Below are positions 1-64,000 of a stretch of 64,000 nucleotides of DNA, piece after piece. Source of the DNA: Thelephora terrestris (Eukaryota > Basidiomycota > Agaricomycetes > Thelephorales > Thelephoraceae); contig WIUZ02000003.1 in assembly GCA_015956445.1 (NCBI GenBank), positions 62,001-126,000 on the forward strand, written 5' to 3'. Below the pieces are notes generated by a model, which saw only the letters and a program-made list of their open reading frames with translations, was not told the origin of the DNA and made no database searches. Position 1 is the first letter of the stretch, and each line of letters opens with the position of its first letter. Position numbers and translations under genes: made by a program.

Positions 1-560
1 TTGTCGGCTTACTACATCAAGCTGACACCTCGGCCTGTGGAGCGGCCTAGGAAGAACTTCGTTCCGGAACGCCCAAAACACACGCGCACTAAAATAGGTC
101 TCATGACCTTGACGACTCTATTATGAACCCCTTTACGACCCTGATGACTCATTTATGACATCACGATAACGACCAACCCTGGACCCTGATCACACACGTG
201 GACAGTCACATCACAGTCTCCTAACCGGAGGAAGGAATCACCATTACTCGGAATAATTGCCTCTAGGAATATTCTGGTTAGCCAAGCGAATGTGGAAGTA
301 GCCATTAGCGTGAAACACCGGCGAAGCATGTAATCCCTCATGTCCCATGAGTCTAGGCCTGTGCTCCTCATGCTCAGACCTATATTGAGGTTGCCACTAG
401 TCCGTGATGCTGTCACCGCCTACCGACAACAAGGGATGTTGTATGGATCCAGATCTCGGAGCCGCTCGAAAGTTGCACGAAGCAATGAGACATTTCCACC
501 TGACCCTTGGGTGGGATCCCCAGGTATGAACTTTTATGACTGTCAGGGTTGTAGGCCTGC

Positions 561-1184
561 TTACTTTCTGTGGGGCGCTAGAGGATTAGCGGGGTAGGGG
601 GTGTCGGGTCGAGGTTGAGGAAGTGGAGTTCCTGGTGTAAGAGGGAGAACAGGAGGGAGGTCGAGGGCGAGGGGAGCGTCGGATTGGTAGGGGTGAACGG
701 CGGAGTTGTAGTCTTCACAGAACAGATACAGTTCTTGTATGAACGGTTCGAAGTCTTGACCGCTGAGTTGTTCGAACTCGTTAAGGTATTCTACAAGTCC
801 CCAAGGTAAGTCAGTTGGGATGTCCCACCAAAGAACAATGAGAGCTGGACAGGAGGTGTGAACGTTGGTGGTTAAAATAATACGAGGAGTAGGAAAGTAG
901 AAGGCGGGGCTGATACTAAAGTAAACGGTGACAAGAGTAGTGTGGGTGACTGTGGATGACCACAAGAATTGATGATCTCCTCCTAGAAGGAAGGGAGCCG
1001 AGGTGGTGCCGGCGTCAAGGGCTGAGAAGGGACGATAATAAGGGAGATGAGTTAATAGACCGTTGGATCTATTAATTTGTAGACTTCTGATGAGTTTATA
1101 CTCCCAGATAGACCTACGAACGTCAGAGACGTTGGGGCGCTGGAGGGGTTCTGTAGAGGGGAAAGGGTTTGGGGCACTGAACAT
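561..1184 (-). CDS. Hypothetical protein, possibly of an LTR-like element
   Basis: A 207-residue open frame on the minus strand. The C-terminal third is rich in proline and acidic residues. A stretch around residues 130-155 (LNEFEQ then EPFIQEL) weakly resembles a stretch of the oppositely oriented protein starting at 1,846 (LNEDFS then KPFQESL), so the two may be diverged relatives. A TATATAA box at 1,329-1,335 on the same strand, about 145 nt upstream of the first ATG, supports transcription. The same layout (TATA, leader, coding region with acidic or coiled segments) is seen in the LTR-like elements elsewhere in the window. I do not recognise a named family. Treated as part of an old element. 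Confidence 0.4.
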   Translation of the reverse strand: MFSAPNPFPSTEPLQRPNVSDVRRSIWEYKLIRSLQINRSNGLLTHLPYYRPFSALDAGTTSAPFLLGGDHQFLWSSTVTHTTLVTVYFSISPAFYFPTPRIILTTNVHTSCPALIVLWWDIPTDLPWGLVEYLNEFEQLSGQDFEPFIQELYLFCEDYNSAVHPYQSDAPLALDLPPVLPLTPGTPLPQPRPDTPYPANPLAPHRK

Positions 1185-1328
1185 ACGTTGGCAGGAAGAT
1201 TCCTGCTAAAATGAGTCAGATGAAGGTAAGACGCAAGGAGTATTCCTTGGCTTACTTTGTATTGAGCAGTTGGTAGGATAGTACAGAAGAGATTGAGAAT
1301 GGGGAAAGAAAGGAGCGAACGCTCTTCC

Positions 1329-1335
1329 TTATATA
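1329..1335 (-). promoter_or_regulatory. TATA box of the minus-strand ORF
   Basis: TATATAA on the minus strand, followed by a pyrimidine-rich leader and the ATG at 1,184. Confidence 0.45.
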
Positions 1336-1500
1336 CCCAATCCTCTACATGCTTAGTAATCGTACAATGAGTCAAACATGAGTCAACATGGTCTGTGCGT
1401 GGTTTAGGGTAGGCTAAGGAACAAGCGAGGAAGGGACTTAGGGCGTTTGAAGGGAATTACAAATGGGAGAACCATAAGGCTAGGGAATAGTACGGGAGCA

Positions 1501-1634
1501 ATGGGGATTTCTCAAGTTTCAGGGTAGCAATAGAAGATTGATGGGGATTTCTCATGATCGGTGGGGATTTCTCAGGTTTCAGGGTAGTTAATAGAAGACT
1601 GATGGGGATTTCTTGTGATCGATGGGGATTTCTC
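1501..1634. repeat. Five copies of TGGGGATTTCT
   Basis: The 11-mer TGGGGATTTCT starts at 1,502, 1,542, 1,562, 1,603 and 1,623, with spacings of 40, 20, 41 and 20 bp. The copies lie in the shared upstream region between two divergent coding regions that each have a TATA box. The regular spacing, close to two or four helical turns, suggests a factor-binding array, but the factor is unknown. Confidence 0.6.
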
Positions 1635-1845
1635 CTAAATGATGGGATCACGATTGGGGTTGAGGGTTCATTTACCCTTTTTGGGTCGTAAATGGGTTGA
1701 GGCGTTATTGTTTCCCCTTTTTAGCGTTCCATTGATGGGAATGTATATAACTCAGGAGGGTTTTGGTTCTTGTCCTCTCATCGTCTCTTTTCCACTCCCA
1801 TCATCTACCACTCTCTTCTCCTCACAAAACCGTTTTTCTCTTACC

Positions 1846-2532
1846 ATGTCTCTCAACGCCGCTGCCACCCCTTTCGTCTCTGCCTCTCCCTACGACGTCG
1901 AACAACATTTGTACGACACCCCCGCTGCCATCGCTCAGGACAACGAGATGGCTCAGCAGTTCCTTCGGGCTCACAACGCCCCTGGTCATATTTGGGAACA
2001 ATCTGGGCACGACGACCCTTCCAAGACTCGCAGGTGGGCTCCTGGGGTTACTCCCTTGCAAGATGCAATGGAGCAGGAGAGGGAGGATAGGATACTGAAG
2101 TTGGAGAAGAGGTTGGACGTCATGTATGTTGTCGTCAACAGTCTTAACGAGGACTTCTCTCACTTCGCCTTGGAACATTGGAAACCTTTCCAGGAATCTC
2201 TCCTCCGATACTTCGACCATCGATGCCATGGAGCGTACTGCACCGATGCAGCTTCTCACTCCCCCGTTGTCCCTCCGCCATCTCCAGGATCGGGGAGTCC
2301 CTCTTCCCCAGTCCCCTCCTTGGAGTCCTGCTCCGCCTTGTCAACTGGTGAAGAGGTCGGTAAAGAAAGCTCGGACGAGTCCAATGACTCGTATTGGTCA
2401 GTCCTGTCGGCCGTCGAACAAGTCACGACAGGTTCGAATGCGGTTGAAGTTAGAGGTCTCGAAGTTGCAGGACAAGTATGGTTCGGTCTTGGTACAGGAG
2501 GAGTTGGGTCAGGTATTGATGGAGATGAATGA
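1846..2532 (+). CDS. Gag-like coiled-coil protein of an LTR-like element
   Basis: A 228-residue open frame starting about 95 nt downstream of the TATATAA box. Residues near 60-110 contain a charged heptad-like stretch (EREDRILKLEKRLD) that should form a coiled coil. It is followed by a Ser/Pro-rich linker and an acidic serine stretch. No zinc knuckle, protease or polymerase motif is visible. The family is not recognised. The resemblance to the coiled-coil coding regions of the elements at 5,072, 16,646 and 46,948 is in general architecture rather than clear sequence. Confidence 0.4.
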   Translation: MSLNAAATPFVSASPYDVEQHLYDTPAAIAQDNEMAQQFLRAHNAPGHIWEQSGHDDPSKTRRWAPGVTPLQDAMEQEREDRILKLEKRLDVMYVVVNSLNEDFSHFALEHWKPFQESLLRYFDHRCHGAYCTDAASHSPVVPPPSPGSGSPSSPVPSLESCSALSTGEEVGKESSDESNDSYWSVLSAVEQVTTGSNAVEVRGLEVAGQVWFGLGTGGVGSGIDGDE

Positions 2533-3440
2533 TGGTGTGGATCACGATGTGTTGGGGTGTTCCGAGTGCTGGCTAGATTTGACATCTGGTCGGTATTCGT
2601 ATTGTCCTTGGAGTATTCATAATCCTTTCCATTTTGCTCATCGTTGTACTTGGACTCAAGCTTGTGACTGCGGTGTGGATTCTTATGTAGTGGTCTAACT
2701 TCTTTAGTACTGTTCTCCTTTGTACTATTATATTTAATCCGACGAATATCTTGTATGATCTGTTTGATTTTGCACAACATGTTACGTGTTCGTGACAATG
2801 ACCCCATGCCCCCTTTCCTTTTAGGACTAGTGTTATCTTTACCCCTATATTTCATGCGGACTATCGTTCTCCCTTATGCATTCCTTCACACGCTAGTAAG
2901 GCCCTTTGTCCTTTATTCTCCCACGCAGCATACTTGTTCGCTTCCCTTACTCAGTGTTCTCACACTCTTTTGTTCTGTCTCGATAAGGGTATATTAGGGT
3001 TACTGACGTCATGGCCACTCTAGTAGTATAAGTAGCAACTGTGGCTGTATCGTAGTACCTTAGTTTTGTTACCTCAGGAAATCCTCTGCCCTTCTCAGCC
3101 CAGTTGCAGTTAAGGTCAAGTCAGAGTTTTCTGTTTGAACGCATTACACCCCATCTGTTCTCCCTCCCACTCTGTGCTTTGATTGTGCCTCCTAACTATC
3201 AAACCCGAGCGTTCTCAATATAGAATACCTGGAACGTCCAATCAAACACCTGGTGGAGTCATCAATCCTGTTGTAGAGATAAACCCTTGTTGGTTAAACC
3301 TTGTGACGCTTGGTTTAGGTTGGGTTTCTCTTTGGGATTTCGACTTGACTTGTAGTGACCTCGGACAACCTACCGGAAGAATAGAGGTGTGAACATCCTC
3401 TCACAGCTAGTTGGACTAGTGAGTACTCTGCGGAGTCGGC

Positions 3441-3833
3441 TCAGTGCACTGGTAGTTGTTGGGGTAGAGTGGCCCTGACAACCCCGCGGGGTCCAAACAT
3501 TTTCATTGTCAATTCTTCGAGGTGGCGAAAGGAGCGGATCCAGGGGAGTAAATTGGTGGTGACTGCCCCGAGGCCATGAACCCAAAAATTGTGGGTGTAA
3601 TGAGCGGGTGAATCGGAAGGATCTGGAAATGCCTTCGCCCACGATTCGGTGGCCTCGACTGCGTCGAGCCTGACGCAAGCGAAGATATGTCTTCGGGATC
3701 GCGGAATCCACGATTTGGAGACGATGCAACAGGCTTTGAGCACAGTAGGTTCATTGTGCAGATGGTCGACGATGAGGTCAAGGATCTCCGGCAGGAGGAA
3801 GGGGAGCATCGTAGTCTCGGTTGACACAGCCAA
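3441..3833 (-). pseudogene. F-box protein gene, 3' end lost
   Basis: The frame reads 130 residues from an ATG at 3,833. Residues 10-50 form an F-box of the type common in agaricomycetes: LPEILDLIVDHL, then the conserved CCIVSKSW and a following RRHIF. The family normally continues for 350-500 residues with leucine-rich segments, and here the frame ends soon after an LEELTM segment. Mobile-element DNA begins just beyond, near 3,430. A full-length relative lies at 28,260-29,486. F-box proteins are substrate adaptors of SCF ubiquitin ligases. I infer that the 3' part was removed or displaced by the neighbouring insertion. Confidence 0.65.
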
Positions 3834-3958
3834 CGGTCGTCAGAGTATAAATAAATAAAAAAAGCAGCCAACGGTCGTGTTTCGTCACTGCGGTTGGCTT
3901 GGCATTTCCCGTCGCAGGCTTGGACGCTCTTGGACGACGATCGCGCCTGATCGCGCCC
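3834..3958. promoter_or_regulatory. Divergent promoter between F-box and DPH4 start
   Basis: 125 bp separate the two divergent ATGs. The segment contains an A/T-rich TATA-like stretch (TATAAATAAAT near 3,846) between two direct copies of CAGCCAACGGTCGT, about 34 bp apart. Confidence 0.45.
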
Positions 3959-4039
3959 ATGGCCGCCTCGTCCAGGCAAAACTACTACGAACTGCTCCAA
4001 GTCCCTCAAACCGCGTCTTCTGCAGATATTAAAGCATCA
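3959..4039 (+). pseudogene. DPH4: DPH4-like J-domain gene, 5' fragment
   Basis: Twenty-seven codons beginning MAASSRQNYYELLQVP and ending ADIKAS. This is helix I and the start of helix II of a DnaJ J-domain. The frame meets a stop in the next codon, where foreign sequence begins. The missing continuation (YHRLLL...HPDK and a CSL-type zinc finger) lies in the same orientation at 36,946-37,344. DPH4 (DnaJ homologue with a DPH-type zinc finger) supplies electrons or iron for the first step of diphthamide formation on eEF2. The assignment rests on the combined halves. The split is direct sequence evidence, and loss of function is inferred. Confidence 0.8.
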
Positions 4040-4067
4040 TAAGGCATAGGGCCGGCGAGAGGCAGAG

Positions 4068-4077
4068 CCCGGGACGT
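4068..4077 (+). repeat. Outer 10-bp inverted repeat, left
   Basis: CCCGGGACGT, whose exact reverse complement lies at 36,934-36,943, two bases before the DPH4 continuation. The left copy is 28 bp inside the left junction, so the pair is not symmetric. It may be chance. Confidence 0.3.
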
Positions 4078-4309
4078 TTTGTGATGGTCTCGACTCTCAC
4101 CCCTCCATGGACTATGATGGAGCCGGTGCAACATCCCTGGGCATATATTTTGACGGAAATGTGACGGATTTCGCACGTATAATATAGAATTGTTCACTAC
4201 AGAAAAAGGACCACCTGTACCACGATGTGTAAAATGTTTCCAAGATAGCAATTATACCCTCGAAGACGTTGGGCTCATTTTCAAGCTTCCACTGTTTGAT
4301 GCAAGCTCA

Positions 4310-4345
4310 TACATCTGGAAAAACTTAAGCGACTAAGCGACACTA
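4310..4345 (+). repeat. Inner 36-bp inverted repeat, left copy
   Basis: The 36 bp match the reverse complement of 36,609-36,644 at about 32 positions. Both copies, read in opposite directions, translate as the end of a protein: SYIWKNLSD-stop on the plus strand here and SYIWKNLRD-stop on the minus strand at the right. One of the differences is a synonymous leucine change. The plus-strand frame is open from about 4,155 to the stop at 4,334-4,336. The pair may be the ends of two copies of one gene in inverted orientation, or part of the terminal inverted repeats of the large insertion. Confidence 0.55.
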
Positions 4346-4385
4346 ATGAAGTTATTTGGGTCTATGTGGGGATTACCCATCAGTA

Positions 4386-4679
4386 TCACAGCGCCTGTTT
4401 TTCGCTAACCTCATTTGACAGTTTTCCGGCGTTGGCCGTGAGCGCTCGCTGAGTGTTTGTCGCCACCGTGTGAAACGACGTGCACAGCCTGCCCACGTAT
4501 TTTTCGGGTCCAGGGCAGGTGATTTTCCCTTTAGTTGGGGCCCCAAGGCCTGCGCACGTGGCCCCCATCTCTAGTTCATCCCTCACAATGTTTTCCATCG
4601 CCTCAACCAACCACGCGCCAACAACTTCTTCGACGCTTTGCAAGTCACGAAGGTTTGGTCGACTCCTGCCCTCCCCCAA
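4386..4679 (-). CDS. Hypothetical ORF, possibly a gene fragment
   Basis: A 97-residue frame with a coding-like acidic helical stretch (NLRDLQSVEEVVGAW) near its start. It lies between the inverted repeat and the 3' end of the Plavaka transposase. No family recognised. It could be spurious. Confidence 0.2.
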   Translation of the reverse strand: MGEGRSRPNLRDLQSVEEVVGAWLVEAMENIVRDELEMGATCAGLGAPTKGKITCPGPEKYVGRLCTSFHTVATNTQRALTANAGKLSNEVSEKQAL

Positions 4680-6246
4680 TGAACATGTTAGAGAGTAAAG
4701 TACATATGTCTATCTGCGAATGGGTTAAGATAAAATGAAGTGCACTTCTCGAGCACGTTCTCTGAAGACCACCCGTCTGGTACTGCCGGGCCAAATTTCG
4801 GGAAGAGGTGTACACTTCGCCTAATTGTTGACACAGGGACAATGCTCGCTACCCGCTTACCATCTTCAAGACTCCGGTTCAACTTGAACATTTGGTGATC
4901 ACGATCAGACACCGTGAACTTGGTGAACCACTCAACATATGCAAGCGGCTCAGTTGCGATCCCATCCACATTGCCTGGTAGAGTGAAAACCACTCGAACC
5001 TGACCCACACGATACCCTTTGGTGTATATTGAGGGTGGTGTAGCTCTTAGGATAGGTGGAACGTACCTTGCTGTCAGGGCCACTCTTCGCCCGTCAGACA
5101 CCAGTGCTGTTGGCGAGTAACACTCCAGCCAACAAGATCAAATGGGGCAATGGGGGAACGACTTCCCAATATCCACCCAGATGATACGTGGTCCAAACGC
5201 GATGGACGAGCGTTCTCCGGTAGGTTGTCCAAATTCACAACAGTGATACCGAGCCTCTATCAGGTTAACCCCTATCGTCTTCTGAGGGCGATAACAAGAG
5301 CCCGAGGATGGCGACTCAAACTGTTGACTTGTCCGAAAGAGCAGTGCGTAACCCGATGTCGTGTCCGAGCTAGCTTCAAACACCGGCTAACGAACAAGAC
5401 TGAGTGAGAGAGGAGAGCGAACGATTCAAGGAGTTACTCGATAAGCTCTTCAGTGGCCTGCAGCAATTACACTGATGCTACAAGGAGAAGAGGACTTCCC
5501 GAGATATCAAAGATGGGGAGTCCTCAGCTACTCTACCTAAGTATATATAGAAGAGGGGCCGAGACAGAGATGATCCTATCTAATAATAACTCGGAGCAAA
5601 GAAGGGCCGTGAGTAAGCAGAATTCGTAAGCGGCCCGGAGTGTGAGAAACAGATAACAATGAGTGACTAAGTGGTCAATAGGAAGGAATAGGGGTCATGA
5701 CGTCGTGTGGGAAAGGAATGACAAAGGACAATAACACATGCAAGGGATAGACCAATCAGGAGACAACGCGTCAGCTCGTTCGATCGGGGCAAGGAAAGGC
5801 CAAGTGGGGCAATAGAGTGACTGCGGAGATGACGTCGTTGGGAGGGACCTAGGCCGGGACAAAGGTGGTGCGGTCCAATGGCGAATAGGGCGCGAGCCAG
5901 TCGAGGATTGGATAAGAGGCGAGCGCGAACCGGCTGTTAGACCCATCAACCCATCCCACCATTACCAAACAACAACAACATCCACCATGCCAATGATCAG
6001 CGAACGTGTCTTCAAGAGCGGCCATACGACTTCCACGATCTCGCCGATGGACGTTCGTGGTTCTCAGTACAAGCGGTACTTCCTGCCGTCGCCCACCTCG
6101 GTGTATCCAAGCTATCATCAGGTCGCGTTGTCGTGCGTTGTCGATGCTGACGATTACTGACAGCGCTTTAGATCGCTGAGGTTGCTGCTCAAGCGGATGT
6201 CCGTGATCTCGAGGGGACCATCCCGGAGTCGCCTCAATACCTCACC

Positions 6247-8203
6247 ATGGACGATGAACTTTGGTTCCATGGTTTGATCGATGACAAGCTCCAGGGTGCG
6301 ACGTTCGGTGTTAACCTGGACATCGAGATGCGTAATCCGGAAGAGACTCCAGTTGCGGCGTCCTTGTGGTGTCTGCTCCAGATGGGGATCTACGACCTTG
6401 CCGACAACGAGGGGAAGTGGCCGGGGTCTACCAGATCTCAGCACTTTACCGCGTCTGTGGCCCACCGCCTTGGGTTCCTTTTGAGGGCGGAACAAAAGAA
6501 GGTGAGTCAATCTGTGCATATCCCGGTTAAGGGATAACACTGATTGGCTATTAGAACGCGGTCCTTCAAAGGGAAATGAAGGGGATCAAGGCTGACATCC
6601 GTTGTCTGGTCCAAGAACAGGCCGATCACAACCGGACGTCCAACTTGATGACGGATACCCTGCGGACGACCTTCAAGAGCGAGATGCTCGAAATGCACGA
6701 GGAGTTCAATCGACTAGTGGCCACCATTAAGGAAAAGGATGATGACGTCGCTCGTGACTTCCATGAGGCTGACCGGAGGCTGAATCGCCACAGGAGGGAG
6801 ATCAATGAGTTACACACCAAGGTTGGCGCTGATCATATCTCTAGATTTGATTAGAGATTGACCAGGCCTTTAGGTGGATTTGTTGGACGATGCCTTGCCG
6901 ATGTTGGAAGCTCGGGTGGATTCCATGAGCGATCACTTGTGCCACTGTCGTGCTCGATCGTCTGCTGCGGTCTGCGACGAGTCAGAGGACGAGCTGATTC
7001 CCGATCGGATGGCGTCGCCTGCGTCAGAGGGGTCGTACCATACGCCTGTGCGTGCTGCCGAGGAGGTGGAAGATGTGGTGCGGGAGACGTCTGAAGAAAC
7101 AGCCGTCAACCCTACCAGCAGTTCTCCGGAGTTGGAGTACGAGGAAGAGAATCAGGTGGCGATTCCTATCCCACCTCCATCGTTGTCTCCGGTGCGTGGG
7201 CAACATTCTACTCGTGCTCGTCGCTGGGGGCCTTATGTCGGTCGTTGTCGTCCAGTGCGTGGGATGCAGACTACCGACCTCAACGTCTTCTACGGAGGTG
7301 ATGCCCGTGTCGAGCCCGCCGTCTTATCAGGACGCAACGCTGCTCCAGTATCGCCTCGATCGCAGCGAACTAGTTCCGGTGGAGTCTGTCGACGTGAACA
7401 ACTTGACTGCCCTTACGCTCTCGTCGGTCCGGTGTGCCGAGGTCGCCTTGACGTTGGTGACCAGTCTGAGCGACAGGATGGCCGAGTGGACAGCGGGACA
7501 GAATCGGACTCACACTGGGGGCAGGGGCACCTGGAATTGGTGATTACATCTTGATTACATGGTGAGTTCATGTGCACTTTCCAATAATTGTAATCACTGA
7601 TTCCAGGTTGATTACATTTCAAATGTTACCTTGACATGTAATCCAACCAATGTCCACCAATTCCGATTGAAATGTTCTCAACAAATGTTTCTGGGATGCT
7701 TTTAACCTGTCGGCAAAAATGATACTGCAATGTAATCAGCATGTTCTTCGATCGTCCGAGATGTAATCTAAATGTGCTCAAAAACATGAGATGTTTTCAC
7801 AATGTACCCACTGGGCACGTTCAGGAAACATTGCTTGGGAAGATTTTGAGGAAATTTCAGATGGAGTTGGTGGGCACAGTTGAATTACATGTCAAGGTAA
7901 CATTTGAAATGTAATCAACCTGGAATCGGCAACTACAATTATTGAAAAGTGCACATGAACTCACCATGTAATCAAGATGTAATCACTGATTCCAGGTGCC
8001 CCTGCCCCCAGTGTCAGGCTCAAGCCTCTCTCGATTTAGCGAGAGAGCGCCTTCGCGCCGAAATCAGGCTGGGCATTGCTCATCGTCTGGAAGCGGTTCG
8101 GGCTGTTGTGATGGTTGACGAGGGAGTCGACGAGAGTGCCTTGGAGGAGGTGGGGGGAACTGCTTCTGCTGAAGAAGCCTACTGGGGAGAGTTCCAAGGA
8201 TGA
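6247..8203 (+). other. Coiled-coil coding region of LTR-like element A
   Basis: Several open segments on the plus strand, separated by short gaps that carry GTGAGT-like and AG signals. The first conserved segment reads MDDELWFHGLIDD, the next contains a long charged helix around 6,580-6,850, and the rest is acidic and Ser/Pro-rich. The same segments occur in the relative at about 48,126-49,575. No enzymatic motif was seen. A CACTA MITE lies inside this region. Confidence 0.5.
7513..8013. mobile_element. CACTA-type MITE 2 (501 bp), TSD TCA
   Basis: Begins CACTGGGGGCAGGGGCAC and ends with the inverse, with arms of roughly 130 bp that pair closely. The flanking 3-bp duplication TCA is at 7,510-7,512 and 8,014-8,016. 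The related element at 49,38x holds the uninterrupted site, which confirms the insertion and its borders. There is no coding capacity. Termini and 3-bp duplication place it in the CACTA/EnSpm superfamily, and it could be mobilised by a Plavaka transposase. Confidence 0.85.
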
Positions 8204-11200
8204 GTCCGTACGCTTAGTAGTCCGTTCGTAGCGTCGTGCGGATTCAACTCCGTCGACCAGTCGTCTTGTGTCTTCCGTCGTGGTCTGCTGCAATATCATC
8301 ATCGTGTGTCTGTCTTTCTGATGACGTGTGAGTCGTGATAAGAGAAATGATAAGATAGAAAGAAATGGGGGTAAGGAATGTGGGCGAAAGTTGGGTGTAA
8401 AAAGGTTTGAAAAAGGGTTGAAAATTCAGCACGCTGACACTTGCAAGCCAGCTTCCGCACCCAAGCCAATATTCGAGAGAACAGTGTCGAAGCGAGGTGG
8501 AATTCTCGTTCCCTTTTTTGTCCGCCGCTCGGGCTGGACATGAATCGAGTCCAAGGTGACACATTTGGCTAACGTTGTATCACCAGGGGCTGTAAACTTG
8601 AGTCTGTGGTAGACAGACACAGTTGTGAAGGGAAGGTTAGTGTGTAATATTTTACGTTCAAGCTGGCTCCTCGTAAGTGGTGGGCCGGAGTGTTGTACAA
8701 GGGCGGTGTAACGCTTGAGTGCCTCCCGAAAGAATGTTGCGCCGTACTTGCTGATGATGTCATTGAAGTTGACGGCCCGTACAGATGGTGATTTTGTCAT
8801 GGTCAGGGTTCCATTGTAGGTCATATCGGTTGACCGGAGCACGATCGTCGACTGAGGATTGCGACACCACTCGAGGTAACTTTCGTGCCGAAGAATTTTC
8901 TCCTTTCGCTGTAACCACGCCGTCATCTGTGCGTATTCATCGCGGTGGTTTGTTGCCCGGTAAGCGTCCTTTGCTAAGTCGATATGAAGACATTCTGTAT
9001 ACTCGGTATTGTAGTTATCCGTTGTCCCGAACGTTTTGATGGAGTGGACATAGTGGAGGAGGGAGTGTAGCTTTGGCAGGTTGAAATTATTCTGGATGCC
9101 AAGCTCAATAAAGATGTGCTTGTTCTCGTGGAATTTTTGAAGTGATTCGTGCAAGAGTTGGAGGGTTTTGGAGGTATGGAGGGGATATTGGGAAAGGTAG
9201 AGGAAGTCAAGAAGTGAGCGGATAGCACGAATGAGGGGTATTGGGGAGGTGCCATTTGGGAGCTTTAAGTCAACGACAAGTCCAAGGAGAATGCAGCACA
9301 TGTCAGCATGCTCTTTCCCAGTCACCCGTTAAAGGGATGTGATCCCCTTGGAGAATGATCTTATGTTGTGATTGGGTGGGAGGAATTTGCACCGAGCGTC
9401 AAGTTCTTTCTCCCCAAAGGCGGTTGTAACCCACAACATAAGGTGCTTCATTACTCCTTGGTAGAGTTGGTGGAGAACGTCAGGGGTGATTCCCAGATAA
9501 ATGTCTGAGTAGGGAAGGTCTTGCCAGAATGGGTGGACAATGGGCTTTATTCCGGCTTCAGAACAGGCAGCACTATACCCAGCGGGATCTGTCTCGAAGG
9601 TGTCCAGTGCCTCCAAGATTTCAGCGAGGTCTCGGTATTCATCGTCATCCTCCTTAAACTCCCCCAATTCTGGCTGCCTTGTAGGACATTTAGGACAGTC
9701 CCCAGTTTTGCACCCAGACGCAAGAACTTGCTCGGGATAATCCCCAACAAAACATGCAAAGATGGGGAAGGTGCGGCGGACAACACCATCACCGGTTGAC
9801 ATCTCAATCGGTCCAGTTTCAGCCAGCTGTTTCAGTGGTGCGAGAATTCGGGACATGCAATGATGAAAGAGGTTGGCAACCATTCGGCGACGAGAGGCAG
9901 TGCTTGAGACATGGTGCAGAGGAGTTGCCGGGAGGTAGCCAAGCAGAACGTGGGTCCGCCGCGATGGTTTTCGGCGAAGCTCCTTTGGGATATTTCCAAT
10001 CGTGAGATAAACCGGATAGGCCGACTTTGTGCCAAATGTAACGACTCGGGTCTTATCAGAAGAGATGAGAAGTGGGATTATTGTCACCCCACCAAACTCA
10101 TTCTCGAGTTCTACCTGTTCCATGAGGTTAACTGAGTTTTCTTCCACCAAAATTACACGAGTTATACCTGACGTGTCCACCACCATTTTCCAGTGTGCAT
10201 CTCAGAGTACATTTGAGTTTCCTTGTCTGGGCCAGTGAAGTGCCTTTCCAGCGCGTGTAATAAGAATTTTGCAAGTTCGGGATCTCCATAGAGGGCGCGA
10301 ACACATTGGAGGATATCGCGGTGATAAAATTCGTAGGTCTGACCCGCGAGTGTGACCTCTTCTCGGACGAATTCTGGAAGTCCGCTTGGAAGCCTCTGAT
10401 CGATGATGCGGTTGAGTTCGTTAGCACTTGAGTATGAGAGACCCAGTGCACTCGTAAGCTGTTCAGGAGATCAGTGTTAGGATCGCGGGAGTCGAAGATG
10501 CATGATAGATTAACGCACACCATCAATTCCTAAAAGCTCTGATAAAGCCGTAGAGCTTGGGCCTCGTAGTTTTGCCCAACGCGCGATCTCCCAATCAATG
10601 CGAGTTGAGAACGGCGCCCATTCACATGGGACGTCTTCTGCTTGAAGGTCCTGAGAATATCGTGTGTATGGAAGATGCTTGTTGTTTACCCCCACCATTT
10701 CTCCAGCTCTTCCACCGAATTTGACGACAAAAGGTTTTCCCTCTGATTCTTCGATCAGAGCATTCCGGTTGGCTAGTAGTTGCAATTAGCATAAATAATG
10801 TATTTTCGAAACCGAAATCACCTACCGGGTGGTGTTGCTGACTCTTGACGTGATTGGTGTGTGCCATTGTCATTTTCGGATGAATCTGTGTCGTCTTCGT
10901 CGTCGGACAAATCTGTGTCTTTGTCTGAGCCAACAATGATGGGAGGTGCCAGGCGGTCTGGGAGCGTCTCGAGCAATTCGTCGCAATTATTTGGCCCATC
11001 TGCATTGCGACCATCAGCCATGACCGACTGACTGGGCGGCGGATTCAAATTTTGGTCCGTTGGATGGAGATCCTGGTTCTCACAACCGATGTCCATCATC
11101 TCGGCATCAGGATGCGTGGTTTCGGACGCGATGTCTGTCATCTCAATGTCAAGGTATGTGGCTTCAGACATATTTGAGCGCCCGGGTACAGGAGGTGGAG

Positions 11201-11587
11201 GAGTGGCCGAACGTTTGGAGGTTAGGATGTTGTCATGAGGTGCTGTATTGGAGACCAGTGGAAATATGGAATTTCGAATATGCATGCAGCAGGGGTCACG
11301 AGAGAGTTTGAGGTGGTTTTTATAGCCACCTGGGCAGAAATATTGCCCACATCCATGGCATAGACGGTTTGCTTGTTGGTGCATTCTGGCGATGGTCAGG
11401 GGAAAGTGGTGGGAAAATATATCTGTGCTAGTCAAGAGAATCGTCTGAGAATAAATTTTTAGTCCCAGATTTTTTGGTCCCTGGCCCATGTGAGTGAGTA
11501 CCTTAAAACCGGCAGAAGCCACGTTTCCCACAAAACCCCCCTCTCCCCTCTCCCCTCCCCTATGCCACGAGAGCGGCAACCCGCCAA

Positions 11588-12505
11588 CACTGGGGACAAG
11601 GGCACAAATACCCAGTGGGTACACGCTGAACACATTGAGATTACAGTCAACAAGTGATCACAATGTGCCCAGTGGGGAAAATTTGAATACATTCAAAATG
11701 TGCCAGGCCATGTGAATCCAATGTGCCCACTGGGTACATTTTGATTGTGATCACAGTGTACTCAGCAACATGATCTCAATGTGCCCAGTGGGGACATTTT
11801 GATTGTGATCACAATGTACCCACCAATGTGATCTCAATGTGCCCAGTGAGCACATTTTAAATTCTTTCACAAAGTGCTCAGCAATGTGTTCACAATGTGC
11901 CCAGCTCATTACATGATGGTTTCTTTCACAATGTTGTCCACAATGTGTCCAGCATGTGCCTGAGCCACTCATTCAAACTTCTTTCACAAAGTATCCAGTG
12001 ATGTGTCCATAATGTCCCCAGGGGGTTCTTTTTGAAGTAATCACAATGTAATCACAATATTGTTCAATTTCACCATGTATTCTCAAAGAAATCATCATGT
12101 ATATGGCTGCACACATTCTGGACACATCACTGGATACTTTGTGAAAGAAGTTTGAATGAGTGGCTCAGGCGCATGCAGGACACATTGTGGACAACATTGT
12201 GAAAGAAACCATTATGTAATGAGCTGGGCACATTGTGAACACATTGCTGAGCACTTTGTGAAAGAATTTAAAATGTGCTCACTGGGCACATTGAGATCAC
12301 ATTGGTGGGTACATTGAGATCAAATTGCTGAGTACATTGTGATCACAATCAAAATGTGCCCAGTGGGCACATTGGATACACATGGCCTGGCACATTTTGA
12401 ATGTATTCAAATTTTCCCCACTGGGCACATTGTGATCACTTGTTGACTGTAATCTCAATGCGTTCAGCATGTACCCACTGGGTATTTGTGCCCTTGTCCC
12501 CAGTG
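11588..12505. mobile_element. CACTA-type MITE 1, near-palindromic foldback, TSD CAA
   Basis: Begins CACTGGGGACAAGGGCAC and ends with the inverse. The 3-bp duplication CAA is at 11,585-11,587 and 12,506-12,508. The two arms, each about 400 bp, are inverted copies rich in the palindromic motif GTGCCCAGTGGGCAC and in GTGATCAC. No open frame is meaningful here. It lies between the Plavaka 1 5' end and the DUF6532-like gene, possibly in the low-complexity N-terminal part of the latter. Confidence 0.85.
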
Positions 12506-14089
12506 CAAGCAACTTCCGCCAAACACAACCAAGTCCACCGCTTCCACCCGCAACACGAGAGCGTCAACCAAAGGGGTAGAACCCACTGGTGCAGAAGCCG
12601 GTAGCAGTAGCAGTACAACTGCGCATGTCCCTGTACTCACATAAATCTAGGGACTCAGAAGTGAAAGGCAAAGAACTCACAACCCGTGGACCAACCGGCA
12701 AAACGGCCGAATAGAAAGTCTTCGAAAGATAAAAACACGCGTCCTTTGGTCGATGCTCAAGAACCTGTGGAACCTACACCAGGAAAAAACACTGAGACCG
12801 TGGGACAAGGTAGTAGGTTCGACACTCCTCCACATATGCTCACCTTACTGAATTGTGTTGTTGCAGTTGTAGCGACAACACGTGCGTCGAAGGTGGCCGG
12901 GAGGAAGGTGCCAGTTAGACCCCCTTTTTCCTCCGATTCAGAGGACGGGGAGGAAGAGCCACAGAATCAAACTACTGATGGTTCGTGAACCCTACTACAG
13001 CTTCCACATTAGAGTCACTCACAGTCCCTAGGTGATGCCACATCACCGGTACCCAGCGAGGATGAGATGGACGAGGTTCTAAGTGCAACGCAACTGACCA
13101 AAGAGGTACGTGTTGGAGTTCCAGTTGGTCACCAGAAAAATCAGTAATGCCGTGATGATCTTGAAGTATCCTGTCACAGTCCCGAATGTGAGTAATTATT
13201 GACATATTTATATTTTGTATCTCACCAGTGGCTAGGGCGGAAAACGGGTTGAACGTCTCATCAGAGAGGTACGTTGAAACACGACCACACTCAACCAATC
13301 ACCAATTCTGACTGGCCTTTCAAATCAGATCCCAATCCCTGGCCCGTCGTTTCAACAACCCGACTACTCACTCGGCGAGAATATACCCGATCGCGGTGCA
13401 AAGTCAACTGTCCAGGACATCCATCCACCGGCCAATCACTTCCCTAACCCAACAGATCACAAACAATCCATTCCCAGTTGGCCAGCATTTACCGAGCTAG
13501 CTCAAGCTGAGGATGGGTCCTACAAACAGACCGGTTAAACCATCGAGATAAATAACTGCTTGAGCACGGCAGTCAAGCGGGCAAATGCTAACCTCGTTCT
13601 GAATGATTCATTTCCAGACACTGAAGACCAAGAGCAGTGGCTATCAGATGCCCTCAGGTTTGCGCTTTCTGCAGGGAACCAGAGCCACGTCATCAACATG
13701 GTCGGCGAACGAGCAAGAGTGGACATCAAATATTTCAATTGCCTATTGTCAATGGTAACCGAATCGAAGCTTCCGGTTCAACCCGTCCCGCGCTCTCACG
13801 CTAACAACGGTTGGCCGACAGATTCGAAATCGTTGGAGCGGCTACCGCCAATCCGCGTTGAACGTGGCGAGGGATCTTGTCTGTCCAAAAGAAAAACCCT
13901 CCGAGAGGAAGTCAAAGGCAAAGGCAAAGAAGGATGCCCGGAAGTCCCTTTACAAGTTAACAGGTTCAGACGCTGAAAAGGCTGTAGCTGCAGCGAAGCT
14001 CTTGGACTGCGACGCCTTTCATTTTGCGAGGACAAACACGGTGAGTTGGTCCATTGATTCTGACGCTGTCGGACCCCTGGATTAATCAT

Positions 14090-15430
14090 GATTTATTTAC
14101 GATTTTTTTTGCACAATAAATAGTGTACTTACCGCCCAAGGAAGAATATTCTATGGATAAAAGAATTATTTATTCATTTGATAAGATAAGGACAAGATAG
14201 ATAGGATAAGAGATAAGATAAGCCTGGAAATTCATGGAAAATCATAGAATTCCTTGGAGCCTACTGGAAAACACTGGAACATATTAGAAGGTAACGGAAC
14301 ATTCTAGAAGATGACGGAATGTCACAGATGTGACCGTTTGTCACCCAAAGGAACCAGACGGAAAGCCATGGAATATGATGGAATGTTATAGAACAATGTG
14401 GAATGCGTCGGAATGTCCTGGAACATTCTCCTGTAAATTAGTATATATAGACCTCAACCACACTTCTAAGGGACAAGTAGTTCACCCCACCAGGACAGCA
14501 GTTCACCTATTGCTCAGGGAGAATCACCAACAGCTCAGTCTCCACCTAGACTGAGACTCTCTTTGCTAGTTTTCCCCACAACTTTGCATCTACCCTCTAC
14601 CCCTTAGGACTGATTGGTTGAGTGATTTTGAGTAATCACATACCATTTTCAGCCTCACCCTCTGTGTGAAGAAGCACTAAGTCAGAAGTATTGAATAAGC
14701 CTAGCACATTTGTGACATCGGAGTTTTTGGTGTCTGTATTACTGAAGTCTGATACTTTAGGCAGATAGCCCTCCACCTCAGAAGAGTGATTGTCTAGGTG
14801 ACAGCCAGATTTAGCAAGTACTGCAAAGGTTTACGACATATTCTACGACATACCGTTTTATCTCAAGTTTATTTGAAGTTATATTTGTTTGACATACTAA
14901 GCATCATCTGTAGCAAGCTTAAGGTATCTGATATACCTCTATAAGTTCTACGACATATCTTGTCACTTTTACGACATATCAAGCACAGCCTCAGGTGTAA
15001 GCGTACACCTTCCTTATTTGGTTTAGCCTCACGACACAGCCTCAACACAGCCTTAGATATAACCTAAGCACAGGACTATTACACAGCCTCACGCACAGCC
15101 TCAAGGCCCATTCTTGAGTCAGAAACTCCATTCCCATCAGAACACAGATTCCCACGGTCAAGTTAGGTGTCTAATTAGAGTGGACAGAGCCCCTGAGTGA
15201 TAATATTACTGATTCCCTGGAATAATTACTGAGGGACACACTTCCAAGTAGATCCCCAGCGAACTCATCAGGACCAAGAGCCGGAAAGAGGAACCCCGCT
15301 CTACCCTGTGGAGTTGTTAGTCGAGTTCTTTGACTAATCAACCAGCCTGCTTGGTTTCTATACACTAGTCTCTAAGCAAACCAAAGGGTGTTAGTTATCT
15401 TCTGTATAGAAAATAACACTACACTCCCCA
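14090..15430 (+). mobile_element. LTR plus leader remnant, Ty3/Gypsy-like
   Basis: Inserted in the DUF6532-like gene. The left part has an A/T-rich start, repeated GGAA/TTCC motifs, a TATATATA box near 14,445 and a pyrimidine-rich leader, as in the U3-R region of a fungal LTR. The segment at about 15,250-15,350 matches 49,826-49,950, which follows another LTR-like element, so it is probably an internal leader. No polyprotein remains. Borders are approximate and no target duplication was identified. Old and incomplete. Confidence 0.45.
14296..14310 (+). promoter_or_regulatory. Perfect three-unit heat-shock element in the LTR
   Basis: GGAACATTCTAGAAG fits the HSF consensus nGAAnnTTCnnGAAn exactly. 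It lies about 135 bp upstream of the TATA box among further GGAA/TTC half-sites (14,226-14,430). HSF binding is inferred. Confidence 0.5.
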
Positions 15431-16645
15431 CAAACCCGACAACGCCCGAGATTCTCAGTCGCATCTCGGCTTGCGGATCACAGGATGAGCCTGATGCCAG
15501 GGCACCATATCAGCACCAAGCAATGCTCGTCATGCTTGGGTACTTCTTTAAATGCGACAAGTCCCTCAAGGATCGTGTTCCGACCGGGGAGCATGGGCCA
15601 GAGGTCCCCATACCAATGGTGGCATTGGCAACAACATTGGTAAGTCTCGTGTTGACAACGACATTCAGGTCCCGGCTAAAGCAATGAAATTGGCAGCTCG
15701 AAGTCGCGCTTACAGAGGTTGCGGAAGGGGATCGGATGCGATTCTCCGAGGAAATGCAACAAGAGTGTTACTTCGGACACCTCAACTCGTTCGAGCAAGT
15801 TAAATTGTCGAAGAATGGCAATGCCAAGCTTGCGCGGTTGCTGTCCACTGTCTACGAGGGAACGATGTAGGTTACTTCTATCAAACCTCACGTTTGGATT
15901 ACTGAAGTCCGTTCGCATAGGAAAGAATCATTGTCCAAGGGGTCAGGTGGTGCTGCCCCAAGCATTTCAACGAGACCCACCTACGTGAACGCGGATCTCC
16001 TGCTGGCTTGACCCCTGTTGTGTCATCCTTCGGACAAAGTGCCTGTGGCAGTATCTCATACAAATAATCCACTCTGAGACTTCGAATACCCCCCAAATAT
16101 AATGATTTGCAAAGACAGCTCTATACCTAACAACGAGTGAACTATTTGCGCCTATGGCCGTCGAACAAGCCACTATCACTGGGGGCAAGGGGTCAAATAC
16201 CCAGTGGGTACATGCTGAATACATTATGATCACAGTCAACAAGTGATCACAATGTGCCCAGTGGGGAAAATTTGAATACATTCAAAATGTACCTGGCCAT
16301 GTGAATCCAATGTGCCCAGTGGGCACATTTTGATTGTGATCGCAATGTACCCATCAATGTGATCTCAATGTACCCACTGGGGACATTTTGATTGTGATCA
16401 GAATGTGCCCAGCTCATTACATGATGGTTTCTTTCACAATGTTGTCCACAATGTGTCCAGCATGTGCCTGAGCCACTCATTCAAACTTCTTTCACAAAGT
16501 ATCCAGTGATGTGTCCATAATGTCCCCAGGGGGTTCTTTTTGAAGTAATCACAATGTAATCACAATATTGTTCAATTTCACCATGTATTCTCAAAGAAAT
16601 CACTATGTATATGGCTGTACACATTCTAGACACATCACTGAATAC

Positions 16646-19030
16646 TGTCAGGCCGACGTGACCTTCTGCAGTCAATAGCACTCTTGCTATCCAAACCTAT
16701 CGTATGTAGAGGTCAAACACACAGTTATCACTCTAATACAAACCCAGGGATATAAGAAGTCTCTTCACAGACTAGATTAGAGGAAGGAGAAAGAAGGAGA
16801 CAAGGGTCGTCAAACACTCTTGCTCTTAGCACACAGCAGAGAGGTCACGGAGAGTCTGATGATAACAAATCTAAGGAGTACAGGCTAAACTACTCTGAGT
16901 ATATATACTACTTAGATTTGTGACGTGACTGTGACTAATAACAGTCCTATGGATACATACACAGACAAACATGGTCCGTGCGCAGCACTGCATGGTCTGT
17001 GCTTTACGTGGTGACTAATGCTACAAATTATCAGCTGATAAACGAAAGTGTGGCGGCCAATAGCAATTTGAGAGCATTACAAAGCAATTACAAAGCATGA
17101 CGTATCATGGGAATAGTCCAGAACCATGACGCGTCTATGACATAGCGTGAGAACGAATGTGGGAATGGCTGACTAACAGCCAATAGCAAAAGGGGAGCAT
17201 ATGACTAAAGATAGGGGCATATGATGTCATGTGGGTCATGTGCAGTAAACAATAGAAAGAATGACTCAGCTCCTGAGTCGTGGAAGGGGCGTGGCGTTTG
17301 GTATATAACCAAAGGAGGTTGGATGACTGGGTCTCTCAACAAACCCGCCTTTGTTACACAGCCATGCCACGAGTCAACTACCGCTCTGTCTCCCACCGCC
17401 TCACTCCCTCTCCTGTCCAGGAGAACAACTTCAATTACGACCGACATCCTCACGCTCGTGGGGATCGTTCCCGTCCATATCCTTCCTTAGGGAATGTTAT
17501 GGACCGTTCCGCCACCGCCGACCCTGATGATGGGTTTACCGACATAGGTGGGGGGTCTGGTTGCGCATTCCGATTTAGGAAAGCGAACTAACTTCCTTTA
17601 GGATTTAGAGATTTCGTCCAGGCTTCTCGCAGGGTGTCTCGGCGCAAGTTGGCGCGGATCGAGACTAACCCGTATGCGTCGGAGCTCCTTTCTCGTGGAG
17701 TCGATGTCACTCACGAACCAATGGAGACCCTTGGTTCAATCCTCGACACCAGCGTTACTCACACGAATAACGTTGGTACGATGTTGATGGATGAGTTGGC
17801 TTATGCCCAGACTCGAATTGACACGAGGAAAGATGAGACGAAGAAGCTGGAAGAATGGAAGGAGTCGATGCAAGACGTTATTCACGGTCAGGAGGATTCG
17901 ATCGTTCGGCAGTCGGCCGATATCGATCTATTGAAGGGAGAGTTGACCACTCTCAAGGACTTGGTTCGAGCTCTGGTCGCCAAGACTGGAAGTTTGGAGG
18001 ACGACAAGGTAAGGGGTAGGGGTTGAAGATTTTTGATGTCTTCTAACCCTATTCCTTTAGGTTCGCCTTAATCGTCGTGTCTCGGAGTTGACCGGAGAAG
18101 TCCGGGATCTCCAGAGGAGATGCAATGAGTCGGGGGTCCGAGTGGAAGAAGAGGAGCCGATGATTCCGGAGCGGGCCGAGTCGCCGCCTGCTCGTTTCGT
18201 AGTCCCGGTTGAGGGTCGGTTGGTCCCGATCGATGATGAAGTCATTGAGATTGGGAGCGACGAGTTCTACGAGAACTTGGGAGTAGTCCGTCGTGATACT
18301 CCTCGTCCGGGTAGGACTCCTCTTATCACCATTACCGACTACACTCAACCTCGAGGCCGTTGGCCAGTTCAGGACTTCGATCCGTATGCCGAGATTGCTC
18401 CTGATTCGGAGCCGAACTCGGATACTGAGGACGATCTTCCAAATTACGAGGACTTGTCCGATGTGGATCCGAACGAGATCCGGCAGGCGAACTGGGCGAA
18501 TGAGGAATTGGTCAGGGCGGCTTTGGAGCAGGTGCAGAGGATTCGTAGGGATCTTGATTAGATTTCTCTATTAGATAATCCTCTTGTGTGCTCATTGGAA
18601 TTAATCTTCTTTCTTTGTCTATTGCGCGTGATCCATGGTCGTTAAGCATAATGGTTTTCGTAAGTCCAATCCAAGGGTCAGATTAATAAGCCGGTTAACT
18701 TCTGCGAGAGGTTAACGCGCGACACTTATTAATACATCCCTTGTTGTCGGTAGCCTGAATATCTACTAGTCTTCAGGAGGCAACGGAGGGCCAGGTAGGG
18801 GGGATCTTGATAAAGGTCCGCCGGTACATGTTCACGTATTATACCTCGGGTCTTCTGGGGTATTTTGACTAGTAGCACGTTCCACGTATTGGACTTTGAA
18901 TCGTTAATCATAGGGCATGTTGCATAATAAACAGTTTACCGCCATGTTTAGGGCAGGGCACCACTGACATAGTGGTGATGAGGCGTTTGAAAGAAGGAAA
19001 TAAAAGGGGGTAAACGGCGAAATCATCACA
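16646..19030 (+). mobile_element. LTR-like element B with 5-bp TSD, inserted in MITE 3
   Basis: Starts TGTCAGGCC and ends ATCACA. Flanked by AATAC (16,641-16,645) and GATAC (19,031-19,035), a 5-bp duplication with one mismatch. The intact MITE 1 supplies the uninterrupted reference. It has a TATATATA box near 16,898, a second TATATAA near 17,303, and a coding region from about 17,363 to 18,561. Same architecture as elements A and C but diverged in sequence. No terminal direct repeats are visible within it. Confidence 0.65.
17363..18561 (+). other. Coiled-coil coding region of LTR-like element B
   Basis: Three open segments on the plus strand. The middle one (17,634-18,010) is a long charged helix with heptads (ETKKLEEWKESMQD) and the last (18,061-18,561) is acidic. 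The segments are bounded by GT and AG signals with 50-60-nt gaps. No enzymatic motif. Confidence 0.45.
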
Positions 19031-19441
19031 GATACTTTGTGAAAGAAGTTTGAATGAGTGGCTCAGGCACATGCTGGACACATTGTGGACAACATTGTGA
19101 AAGAAACCATCATGTAATGAGCTGGGTACATTGTGAACACATCGCTGAGCACTTTGTGAAAGAATTTAAAATGTGCTCACTGGGCACATTGAGATCACAT
19201 TGGTGGGTACATTGTGATTGCAATCAAAATGTCCCTACTGGGCACATTGAGATCACATTGCTGAGTACATTGTGATCACAATCAAAATGTGCCCAGTGGG
19301 CACATTGGATACACATGGCCTGGCACATTTTGAATGTATTCAAATTTTCCCCACTGGGCACATTGTGATCACTTGTTGACTGTAATCTCAATGTGTTCAG
19401 CATGTACCCACTGGATATTTGTCCCCTTGTCCCCAGTGTAT

Positions 19442-19890
19442 TCTGACATCACCTAGATTCTAAGTGGGATTGTAATGGGTTACAATGATCGCCGGTACTA
19501 TAACAACGTGCCGGAGTTATAACTATCTTGTTTTTAATTACAACAATGGCAACACATTAAAATGATGTTGTTGCCTTTAAAATGCCACATAGGGATAATT
19601 ATACATCACAGGAACTGCAATAAAGCATGACAATTGTAATAAAGTGCCCCAACTCTCAATCCGGTCCTGTATGATAGTTTGGGGTAGCGATTACAACTAC
19701 CGCACGGCAACACAATCGTGCAGTTCAATTCTAATGTTATCGGATTTTTATAATCACACTAAGGAACTGTAATCCTTGCAATCGGTTTGGAATATGTTAA
19801 ATCGAATAATATTGAAGCTAAAGCATAAAAGAACAGTTTGTATATGGTAATATCCTGAATAATCTAAACCATAAGCAGGTCCCATGGGTG
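19442..19890. other. A/T-rich segment without a gene
   Basis: About 450 bp of A/T-rich sequence with recurring GATTACAAC, TTACAACAA and TTATAATC-like words, lying just beyond the DUF6698 gene end. Its composition and motifs resemble 36,130-36,600. It may be a subterminal region of a large element. Confidence 0.35.
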
Positions 19891-19897
19891 CCACTTG

Positions 19898-22631
19898 TCA
19901 GTACAGGTACGTCCTGCCAACTTGCAGCAGCAGTGAGCAACCGAAGGTGGTACAAAGGGAATAGAAGGAAGACTCGCCAGGCCGAGCGTTCAGCCCTTGT
20001 TCCTGGCGGTGTTCTTTCCTGCCTTTCGAGTGGTACGGCTCCGACCCTTTGCTGCTTTGGGTGGCTCAGGCACGGCTTCTTCAGTTTCCACAAGGCGTGC
20101 CTGCTTCCTGCCACTCCTCCGGCAATTAGTGCTCATTCCCTCCAATGGTTCAGGCCCATGTTCATCTGCCGGGCCAGGGTGTGGCCGCTTCTGGGGTCTT
20201 GGAGCATTTTGAGTGCCTCCACCTTGCCGCTGATCGTTGGAGCTGTCCGGTAAAGAGTCGGCACATCCCAGTGGCTCTGGGGGAACGTCAGGTGGTTGGT
20301 TGTTTGGAAGGATTACTCCAGACTCAGGAGGTTCAAGACGTTGTGGGGGAGGAGTAGGGGAGCGTTCCCCTCGAGTGCCTGGGAAAGTCTCTGGCGGTGT
20401 GAGGGGGAGGGGAGGGGAGGTTTGCGTGCCAATCCTGCTGCCAGCTTCAGTAGATAGGGCTGGTGCTGGGGAGGTTTGCTGCTCTTGACCGGAGCTGTTG
20501 TCTCCAACCCCTGCTATTTGAGCAATCGTTTGTCAGATAGGCTCCCGCTCATTGTGATAAAAACAGAGCGTTTCAGACCTTGGTTGTTTTCGTTTCCCCC
20601 CTCACCTAAATCCTGTTGACTCGACTGGTTGTCGCCGGCTGAGCCACCTGTGTTGCCACTGCTTTCTCTGTTCTCCTCACCACCATTGCCATCGTTCTGG
20701 GTCATCAGAATGGGTTAGTTGTTCCCACATGCCAGGCAGAAACACTGACTTGGCTTTGTCCACCTGCTACACGCGGGGTGCTGCGTTGGGTCCACCTTGG
20801 GAATGTGTAGCTTAGAGCCTCGTCCTAAATCATGGTCAATTGGTGTTACGTGGTTAAACGAATGTTTGTACATACCTGACATTCCTGTTCATCTCCTTCA
20901 CCGGCTTCCTGCTGCTTCTGCTTTCTCATCAACCTGTAGGTCGTTTTGGTTGTGATTTGCAGTCTCTTCCCTGTCCCAGTGGAGGGATCCTTGACACCGT
21001 TGCCAAAGAGCTTCCTGCAGAGCAAAGGCTTAAGCTTATGTGGAAGGGGATTTAGGCACAAAACTTACTTTCGCCACCAATCCATCGTCTGAATCACCCA
21101 TTGGTCAGTCTCATCAGACAGCGTGTCAACGATCAGGTGGTAGAAATGGGTGAGATTGAAAGTCCCATCTTTAGCACCCCACTGTGGCATGGATGAGAGC
21201 CCGACATACGTCTGTAGAATTGATATGTTAGAATAGGGATAGCACGAGTCGTCAAAATACCTGGACAGCAGCATATGCAATCATTTGAGGGGTGACGGAA
21301 GTGATGGCTCCTCGCGTCAGGAAATCCCTAGGCCCCCTGTATTTTGCGTCCGAGTCAAACTGTGCACCCGTCTTTGCCAGGTCAGCTTGTGCGGCGGTAT
21401 GGTTGCGAAAGACGCGAAGTGCGACCTGCAGGGGTTGGCTGGTTAGTGGTTTGGGTGCAGTTGAATGAATCATACACGAGCAAGGACGTGGCCACGAAAG
21501 AGACCGTTCTTGATGTTGTTCTCGTTCCATCCGGCCTGTTCATCGTAAAGGAAAGTTGGCCATTCCTCGGCCATCAATGTCCAGCCTGGGTCCCCGTGCT
21601 TAAAGTGTGCGATGATGCTATAAAACAGAAAATGAGTAATGTGCTTTTGAGCAGAGTGGGACCCACCTGTCTGGGTCCTTTTCAAACGCTTCTAGGTGCT
21701 GGCGAGGTATCAAGAATCGGGCGGTGACATTGTTCCCCAGTCCCCGGTCTTCCTTGGGCAAGCTGGCTGGGATGGCTATGCCAACCAGTGGCTGTGTGTT
21801 TGATGGGTGGAGATACTGCAATATCCCCTGTTGTACGTGTGTGGTACGCACCGCACGCTGGTTTTTTGCGACATTAGAAATCTGGAGCAGTGGGTGTATC
21901 AGAATTTTGGGACCTGGGATTGTGAGGGAAGCACACCCTGGCCACAAGTTTGTCATCAAAGGTCTCTCTTAGATATTGTTCTAGCTTTGGGTGCCGCTTG
22001 AAGAGAACGTCGACGCCGAGTGACAAGTAATATGCCTCTATTTTCTGGATACGCCTGGCAAAAAGGTTACAATGGCCTTTCAACAGGTCGCAGAGCTGGA
22101 GAACATACGACTCGTATTCCTCTTCGCTTTCATACCTGACTATGGGCTCTCCATTGTCGTCAAGCCCCTCCTCTTCACTGGGGACTTCGAGGGTGATGCC
22201 CTCTAGGTCACCCCTTTGCCACCTCATGAGCATGAAGGACAACGAGGACAGAGGATATATGGCCGTAACTGCAAGATAGGAGGCTGACGTCTCATAGGTT
22301 CTCCAGGTCTGATTAGTGCCGGGGTGACTGTGCTTGGGTGTGGTCACTCACTTCTTCTCCTTCTCTGTCAAGCAGATAGCAGGAGTTTCCGATGTGCTTT
22401 GTGTCATCGGAAGCTAAGGGCAGGGGATAAACAGGAGAACGGCGACTGGGGGTATTCAGGAGAGGTGCGTTGCAAAGAGTTACAGATGGCCTCAAGAAAC
22501 TGCGCCCGTTCGTCGGTCTGTTGCAATGGCCTTAGCGGTGTCATGATGGGCACAGGAGTGTAGCCGAGCCCTGATTGCTTGTCGACAATCGCCTCTGGTT
22601 GCCTGTACGGATGTAATGTTATCCCCATCAA
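19898..22631 (-). CDS. DUF6698-domain protein, spliced
   Basis: A multi-exon gene on the minus strand. Readable segments in order: the N-terminal part near 22,630-22,400; an acidic part near 22,180-22,100; then ARFLIPRQHLEAFEKD, MAEEWPTFLYDEQAGW, the QVALRVFRNHTAAQADL region, the conserved TPQMIAYAAVQ and TYVGLSSMPQWG, FNLTHFYHLIVD and TMDWWRKKLFGN (near 21,040). A long Pro/Ser-rich basic tail ends at 19,898. This order is the DUF6698 pattern of agaricomycete proteins that are multiplied and linked with transposons, of unknown function. It lies in the same orientation just downstream of Plavaka 2, which suggests a shared element. Precise exon borders and the start were not fixed. Confidence 0.6.
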
Positions 22632-22748
22632 AAACCTTAATTCTGCATATGATCCCTCTTATTCTATCCGGGGCTACTTGTTCATTCTGCTATACTCTGG
22701 CGATGAAAGGCTCAGCCTCCCATCCCAGAGGCAATCCCAATACCTGAA

Positions 22749-25700
22749 CTACAGGTGACCTTCGTCTGTCTCATCTCCACTAGGCTCATCCGTCTCACCC
22801 CCACTAGGTGCATCTCTTACGTCTCTACCATCCCTGTCCCAAGAACGAGTGTTTTCGTGGGTAGGCCCACTACTGGCCCTATTCTCCTCTCCATCCTCTC
22901 CATCTTTGTCATCCTCTTCGGGCTGCTCCGGATCCTCACCATCTTCATCCTCCAGCTCACTCATATCAACGTCTTCTCCACTCTCTTCATCGGCACTGTT
23001 TTCATTGTCCTCTGGGCCACAAAGAATGCATCCTGGGATTGTAGGCCCGCTGCTGTCGCCGTTGTCTGTTAGTGGTTCCCCGTCTGGGTCTGGATCTCTG
23101 GCTTTGAGCGAAGGCCACGTAGTTCCCCACCCGGTGGCATCCAGCCATGGCTCAATCTGGCGCATGTACATGTGGCCGACCCCACCCCCACGGAATCGCA
23201 TGAACATGTCGCGATCTGCCAGTCTAGATTTACGAGTGAGCTTTGTGCGAGCATTGAGATGTTCTCACTTACATGTTGACGCTGAAGTGTTTCCAGTCTT
23301 TATCATCGGTTTCAGGCCTTCCCTCCGAAGGTCCTTCCAGGTATCCCTCTGTGCGCCCGTATTTGAAGCTGGGGATAAGGTGCACCGCTCTGACTATCTC
23401 ATCCGGGTGAATGAACCCAAAGGCGTCCGGCTCCTCGCTTTTGTAGAATGAGACTGAAGGATACCGCAGGGAGTTGAAACCGGGCGACCCTTGCGGCCTA
23501 TCGAGTTTGAACCAACGGATCCAGACCATTGGAAGCATACCAATGGCTTCTTCGTTGAGGATGGTGTTGGGAGCGCCGTTTGTAACCTTAGCATGAAAAA
23601 AGTCAAGGACTCTCCCATACAGGTAGGGGTGGTCTTCATCATCAGACAGGACCATGACGTCCTGGTATCGCCGCTGATTTAGCTTGTCTTGGCCTTCATG
23701 CATGTCGTAGGTCGTGTATGTCAGTTGTAAGGTCTTGTGTCGATATAGGGTGTTCGATGCAATTTTCACATGGCATCTGTCCTCGTCGGTGAAGTGATCG
23801 TAGGATGTGATGCCCTCGTGTAGCCATGATGTCCACCGTAGGATGTAGTTCTTGAGTTTCTTCAAGAAGTCCTTAATAATGGTTTTAGCATCAGCTTGGA
23901 GGGTGATGTCACCGTCACCTACCTTCTTTGCAGGATCGGGAGTTGTGTCACGGAACGTCGCTGTGAACGTTGTGAGGTTTATGTAGTTGCTTGAATCCTC
24001 AGACATCTTGAACCGTTCTCCTGAATCAGGCTGCCTTCCTTTAGGTGCTGGGTCACCAGAATAATTCTTGTCTAGATACTGGAGAACTTCCTGCCGCCGG
24101 TGCAGGCGACCAATGTCTCTTTCAGGATCGTGTTTGTTGATGCGCGGGTAAACGACCTTGGAGGTCCGGTGTTCGAGTTCCACCTGCAGATGTGCACCAC
24201 TTGAAGTCAGCAATGGCTGTTTGAAAGTAGATGCACCGTTTTGACCCACCCTCTGTGTTGTGTAGTTGTCGGTCGTGCCAAACTCACGGATGGTTTGTGG
24301 GTAGTCACCGAGAGCATGGAGCTTGTAGGTGTGGAGATTAAAGCCCATGTGCTTTGGCCCACCTCCTGACGCCCCAGATCCTGGGGTGTTTGTGGCTCTG
24401 CGAATTCGAGCCGCCCTTTCCCTTGGAAGTTCGGTCGTCTGGAAGGCACCACAGGTTACTGAAGAAAAGTGGCGAAGGAGGATGCCAAGATCTGTCGTGA
24501 GGCGTTCAAACGAGGCCAAGGTTTGTTCTGTGTGTAGCCGAAGCTTAGCATAAGCGTGCCAGCAGCCCATGACAAACACGAGGTCAAGGACTTCTTCATT
24601 GTGTGGAGCGGGGAGAAGTCCATCAAGAACTGGAAGTGTACACTGCCCACATTTCAGCCCACCGGTCCGATAAAGCAGAATATGAGCGGCCATACCTGTA
24701 GAAGGTCCTCAAAGTGGTGCGCTGCGAGCTTCTTCATTTGAGACGCATTGTTTGCAAACCGGCGGATGCCATCCTTTCCAAATGGCGCCACCTGCCGGAA
24801 CCTAAAATGGCGCCACCATGTGGGTTTTTCATTAATGAGATATTAAAGGCAAAGCCGCACCTTGCGTCAAGTTCGCTGACAGAGCGAGATGAGTGGGTGG
24901 ACAGGATTCGGATTATATGGGTGAACAACGCCTTCCATACGCCGAGCTCAACTTCATGCAACAGATCCACCGTGAGCAGAGCGTATACGTTGATGTCAGG
25001 GAGGCAGCTTGTGAACCCATTCTTTTACATACAGTTAATGCTCAAGTGAGGAAAGGAGAGCATCTGCACTCACATTGATTGGAATTTGTGAACCATCACC
25101 AAGAATCTTCTCTATTCGAGAGCCAGTGACCTTGAATCCTGCGAAAACTGCCTTGCGTGCCTTCTTGACATCACGAACAAGCTTGCTGGTGTATTCTCTT
25201 GTATCCGCGCGCGTTTGGCTATCCGCTGCCTTTCCCAAGTGTTGGACGTCGGCAAGCTTGACCTTGCACCGTGGACAGGGACAACGACCCATATTCTTAA
25301 TGGTGGCGATGAGTACCCTGTTCAGGGATATCAGCAACATTTTACATCTCTGAAGTTACTGACAGACTTCTCTGGATAGTCGGCCGTGTAACAGTAGAAG
25401 CGAGGGAACACACGGCGAGTGATTCCGTCTGGAAACTTGATAAGGATGCCTTCCTCATATGCCTTTGCGAACTCGCCCCTGAGAATGAGTTGGATCACTG
25501 CGTGGTATAGCTCCCTGCGACAGTGTGTGACAACCTCCGGTGGGGGAGGGACTCCGAATTCTTTGATATATGCATCGGCAAAATCATCAGGCAGCTGGAT
25601 GGGTCCACGATCAGTTCAAACGGAAACTGGCTTATGGGATCTTAATCTACCTTTGGAAGGTATGCCAGGTGGCATGCTGCGAACTCAGATGGCTTGCAGG

Positions 25701-26991
25701 TGTCGTACTTTGACATGTTTCCAAAGAACATGTAGAGGGGCCACAGGGACGCAGTCCCAAAATTGGCCAGATGAGTTTCGTCAGAGCCAAGCATCAACAG
25801 CACGATGACGTTCTCGATTTGTGGATCGTTTGCTGGGGGTGGTATCCCTTTGATCTTTTCGAAGAGCTTTGCTGCAACATTTGAGCTGTGTGCCTCGCCA
25901 TATACCCGGACAGGGGTTGTGCTCCCAGGGGGACACCACCACTCGGTAAAAGGTGTGTGTACGAACGATCCAGAGGTAGAAGGGTCCCGAATCTTTGAGA
26001 TTATGAGGTCAACCAGAGAGCGATATCGGACGCCAGTTACTTCAAACTCGGGAGCCTCGGCCTCTGTGAAAGACTTTGGGTTATTTGCTCGTGCGCAGGG
26101 CATTTTGATTTTAACCGATCCCGTTTTCCAGGGTCCACCGGCAATGGGTGACTCGGCTGCAAACTTATCGAGACGGCGAAGCTCTGTGGTGGCGTTGAAT
26201 CCTTCGATTTCTTCCACTTTCATCTTTCCCGAGAGGATGAGATTGGCGACTGAATTCATCCCAGGTGCTGTCTTTGAAGATGGACTGAGCTGGAGCGTCT
26301 TGACCAGTTCAAAGACCGAGTCGTTTTTGAACGGATGACGGATAGGTGTGTGAGTCTCGGTCCCAGGATTAGTTCGGTTGATACCAACAGGTAAGCTGGT
26401 GGCGGAGACTCGACAAACACGAAATCTGTTGAGTTGTGAACGCTGGGGAGAAGGCCTTGACATGTCAGGCGTTGCCAACACTGTTAGATCCTGTGCTACT
26501 GGTGAAGCCGTTCGCTGTTCAAAGGCCTCTTCATTCACCTGACCAACCGTAACAACAGGGGTGTAGGAGGTTGCCTCAAAATCCCTCCAAAGCTGTGGGA
26601 ACCGGCGGATGCGTGTTGGACGCCTTTGTGGTAATTCCGGCTCAGGAGAGATAGACCGTATGGGAGACATAGGTGCTTCTATGTCCATCCCTTCTAACGG
26701 TGGTTCAAACTATGTCCAAGTTGGTCGTCATTTGGTGGATTGTATGGTCTTAAAATTGTTCACACTCACCGGAAGCAGTCTTGGGATCTTTTGAGGAGGC
26801 TCTAACAAGACATCTTCGACACCAATTGTTTCTGAGTCTGAGATCCCTCGTTTGGAAAGGGTACTTGATTCAGTTGCCTTCTGTTTCCGAAGAGGACACC
26901 TCTTCATGTGGCTGACGGCTGCCCTGCTGGAGGAGCTCACATCCTTCTTCTGGCTCTTCCAACCACACTCACAAGAATCAAAAGAGACCAT
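22749..26991 (-). CDS. Plavaka-type transposase 2, spliced
   Basis: Exon 1 from the ATG at 26,991 encodes a zinc-finger-like segment (CECGWKSQKK then HMKRCPLRK) and ends at a GTGAGT donor near 26,771. A long exon (to about 25,643) contains TEWWCPPG, VIVLLMLGSDETH and LWPLYMFFGN. Later exons carry CHRRELYHAV, the CPCPRCKVK cysteine cluster, DLLHEVELGVWKALFTH, FGTTDNYTTQ, YIRRWTSW-like segments and RFKLDRPQGSPGF. The C-terminus has FMRFRGGGVGHMYMR and an acidic tail ending at 22,749. This is the Plavaka/CACTA-type transposase pattern, of a clade distinct from copy 1. No disabling change was spotted, but exon junctions were not all checked. Confidence 0.7.
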
Positions 26992-27332
26992 TCTGCTCCT
27001 GTTATCCCAATAATTTGAGGATATGACGAGCACTATCCATGGTCCGACTTACGATTTGTGGTTTATTGAGACTGCCCTTAGCAACCAGCGGTTGCAAGGA
27101 TCCTATGATTTGATGGTGCTGCCATAAACAAGGACATATTGGACGGGACCTTTGGTCGCTTGCTGTCCACTGTTGTCCTGATCGTTGCCACTGATGCGCT
27201 GCAAGTCCAAGGATTCACCTAACAATAATATCTCGTTAGCCACGGTTGCTGACTACTTTCGTTGCTGCCCCCACCACCTTTGTGCTTCATTCCTCTATCC
27301 GTTTATCACAGGGTCACCCTCCATACCATCTG

Positions 27333-28015
27333 ATGTCACAAGAAAAGGCTCCAGTTGGGCACAAGTTGGAAGAGAACAGTGCATTCTTAGGAGAGGGTGC
27401 GGTTTCGCAAGAATCAGTGAAGTCCCATGTGGCACCGGACAATCATAAGGAGGTCCGTTCAAAGGCCCGGGCTTTACGAACGATACAGCAGAATCTGTGG
27501 CTGAATGAGGTATGTTGGTGCGGAATTTCTAACTGGCACCTGTCAATGTTACCTCTTTTTCAGGAGAACAAACGGCTTGCCGAAGAGCTTGAATCCAAGG
27601 ATACAATTTTGGGCTTGTTGCAGAGCCAGCTCAACCGGGAGCTTGAGTGCCCCAAGTGTGATGAACTCTTCGGTTTAACGCATGTTCCCTATATGTATGT
27701 TCGGTGGACTTTTTGGCTCATTCATCTCACCTGCTCACGACGCCCAACAGGTTCATTGGATGTGGGCACACCATCTGTATGATGTGTGTGTATGCGGTCT
27801 TTGAGGTGGAGGATGGTGCCCTGCCACACCCATATGAATGTCCCACATGTGCGGATCCTATTCTTGCTGCTCCCAGGAGAGACACAAGAACGGAGCTACT
27901 TGTCTGTTGGCTACAGCTTGCTCAAGGAGAACCGATTGAAACACCTGAGCGAATCCCGTCCAGCGTATTCGATGGGTATTTTGCAGAGAGTGGGTACATT
28001 AGTGAGGAGGTTTGA
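27333..28015 (+). CDS. RING-finger protein with coiled coil
   Basis: Three exons stay in phase: 27,333-27,509, 27,564-27,694 and 27,751-28,015, giving 190 residues. Introns of 54 and 56 nt have GTATGT donors. A helix rich in Glu and Lys (NKRLAEELESKD) precedes a C3HC4 RING: CPKC, then CGHTICMMC, then CPTC. RING proteins of this kind are E3 ubiquitin ligases. It is divergent from Plavaka 2 (about 340 bp between ATGs) and followed after 245 bp by an F-box gene. An upstream exon cannot be excluded, because the frame is open back to about 27,246. Specific role unknown. Confidence 0.65.
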
Positions 28016-28259
28016 GCTACTTCCAATGTAGAGTCGATAGAATTAGAACTGCGCTCATGCAATGCACAACCTCACAATCTGTCGCACTCCCCGAAACAAT
28101 GGCCCCGATGACTCAGCACATTTCCCACACTGTGCATTCAACAGTGCAGATCCTTCACATCTGTTGCCCATTGTGCAATCTCCACCATCAGATCACACAG
28201 GATCACATCAGCCGAGATATATCAGCGCTCATCCATCGCCGACCCAAGTTACAACCACT

Positions 28260-29486
28260 ATGCCACTTCCCTACCTTGCCCCAGAGATCATCGCCCATAT
28301 CATTGGCAACCTATCTGAAAATATCGATGTACTTGACGATTGCTCCCTCGTTTGCAAGTCATGGGTCCCACATGCCAGGAAGCACCTGTTTGGCGATGTC
28401 GATTTCACTTGCAATGCCGATATCCAGTCATGGAAGCTACTGTTTCCAAACCCCCTATATTCCCCTGGCTGCTACACGAGGACACTTCACCTCGCCGCCC
28501 CGCACAACATTACGATGGCAGACGTAGAACCTGGGCGCTGGTTCCGAGCCTTCTCCAATGTCCTTTCCTTGGATGTCAACACCAAAGCAGTGGACTGGAG
28601 GCGTAGTATATCCCTCACCCCACTCCACTCTTTCTCACCAGTTGTCTCATCGCTCAGATTCGAAGGCCTGAAACCCCATTTCTACGGCATGCTAAATCTT
28701 GCCCTCTCGTTCCCATGCCTAGAAAATCTACATCTATGTCAGGACGGCACTACGCAAATTTCCAACATTCCTATCCAGCTGCCAGACAAGCTCCCTCCAC
28801 TCACTGGAACGCTGGATCTCTCAAACTGCATCCTCGGGATTCTTGAAACGTTCGTGGAGGTGGTATTCAAGTTGCCAATCCACCTTCGCTTTCAGAGACT
28901 TTCCCTGTATACCAGAGCAGAGAAGGCGGAGGTGGAGGCCTTGAAAGCGATTGTCAAACGTTGCTTGAGTACGCTCCAACACTTGGAGGTATACTTTACC
29001 GGTGTGTCGGTGTGTTCTGTCTGCCTGGATTCTGACCTCTCAGGTCGATTTCCATTTCTAGAAATGACACGACCGTACCATCACCCCTGTAAACTCTTGC
29101 TCGATGTTTCCAGGGTGAAGAAACTAGCAAGCTTGACGCTTGCTTCAGAGAGGTTAAGTCCCAAGTGGATTATCAATACGCTGGAAACGCTCGAACAAGA
29201 TCAACAAAATGTCCAAATCACAATCCGTGTCAGCTTCGAGCGCGTTGATCGTCCGTCTAGTGGGCGAAGCTTTGTCGCGGGTATTGATCCGATTGTATAC
29301 GAGGAGTGGAAGGTATTGGACAAGTTATTCCTCCGACGCTGGGGGTCAAACGCGATCCAAACCATTGTGACCGTCTATGAGCCCGAGCCAGAAGTCGGAA
29401 AGTGGGGAAGGGAATGGATGGAGACACTGGTACCACAGTCGTTAAACAGGGGGGCAATCAACGCTTATGACCTGGAGGAGTGGTAG
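28260..29486 (+). CDS. F-box protein
   Basis: A single open frame of 408 residues from an ATG at 28,260. This start is preferred over one 66 codons upstream because the F-box begins at once: LPYLAPEIIAHIIGNL, then CSLVCKSWVPHARKHLF. The remainder has leucine-rich segments (SLRFEGLKP, LSFPCLENLHL, GTLDLSNC) of the diverged LRR kind seen in agaricomycete F-box proteins. Such proteins recruit substrates to SCF ubiquitin ligases. It has no introns and looks intact. It is related to the truncated gene at 3,441-3,833. It lies inside the large insertion beside the RING gene. Confidence 0.75.
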   Translation: MPLPYLAPEIIAHIIGNLSENIDVLDDCSLVCKSWVPHARKHLFGDVDFTCNADIQSWKLLFPNPLYSPGCYTRTLHLAAPHNITMADVEPGRWFRAFSNVLSLDVNTKAVDWRRSISLTPLHSFSPVVSSLRFEGLKPHFYGMLNLALSFPCLENLHLCQDGTTQISNIPIQLPDKLPPLTGTLDLSNCILGILETFVEVVFKLPIHLRFQRLSLYTRAEKAEVEALKAIVKRCLSTLQHLEVYFTGVSVCSVCLDSDLSGRFPFLEMTRPYHHPCKLLLDVSRVKKLASLTLASERLSPKWIINTLETLEQDQQNVQITIRVSFERVDRPSSGRSFVAGIDPIVYEEWKVLDKLFLRRWGSNAIQTIVTVYEPEPEVGKWGREWMETLVPQSLNRGAINAYDLEEW

Positions 29487-29799
29487 TGGCAAGATGTTGT
29501 TTTGATCTGTTCAACACTGTCATGTACATTTGGTTCATTACTTCTGGATAGTGCTCATTTGTCTTGCCTTCAAATCGCAGGAAATGCGGTCTTCAAGCTG
29601 AATTGCAATAATCTCAGTGGTCAACCTTTTTCTTATTAAAAATACGACAATATAATATATTCTAACAACACGTCAAGAACTGTTGTGTGAACCAAAGAAC
29701 TGAGCGGTATGCAGAAAAGATTACTACAAAGGTGTCCCACCTGCGCTAGCAAGCTGGTGGTTGCCAGGCCAGCTCTGTCCCTGCTCACACCAGCGAACC

Positions 29800-31240
29800 G
29801 GCCTTAGCCAAACCCTTTGGGTGTTCCCAAAGGGCCAGGGACACCATCCTACTCTCGCCAAAGAGCCAGCTTTCGCCGGACCCTTTGGGTGTTCCCAAAG
29901 GGTCAGGAGTGGACGGAGGGGTAAACCCTACTCGCGCCGGCGAGCTGGCCTTAGCCAAACCCTTTGGGTGTTCCCAAAGGGCCAGGGACACCATCCTACT
30001 CTCGCCAGAGAGCCGGCTTTCGCCGAACCCCTTGGGTGATCCCAAGGGGTCAGGGATGAATGGAGGGGTAAACCCTACTCGCGCCGGCGAGCTGGCCTCA
30101 GCCAAACCCTTTGGGTGTTCCCAAAGGGCCAGGGACACCATCCTACTCTCGCCAGAGAGCCAGCTTTCGCCGAACCCCTTGGGTGATCCCAAAGGGTCAG
30201 GAGTGGACAGAGGGGTAAACCCTACTCGCGCCGGCGAGCTGGCCTTAGCCAAACCCTTTGGGTGTTCCCAAAGGGCCAGGGACACCATCCTACTCTCGCC
30301 AGAGAGCCAGCTTTCGCCGAACCCCTTGGGTGATCCCAAGGGGTCAGGGATGAATGGAGGGGTAAACCCTACTCGCGCCGGCGAGCTGGCCTCAGCCAAA
30401 CCCTTTGGGTGTTCCCAAAGGGCCAGGGACACCATCCTACTCTCGCCAGAGAGCCAGCTTTCGCCGAACCCCTTGGGTGATCCCAAAGGGTCAGGAGTGG
30501 ACAGAGGGGTAAACCCTACTCGCGCCGGCGAGCTGGCCTTAGCCAAACCCTTTGGGTGTTCCCAAAGGGCCAGGGACACCATCCTACTCTCGCCAGAGAG
30601 CCGGCTTTCGCCGAACCCCTTGGGTGATCCCAAGGGGTCAGGGATGAATGGAGGGGTAAACCCTACTCGCGCCGGCGAGCTGGCCTCAGCCAAACCCTTT
30701 GGGTGTTCCCAAAGGGCCAGGGACACCATCCTACTCTCGCCAGAGAGCCAGCTTTCGCCGAACCCCTTGGGTGATCCCAAAGGGTCAGGAGTGGACAGAG
30801 GGGTAAACCCTACTCGCGCCGGCGAGCTGGCCTTAGCCAAACCCTTTGGGTGTTCCCAAAGGGCCAGGGACACCATCCTACTCTCGCCAGAGAGCCGGCT
30901 TTCGCCGAACCCCTTGGGTGATCCCAAAGGGTCAGGAGTGGACAGAGGGGTAAACCCTACTCGCGCCGGCGAGCTGGCCTTAGCCAAACCCTTTGGGTGT
31001 TCCCAAAGGGCCAGGGACACCATCCTACTCTCGCCAGAGAGCCAGCTTTCGCCGAACCCCTTGGGTGTTCCCAAAGGGTCAGGATAGGTGGGAGGGTTCC
31101 CTACTTGCGCCAGCAAGCTGGCTTTCGCCAAACCCCTTGGGTGTTCCCAAGGGACCAGGGGTTGATGAAACAGAAGATCTACTCGCGCCAGCAAGCTGGC
31201 TTTCGCCAGACCTCTTGGGTGTTCCCAAAAGGCCAGAGAT
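29800..31240. repeat. 147-bp tandem array with higher-order structure
   Basis: The word GCCAAACCCTTTGGG recurs at 29,954, 30,101, 30,248, 30,395, 30,542, 30,689, 30,836 and 30,983, exactly 147 bp apart, with diverged partial units on both sides. Each unit holds two perfect short hairpins, CCCTTTGGG-TGTT-CCCAAAGGG and CCCCTTGGG-TGAT-CCCAAGGGG (or a near variant), so the unit is itself a diverged dimer. Two unit types, marked by GAGTGGACAG and GATGAATGG, alternate in most of the array, giving a 294-bp higher-order period. Because 147 is divisible by three and stops are absent, long frames are open on both strands. Confidence 0.9.
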
Positions 31241-31760
31241 AGGGAGGGAGAAGGGAAAAACACGCAAAATAGTACTCACCTGATACAGAGTGCTGACTGA
31301 GAGTTGAAACGCCAAGTGGGCGTGATCAACGTGCAAGAATAACGCGCCAAAGAGTAATTGCCTCCTGTGTGAGGCCAGATAGACAGAAGGCGGCGAAGTT
31401 CACGCGCGGGAACGCGCGTAAGCGAAACGTAGTTCGATCGACGCCGTGGTCGAGGTGGTTGAGAGCAAGAGGCGATCGTGTGACAGTCACGCATCACGCC
31501 CTTATTATACGACGGCACCTGGCGCAAGCGGCTGCAAGCGACGTTCAACGGAGGCATTTGGCTATGGTATCACCATTTCTACCTTCCACAAATCGGATTT
31601 CCGACAGGATTGTATTGTTACAAATTGTGTATTGAGGCTGGTACAGGTAATCCGAATTCATGTATCTCGAAACATGATATATTTATCCAAGCGCTGGACA
31701 AACAGGATAGTTGAGTCGGAGTGCATGATTTCGTGTTGATAGAGGTTCAACTTGCAATCG

Positions 31761-33613
31761 TCAGGTAGGGCACAGGGTCTCCTTCTTCTTCTTCTTTCGC
31801 TCAGGCTGGGTTGTTTGATGCTTCGCATTCCCTGAGTGCCTCGAAGATTCGGCCCGTTGGGCATCCGAGGATTCAGTGGCCGGAGGTGTTGGCACCATCG
31901 GCGACGATGGAGAGGATGAGGTGGCAGGTGGAAGCTTGATCTTTAGTACTGATCTAGATTGCTTCAATATTGGGAGTGAAGGAGAACGGTTGATAGTTGA
32001 AGGGACTGATGGACGAGAGGTGGACGTTGACGAAGAGCGAAGGATAGATGTTGCCGACGAGTTGGATATCGCCGGGGAAACACCTCTAGTGGGCGTCGCT
32101 GACCCTATCTTCCGTGCGCGGGACGGTAATGGTATTATTGGCCTATGACCCTGTGTGTTTGCGGGGGCGGCGGAATCCAATGACGTCGTGGGTTGCCCTT
32201 GCTCGCTGGCGCTCTGGGGGAGTGTCCACTCCGTGGGGAACTGTTCCTGTGGATAGTCTACTCTGACAAGCTCGCTCCGGCCAAGGCGATTGTTCTTCAG
32301 TAGCTTAACGCACTTGACGGTGCATGTCGACCAGCAGCCAGTGCATGTGACCTTGAGCGATGTCGAGTGGGAATTTGGTTCGTAATGAAGCAGCGCCCCG
32401 CATCTTCGGTGGCAGAGGATGACCTTTCCCCCGGGTTCAGTGATTCTCGCCTTCGTGTACAGTACGTGGCCAGCCTGGGTGGAGATCACAGGCTTGTGAT
32501 CCAAGGCCCACTTTGCGTCTATTGTGGAGGCCATGATGACGTCGAAATCTGTACTGGCGGATCGAACCCATCGTGAAGTGATGTCAAGCAGCCTGGTTGC
32601 AAGTTCACCAACAACATTGGAACTATCTGCGAAAGAAAGCACAGCATCCGCACAGTGCCTGCAGAAGGATCAGAGAAATGGCGTTACAATGGTGACTGTA
32701 TGAACTTACCCCTCAAGCAAGCTGGCACGGGCGGTATTTACGCTTACTGACGGCCCACAAGACAGGTTGAGGATAAGGCTCCTGTGTTGGTGTTTTAGAG
32801 ACCCTTTTCTATTCGACAGGTACTCGAAGATCTTGGCGGGGATGCAGCCCGATAGGATCTGCAGCATGCATTAGCTACACGGTGAACGCAGAGGTCGCAG
32901 ATACTGACCTCATTGAGTGAGCAAGTTTCGTAATTCGCTGGCTCGTCTCCCCTCCACACAAGCACACCAGTTTCCAGACAGTGTGTTTCGATGACGACAA
33001 CTATCTTTGCCGATTGCCATGTTGTTAGAAATTCTATGACTTCTTTGACTGGGCCATCGTCATCGCGTAATTTCCCTTTCGACTTTTGTTTTTTTGCAAC
33101 GGGGGTCTCAGGGGTCTCATCCGCTATAGTGTCTAACGGAACATCCATGCGCAATACCTGTTGGCATTCAGCACCTCATTGCGATCATTGTGGTGAAAAC
33201 GAACAAGACGATGGCCATCGTAGTAGCTCATGGAAAGAGCATGCTGAAGAAGTTGCACGAAGGGGAAGTCATTCTGATGCCACGTTGCCCCTATGATTAG
33301 CACTGCAGGATCGTAGCGATACCAGATATCAAAGGCGTGTGGCAACTCCCTGCGCAGAGGAAGCTGTGGGGATCATATCAACATCGAACACGTAAGTCCT
33401 GTATATCACGTACAAGGCATGTCTCTCGGCCGGACTGCACACAAAATGGACAGGTGAAGATAAAGTCTGCCTCATGAACGATAGGTTTCCATTCAAGGCA
33501 CCCAGTGCTAATGGTTGGGTTAGTGGAACATATGCCCACCCGACACTTTGAACAGAGGATGATGAATTCTCCAAAGTCATTGCAGAGGGAGCACCACTAC
33601 ACAGGGTCAGCAT
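31761..33613 (-). CDS. Unknown spliced gene A
   Basis: Readable exons on the minus strand: from 33,613 (TLCSGAPSAMTLENS) through a short intron (GTGATA donor near 33,410) into LPHAFDIWYRYDPAVLIIG and FVQLLQHALSMSYYDG; a segment with KIVVVIETHCLETGVLVW; a 50-nt intron; CIPAKIFEYLSNRKGS; a 51-nt intron; and the final exon from about 32,660. The final exon carries a Cys cluster (CHRRCG then CTGCWSTCTVKC), a long Ser/Thr/Pro-rich region and a basic tail (ERKKKKK). I do not recognise the family. Reading-frame continuity near 33,150 is uncertain. Further exons may extend to 34,189. A nuclear location is suggested by the basic tail only. Confidence 0.5.
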
Positions 33614-34385
33614 GGGTGATTCATTAACGGGGTCAAGGGACGCACCACCGAGTAATCGTCAGGATTGTCTGACGGCGCCATAGACGGTGGCTCACGGCGG
33701 TCCTCCATACCACTGTATTTGCCATTCTGAATGTCTTGCCTGATAAGTGCTTTTGCAGCGTGCGAAAGAACTTTGGAGCATTGCAGGTGGCCTATCCCAA
33801 CTTTCAAAAGACTAGGTTAACCGTCAGGGAACGGAATGAGGGAGCAGACATACACTCTATTGCCACCGCCTTATTCAAGAGTCTGCGCTCTGCACCAAGC
33901 GAGATGCCCTCAAAGCCTTGTCCGGCCTTGTTCTTCTTGGCAACTTTCCGAGCCCCCGAACGATAGACACGGATGGGCATCGATGGCAGCCAATACCCAG
34001 GATAAACGCAGGGGATGAAAGGGCGATGGGAAAGTAGTCCGGGAGATGTGCCACATGGGGCAGCGCTGGATTATCAAACGAGGTGATTATCGCATCATCC
34101 ACTTCGGGCAAGGATTGCATCAGAAATCGGAGCACATGATGCAACAATCGTGCGGCGGGAAATGACACGTCGCAAGAGAACGGAAACATACATGATAGGA
34201 CTCGTCGTTAATTATTGCATGGCATGATGGTCACAATCGCGTTGTATATAAAAAACAAAAACAAAAGCAAAGGCATCATTTATGGGTGGGGGGCAACAAG
34301 ACGTTGGACTGGGCGGTGAGATCAAGCGGTAGTATTCCTTCAACAAGGTGTCAGGGCAGCAGGAGAGAATGAAGGGTAGCTGAAC

Positions 34386-36054
34386 CTACCCTTCCGACAA
34401 CGTGGCTACATCCATTCGGTCCTCGGTGCCCTGACCGTCCTCTTCTTCTAACATCTCAGCATCCTCGTTGTTAGCAGGATCTTCCGACGACTTCGCCTCC
34501 TTGTCGTTAGCAGGCGGGGCCTTGAGGTTAATCTCTGGTGCGGCTTCTTCTTCGTCGTTCTCATCCTCTGGTGGGGCTTCCCCTTCAGACCGTGAGACGT
34601 CCCTCAATCGAGCAGGTTTAGATGGAGGGCGGGCATCCTCTTCTTCTTCTTCAGCCCCCTCGTTTGTGAGCTATTGGACAGCGAAGCTATCAATAACTAG
34701 AATAGGAGCTAATGTAAGACTTACACCGCGCAGAATGACGCCCTCGAATTGGCTCCAACCCAGGATCCCCTCCGTTCCGAGAACCGCTCTCTCTTTGGCA
34801 AAAAATGCATCAGGATCTGGTGAGATTTCGGCCGGGTCATCCAGAAGATAGTCTTGGTTGTCCAACGTCTGTTTGAAGAACTCCGAGCTCTCCAGCTTTT
34901 GCTTTCCTAACAAGATGGCAAGATGCCATCGCATCTCCCGGATGTAGACGAGGTTGCGCACGTAGAACCTCTTGTTATCCGGATGGAGGGGGTCGCTGCC
35001 TAGGTAGAACTCTGTCACATCGGAGATGGTCAACTTGCCTTTGTTGCCGTCGCCGTCGTCGTCTTCGTCGTCGCTATCCTGCATACCTATTCCTGCCTCG
35101 AGACTGGGCGCGTAAGCATCGGGGACACCCTGGAGCTGACGTTGGAGGATGGGGGTAAGGACTTTGGATCGCCAAGCGCTTGCAACAGTGCCCTGTGAAG
35201 CGAGCTCCTTGTGTGCTTCAAGCTCCTCACCAAATGCCTCCATAACACGTCGTGCGTAGCTTCCGCGCCGCTGGGCTTCATGGGCTGCGTTCTTATTGCC
35301 ATGCCTCACCTCGGTGTAGAGTTGCTGAAAGAGCCGATAGTATGGAATTTGAATGTATCGCGATTTCCAGGCCACCTTCGTGCCTCGCTTTTTGGGGATC
35401 TTCCTCATCGTGCCAAATTGGATCAACTCGGTTTGACCCTCCCTCCAGAGCCAGAGGTTAGGAGCCCACACCTTCCACTCGTACTTGTAGCTGAGGAGAG
35501 TTTGAGCAATAAAAACGCAAGTAAAACGACCCTTGTACTCACAGAACAAAAATCGGTTCATATGGCTTCAGGTCTTCGTCGCCCTCATCCTCTGTAACGT
35601 AGAGGTCTTCTTTGGGATCAGGATCGTACTTGGCGAACGCATTCTCAGGTTTGGCTCTGTCGTTGTATGGAACACCCCGCTGAAACTGCCTGACAGGATT
35701 GACTGCGTCGAATATGATCGCCATCCGGTTGTCGTTGTGGATGCTCCATGCTTTCACCAAAGCAGGATCAACCAGTTCCAGGACAGGGCCAGTGACATCC
35801 TTGGGGTCAGTTGTCTCCCGGTAATCAGCGCTGGGGGGGGGGGGGGTGGGGGAATCGTCTTGCCGCTGAGCTGACTTGCCTCTGCCTTTCCCTCTCACCA
35901 GACGGCCACGTGCATTTGAACCTCGTGTACCGCCCTGTCCCCTGCCTCTGGTTGGATCATCCCCGCGGCCACGGTTCGAACCTCGTGTACCGCCTCTGGC
36001 CCTCGCCCGAGCTGTTCCACCTCGAGAGGTCGACTGAGTTGCCTTCCGAGGCAT
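34386..36054 (-). CDS. Unknown spliced gene B with RG-rich N-terminus and acidic tail
   Basis: Three exons in phase, complement(34386..34670, 34725..35490, 35543..36054), encode 520 residues. Residues 1-60 are rich in Arg and Gly (RGGTRGSNRGRGD), as in nucleic-acid-binding proteins. The middle part has conserved-looking stretches (NDNRMAIIFDAVNP, VPYNDRAKPENAF, YKYEWKVWAPNLW, VTEFYLGSDPLHP). The last 80 residues are acidic with poly-Glu. No family recognised. A run of about 14 G at 35,832 lies in the proline codons of exon 1, so the base count there should be treated with care. It neighbours unknown gene A in the same orientation at the right end of the large insertion. It looks intact. Confidence 0.65.
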
Positions 36055-36129
36055 GGGAGGGATGTTGTCGCAGGGAGCGTGGAGGTGGGAGACCAGGAAA
36101 AGTGTGGAGATAGAATCGTGGCCTAGGAC

Positions 36130-36600
36130 GCCCTTATCATTGATAATCAGTAATCGGCGATAATCAGTCACCTGATGTCTTGATAATCGATGATTGACAT
36201 GACCAAGGCGCACTAACCTGATTTCTAATCTCAAGGTTGTAGTTTTTCGTCGCACTTATAGTTTAATATCGGATTTGAATCACTGGTATTGAGTTTATAA
36301 CGTGTGATTTAATTTATAATGCCGACGTCGAAATTACAACGCCTGACTGCCATTTGCAATTCGAGTCACTCGAATTGCAACCAAGTTCCAATCGCGTGAC
36401 CAAATCACAACCGGTTACAATACCCGATCGGCATTGTGACTTTCCGGGTGTCTGGGCGATGGAGTCTATCATGCTCCCGGTGATTCGCTATGCGATGGCT
36501 ATGCAACGACTATCCCACCGCGGCCGAACTACGGTGCCACTATTGAATAGTAGGACTGCTATTTGCAATTATTCACATAGATGCGGTTAGTACCCGATTA
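36130..36600. other. A/T-rich segment without a gene
   Basis: About 470 bp upstream of gene B with repeated TGATAATC and CGATAATCAG words and pairs such as TTGCAATTCGAG / CTCGAATTGCAA. No coding signal. Resembles 19,442-19,890 in composition. Confidence 0.35.
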
Positions 36601-36608
36601 ACATCATA

Positions 36609-36644
36609 TAGTCTCGCTTAGTCGCGAAGGTTTTTCCAGATGTA
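36609..36644 (-). repeat. Inner 36-bp inverted repeat, right copy
   Basis: Reverse-complement partner of 4,310-4,345 (about 32 of 36 positions). On the minus strand it reads SYIWKNLRD followed by a stop at the end of a 72-residue frame. Confidence 0.55.
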
Positions 36645-36933
36645 GCTCAAGCCTGGGCTGTCACCGCACGTGGTTAAAGGTTTGAGCGAAGGCGAACGTG
36701 ATGAACACGAGGGCCGTGTTGGTGACGAGTGCGAAGGTTTGGTTTGGGGGGTGTCGGGCACGCGTAGCGTAGGATAGGCAACAGTGAATAGCGCGGGACG
36801 ACTCGGATACCTGGCAGAGGAACGCTGAAGACACAAGAGGTCGTTGTGACCAAAATGTGACCTGTGACAACTTGCAGAGAAATCGAGTTTTTGGCAGTGG
36901 CGCTTAAAAACAGTTCTCCAAGACCCGGTACTT

Positions 36934-36943
36934 ACGTCCCGGG
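36934..36943 (-). repeat. Outer 10-bp inverted repeat, right
   Basis: ACGTCCCGGG, the reverse complement of 4,068-4,077. It ends two bases before the DPH4 continuation. Confidence 0.3.
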
Positions 36944-36945
36944 AA

Positions 36946-37344
36946 TATCATCGTCTTCTCCTCTCTCGCCACCCCGACAAATCTGACCCATCCAAGCACA
37001 ATTCAACTCAAGCAGATGTCGACATCGGGTCGCTGAAGAAGGCTTTTACCACCCTTTCTTCACCGGAATCTCGGATGAGATACGATTCAGAACTCTCCTC
37101 TCTCCCTGGTCTCTCATCTCGGCCATCGCAGAGCAGACCGGCTCACGTCGTCTCGCTTGAGGACTTTGAGGATCTCGGGCAGGTTTGGGTGTACGGCTGT
37201 CGTTGTGGTGAACACTACGCAATCAATGAGGCGGATATGGAAAATGAGGTACATTTGGTGGCTTGTTCGGGCCGCTCTGAGGTGATATGGGTCGGGTACG
37301 AAGCTCAATGCCCCGATTACGATGTGACCCCGGGCGAGGCGTAA
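36946..37344 (+). pseudogene. DPH4: DPH4-like gene, 3' fragment
   Basis: An open frame reads YHRLLLSRHPDKSDPSK, then LKKAFTTLSSPESRMRYD (J-domain helices II-IV with the HPD motif), a Ser/Pro linker and SLEDFEDL. It ends with a CSL-type zinc finger (CRCGEHYAINEADM, then VACSGRSEVIWVGYE), with TAA at 37,342-37,344. This is the DPH4 domain order. The fourth zinc ligand, normally Cys in the CxxC pair, reads Arg (CGC; one base from TGC), which fits decay after the split. The matching 5' part is at 3,959-4,039. The copy cannot encode a normal protein unless about 32.9 kb are spliced out, which I consider unlikely. Confidence 0.85.
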
Positions 37345-40300
37345 CATACAGGTGAGTGGACATCGACTCTGATACAGCGAAGTGCTAACAGCCCTCTGTC
37401 AGGAATACCACCGAAGAGCCTTAATCCACATCCATGCACAACACACCCCAATAAAACACCTTCCCAGTCGTCCCTCCCCATTTCCGCTCAGGTACGAGGG
37501 CCGTATCGTGCGCAGAGGCATCGGCAAAGGTTCGATACAATGGCCCGAGTGAAGGGTTCGCGTTCGCAAACTGGGGCTCGGGCGATCGTTCGCAGTGGAA
37601 CCATAGAAAGGCCTAACGCGAAAACACTGCTTCTAGTCTATCATGGTCGGGTAGGAAGAAGTGAGGGTGGTGAAGTTGATGCTAGATCCTGGTTCTGTAA
37701 GGAGGAGGTCCGCGTTAGCTGTAAGTTACCGCTCCGCTGGGTGTTGCAAGCTCATACGCATGATGTAAATATTTTGGATTGGTGTCACTTGTAGACGAGA
37801 ACCGGAGGAACACCCTCATTTTGTCAAAAACTTGTATCGCAAAGTCCATTTACATCACTCCAACGAGTAACTCGGTTTTGCCCATGCATACTCTGCTGAT
37901 CTACATCGCCCTCTTGGCCAGAGCTTTGGCGGCCAGCCCAACTGCGAACGTTGCTGCGCATTTCCAGATCCAATCTTTGTAATTGGCGATCTTGAGTTAC
38001 CCATCTTCCTCAACGAGAGTGAATCGTAATCGAGCTGGGTGCCGTAAATGGTCGAGCATGTGGCTGAAGTCTGGGCTGTCGTTACGCGTTGTGATCTGAG
38101 ATGGTGCGAGGGGTACACCTGGAGAAGGGAGAAAGTGGAGGACAACTTTCCCTAGAGCTTCGATTACTTCGTGTTGAATGACCTACAGGGGGCAAACATC
38201 AGTCAGCGATCGCGGAGGTAACGCTGTTATAATTTCTTGGTGTTGGATGCGCACGTCAATTTTGGTCAGTAAGGAATATAGCGGTGCATACCTCTCGAAG
38301 TGCGCTTGCTTCACCTCATTGTGGTGGTCAGCACACTTGGGGAACGTTTAGAACTTGTAATCATTCGTGACGAACCGCCTGTCTTGTTGAGATCGAGAGA
38401 GGTAGGCGTCAAGGAAATCCTTATAGGTCTTCAGTTGAGGGGGTGTAGCGTTGATGCCGCTTGCCGTTCTGAATACAGGTGGTTTATGGTTGTGGCGCGA
38501 TGATGGGTGTGGGTATGGAGTTGCTCAGGTGCCCCATCGCGATTGGTTATAAGGGGATCTAAGTCATGGCTAGACGATAATCACAATCTGCTACGTTTTG
38601 ATGATGCCAGAGACCCCAGCCTAATTGGATCTCCCGTCGAGGTCCGAGCCCAATTAGGGATAACGCGTACGCCCTTGAAGTAAAATCCAGTTAGCGCTTC
38701 CCGTGGTGTTGCATTTGTCAAGGTTGGCCTAACCACATCTCAGGGATAGATGTACTCCCTCGGTGCTCCAGTGCCTGTTGGCGACGTAGGATCCCGCGCT
38801 AGGGTTGGTGGCGATTTGATCAGGAGTAGCGGGTGTTCTGCTCCCTGCGGAGGATATTATCCTCCCAATCAACAGGCGGAGGTGACCATCTCGCTCGATC
38901 AAACCCGTCCCCAGCGGAGTGCCACGATGGTCTATCATTGTCGTGCAAACCGACGCAGAGAACAGATACCCGTTCTGAGTGGCCTGAAGTGCGTCAAAGT
39001 CGGTTTCTGTGATGCTCATGAAAGCCCCCTGAATTCCCCAAGGAAGGTGAACGACAGGTTGCGAACCATTGCGAACAACCGAACAGGGTAATCTCAGGAG
39101 TTCAAATATTCGTGTACAAGGGTTGATGCATCTTGATAAACCTCTGGGTGAGCATGCGATAATACTAGACAGGTAGGTAAGTGAACACACGATAGAGCAG
39201 TAGAAGCTTCCAGGCTCGTGATGGCGAAAACACCCTCTCCCATTCACGGCTGCTTCAACGGATTGTCGTCGAAGGTGTCTACAAATCCTGCGAGGCAAAT
39301 TCTGATCAACAACACACCTAAGAAGCGACGGGCATCCACTCACTGCGTTTGGAATCACCGACCACAGCTAAGTTCTTCGTTGCTAGTTGCGTCCTTTCAA
39401 CCCCAGCGGTAAGCCCCCTTTCCTCCTTCCAGCCAACGGAGACAGGGACATGATCCTTCTTCCGTAACCCGAAAGCCGCACAGAATGACAAGACGACTCG
39501 AATGACCCTCTTCAATGGCGAGGTGAAGAATTGCGATGCGATCCGCGTCGAGTTCTGCGTGTGTTCCTGACGGACGGAAGTCAAAGTCAATCTGGAGGGG
39601 GGAGAGCCCGGAGGATTGTGTCGTTGGTGATGAAAGGTCGGGTCCCGGCGGCGAGTTCACCGTAGTGGCGGTAGATCAACATGTGAGCTTCGGTGAGCAG
39701 CTGAAGATGTGCCCCGTTCGTGTACTTCCACATAGATTTGCGGGACTGGGAAACGCTAACATGAATTCTGAACTTGAAAAGATTAACCCTGAGGCCATAG
39801 GCACCGTTCATCGCGCATCTCCTCTTTCCCTCTCCCTTCATGTCGGGGTTTTTTTCCCACGGTGTTCCTCCCTCGAGGGAGGCCCGTCCTTTGGCCCCAA
39901 GGTCATCGGGACACATCTAAACCCATCACAAGATAGGGTTGTGTACAGGAGGACTTGGTTCAAGGCACTGGTTAGCTATCCTTGAAATCGCGACAATCGG
40001 GGTCGAACGTTCGAGACCTAGAGTTCACCGGTGGGAAGAGAAACCCATGAGGCCAATCGACCCAAAAGCCCCGACGTCGCACCCAAGTCTTCCTGGGGCA
40101 GGTTGACAAGACAAGCCACACTTCTGAAGGAGCCTGGGGGATCAGGCTCCTGGCAACCGATTCTCTACCATTCCGCCTTACTGACTCTTCCCCACAGCTA
40201 GGCAACAGACATTTTCTGATTTTGCCCATCCCACCACACTCCCTTGTCCCTTCCCACCACATTCTTTATTATCTAAATTTTCACCCGCCGAGCCATAGGG

Positions 40301-40560
40301 CACTTCATGCTAGGATGACCTTATCATCCTGTTTTAGTGGAGTTTAAAAGGTCCTGAGTCTGAGAGTATTGTTTAGAATTACGTAGTTGATCTCGTGTCC
40401 TGTACGTATGTACGAGCGGACTTCCCGTGGCACGTTAAATCAGAATTAAAAAAAAAAAAAAAACCGTTCATCGCGGCTCAAGCGCCCGACGTCGAAGGCC
40501 CCGTGTTTTCCATGTGGCCTGTCTCATGATCAGCGCACCTCTCTGCGCTTCTCTGCCCCC
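37345..40560. other. No confident gene
   Basis: About 3.2 kb. Several open frames of 80-210 residues occur on both strands (for example 38,729-39,358 and 39,397-39,660 on the minus strand), but none shows a recognisable family, stable splice phase or motif. AATAAA near 37,450 could serve the DPH4 fragment. There is an A-run at about 40,446-40,463. It may hold decayed genes. Confidence 0.5.
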
Positions 40561-40581
40561 CACGCCCACGCGAAAAAACAG

Positions 40582-43500
40582 ATGCCCGGCAAAAAGTCCA
40601 AGAACCGGTTCAAATTCTTCACAGCCCGCTCGTCGGGAAACCCAACTAACACCGCCGTCGATCCCCTCGGCCCTCGAATGGCTCTAAACATCGACCCCAA
40701 AGTTGAAGGAAATCATCCTCGTCACGAGCTGGGTGGAGGTCGACCTGATTTGACGACGATCCTAAGCGATGACAGCCCCAAGCCTCCAGGGATCGCATCT
40801 CGAGACAGCGAGCAAGAACCTTCTGTACCAGGACCCTCGACTGCTGTTGCAGGTCTCAATTTCGAACAGAACGATCACACCGCAAGTGAGTGCTGCTGAT
40901 CTGTACCATCTCCGCCGATGTCCATTCCGATCCCCTGCCTTCGTCCATCAGGTGGAACCATTGGCCATATAAGCCAGGAAGGTGAACCAGAGATGAAACA
41001 CAAGGGTGCGTATTAACGACTTTGCCTCTTTTGTATTCTTATATAATCTACCAGTTCTAGTTCTAGAACAAGACCACAGATATGGAACGTCGGAAGCTAC
41101 AAACAATCGCACCGATGTCGAGAAGGCGTCCGAGAGCGGATTTGGTCCGCTCAGATCTCTCCTTGGGTCTATCTCTACCGCGTACGCGAACCACAAAGTT
41201 AGTCCACAACCCGCACTCAAATTCCTGCTTTGACCGACCCCTCTGTAGGAACCCTCTGCCATTAAGAACAAGGCCGAAGGGCTCATCTTACGTGTAGCCT
41301 CGCTGGATGAGTTTTTCGGGACACCCCCAAGTGACGTGGCTGAGCAGAGACGCCGGCCTGCAGTGATAAAGTACGATATTATCTCCCATCCCGCTCTGTG
41401 CTGACTTCCTTGTAGAGAGCTCAAGGAAATCGAGGATAAATTGTGGCGGTTGTCTGGAGAACCGAGGATGGAGTGGCTCATCGATCACACTCAACACGAT
41501 GAAGATGTTTCCAGGCTTCTTGAGGATCTGCGAGAGACGATCTTCCACTACCAGGTATGTTTGTGAGGTGACGCTTTTTCAATGTTAACAAGGATAGTAG
41601 ATGGCGCGACAAAGTCAAATTAACGATCGAGAACTCCTTTCAATAGTGAGTGCCCTAATTGCGTCTGCGTCAGCGAAATAACCTCTCTCTGCAGGACTCA
41701 GGTCGGAATGCCACCTGCTCCCGCGTTTTCGATGACACTTGCTTACCGTGATTCCCTCTGACAGGTGATGCTGCCACCATCGAAAAGCTTTGCCGCGCGC
41801 AAGAGGCCGAGTTTCGACATGCTAAACGTGACCGTTGTCTCAAGGGGACCCGTATAACCGTCCTGGACGAGATCGAACTCTGGGCGCGCGACGTTTACAG
41901 GCCCCCTGTCTACTGGTTGAATGGGCTCGCGGGGATGGGGAAGAGCACCATCGCACAGACAATCGCGGAGAGGATGTTCTCGGACGGAAATCTTGGTGCC
42001 TCCTCCTTCTGTTCGTGAGACTTTGAGGACCGAAGGAACCTCAAGTTCATCTTCCCCACCATAGCAGCCCAACTATGTCGGAGGTACCCCGAATTTCGGT
42101 CTATTCTCATCCCCATGGTGCGGTCGAATCCGGGAGTCATCCACGAGAACCTGGATAGCCAGATGAACAGGTTGTTAGTTCAGCCCCTCGTGAAGTCTGG
42201 CGTCTCAACCGTGGTCGTGATTGACGTGCTGGATGAATGCCAAGACAACGAACCCGCTTCGGCCATCTTATCCGTCCTTGGCCCGTTTATGGAACAAATC
42301 CCCAAGGTCAAGTTCCTCGTCACCGGTCGCCCGGAACCACGCATTCGAAACGCCTTCCGTCTCTCACTGTTGACCAAAGCAACAGATGTATTCGTCCTCC
42401 ACAAGGTCGAGCCAGGCCAAGTCAACAGCGACATACGGCTGTTTTATAAACTCAAGTGCTCTGAAATTAGGAGCCGCCGACCCGGCTTGGATGGCTGGCC
42501 GACCGAAGAACAGCTGCATCTGCTTACTGAACGTGCGGCAGGACTGTTTATCTATGCCATGGCCACGGTCAGGTTTATTGACCACAACATCAAGAACCCC
42601 CGGAGACAGCTGGACCTGCTGATACAATCACAAGAAAGTGCGTCCGAGGGGAGGACCAAACTTAGGGGAGACACAACACTTGATTCACTATATATGGCAA
42701 TTTTCCACAACGCCTTCAGTGACAATGACCCGGAGGACGATACCAGGGTCCGGTCCGTTCTTGGCGCTGTGTTCTTTGCCACAAATCCCCTCTCTCCAGC
42801 CACCATTGCTGTACTCCTGGGTCTTGATCCTGGAGACATGTTCCACCTCCTATCATCGTTACACTCACTCCTCATCCTCTCAGACAACATTGATCACCCT
42901 GTTCAGCCCTTCCACAAGTCTTTCTATGATTTCATCATTGATCCAAACCGATGTGACAATCCAAGGTTTTGGCTCTCCCCTCCTGATCAACATGCGGAAC
43001 TTGTGGTCAAGTGTCTTGAACTAATGAACCAAAAGCTGGGGCAGGAGCAGAGTGCTGAAAGGCTGGCCAAAATGACTTTGGATTATGCCTGTAATTCATG
43101 GCTCAAGCACCTTAGCAACATAACATCAACACAAAAGGCCAAAATTTTGCCTGCCATGCACCTGTTTTTTGGGGGAAATCTCTGGTTTTGGCTAGAAAGA
43201 TACTGGTTGATTCCCGAGAGGCTTAATAGTATTGCAGCAATAAACAAATGGTTGGGTGTATGTCATATTTCATCACTTGGCCTATATCCAGGAATTTATT
43301 GAATTGGGTCCAGATGCCACAGACTCCACATCTCTCCCATTCCCCTGGAGCCTTACCCCTGAAACCCCTTCAAATGGCATCCTGCAATTCCAGCTTGACC
43401 AGAGCAAGAAATTCCAATGCTTCAGATAAGGCTGAGATCAACCATTTGGACCAGGTAAGTCCTTGAGTCACCTGGTTCAATCTACCTTTAATTGTGGGTG

Positions 43501-44661
43501 TAGGTTCTGGAGCAGGGTTCTGTTGGTGGGGAGGAACAAGCAAGACTGTTGGACAAATTGTGGAGATTATGCAAGGATTTCCAAGATGTCCCAGAATCTG
43601 TCAACATGCTGGACTGCAACAATGTATCTGAGACACTTCCCATGCATGTCGGTCAGACTGCAGTGGTGTTCAAAGGGATCTACCAGGGTCGTTCAGTGGC
43701 TGTCAAGCTTTTGCATGTCAGTAACCGCAATACAAGTTTCAGAGTCAGTTTCATTGTCCTGCTTGATCCTAGGGGTGAATTTTTCTGACCAGCGACCCAG
43801 GGCTTCTGCAAAGAGGCAGTGATTTGGAGACACCTTCATCATCCCAACATTGTTCCATTGATTGGTGTTGCAATCAGCCCAGGACAGTGTTTGTTGGTTT
43901 CTGACTGGGTGGACGATGGGACAATCGATCAATTCATCAAAATGAACCCAGATGTGAACCGCATTGACCTTGTGGGTTTCTATGTCATCTTGGTATTGCA
44001 GAATCTCACTCCACAGCTACCTAGCTTATTGATGTTGTGGAGGGTCTGATGTATATGCACAATCTTTCTATTGTGCATGGGGGCTTGTGCATGGTGGGTA
44101 ACTTCTCATTCAGGCCAACTCCCTGTGATATGACAGTATTCACAGGAAAAGATCCTCATAACTCAGAGTGGTCATGCTTGTCTTATAGGCTTTGGCAATG
44201 CTACAACTGCCGGATCCCTACAAGACTTAAGCTTTGAAGATGTGACTGGAGTCTCTGGCCTCTGTGGGCAAGGAAGTCAACTTTGGATGGCTGTCAGACA
44301 TTCAGAGTTGAAAGCAACTGGGCTAACTAAGGAGTTGGATGTCTGTGCCCTGGGACTGGTCATTTATGAGGTTCGTATGTTTATATACATATAGCTCTGG
44401 AAATAGCCCTAAAAAGCAGAACTGGGGCAGGTTTTGTGTGGGTTCACTCCTCCCCATGAGAGTCAGGAGTGTTTAAGATTTCTGAGGAAGAGAAGAGAAA
44501 AACCAGAGGATGCAGCTGGTCTTGGATTCACTGGTGGGCTGTGGGAGATCCTTGAACAGTGCTGGTTATTTGACCCAGAGAAGCGACCAACTCTTGGGGA
44601 AGTCCTTGCATGCATGAGGGAAATTGCACCAAGCTGGGATAGCAGACAGGCAATAGTTTAA
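40582..44661 (+). pseudogene. NACHT protein with C-terminal kinase domain, decayed
   Basis: The first exon (from 40,582) is a Lys-rich start and disordered region. Short exons follow, and then a NACHT module: the conserved CLKGTRITVLDEI lead-in, Walker A GLAGMGKST (about 41,923-41,950), Walker B VVVIDVLDECQ (42,209-42,241) and VTGRPEPRIRNAF. After the NACHT region an HGD-type kinase domain begins near 43,550: VGQTAVVFKG, VAVKLLHV, HLHHPNIVPLIG, IVHGGLC, GFGNATT and CWLFDPEKRPTLGEV. Defects: TGA at 42,016-42,018 where relatives have Arg (CGA), a frame change between NACHT and kinase at about 43,400-43,430, and TGA soon after the catalytic-loop exon. HGD reads HGG and DFG reads GFG. Fungal NACHT proteins act in non-self recognition and cell death. 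Confidence 0.75.
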
Positions 44662-44869
44662 TGTTTAACAGTAGCCTTGACCCTGTTTGTTGGGTTATTT
44701 TGGTTCAGGCTTTCATTGTTTATATCATGTTGTAAAACCACAGGGTGAATGGTGGCAACTGCTCCTCAACATGGTGATGGATGGTGTAGAACCTTGAGGG
44801 AGCATGATGCTGAATAATAGTTCACCTAATTGCACCCTTCTGAGTGGAGCTAAGTTCTCATAACATGTC

Positions 44870-46080
44870 TCCTTACTTCAATCATGCCAGCCTTCGCCAA
44901 GACTGCTAATCTTATTGTTTTTGGGCTGTACATCTTGGATAGTGTACCAATATCATTGTTCCCCATTAACGTCCCCATGATATTTGGCATCCCCTCTGTT
45001 TATACCTTGTGTCGAAAGCATTAACATTCCAATCACTGCAGTGGTGAAATGACTACACGGATACCACCTTGGTAGATCCAATGCAACTGGGTTGGGTATA
45101 CTGAGCCTAGTCAGGGAGTTGTTGCCTCAGGCTCTTTTGTAGGAATTGAGAGGAACATTGACTCACACTGTCGCACATGAGGAAGTGATGTTGGATATTT
45201 TAGTGAATTTGTGCCAGGGCAGAAGTTCCAGCTCAAGGTCACATGACTAAGTCACATGACCAACCACATGACCGGCCACTTAGCTACACCAACAAGCCAA
45301 GGACATCTGGCCCAGGACCAAGCACTGTCCCCACCAAACACACCATCTACCACCCCTCACTACCCCTACCACTCCCTAAACCATACCAACAATCATTACC
45401 CCCAACATTCCACCATCATTACCCCCAGAAGACCCTTCCCACAATCCCAAGGGACAGTCCCAGCAGGAGGGAAAGGCAAGGAGAAGGAACATGCCCAGCT
45501 TCTACCCAGGAAGCAGTTACCCAAAAAGATGACATCATCTTTGATGGGAATGACCAAGACCCAGAAGCCTTACCTAAAGGTAGCAAGATTATTCTTGATG
45601 GAACCTGTCAAGCCTTAGCTCTTATGGCATAGAAGCATGACCTCAGTCTGCACTTACCAAAGGGTTATGTAAAGGTCCAGCTTCCAGGACCAGAGTGACA
45701 TCAGTCACAAGATTACATCACCACCATTCAGTGAAGCTTACCTCACTTACTTCACCAGTACAGCCTCAATTCATATGCTGTAATTAGAGAGTGACAGGTA
45801 CCCAGGTATCCAGGAAAACAGCAGTGTGGGAACTAGGCAAACAGAGACAAATAAGTTAGATAGATACAGTATATAAAGAGCTCACTCACATCTCAAAGGG
45901 CAAGGAAGAGACCATCGCTCTCTACCCCAAACCACCATTTTCTCTTGAGGCCAGTCCCTCAGAGTCTGATCTCTACTTCTCTTAGGGCATTCCCCTTTGA
46001 GCCTTGCACCTTACAGCTGTGTGGTTGAGTATTTAGCTATACTCCAATCAATAGTGCCATTCTTTACCCCCAACCAGTCA
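44870..46080 (+). mobile_element. LTR-type remnant, probably Ty3/Gypsy-like
   Basis: An A/T-rich stretch with a TATATAAAG box near 45,872, pyrimidine-rich initiator sequence and a leader-like tail, preceded by a Pro/Thr-rich open frame at 45,243-45,632 that could be an element C-terminus. No polymerase motif remains. Borders are not resolved and no target duplication was seen. Old and incomplete. Confidence 0.35.
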
Positions 46081-46947
46081 GCAACTAGTCCATCAGCAAA
46101 ACCGTAGGCTCTTCAACGATTGTTGAAGACACGGAAGTGCAGAAAGCAACCAAAGCTTCACGCCCATTTCGAAGATCATCGAAGCTGAGCTCAACCTTAA
46201 AAAGACCACCAAAGTGCTCCAAAGTAGGCAGAAAGACACAATAAAGCCGGGTTTAGCGCCAGTCAATCTGTTATACGTATTTAATTTGCACCTGCGCTCT
46301 TCCAGATTGTAGGGGAAAATAAAATTTATTTCCCAACTAATTACCACAGCTAACCACAGAGTGCACTTATAATAGAGGGAAGAGAGTGGGCCTTGCATAA
46401 TTGAGGAGGAAGAGTGGTGCCTGTGGAAGTGGGGTGATGAGTTGAGAACAAGTGCCACATTGAACTGGGCGAGGCTGGGGAACAGAAAGTGGCTGGTGTG
46501 TGATGAAAGCACATAGAAGATAATGCATGTACCATTCAGATGAGTGCAGACAACAGAAACCTATGCTACAGAAATTGCCAGCAACGGGGCTCAACACAAT
46601 GCGTGATGACATTGACGAGGGCAGCGCTGGAAGCGGGACATCAAATAACTTTGAAAACAAGGTGCGAGACAAAGGTGGGACCAAATACCTTTCATGGAGA
46701 CACATCAGAGAGGAACATTGATGCACTGTGTCAGACGAGTGGAACAGCATTAAGACAGACAGACAAGCATGTGCGATGGCCACACATACGTGCAGTGGGG
46801 GATTCCGAAGTAACTTGACACCTGAAGGCCTGATAATGAGTGTTACCGGAGTGCGGTTCAGAGAGGAGAGGGTGAGGTGTGAGACGGAAAGGCGTGAGGA
46901 ATGAAGATGTGACCTACAGCACTTATTTTGTTCAAGTGCTGCCATGC
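46081..46947. other. No confident gene
   Basis: Open frames on both strands (for example 46,367-46,945 minus) show no family motif and overlap each other. Probably part of the flanking element remnants. Confidence 0.4.
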
Positions 46948-49817
46948 TGTCAGGGCCACTCTTCGCCCGTCAGACACCAGTGCTGTTGGTGAGTAACACT
47001 CCAACCAACAAGACTAAATGGGGCAATGGGGGAACGACTTCCCAATATCCACCCAGATAATACGTAGTCCAAACGCAATGGACGAGCGTTCTCCGGTAGG
47101 TTGTTCCGAGTCCACAACAGTAATACCGAGCCTCTATCAGGTTAACCCCTATCGTCTTCTGAGGGCGATAACAAGAGCCCAAGGATGGCGACTCAAACTG
47201 TTGACTTGATTCGAAGAGCAGTGCATAGCTCGATGTCGCGTCCGAGCTAACTTCAAACACCGGTTAAGAGTCAAGACTGAAGTGAGAGAGGAGAGCGAAC
47301 AGTTCAAAGAGTTACTCGACAAGCTCTTCAGTGGCCTGCAGCAAATACACCAATGCTACAAGGAGAAGAGGACTTCCCGAGATATCAAAGATGGGGAGTC
47401 CTCAGCTACTCTACCTAAGTATATATAGAAGAGTGACCGGGACAGAGATGATCCTATCTAATAATAACTCGGAGCAAAGAAGGGCCGAGAGTAAGCATGA
47501 AACATAAGCAGCCTGGAGTGTGAGAAACAGATAACAAGGAGTGACTAAGCGGTCAATAGAATAGAATAGGGGTCATGACGTCGTGTGGGAAAGGAATGAC
47601 AAAGAGCGAAAACACATGCGAGGGACAAACCAATGAGGAGACGACGTGTCAGCTCGTACAATTGGGGCAAGGAAAGGCCGAGTGGGGCAATAGAGTGACT
47701 GCAGAGGTGACGTCGTTGGGAGGGACCTAGACCGGGGTAGAGATGATGCGGTCCAATGGCAAATAGGGCGCGAGCCAGTCGAGGATTGGATAAAGGGCGA
47801 GCGCGAACCAGCTGTTAGACCCATCAACCCATCCTCATCATTACCCACCAACAACACCATCCACCATGCCCATGCTCAACGAACGTGTCTTCTGAAGTGG
47901 TGGCAGTACGTCTACAATTATGCCGATGGACATTCGCAACCCGTCGTACAAGAGATACTTTCTCCCATCGGATACCGCGGTGTATCCAAGCTACCATCAG
48001 GTCGCATTGTCACGTGTTGTCGATGTTGACGATTACTGACAGCGCTTTAGATTGCAGAGGTTGCCGCCTGAGTGGATGTCCATGACCTAGAAGGGACCAT
48101 CCCGGAGCCGCCTCGATACCTCACCATGGACGATGAACTGTGGTTCCACGGTTTGATCGATGACCAACTACAGGGGGCGACATTCGGGGTGAACCTCAAC
48201 ATCGAGATGCGTACACCGGAAGAGACTCCGGTCGCGGCGTCCTTGTGGCGTCTTCTTCAGCTGGGGATCTACGACCTTGCCGATAACGAGGGGAAGTGGC
48301 CTGGGAGCACTAGGTCTCAACACTTCACAGCGTCCGTGGCCCACCGTCTCTGGTTCCTATTGAGAGCGGAACAGAAAGCGGTGAGTCAATCCGTGCATAT
48401 CCTGTTTAAGGGATAACACTGATAGACTTCTAGAACAGACACTTGAAGCGCGAAGTGAAAGAGACCAAGGCTGAGTTTCGTCGCTTGGTTCAGGAACAAG
48501 CTGATCACAACTGCTTGTTCCATTTGATCACTGATATGTTGAGGACGACTTTTGAGAGCGAGATGCTCCAGATGCGTGAGGAACATAATCGGTTGGTGGC
48601 TTCCATCAAGGACAAGGACAATGACATCGCCCGGGATTTCCGAGAAGCCGATCGAAGGCTGAACTGTCACAGGAGGGAGATCAACGAGTTACACACCAAG
48701 GTTGGCGCTGATCATATGTCTAGATTTGATAGAGATTGACCAGGCCTTTCAGGTCAACTCGTTGGACGATGCCTTGCCGATGTTGGGGGCCCACGTGGAT
48801 TCCATGAGCAATCGTTTGTGCCATTGTCGCTCCCGATCGTCTGCTGCGGTGCACGAAGAGTCGGAGGACAAGTTGATTCCCGACAGGATGGCGTCACCAG
48901 CATCGGAGGGGTCGTACCATACGCCCATGCGTGTCGCCGAGGAGATCGAAGAGGTGGTCCGTGAGACGTCCAAGGAGACTGCCGTCAATCCCACGAGTAG
49001 TTCTCCAGAGTTGGAGTACGAGGAGGAGAACCAGGTGGCTATCCCCGTCCCGCCTCCGTCTATTTCTCCAGTGCGTGGGCAACGCGCTTCTCATGCTCAT
49101 CGTTGGGGTCCTTATACCAGTCGTCGTTGTCCAGTGCGTGGGATGCAGACCAGCAATCCGAACGTCATCTTCGGAAGTGACTTCCACGGACTTGCCGTCA
49201 TATCAGGATGCGACACTGCTCCAGTGTCGTCTTGATCACGGGGAACTGGTTCCAGTGGAGTCCGTCAACGTGAACGACTTAACTGCCCTTACGCTCTCGT
49301 CGGTCCGGCGTGCCGAGGTCACCTTGACATTGGTGACCAGCCTGAGCGACAGGATGGCGGAGTGGTCAGCGGAGCGGAGTCGGATTCAGGCTCAGACCTC
49401 TCTCGATTTAGCAAGAGAGCGCCTTCGCGCCGAACTTCATCTGGCCATCGCCCATCGTCTGGAAGCGGATTGGGTCGTCGCGATGGTCGACGAGGGAATC
49501 GCCGAGAGTGCCTTGGAGGAGGTGGAGGGAACTGCTTCTGTTGATGAAGCATACTGGGGAGCTTTCCAAGGATGAGTCCATACGCATAGTAGCCTATTTT
49601 TAGCGTCGTGCAGATTCAACTCCGGCGGCTAGTCGTCTTGTGTCCTTCGTGTTGGGTCGCTTGTAATACCATTGTCTTGTGTTTGTCTTTCCTATGACGT
49701 GTGATTCGTGATAAGGGAACAGATAGGGTAAGCAGAAAGGGGTATGGGTAAGGAGAGTGGGCGAAAGTTGGGTGTGAAAAAGGTTTGAAAAGGGGGTTGA
49801 AAATTCAGCACGCTGAC
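46948..49817 (+). mobile_element. LTR-like element C, relative of element A
   Basis: Begins TGTCAGGGCC and ends CAGCACGCTGACA, the same termini as element A, with a length of 2,870 bp. It has a TATATATAG box near 47,421. The flanks (CATGC and CCACT) do not match. Here the element is followed by a leader-like segment also found behind the remnant at 14,090-15,430, so it may be the left LTR of a once longer element rather than a solo copy. The coding region is at about 48,126-49,575. Confidence 0.65.
48126..49575 (+). other. Coiled-coil coding region of LTR-like element C
   Basis: Open segments matching those of element A: MDDELWFHGLIDD at 48,126, a charged coiled-coil segment at 48,443-48,728, and an acidic, Pro-rich segment with LEYEEENQVAIP. 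A final conserved segment ends at 49,575. The segments are separated by short gaps with GT and AG signals. The MITE found in element A is absent here. No enzymatic motif. Confidence 0.5.
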
Positions 49818-50290
49818 ACCACTGAGGAGGTTTAGGTCCTCAGTGAACTCAGCAGGTCAGCAGCTGGAAAGGCTGAAACCCCACTGCCCCTGTGGAACCT
49901 CAGCCAAGTTTGTGTTGACCAAACTCGGCAACGGGTCAGCCTTGCTTAGTAATCAAAACCTTGATTACCTAAGTGAACCAGGTGGCAGATAGGTCCATTA
50001 GAGCCTACCTAGACCCATCAAAGCATGTCAATGCAAGGTTTGGGCAATGGGACGTTGGAACTCCCTGAGGTGGTTCTCACAATTCGTGTGCATCTATCAT
50101 CGGCTTGGCTTCTACGTTGACATGCCACCGGTATTTCCCTTGGGCGAACAATTCCAGCACAAGTGCTTTAGGTCTTACTTCTTGAGATAGTCTCGGATAG
50201 TCTCAATTAATATCCCAACAGGTCTTGGGTACCGTATGAGTTCACAGCAATCAAGAAGAAGACTAGATCTACGCTCCAACAATCTAATCT
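49818..50290 (+). mobile_element. Leader-like segment after LTR-like element C
   Basis: No coding signal. The part at 49,826-49,950 aligns with 15,250-15,350 (shared GAACTCA, AGG, GGAAAG and CCCTGTGGA words in order). Probably internal leader DNA of an LTR element, truncated before the MRD1 3' end. Confidence 0.4.
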
Positions 50291-50345
50291 GAGTCTTGAA
50301 TCGACGCTTCAGGATGGGGGGAAACAGAACCGGGAACCAATTATT

Positions 50346-53208
50346 TTACTGGTCATCTTCCCCAAAACCCTCATCACCGTCCCGCTCGCCTCCGCCAATG
50401 ATAAGTTTCCTCTTCTTTCCAGGAACCTCCGCGCCACCTCCGAGCCCAATGCCCGCCTTCCTCCTCAACTCATCCACATCGTGCTCATTCTCCTCAGCCC
50501 ACTGCAACACCAAATGTCTGCCCAACAAATGAGTGTGCTGCAGCGAATCGAACGCGTTCTTTGCTTCGTGCTTCGAAGCAAACTCGAGAAAGGCAAACCC
50601 TCGTGAGCGGTGGTCGAATTTCTTGGGAAGCCGTACGGATCTCAATTGTCCGTGAGCGCTGTGGGTGATCTTTGGTAAGGGCAAGCCAGGAGAAGGGATA
50701 AAGCGACGAATCACGTACCCGAAGAGTTCCCTAATGTCCTTCTTGCTGGCCTCGAACGGCACGTTCTTCACGATCATCTTCGTCGAACTCTTCCCACCAG
50801 GTTTGTCCTTGCCTTCGGTAGGTTCCTCTACGCCCCTCCCAGCCAACCGAACGCTCAACGAGTGCCCATCGAGAACGTATCCTTGCATCGATTTCAAAGC
50901 CCGCTCCGCTCCTTCGGCATCCTTAAACCCAACGAACCCGTAACCCATGCTGAGCTTTCCACTGGGATTTCTCGGGTCGGGTTTCATCTGAACTCGGGCG
51001 AAGGCGAAGGAAGGCAGGCTACGGAACGCGCGATCGAGTCCATCAGGGGTCGTAGAGAATGCAAGATTCTTAACAAAAAGTGTCGTTCCACCGGTTATCG
51101 TCGCCTGGGGATCGGCTTCCGCATCCTTCTCGTCCGGAATGGTGATAGGCTTGGCTCCATTCGAAAGAACGGTCGTAGGTGCATCTTCGGAGACCGCAGA
51201 AGCAGGCTCCTTGAACATGCCGATCGGGCCCTTCTCCAAATATACGATGGTGTTGCCCAACCGCCGGTACGCCACAGCCTTGAATGCCCCTGCAGCATCA
51301 TCCGAGTGAACGAACTCTACCACAGCGATAGTCCCCGCTGGAGGTATCAGAACCCGGCTCAGTTCCCCATGGACCTCGAACATCTCGCGGATGGTCTCAG
51401 CGGAGGTCCCGTATGGAATGTTCTTGACGAGGATGACAGTATCAGAACGGCGAACGCGGCCTGAGCCAGTGAGATCGGAGAAGGAATCGAGGAGTACGCC
51501 ATGAGATTCGAGGTATGCTTTAGTTTCGTTGATTACGTGGGTTTCGGCCAGTGCCAGTTTGACCGCAGCGTTTTCAGAATCAGGGTTCAAGATGTCGGAT
51601 TTCGATATCTTCATCCGATCGGCCACTGACGAGACCACGGCGTCGCTCTGGTGGTAATTTCGTCAGAAATCCGCAATCGTAGAGTGTCGAATGAGGCAAG
51701 GGACCCCAACTTACGTTCATGTACAACATACCCCAATTGAACTCCTTCCCGGCACCTGCTTTCCTTTTCGCGTCTTTGTCCCCCTTGACGGTCTTCTTCA
51801 TTTCTACATCCTCAGCCTTGGTGCCACCCTTCCGGTCGACTGCTCCAAGAATGTGTAAAAGTCGCCCTTGAAAAGATTTTTTGTCCAGAGATTCGTACGC
51901 GGCAAGGGCTGATGCCGGAGAGGCGAAGGTAATGTACGCTACACCTTTGGGTTCTTTGGTAATCCTGTCGGTGGGTATATGTACCTAGATGCGCGAGCAG
52001 AGTGTGTTAGCTGCAGTTTGGATGACGTGAACAAACAAGGAGATTCAGAAAGAGATTCTAGCAATATGTATCCCGAGGTTCTCAGCTTTCCCCCGTGGGG
52101 AGTCTGATGTCCCTATCGGAGACTCTCATCGCGTAGATAGAATTAAGAGCGCAATCTCACCTAGCAGAGGAGCGAGTGAATCAGTCAGCATAGGAAGGGG
52201 ATGTGGACTCAAGCCCCAGAGGGAACCAAATCGCACCTGTGAAATTTCTCCAAAAGGTTTGAATAACTCCGTCAGATCCTGGACAGTGCAAGAGTAAGCG
52301 AGGTTCCGGACGAAGAGTCGAGCGGTTTGGATGATGGTGTCCCGTGCTGGATCGCTCGACGAGGCTTCGGGCTTATAAAACTTGTGTTAGCTGGCGACGA
52401 GTAGACCTGAATCACTTCACGGGGACATACGTGGTGAGTCTCGATCTTGTTCTTGGTTGGTGGGTCCGAAAGGTGGGTGTCGGTGTCAGGCTCTTCGGCG
52501 GTGGAGTTGGCCATTCGTTGCCTCATCCAATCCAGATCCGAGAGAGCCTGTTGCGAAGACGCAGAATTCGCATCTATCTGGTCGTCCTTAACACCGACTC
52601 TCTTCCCAGTTGTCTGAGGTCGGAGTTGCTCCTCGTTCGCCCAGGAGGGACCCTTCACCGTCCGCGGCTGCATAACCTTCTGATATTCCTCAAAGTCCTT
52701 GTCGGTCTGAACAGGTTTGCTATCAGCCCCATCATTGGGTTTTGACTTTTTGGCCTTTTCGATGTTGGAGGGAGAGAGTTTGGAGATGTCCGTGGTCGAA
52801 GGATCGGCTTCGAGCTTTCGACGTTTCATTGGTCGCTCTTCCTTATCCCTAATCCCCTAACCACGATGAGCTCGCGAGCGAAAACCAACGAGGACGCGGG
52901 TGTGATGTGTAGAAACGCAAGGAACTCACGTCAACGACCTCGACGCTTATCCGCATGGAGTCGATAAAACTTTTATCGAACCACTGCATCGCTTCCTCTG
53001 CCTCCTTCTCAGTTCTGAGGCCTACGAAACCAAACCTTCGGGAGGTTCCATCTGGCTTGTAAGCGATTTTTGCGTCGGTGAGAGTAAAGGTCTTAAAAGA
53101 TGAGGAAGAAGTCGATGGGGTGTTTTTCGCAGCCTTGCCGGAGAAATGTTTCCGTAGGGCATCTGGAGTCAAATACGGGGGCAGGTTCTTGATTATGAGA
53201 CGAGACAT
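50346..53208 (-). CDS. MRD1: Multiple RNA-binding domain protein 1 (MRD1/RBM19 family)
   Basis: Six exons keep phase: complement(50346..50658, 50719..51647, 51715..51984, 52237..52371, 52431..52841, 52930..53208), 778 residues. It has five RRMs in the MRD1 order: residues about 1-90 (LIIKNLPPYL), 247-325 (LFVRNLAYS), 436-505 (VILVKNIPYG), 555-640 (LFVKNLAFS) and 656-735 (MIVKNVPFE). A Lys-rich linker follows RRM1. Yeast MRD1 is about 890 residues, so this copy is slightly short but complete. MRD1 binds the 35S pre-rRNA and U3 snoRNA in the nucleolus and is needed for early 18S rRNA cleavages. One intron (51,985-52,236) is about 252 nt, far longer than the others. It shares a 149-bp promoter with PAC10. 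Confidence 0.93.
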
Positions 53209-53357
53209 GGCTGCCCTCGTCGCATGAGGTCGAGGAGGGAGAAAAAAACGAAGGAAAAAAGTGTGAGAAAAATTCGCGGAAGGGGAGGCTGACGGGCGCT
53301 TGCAAGTGATTTCATCTCCGTAGATCCAAAACACTCACGCGCCAAGTCACACCTACA
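53209..53357. promoter_or_regulatory. Divergent MRD1/PAC10 promoter
   Basis: 149 bp between the two ATGs. An A/G-rich tract is on the MRD1 side, and there is no clear TATA box. The compact head-to-head arrangement suggests shared control. Confidence 0.6.
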
Positions 53358-54301
53358 ATGGCCTCAACGGAAGAATCACAGGATAACAATCCAAGAGGAA
53401 TCCCGAAGGCTCCGTTCATTGTGAGTTTCCTACGGCGAAAGGATGGCTGAAAGCGACGCTCATCTCCCTTTCCAATCTCGTTCGTCCTCCTCCATCTATT
53501 GACAAACAGTCGGACGTCGAAAAATACATCGGTGGACCGGATGGTGACGTCGAGAGCGCGATGAAGAAAATTCAAGATGCCCTTGCGTACGTTCCGTCTT
53601 TTTCCAACCAATCTCGTCCTCTGACCTGCCGTTCTACCTTCGTAGAAAGTACAGGTACATGGACGGAAACCTTGCACAAAGACGGAGAGGTCTCGAGGAA
53701 AAGATTCCGGATATTCGGAAGACCCTAAGCATGGTCGAATTCCTGAACGAGAGGCGAGTAAGTGAGTTTGTTTACCCCGTTGGCCCAATTTTCGTCTTTG
53801 CTTATCGCTTGCTTATCTGACATCTATCCGCGATTCGCTCGGTCCTAATCGTAGGAAGGCAAACAGAAGTCCGATGACCTAGAAGAAAATTTGGATGACC
53901 TTGACCTTGAAGACGAGACGGCCGATAAAAAGCCACTCGTAACAACGTTCGAGCTGAATGAGACCTTGTATGCCGAGGCAGAACTAGAAGATACAGACGT
54001 CGTTTACCTGTGGTTAGGGGTACGTTCTCCCCATTGCCTCTCGTTTCGCACCCTCAATTTTACCATTGCGATTCTACTACAGGCCAACGTGATGCTATCC
54101 TACAATATTACAGAAGCCATGGAGCTCCTCGCCACAAAACTGAAGAACGCAGAGGCATCGTTACAAAGCCTTCAGGAGGATCTCGAGTTCTTGCGTGAGC
54201 AGATTACCGTGATGGAGGTAAACACGGCGAGGTTGTACAATTGGGATGTAGTCCGTCGGAGGGAACGGAGAGCAAAGGAAGCCTCTGCATCTACCGGGTA
54301 A
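53358..54301 (+). CDS. PAC10: Prefoldin subunit 3
   Basis: Five exons in phase: join(53358..53420, 53510..53586, 53646..53757, 53855..54019, 54083..54301), 211 residues, close to yeast Pac10 (199) and human VBP1 (197). Diagnostic stretches: GIPKAPFI, KYRYMDGNLAQRRRGLEEKIPDI, the hairpin strand VYLWLGANVML, YNITEAMELL and the C-terminal EDLEFLREQITVMEVNTARLYNWDV. Two terminal coiled-coil helices flank the beta hairpins, as in alpha-class prefoldin subunits. The heterohexamer delivers nascent actin and tubulin to the CCT chaperonin in the cytosol. Between the first coiled coil and the hairpin is an acidic insert (EENLDDLDLEDE). It is an intact host gene. Confidence 0.95.
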
Positions 54302-54691
54302 CACCCTTCGAGAATCTGCTTGCTTCCGCCACTCAGTTGCAATCATGATTTGCTTGGTAGACAGTTAGCGGTGGATACAAGGTTATTGGTGGTGTTTTTC
54401 AAGATAATAATACCACTGAGAAGAGATTAAATACTTGACTATCAATTCAGGGCCTCCCCAGGCATTCGTTTGCTTCAACAGCAACGTTCACTGGTGACGC
54501 GGGGTTGCCCTCCACAACTTCGGTGTTGCGATTGTCTTCCACTAGTTGCTTAGGTGCTCTGCCGTTCCGCACGCGACCACAGTCCTCAGAGCAGTGGACG
54601 CAGCCCGAAAAGCTACGGATGTAAAGAGTGAGCAACAGCTTTGTGAAGATGATACAAATATTACCCTTTCCAAGCCGTCTCAAGAGACTTG

Positions 54692-56324
54692 TCAGCGCAT
54701 TGTGACCATTAGCCCTCTCCGGGCCAGCGGTTGAACTTTGGATGTCTTTCGAGTCATATAAGTCCAAGTCTGCGCCAGCGAAACATGAAACCAACCTGGT
54801 GGTGCATCCACAGAGCCAAGGTGACTCTCACGTGCTTCCGGGCGGTTCGTTGGGTCTGATTCATCTCCCGTAGAACCAGACACGGTTGGCGATGGACCCA
54901 CAAGGGGAGGCGTACCCGGCGGGGTTGTAGTATTCGGCGGCATGAGGGTGTGCCAATTTGCGGCAGCTTCATTAAGGCGCTTCGCGAGTTCCGTCGTCGT
55001 GGGTCGTCGCGTTCTATCGCTGTCCCAGCAGTGCTGAACGATTTCCCACAGCGAGTCAGAGAACCCGATAGCAGAAGCATTCTGGGGTTTTGCGGGGCGC
55101 AACCCATCGACGACGGAGTCTATCACCGCCACTTCCTGCAGATCTTGGAACGGCGTCTCTCCCGTAAGGACCTGGATGTGGTATAAAAGAGGAAACGGCC
55201 GATACCCTCACTGTTCAAGTACCTGAAAAATCGTCATCCCGAACGCGTACACATCCGCTTCTGGTGTGACTAACGGGTATGCCGCCCCGAATTTCTCAGG
55301 ATTAAATCGTTCGGGAGCCTTGAACTGCACCGTTCCGTGTCCTAATTGAACGTCGAACGGTATAGGTTCTCCAGGGTCGAGAGTCACGGTCATGCAGGCG
55401 AAGCCCGAGAGGTAGGCAGTAGGAGGCCTAGGCGCATCGTTCTTCACAAAGATACTTTGCTGTTGGCCGTCAGATAAAGCAACTAGTCTCAAATAGAGGG
55501 ACACAAACTCCTGTGGGATCTCCGTGGACGATACCTTCATCGTGCAAGTACTTCAGACCCTGTGCCGCTCCATGCAGCTATCACTCGACTCAGCGGAAGA
55601 AATTCCTGGGGAAAGTGAGTAAAGTTGCGCACCAGTTCTAGTCTGTTCGCGGGATTATGCTTGGTGTATTCCATGATATCGCCACCCGTCACCCACTCTG
55701 AAACAGTAGCAAGCGGGCCCTTCTCCATGTCCCCGTAGGCACCGAGCAACTTCAAAACGTTGGGATGAGACAACTTGCTCCAAAGGATGACTTGTTTGCA
55801 AAACCCCTGAAACAAAACGTTCCGATCTGCCTTCGAAGAGGAATATAATGGACATGCTGCACACCTGTCTTATCCAATCCGGGTTGTTTTTCGGGGAGAT
55901 CGCGCGGGCCGTTACAGCGACGAGGTTCCCTTTGTGCTTCCCTACCCTAATATCCGTGGATTCACCCCCCGCACGGATCTCCTCAGAAATTTCCAGCTCC
56001 TCCTGCATAGCCACGGAATCAGGTAGGCGTTTGTGACTTGCGGCCAACTTCCACAACATGACTGAAAACGTCTGCTTCTCGGCCTTGCTAATCTTGCGCT
56101 CCGATAGACCCTGAAGGCTAGTTAAGCCCTGGAAAGACCAGTGCGGATCCGCGACTTACATGATCCAAAATTTCGATGCACATTTCCCCATCCTTAGGGT
56201 CCAAACGCGTGACAAAATCCTTTCCATCTTGACCCGCTAAGATCTTGGCTAAGATCCGAACAGATTCGGCCTTGTCGGTTGCGCTGGTCGCATCGGCCAA
56301 CAGCTGTTGGTAATCCTCAAACAT
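54692..56324 (-). CDS. Pseudokinase of the HGD-type (TKL-like) kinase group
   Basis: Six exons in phase: complement(54692..55171, 55223..55459, 55509..55577, 55633..55806, 55865..56110, 56160..56324), 456 residues. Residues 1-55 are helical and end ILDH. The kinase domain runs from about 95 to 350. The beta-3 lysine is replaced by Thr (VAVTARA, residue about 122). The catalytic loop reads VHGDPTG (residues about 213-219). The DFG position reads LSGFA. The APE motif (KAPERF) and the C-lobe (CWDSDRTRRPTT) remain. Loss of Lys and DFG predicts no catalysis. The tail is Pro/Thr-rich, and an alternative last exon could extend to 54,447. It lies 1.6 kb from the kinase-STAND genes and shares their exon plan, including a 23-codon catalytic-loop exon. 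Confidence 0.8.
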
Positions 56325-57967
56325 AGCTTTCGCTGGGGTTACTAGGACAAGAGGAAGGTGTGGCTACAGGCTTCCTAGGGTGCAGCGGTGAACTTGTGCC
56401 CTCTACCGCGCCTATACAGCATGGTGTATTAGGGTGTGTCGGAACCATCCGTCAACACAGGCGCCCTAGGGCTTGCTCGGGCGGTTTACCGCCTACAAGA
56501 GAGCACATGAAATAAGCGAACGGCCCAGGACTCCGAGGCTTGGGGGATCCACGGTCGTCAGCGTGTCGGAATCGCGAGCACGGACCGGGAAACGCTACTT
56601 ATATCTTCCTTCACCTTGGGTTGGGTAGCCAGACCAGGATAATTCTGGAGTTGTGGATGTTCGTGGCTTTAGCGTTATTGTAGTTCCGCGTGTGTGTCTA
56701 TTGGTTCGCGAGACCGCTCGGAGATAGTAGCGAGGGCTGCATTGGCTTTAAGAACCATGTGGATCTCGTGTGACGCGTCGCATGAACGAGCGCTAACCAT
56801 CGGGAACGAATGGGGTGGCCGATAACCGTGCCGACACGAAAAAAGAGCCTTGAATATCGAGACAGATGGTGAGTTTGAATGTTGAGCGGTGACGGAAAAC
56901 TTGAAGACGCGAACTTGACCGCAAGGCTTTACATCAACTCATACGACTCCTCTGCGCGGTATGACGCACCTGCAAAATTCGACTTCCGCCAGCCTATCAA
57001 GGCATAGGCGTTCAGGCAGAAGGATCTTGGTTTCGGTGCGACGTCGATGGTAGCAGGTGATCGAAATTAACAGGGAGACACTGACCACCATCATCGGGCC
57101 TCCTCAGTCGATCTCCCCATGTTCGTGGGCTTCACCAGCTTTCCGACGCTGCTCAGGCACCGTAAAAGTCACATTGAGCAGAAGGGGTGCGAGTCCACTG
57201 TTGAGACTCGAGAGCAACGCCTGTACAACATGAACATCCCTACGCCACGCGCTCCGGTCTCATCGTTCCGCATTTGCCTCGTTGTTCGCGGGCTGGTGTG
57301 TTATCCTCGTTCCAAATCGAGACTTCCCTGGGGACGAAGACCACAGAATGCAATACCGGCTTTAATCTCAAGAGTCAACGGGAGACTGGCGATTACTTAC
57401 CGTGTTCTTCATCCAAGATTCGGATGATGCGAATCGCTTCCAGTTTGGTGCGTGTCGACTTCTGATATAGCTATCCAAAACACGAACGCTAATGGGATAC
57501 CACAATCAGATCCGGCTCAGCACCTGGCCACTTATCCGCAAACTTCGGAACTCTTGCAAAGGGCTCGGCACAACTATTGGGCATGCAGGAGAGGTGAGGA
57601 AGGGATAAGGGCATGAGAAGGTGCGCTTCCCCGGTCAGGTTAAGATTTGCGGCCCTTAGCTCAACTGCAGGCAGCGGACGTGCAGTTCACAGGTACCTGT
57701 TAATCTGACAGACGGGCTTGTGCAAGGTATGCATAGAGCGCCCGCATGGTGGAAGAATAGAAAGGCCCACGGCGACACCCGATTTCCTCCCCCTAACCGC
57801 GTGTCAACCTTGTCCCCAGCCTATGCCATTGAATCGCTGACTTGCCGCCTAATCCATCAGTTCTGCCTCGTGTTCCATCCGTGTTTCGTGCCATATCTTC
57901 CCGTCCCAACCCAAGAGCCCTCTCCGCTAGCGACTCCTGGACTTTGTTGCTCTAACCGAGGTTGATC
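56325..57967. other. Intergenic, no gene seen
   Basis: Upstream region of both the pseudokinase and kinase-STAND gene 1. The part from about 57,300 has a diverged counterpart upstream of copy 2 (from about 61,400), and the last 60 bp before the ATG (CTAGCGACTCCTGG) also match. Short open frames look like chance. Confidence 0.5.
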
Positions 57968-60791
57968 ATGCCCATACGAGCTCTTGACAAGTTAAACAGG
58001 TCATCGGAACAGTTCCCGGAGCAGCTGGACAAACTACTCCATGATCCGAAATGGATAGAGGCCGTTAAGCTTGCTTCGGACGACGAACTGAAGGAGCTGA
58101 TAGGCCGCCTAGACAATGTAAGGTCTATTTTACACCAACTAAATCCCTCTTATCGCCCCTAGATCCTCGACGATTTGGATTCCTTCGGATCGCCGTTCAG
58201 GAAGTGCCTTCACGTATTGAAGAAGATCTGCAGCTCAAAAAGGATTCTACCGTCAGCCTATGAAGTTTCTGGTAAACTCTCATGCGACACCGCCCATCCA
58301 GTTGCCTATGGTGGATTTTGTGACGCCTACAGAGGGACACTTGACCTCGAAACGGTTTGCATAAAACGGCTTCGGATATCTTCCACAGGTGATCAGCTGC
58401 TGGTCGAACGGGTGTGTCATCGTTATAACCTTCGGTCAGACTATCGCCCTTACAGGCCCCGAAGTCATTCTGCAAGGAAGCTGTAGTATGGAGACGCCTC
58501 AATCACCCTAACATCGTTCCCTTCAAGGGTGTTACCTTTGACCCCCTCCAACTCATGTCAGAATGGATACCTGGTGGAGAATTGAGACTATATATAAGGG
58601 AACATCCCGAGGCAAACTTGATCAGCCTTGTGAGTCCACTACTTTGCATCCCCAACCAACACCTCATCCCATTTACAGCTGCTTGGCGTTGCCAAAGGTC
58701 TCGGGTACCTGCACTCATGCAATGTGATCCATGGGGATCTTAAGGGAGTGCGTGTGATTTCCAGTTTCCACTCCCCACGCTGATGTCATAATGTATACAG
58801 ACTAATATACTGGTCGACGCGACAGGCCAGGCACGAATCGTGGACTTTGGTCTTGCAACGATCGCGCGAGATTCAAACTCGCTTGACACTACGAATGAAC
58901 ATCAGGCAAACACACCCCGATTCACTGCGCCTGAGGTCCTGCAAGGCCGTGCCCCCCACAGCAGCAAATCCGATGTATTCGCGTTCGCGATGGTTGTGAT
59001 CGAGGTAGGAGGCGATTGGCCCACCCCCTACACAATACACTTACCGATCAATCAAGGTTTTTACCGGCAGGGTTCCGTTTAGTACTTTCGCGTGGGCCGC
59101 AGCCATGACAAATATCGTCATGGGGGTGCGTCCGGAGCGACCCACTCACCCCGCTTTCACGGATCACTTGTGGGCGTTGACACAGCGGTGCTGGGAAAAG
59201 GACCCAGAAGATCGGCCATGGGTTGGTTCGATAATAGAACAATTGTTAGTGTCTTCTTCAATCAATCGATGGGCCTCTCATTCACTAGCAACTGCAGAAG
59301 TACTTGCGAAGGTCCGCACTCGATTTGTACACAACCGGCCGCGCCGCAGATGTGTGAAACTCCTCCTTCACCAAGTCTTGGCAGCACGACTTTTTCCTTT
59401 CCATTTATATCCCTCCCTCAACCTCCCGGATATCTCTACGGACGCGACAATACTCTCAAGGACCTTTTGAATCTAACGGAACGACTCGCGCCCGTGATGC
59501 TGGTTGGAGCGGGAGGCACGGGAAAAACTGCCATTGCTCTTACGCTGCTCTGCGATTACCAAATCATGAACAGGTTTGGCAACCACCGCTACTTTCTGCG
59601 CTGTGATAACCTCGAGAATTCGCTGGATGGTTTCCTTGGGCGTTTATCCGAAGCAATCGGCGTTCCCAAGCCTGCGGACCTGGCGCAACTCCGATCACAC
59701 CTGGAGGTTTCCCCGTATATGCTGGTTTTGGATGGCGTAGATTCCATCCTCGACCCACGAGCTTCCGGAGCAGCCGAAATTGCTACAGCGATGGAAGAAC
59801 TTGGTCAGTGTCCAAGGGTCTGTCTGCTCGCCACCAGCAGGATAGATGCCAAGATCCCGGGCTTCCGCCGCAAAGAGGTATCGACGCTCTCCTTGGGGGC
59901 CGCTCGAAACATCTTCCACGATTGCTGTTCTCTGGAGAGGTCAGTTGGCATCGACACCATCATCGCAGAACTCGACTTTCATCCGCTTTCGATCGTGCTT
60001 CTCGCCAGTGCCGTCAGCGAGAATTTGTGGGATGAGCCGGCGTTGTTGGAGGTGTGGAACGGTGGAAAGACGTGTATACTCAAGGCATCTGGTCGGGAGA
60101 GCCTGGAGGACTGCATCGAGTCCCTCCTTCATACTCCGACTATTCAACGACTCGGGGCCACTGCTCGGAAAACACTCGAGGCGATCGCAAATTACCCCGA
60201 TGGTGTCAAAGAGACTCGACTATTCACCACTTTCCCAGAAATAGGCGGAGTAGATGACGCAGTCGATGCGCTATGCAAGTTCTCCTTGATGTATCGCGAA
60301 GAGGGTTTCGTAAAGATGCTTTCGCCATTCCGACTTCATTTTCAATATACTGGACGCGTTGCCAATTTAGGTTTGCCCCTCCCGTTCTGTATCCTTAGTT
60401 GTCGTGGGTTGACATTTCTCCATGGTTTTCCAGGCGTCCAGCCCAGGCGGCACTCGCCCGACAGACTCGGTGATAAGAACATGGCGGAAGGGTGTAAGTG
60501 TCTCTTATCTCATCCTTTCGTGGGTTTACGGTAACATTCATCTGTAGTCGACCCTGCATCCGTCATGAAAAAGTTTCGTCTCGTGGGGACTCAAGTCATG
60601 GATAGTATGTACCCCAAAGATTTCATACCGTGTCCACTTCATCATTTGCATCGTCTCTAGAACTCTTCGATTTTCTCCATATTTCTGGAACCGATCCTCC
60701 CGATCGTCCACAAGATGTGCCCGTGGCAGCGACGGACCCCGTTCGCCATTCGCGTAAACGATCGCTGGCCCCCAACGGCGGCACCAAATGA
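57968..60791 (+). CDS. Kinase-STAND NTPase fusion protein 1
   Basis: Ten exons keep phase: join(57968..58117, 58163..58411, 58477..58629, 58679..58747, 58801..59004, 59057..59244, 59298..60370, 60434..60493, 60548..60604, 60661..60791), 777 residues. Residues 1-50 form a helical N-domain (EQLDKLLHDPKW). The kinase domain spans about 85-335: AYGGFCDAY loop, beta-3 Lys in VCIKRLR (about 118), HGDLKG (about 202-207), VDFGLAT (about 222), APE and CWEKDPEDRP. A linker leads to a STAND/NB-ARC-like module: GAGGTGKTA P-loop (about 408), VLDGVDSI Walker B, LLATSR sensor and DFHPLSIVLLAS. The C-terminal 100 residues have no clear TPR, ankyrin or WD repeats and end in a basic RKRSLAP stretch. Catalytic residues are present. 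The protein probably acts in cytosolic recognition signalling, by analogy with fungal NLR-like proteins. Exons 8-10 are less certain. Confidence 0.8.
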
Positions 60792-62106
60792 TACTTACTT
60801 GATGCAGAAGCACCCGGAAGGCCTTCCTTCGGTCCCTGTGCTCACCGATTTATGTAGAAACTTTCTCCCATCACGATGTATGCTTTTATGTTTTGGTACC
60901 TGACTACCTCGGCTGGTGCAAGCCCGCCTTCATCTCACTTGCATTTCTCTCTATTCCCGTCGGTGGGATTTAGGCATGGTATATTACAGCGCTTTACAAG
61001 ACGATAGACCCCATTTTGAATCAAGTAGTATAGAAATTTTCATTTATACCGTGACATACAAATAATGTTCGGTTGTTGCCTTGGCCTTAGAGGGAGACCT
61101 TGGCAGCCACCACCATTTTTCGACCGCGATAGTTCATGCCTTCTGTGGGTTAGGTTCCTGAAGGCCTGCGAGAGGAAATTTATGATACCCAGCGGGCAGT
61201 GTCGGTAGGGAGGCAAATTGTGCGTTCGCAGATATCTGGTTTTGCTTACGTAACCGACGGATTACCAAATATGGTAAGTATCTACACAGTTAAAGTTCCT
61301 CGCGTTTCGCATACCGCGCGTAGCTTTGGCCAAAACCGCGATGTCCGTGTCATGCCAGTCAAGGCCAGTCACTGCCAGTCAGTCCCGTCCCTAGAAAACC
61401 TTGATCCCATCGCTGGCGCGGGTTCTCCCCAAGCCAAAGTTCCCCCAGGACGGGGATCGCAGGATACAATATCACCAGAGTTCAACGGGAGACCGGGGCT
61501 CACTTGATGGGATTCCAACTCGTGCGATCGGAATTCCAACTACCCCTTTACTATCTGGTTCAGAACGCGTCCACTTGTATGCAATGTTCGGAACACTTGC
61601 ACGCGGATCGGCACAACTACTTGGCGGGCATGCAAAGGAGGTGAGGGAGCCTCAGACGAGGATAAGGTTACGGGGAGATGCGTCTTCTCGGTCAGGTGGA
61701 GATTTGCAGTTCGTGGATCGGTCGCAGGCCGCAGCTTAGACGTTCGTGCGACTTACAGCCCCTGCGGAGTAGGCATGGAGCGCATGGGCGAGAGTGGACA
61801 ATCTGCTCGGGAAGCTTATGCTTGTGGACTGCTGGCCGTGGATCCGACAGCGGTAATTGTGGTGGAGCTGCTCGGGATCTCATATAGTAATCATGACCAA
61901 TCTACTGGTGAGTACAGTTTTATCACGTCGCGTGTTATCCGCACCTCAAATCTACAAAGTTTCGTCGTGGGCTCGTCAATAAAACCACCCTTGCTGCCTC
62001 ATGACCTCCATACGCTTCGTGCCATATACTCCTGTTTTCAATCGCCACCCCACGAGCCCTCTCTGCTAGCGACTCCTGGGCTTGGACGTTCTGAACAGGG
62101 CCTGTT
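60792..62106. other. Intergenic, no gene seen
   Basis: Spacer between the two kinase-STAND genes. From about 61,400 it resembles the region upstream of copy 1 (from about 57,300), with short shared blocks (GAGTTCAACGGGAGAC-like). No convincing coding frame. Confidence 0.5.
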
Positions 62107-64000
62107 ATGGACATACAGCCCCTTTACGAGCTAGACAAGTCTTCGCCTCAATTTCCGGAGCAGTTGATACAACTGCTTCGTAATGAACAATGGATGGCGT
62201 CCCTTCAATCATCTCCAGAGGGCGAGCTGGGGAAATTGATAGGCTACCTAGACAATGTGAGGATCACTCCAACATCAACTAAGCCCTGCTTATCATCCGC
62301 AGATCCTCGATGGTCTGAATCCCGCAGAACAACCACAAGCGTTCGGAAGGTGCCTCCGAACATTGCGGAAGATTTGCGGCTCGAACAAGATTCTCCCCTT
62401 GACTTATGAAATTTCCGGTAAACTTTCATTCAATTCCGACTACGCGGTTGCATTTGGCGGATTCTGTGACGCCTATACTGGGTCCCTTGGCCCCGATAAA
62501 GTCTGCATAAAACGGCTTCGGGTATCCTCCACAGGCGATCAGGAGCTAGTCAAAAAAGTGTTTTATCTTCATTATCGTTGGTTATACCATCGCGTACTGA
62601 CAAGCTCTGAAGTCACTCTGCAAGGAAGCGGTGGTTTGGAAACACCTCGATCACCCGAACATCGTGCCCTTCAAGGGGATCACCTTCGAGCCCCTCCAAC
62701 TCGCGTCAGAATGGATACCTGGTGGAGAACTGAAAGAGTATATAAGGCGAAATCCTGACGCAAACTTGATCAGCCTTGTGGGTCTATTGGTCTGCACCTC
62801 TGGCCTACATCTCATCCATTTTCAGCTGCTTGGCGTCGCCAAAGGCCTCGGCTATCTTCACTCGTGCAAGCTGATCCATGGAGATCTCAAAGGAGTGCGT
62901 GCAACCCGCGCAATATCCACTACCTATGCTGATGCCGCGATTGACCCAGGCTAATATATTAGTCGATGCTGTCGGAAACCCACGAATTGTGGACTTTGGT
63001 CTTGCGACGATCGCGCGAGATTCAAAGTCGCTTGAAACTACGAACGACCATCAGGCAACCACACTCCGGTTCACTGCGCCTGAGCTACTGCAAGCCCGTG
63101 CACCCCATAGCAATGAATCCGACATATTCGCATTCGGGATGGTTGTGATCGAGGTAGGGGTTGATTGATCCTCCTCACAAAATAAACTCACCGGTTGATC
63201 AAGGTCTTCACCGGAAAGGTCCCGTTCAGTAAATTTATCTCTTACGCAGCCATGGCGAACATCATGAATGGGGTGCGTCCGGAGCGGCCCCTTCACCCCG
63301 GTCTCACGGATGACTTGTGGACATTGACCCGGAAGTGCTGGGAGGAGAATCCGCAGGACCGGCCACAGATTGATTCGGTGGTTACACACCTGTTAGTTTC
63401 TTCATCAATCAACCGACCATCTCTCATTTATTGATAACTACAGAAGTGCTTGCCAAGTTCCACAATCGACTTGGACACAAACTGCAGGACTGCCAAGGGG
63501 CGAAATGTCGCAAGCGAGCTCTCCCACCCTAAGCCCTAGCGGCGTGACTCCTTTCTTTCTATTTCCACCCTCCCCATCATCTCCTACATATTTCTTCGGT
63601 CGCGACACTATTTTCGAGGACCTATTGAGTTTTGCCGAACGGTCCGTGTCCGTCACACTGTACGGGGCGGGAGGCATGGGGAAAACAGCTATTGCGCTTA
63701 AACTCCTTCACCACAGCCGCATCATCAACAGGTTTGGTGCGCGCCGCTACTTCATGCGCTGTGGCGACCTCGAGGATTCACTAGAAAGTTTCCTTGGACG
63801 TTTATCCGAAACATTAGGCGTTCCCCTGGCCATGGACGTGGCGCAACTCCGATCAAATGTAGAGGCTTCTCCGTGTGTACTGGTGTTGGACGGCATGGAT
63901 TCTATCATCGACCCACGAGCTCATGGAGCAGCTGAAATTGCCAAGGCGATTGAAGAACTCGGTCAGTGTCCAAAAGTCTGTCTGCTCGCTACCAGCAGGA
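62107..64000 (+). CDS. Kinase-STAND NTPase fusion protein 2, cut by window end
   Basis: Exons 62107..62256, 62303..62557, 62625..62777, 62826..62894, 62950..63153, 63204..63391 and 63444..>64000 reproduce the structure of copy 1. Five of the first six exons have identical lengths, and exon 2 is two codons longer. Kinase motifs: FGGFCDAYTG, VCIKRLR, HGDLKG, VDFGLATIARDS, APE. Then comes a linker and the nucleotide-binding module FFGRDTIFEDLL, YGAGGMGKTA, VLVLDGMDSI, LLATSR. The frame is open to the last base. It looks intact within the window. The linker between kinase and P-loop is the most diverged part between the copies. Promoter and N-terminal domain are also diverged, which suggests the duplication is not very recent. 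Confidence 0.85.

Follow-up and report, generated by a model that had tools for sequence, protein, structure and literature searches.

A tandem pair of predicted kinase-STAND fusion genes in Thelephora terrestris

Results

Gene models were built within a 64,000-nt stretch of Thelephora terrestris contig WIUZ02000003.1 (the window), revealing a tandem pair on the forward strand, with copy 1 at 57,968–60,791 and copy 2 running from 62,107 to the window end. The start codons at 57,968 and 62,107 give exactly the 4,139-bp spacing noted in an earlier sequence-only reading of this DNA. In both copies the N-terminal region is short, described as helical in the earlier reading, and precedes a kinase domain, one intron and a STAND-type nucleotide switch; the models bear out the earlier observation of tandem genes with a predicted kinase-STAND fusion. 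In copy 1, exon 1 (57,968–58,117) carries the start of the N-terminal region and exons 2–6 (58,163–59,244; singly 58,163–58,411, 58,465–58,629, 58,679–58,747, 58,801–59,004 and 59,057–59,244) the remainder of this region and the kinase; intron 6 (59,245–59,297; 53 nt, GTTAGT...CTGCAG) marks the kinase-STAND junction, and exon 7 (59,298–60,370) encodes a linker, a P-loop STAND-like module and the stretch that comes after it. In copy 2, exons 1–6 (62,107–63,391; singly 62,107–62,256, 62,303–62,557, 62,613–62,777, 62,826–62,894, 62,950–63,153 and 63,204–63,391) encode the N-terminal region and kinase, followed by intron 6 (63,392–63,443; 52 nt) and by exon 7 (63,444–64,000), whose linker and STAND-like module reach the window edge. 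The seven-exon models were stop-free on translation in both copies, copy 2 exiting the window.

Beyond exon 7, copy 1 has three possible small exons (60,434–60,493, 60,548–60,604 and 60,661–60,791, stop TGA), a tentative in-frame GT-AG chain of 82 codons with an unusual intron 7 donor (GTTTGC), bringing the model to 781 aa. As the earlier reading had proposed, copy 1 ends without recognisable repeats: none came up when the 781-aa model was searched against Pfam with E values up to 1, nor did any repeat family in seven chosen downstream pieces (a subset of frames). This applies to WD40, ANK and TPR repeats in copy 1, the C terminus of copy 2 lying beyond the window.

Two relatives of the tandem kinases were modelled nearby. 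The divergent one, at 54,692–56,324 on the reverse strand, 1.6 kb upstream of the pair, comprises an N-terminal region and a pseudokinase (PF07714, E=9.8e-26) in which VAVK, HRDLKxxN and DFG are replaced by VAVT, HGDPTG and SGF, respectively; its model has no STAND module, and its N terminus gave no Pfam match at E values up to 0.1. The other (43,314–44,661, forward strand; PF07714, E=1.1e-27 from 43,504 on) is a kinase-like domain with HGG and GFG lying directly 3' of a NACHT (NPHP3_N) NLR stretch at 41,752–43,257 on the same strand, to which it is possibly fused; two separately searched pieces of that stretch matched NPHP3_N (E=5.7e-7 and 2.4e-10), and it contains an in-frame stop at 42,016–42,018. 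The five kinase introns, including those of the pseudokinase gene, fall at identical alignment columns in all four kinase genes of the family modelled in the window, an agreement that is not fully independent because the four models were made by eye, each in view of the others.

An active protein kinase needs the beta-3 Lys, the alpha-C Glu, the catalytic Asp with its Lys and Asn, DFG and APE. The catalytic motifs reported earlier (VCIK, HGD, DFG and APE) were found in both copies, and the full residue set is complete (VCIK, FCKEA/LCKEA, HGDLKGTN/HGDLKGAN, DFG and APE). Both kinases are non-RD, the Arg of HRD being replaced by Gly, and one of the three usual glycines of the Gly-rich loop is retained in the alignment as inspected by eye; on these residues both are probably active, non-RD kinases. 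The suggested profile search placed the kinase halves above the curated PF07714 cut-off (E=4.2e-43 and 6.5e-44 for copies 1 and 2, respectively), and among the best 60 of 2,629 PDB sequence matches EGFR, a Src/Abl ancestor, TNNI3K and CTR1 came first.

The P-loop STAND motifs described in the earlier reading were likewise recovered in the switch half (GAGGTGKT/GAGGMGKT, LDGVDS/LDGMDS and LLATSR), and the profile search gave matches to this half, all below the curated Pfam cut-offs. These were AAA_16 (E=1.6e-5 and 4.1e-5 for copies 1 and 2) and NACHT (E=3.1e-4 and 1.5e-3); for NB-ARC (PF00931), copy 2 scored 16.4 bits against a cut-off of 23.5 and copy 1 had no listed match, and because this cut-off was not reached the switch is named NB-ARC/NACHT-like only. 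Aligned by hhalign to a profile of 12 bacterial proteins, the switch half gave a probability of 98.7. The 12 were picked by eye from 25 loci found with a P-loop DNA pattern, after the BLAST scores had been seen and with the four best BLAST hits included; 10 of them pass the NB-ARC cut-off (L021 and L001 fail). Because of this selection, a run without the P-loop and everything before it was added, giving a probability of 80.2 (E=1.4e-5), together with six controls, all at 0.1–0.4. The region past sensor 1 by itself had no significant profile match (hhalign probability 0.3), so the winged helix that may follow the STAND module of copy 1 is suggested by collinearity in the global alignment.

Other searches with the switch half gave no significant PDB sequence match (best E=0.065 and 0.052; a plant RPP13-like protein at E=1.5 and 0.92), NCBIfam FxSxx_TPR at E=0.0037 and 4.1e-5 (15.8 and 22.3 bits, where the cut-off is 300), and DrmD as the best PADLOC match (E=0.0065, copy 2). 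No relatives were confirmed among 3 pattern matches in viral contigs with a single-exon query, or among 15 in viral contigs and 372 in genome contigs with an alignment query. The AlphaFold model of the switch half, made on a two-sequence alignment, was too poor for use (mean pLDDT 40.4).

The two copies share 74.5% identity across 1,975 aligned columns, and their comparison separated the two halves from the segment that joins them. Purifying selection acts on both the kinase (dN/dS 0.29, bootstrap upper bound 0.41) and the switch (0.42, upper bound 0.65), and the N-terminal residues 1–78 share 47% amino-acid identity (dN/dS 0.43). The 40-codon linker gave a dN/dS of 0.92 (bootstrap 0.39–2.23), and 14, 16 and 14 of its changes fell on the first, second and third positions of codons, which suggests that it lacks protein-level constraint. 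The earlier proposal of recognition loci under diversifying selection is thus unsupported for the kinase and the switch, only the linker being near 1, although values from two copies are compatible with selection at single sites. Each of the six introns carries a 1–2-nt indel between copies, and the coding indels are only one of two codons and one of four.

The donor at 59,245 and acceptor at 59,298 that had been predicted for copy 1 do bring the switch exon into the kinase frame, and the equivalent junction of copy 2 (63,392/63,444) is likewise in frame, so that splicing yields an in-frame switch in both copies despite the difference in intron length. Frame, exon phase and the two-copy indel pattern together argue for kinase and STAND module in one chain, as first proposed. 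A programmed frameshift joining the two would have to bridge a different length in each copy (53 versus 52 nt) and was rejected on that ground.

Discussion

The sequence itself shows which parts each gene has and in what order, an exon plan common to both, intact catalytic residues and purifying selection on both halves. We favour, with moderate confidence, the reading that each gene encodes a fungal NLR-like signalling protein in which assembly of the switch brings kinases together for phosphorylation. We infer that the switch would be closed at rest, that a cue detected by a partner or by the protein's own tail would cause nucleotide exchange and switch oligomerisation, and that the oligomer would gather and activate the kinase domains, which would phosphorylate a downstream target. 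The conversion of nucleotide-driven assembly to phosphorylation suggested in the sequence-only reading is therefore carried forward as a plausible mechanism. Copy 1 yielded no sensor repeats, and for this reason the cue may act in trans; CED-4, a repeat-less switch that takes its cue in trans, offers a parallel. Non-self or stress signalling is the most likely function.

The junction between the two halves is unusual and bears on two other explanations. Across the exon 6/intron 6 boundary, 27 nt read LLVSSSINR in the kinase frame of both copies, and the four nucleotide differences, in four codons, are all synonymous; the same-frame test at the other five introns gave synonymous codons in only 1/8, 0/8, 1/7, 0/7 and 1/7 of those that differ. 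Conservation between the copies is also highest in intron 6 (0.74, versus 0.62–0.69 in the other five). Branch-point motifs do not distinguish it from the rest. A kinase frame that enters the intron with synonymous-only change favours some kinase-only product, hinting that one is made in addition, and a splice switch, by which retention of intron 6 would give a kinase-only protein and splicing a kinase-STAND protein from the same gene, would account for it. For four random changes the chance of this outcome is P=0.005 (0.009 with transition bias), but the stretch is short and was noticed post hoc in one of six introns, and correction for six brings P to about 0.03–0.06. LLVSSSINR could instead reflect a DNA-level splicing signal, and the retained forms are unlike each other: copy 2 meets a kinase-frame stop inside the intron, after LLVSSSINRPSLIY, whereas copy 1 stops near 59,470. 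We regard such a switch as unlikely. The open kinase frame beyond the junction could also mean that each copy is two genes, a kinase gene that terminates within intron 6 or shortly after it, and a STAND gene whose start codon is an ATG of exon 7; the unconstrained linker would fit, as would the in-frame ATG that each exon 7 holds roughly 50 residues N-terminal to the P-loop (exon-7 translation residue 18 in copy 1 and 21 in copy 2). Only about 105–113 nt, however, separate the last kinase exon from these ATGs, which lie at unequal aligned places in the two copies; the switch frame is open 5' of them in both (from 59,083 and 63,397), and the frame-joining splice has been retained through the change in intron length. 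Separate genes thus seem very doubtful.

Two further explanations concern what the kinase and the missing sensor mean. The kinase might be an integrated decoy, a foreign-effector target fused as bait to the NLR switch, rather than the output enzyme. Such a role has been proposed for Sordariales NLRs, in which 9 of the 12 kinase domains sit at the C terminus (PMC12258605), and the window contains another kinase-like domain, with HRD and DFG lost, following a NACHT gene. The tandem kinases, however, are N-terminal, the usual effector end, and keep their catalytic residues under purifying selection, making a decoy distinctly unlikely. That copy 1, perhaps both copies, are remnants of a longer NLR after loss of its sensor would explain why copy 1 finishes 82 codons past exon 7, and fungal NLRs are known to turn over by birth and death (PMC4986451); yet the seven modelled exons are free of stops and frameshifts in either copy (copy 2 being incomplete), and the dN/dS of both halves speaks against decay, to which we give a slim chance.

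Returning to the NLR-like reading, the tandem genes would be further members of a kind of receptor that fungi are already known to have, since kinase N-termini have been published on fungal NLRs: a PKinase class is among the N-terminal types in Table 1 of PMC4986451, and PF00069 and PF07714 are among 19 N-terminal profiles in the available part of PMC9815663. An N-terminal kinase joined to a STAND-type domain is present in those proteins and predicted for the pair described here, which differs in the repeats not found in copy 1, a switch under Pfam cut-offs, an additional short N-terminal region and a junction intron that is possibly coding; according to the same portion of PMC4986451, only 52% of its NLR set has C-terminal Pfam annotation. 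The Sordariales proteins also combine kinase and NLR in one chain, with mostly C-terminal, CHK2/PRD-4-like kinases (PMC12258605, in part), in contrast to the N-terminal, tyrosine-kinase-related ones here. The portions available of PMC4986451, PMC9815663, PMC10197012, PMC3937382, PMC2838846, PMC12258605 and PMC12881547 describe no tested mechanism for a fungal kinase-type NLR, and none for a fungal kinase-STAND protein appeared among the literature matches listed, at the level of titles and abstract beginnings and with subscription papers mostly outside the scope. The paralogue pair has a simple layout of kinase, linker and switch, with no repeats found in the complete copy and a same-family pseudokinase adjoining; it would be a small, tractable setting in which to ask if phosphorylation in fungal immunity is driven by assembly of the switch, and if splicing determines whether a kinase comes under switch control.

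MLKL-type executioners consist of an N-terminal four-helix bundle and a pseudokinase. The animal RIPK3-MLKL necroptosis pair (PMC12881547, in part) resembles this locus in that an active-looking kinase gene lies beside a pseudokinase with an N-terminal extension, a likeness confined to neighbourhood and layout. A speculative extension, to which we attach little probability, is that splicing of the one conserved 52–53-nt intron adds or omits the switch, giving free and switch-controlled kinase from one gene, with the divergent pseudokinase as candidate substrate in a necroptosis-like pair.

By its motifs, the kinase appears to bear the marks of an Agaricomycete tyrosine-kinase-related lineage. 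FslK, a fungi-specific kinase lineage near tyrosine kinases, carries further domains in only 16 of 241 members, according to the accessible part of PMC3937382, whereas a switch is attached here. FslK and the tandem kinases have in common the lack of three diagnostic tyrosine-kinase residues: AARN and the first proline before APE are missing, and a P follows GXR (same source), the last appearing as GVRP in both copies; all three FslK motifs are present (DLKGTN/DLKGAN, TPRFTAPE/TLRFTAPE and GVRP).

Tandem genes predicted to join a kinase to a P-loop switch

Copies 1 and 2, two tandem genes in which a kinase is followed by a STAND-type P-loop module (the switch), were modelled by eye on the forward strand. 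Copy 1 comprises seven exons (57968-58117, 58163-58411, 58465-58629, 58679-58747, 58801-59004, 59057-59244 and 59298-60370) and perhaps three tentative further ones (60434-60493, 60548-60604 and 60661-60791), and copy 2 is read through 62107-62256, 62303-62557, 62613-62777, 62826-62894, 62950-63153, 63204-63391 and 63444 to the window end. All introns are GT-AG; for exon 3 of copy 1 an alternative acceptor lies 9 bases earlier (exon from 58,456), the choice being made to match copy 2. On the 5' side, the duplication can be followed to 57,906/62,045 or beyond, and sequence matching more weakly recurs at 57,510/61,553.

Both proteins gave strong Pfam matches to PF07714 and PF00069, and the best 60 of 2,629 PDB sequences matching the kinase half at E up to 0.001 were headed by tyrosine-kinase-group and TKL members (EGFR, a Src/Abl ancestor, TNNI3K and CTR1). 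The catalytic residues are retained in both copies, with HGD for HRD (non-RD), and motif comparison revealed the three residues described for FslK, a mainly Agaricomycete kinase lineage (PMC3937382). A translated search of the window pointed to four genes of this kinase family: the two copies, a minus-strand gene (56,324-54,692) and a gene at 43,314-44,661. The kinases of copies 1 and 2 are 66% identical over 345 aligned columns, compared with 27-34% for all other pairs. Five common introns occupy the same five alignment columns in all four genes, an agreement that is not independent because the models were built with each other in view; intron lengths across the four models are 45-63 nt. Catalytic motifs are missing in the minus-strand gene (VAVT, HGDPTG and SGF instead) and in the 43,314-44,661 gene (HGG and GFG, with VAVK retained). 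The former, a six-exon pseudokinase model free of stops and frameshifts, is divergent from copy 1, shares its five intron positions, lacks the switch and ends in a Pro/Ser/Thr-rich tail.

Exon 7 encodes the switch. It carries a P-loop, LDG[VM]DS in the Walker B position, LLATSR in the sensor-1 position and, in copy 1, HPLS in the position of the NB-ARC motif GLPL; copy 2 reaches the window end before this last motif. Exon 7 of copy 1 alone matched AAA_16 (E 5.3e-6) and NACHT (E 1.5e-4) in Pfam, under the curated cut-offs despite the small E-values. Compared by hhalign with a profile built from 12 bacterial proteins (10 above the NB-ARC cut-off), the switch scored 98.7 and still 80.2 (E 1.4e-5) after removal of the P-loop and everything before it, compared with 0.1-0.4 for all six controls (kinases against the bacterial set, switch against kinases, reversed switch and three column shuffles). 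Taken alone, the sequence beyond sensor 1 scored 0.3, at control level, so that a winged helix there is suggested by the collinear global alignment only. We therefore call the module NB-ARC/NACHT-like, not NB-ARC.

Selection between the copies

Comparison of copy 1 with copy 2 gave dN/dS values of 0.43 for the N-terminal region (bootstrap 0.22-0.81), 0.29 for the kinase (0.20-0.41), 0.92 for the linker between kinase and switch (0.39-2.23), where protein-level constraint is absent, and 0.42 for the switch (0.27-0.65). Only one of 25 sliding 40-codon windows exceeded 1 (residues 361-400, 1.19), in and just beyond the linker. None of these values supports the diversifying selection proposed in the sequence-only reading, although two copies are unable to reveal selection at single sites.

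One chain or two

Intron 6, between the kinase and switch parts, measures 53 nt in copy 1 (59,245-59,297) and 52 nt in copy 2 (63,392-63,443), and its splicing gives the same frame in both, which favours one predicted chain; without splicing, the frame shift needed would differ between the copies. The indels argue likewise, since each of the six introns carries one of 1-2 nt and the coding alignment contains only two, of two and four whole codons. In the models at 56,324-54,692 and 43,314-44,661, both without the copies' switch, the last kinase exon reads to a stop and intron 6 is absent, as expected if intron 6 marks a fusion junction in copies 1 and 2. The one-chain reading is complicated by the unconstrained linker and by a kinase frame conserved past the exon 6/intron 6 border. 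Over 27 nt across this border, both copies read LLVSSSINR, with all four codon changes synonymous, compared with 1/8, 0/8, 1/7, 0/7 and 1/7 in the same test of the other five introns; such conservation would fit retention of intron 6, giving a kinase-only product besides the fusion. The probability that four random changes are all silent is 0.005-0.009, or about 0.03-0.06 after correction for six introns, and we therefore treat the conservation as a lead, not a result.

Relation to known receptors and proposed mechanism

The kinase-NLR architecture is already known in fungi, since published NLR sets list kinase domains: Table 1 of PMC4986451 counts protein kinase among its twelve N-terminal classes, PF07714 is among 19 N-terminal profiles (PMC9815663), enzymatic effector groups include kinases (PMC10197012), and in Sordariales kinase domains occur in 12 NLRs, C-terminally in 9, and are interpreted as possible decoys (PMC12258605). 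As modelled, copies 1 and 2 are a further member, with a tyrosine-kinase-related domain, a curious junction intron and, for copy 1, no sign of repeats. Pfam searches of the copy 1 model and selected downstream pieces, in some frames only, found no sensor repeats; the end of copy 2 lies outside the window.

Most likely, the kinase would be restrained by the switch; on arrival of a cue, the switch would exchange nucleotide and assemble, and the kinases would then be activated by proximity. These steps are drawn from established NLR and STAND biology, the copies themselves displaying only the parts and their conservation. Position and homology alone would make the pseudokinase (54,692-56,324, minus strand) a reasonable first candidate partner.

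Neighbouring genes and repeats

An NPHP3_N-type NACHT gene (Pfam) carries an in-frame stop at 42,016-42,018; the kinase-like domain of the copies' family lies directly 3', the pair spanning 41,752-44,661. A 56-nt GT-AG intron (43,258-43,313) would fuse the two in frame, but the kinase-like part could also start by itself, from an ATG that opens the exon downstream of this intron. The pair may be a NACHT-kinase fusion in an order reversed relative to copies 1 and 2, switch then kinase. CpG is sharply depleted at 42,750-46,000 (observed/expected 0.09 in 44,001-46,000, compared with 0.92-1.08 in blocks from 48,001 onward), TpG or CpA is in excess in many 250-bp blocks, and the enclosed kinase exons remain open.

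A 147-bp unit is repeated in tandem at 29,779-31,160 (9.4 copies, 93% matches), and each strand has one open frame across it (445 and 496 codons). In Pfam the plus frame scores above cut-off for 3HCDH_RFF and the minus frame for Olduvai, with no single passing stretch in either, and both matches are probably repeat artefacts. A 2.46-kb direct repeat (5,066-7,512 and 46,942-49,388; 85% identity) is perhaps a mobile element. Transposase of Plavaka, which is linked with Agaricomycetes, was matched (PF18759, Pfam) at 9,332-10,201 and 25,645-26,709; taken with the short introns, the NPHP3_N-type NACHT gene and the FslK-type kinase residues, these matches make a filamentous Agaricomycete the most likely source of the window. 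A family of direct and inverted repeats with a 58-bp period (~74-97% identity) occupies 11,587-12,505, 16,177-16,646 and 19,024-19,439.
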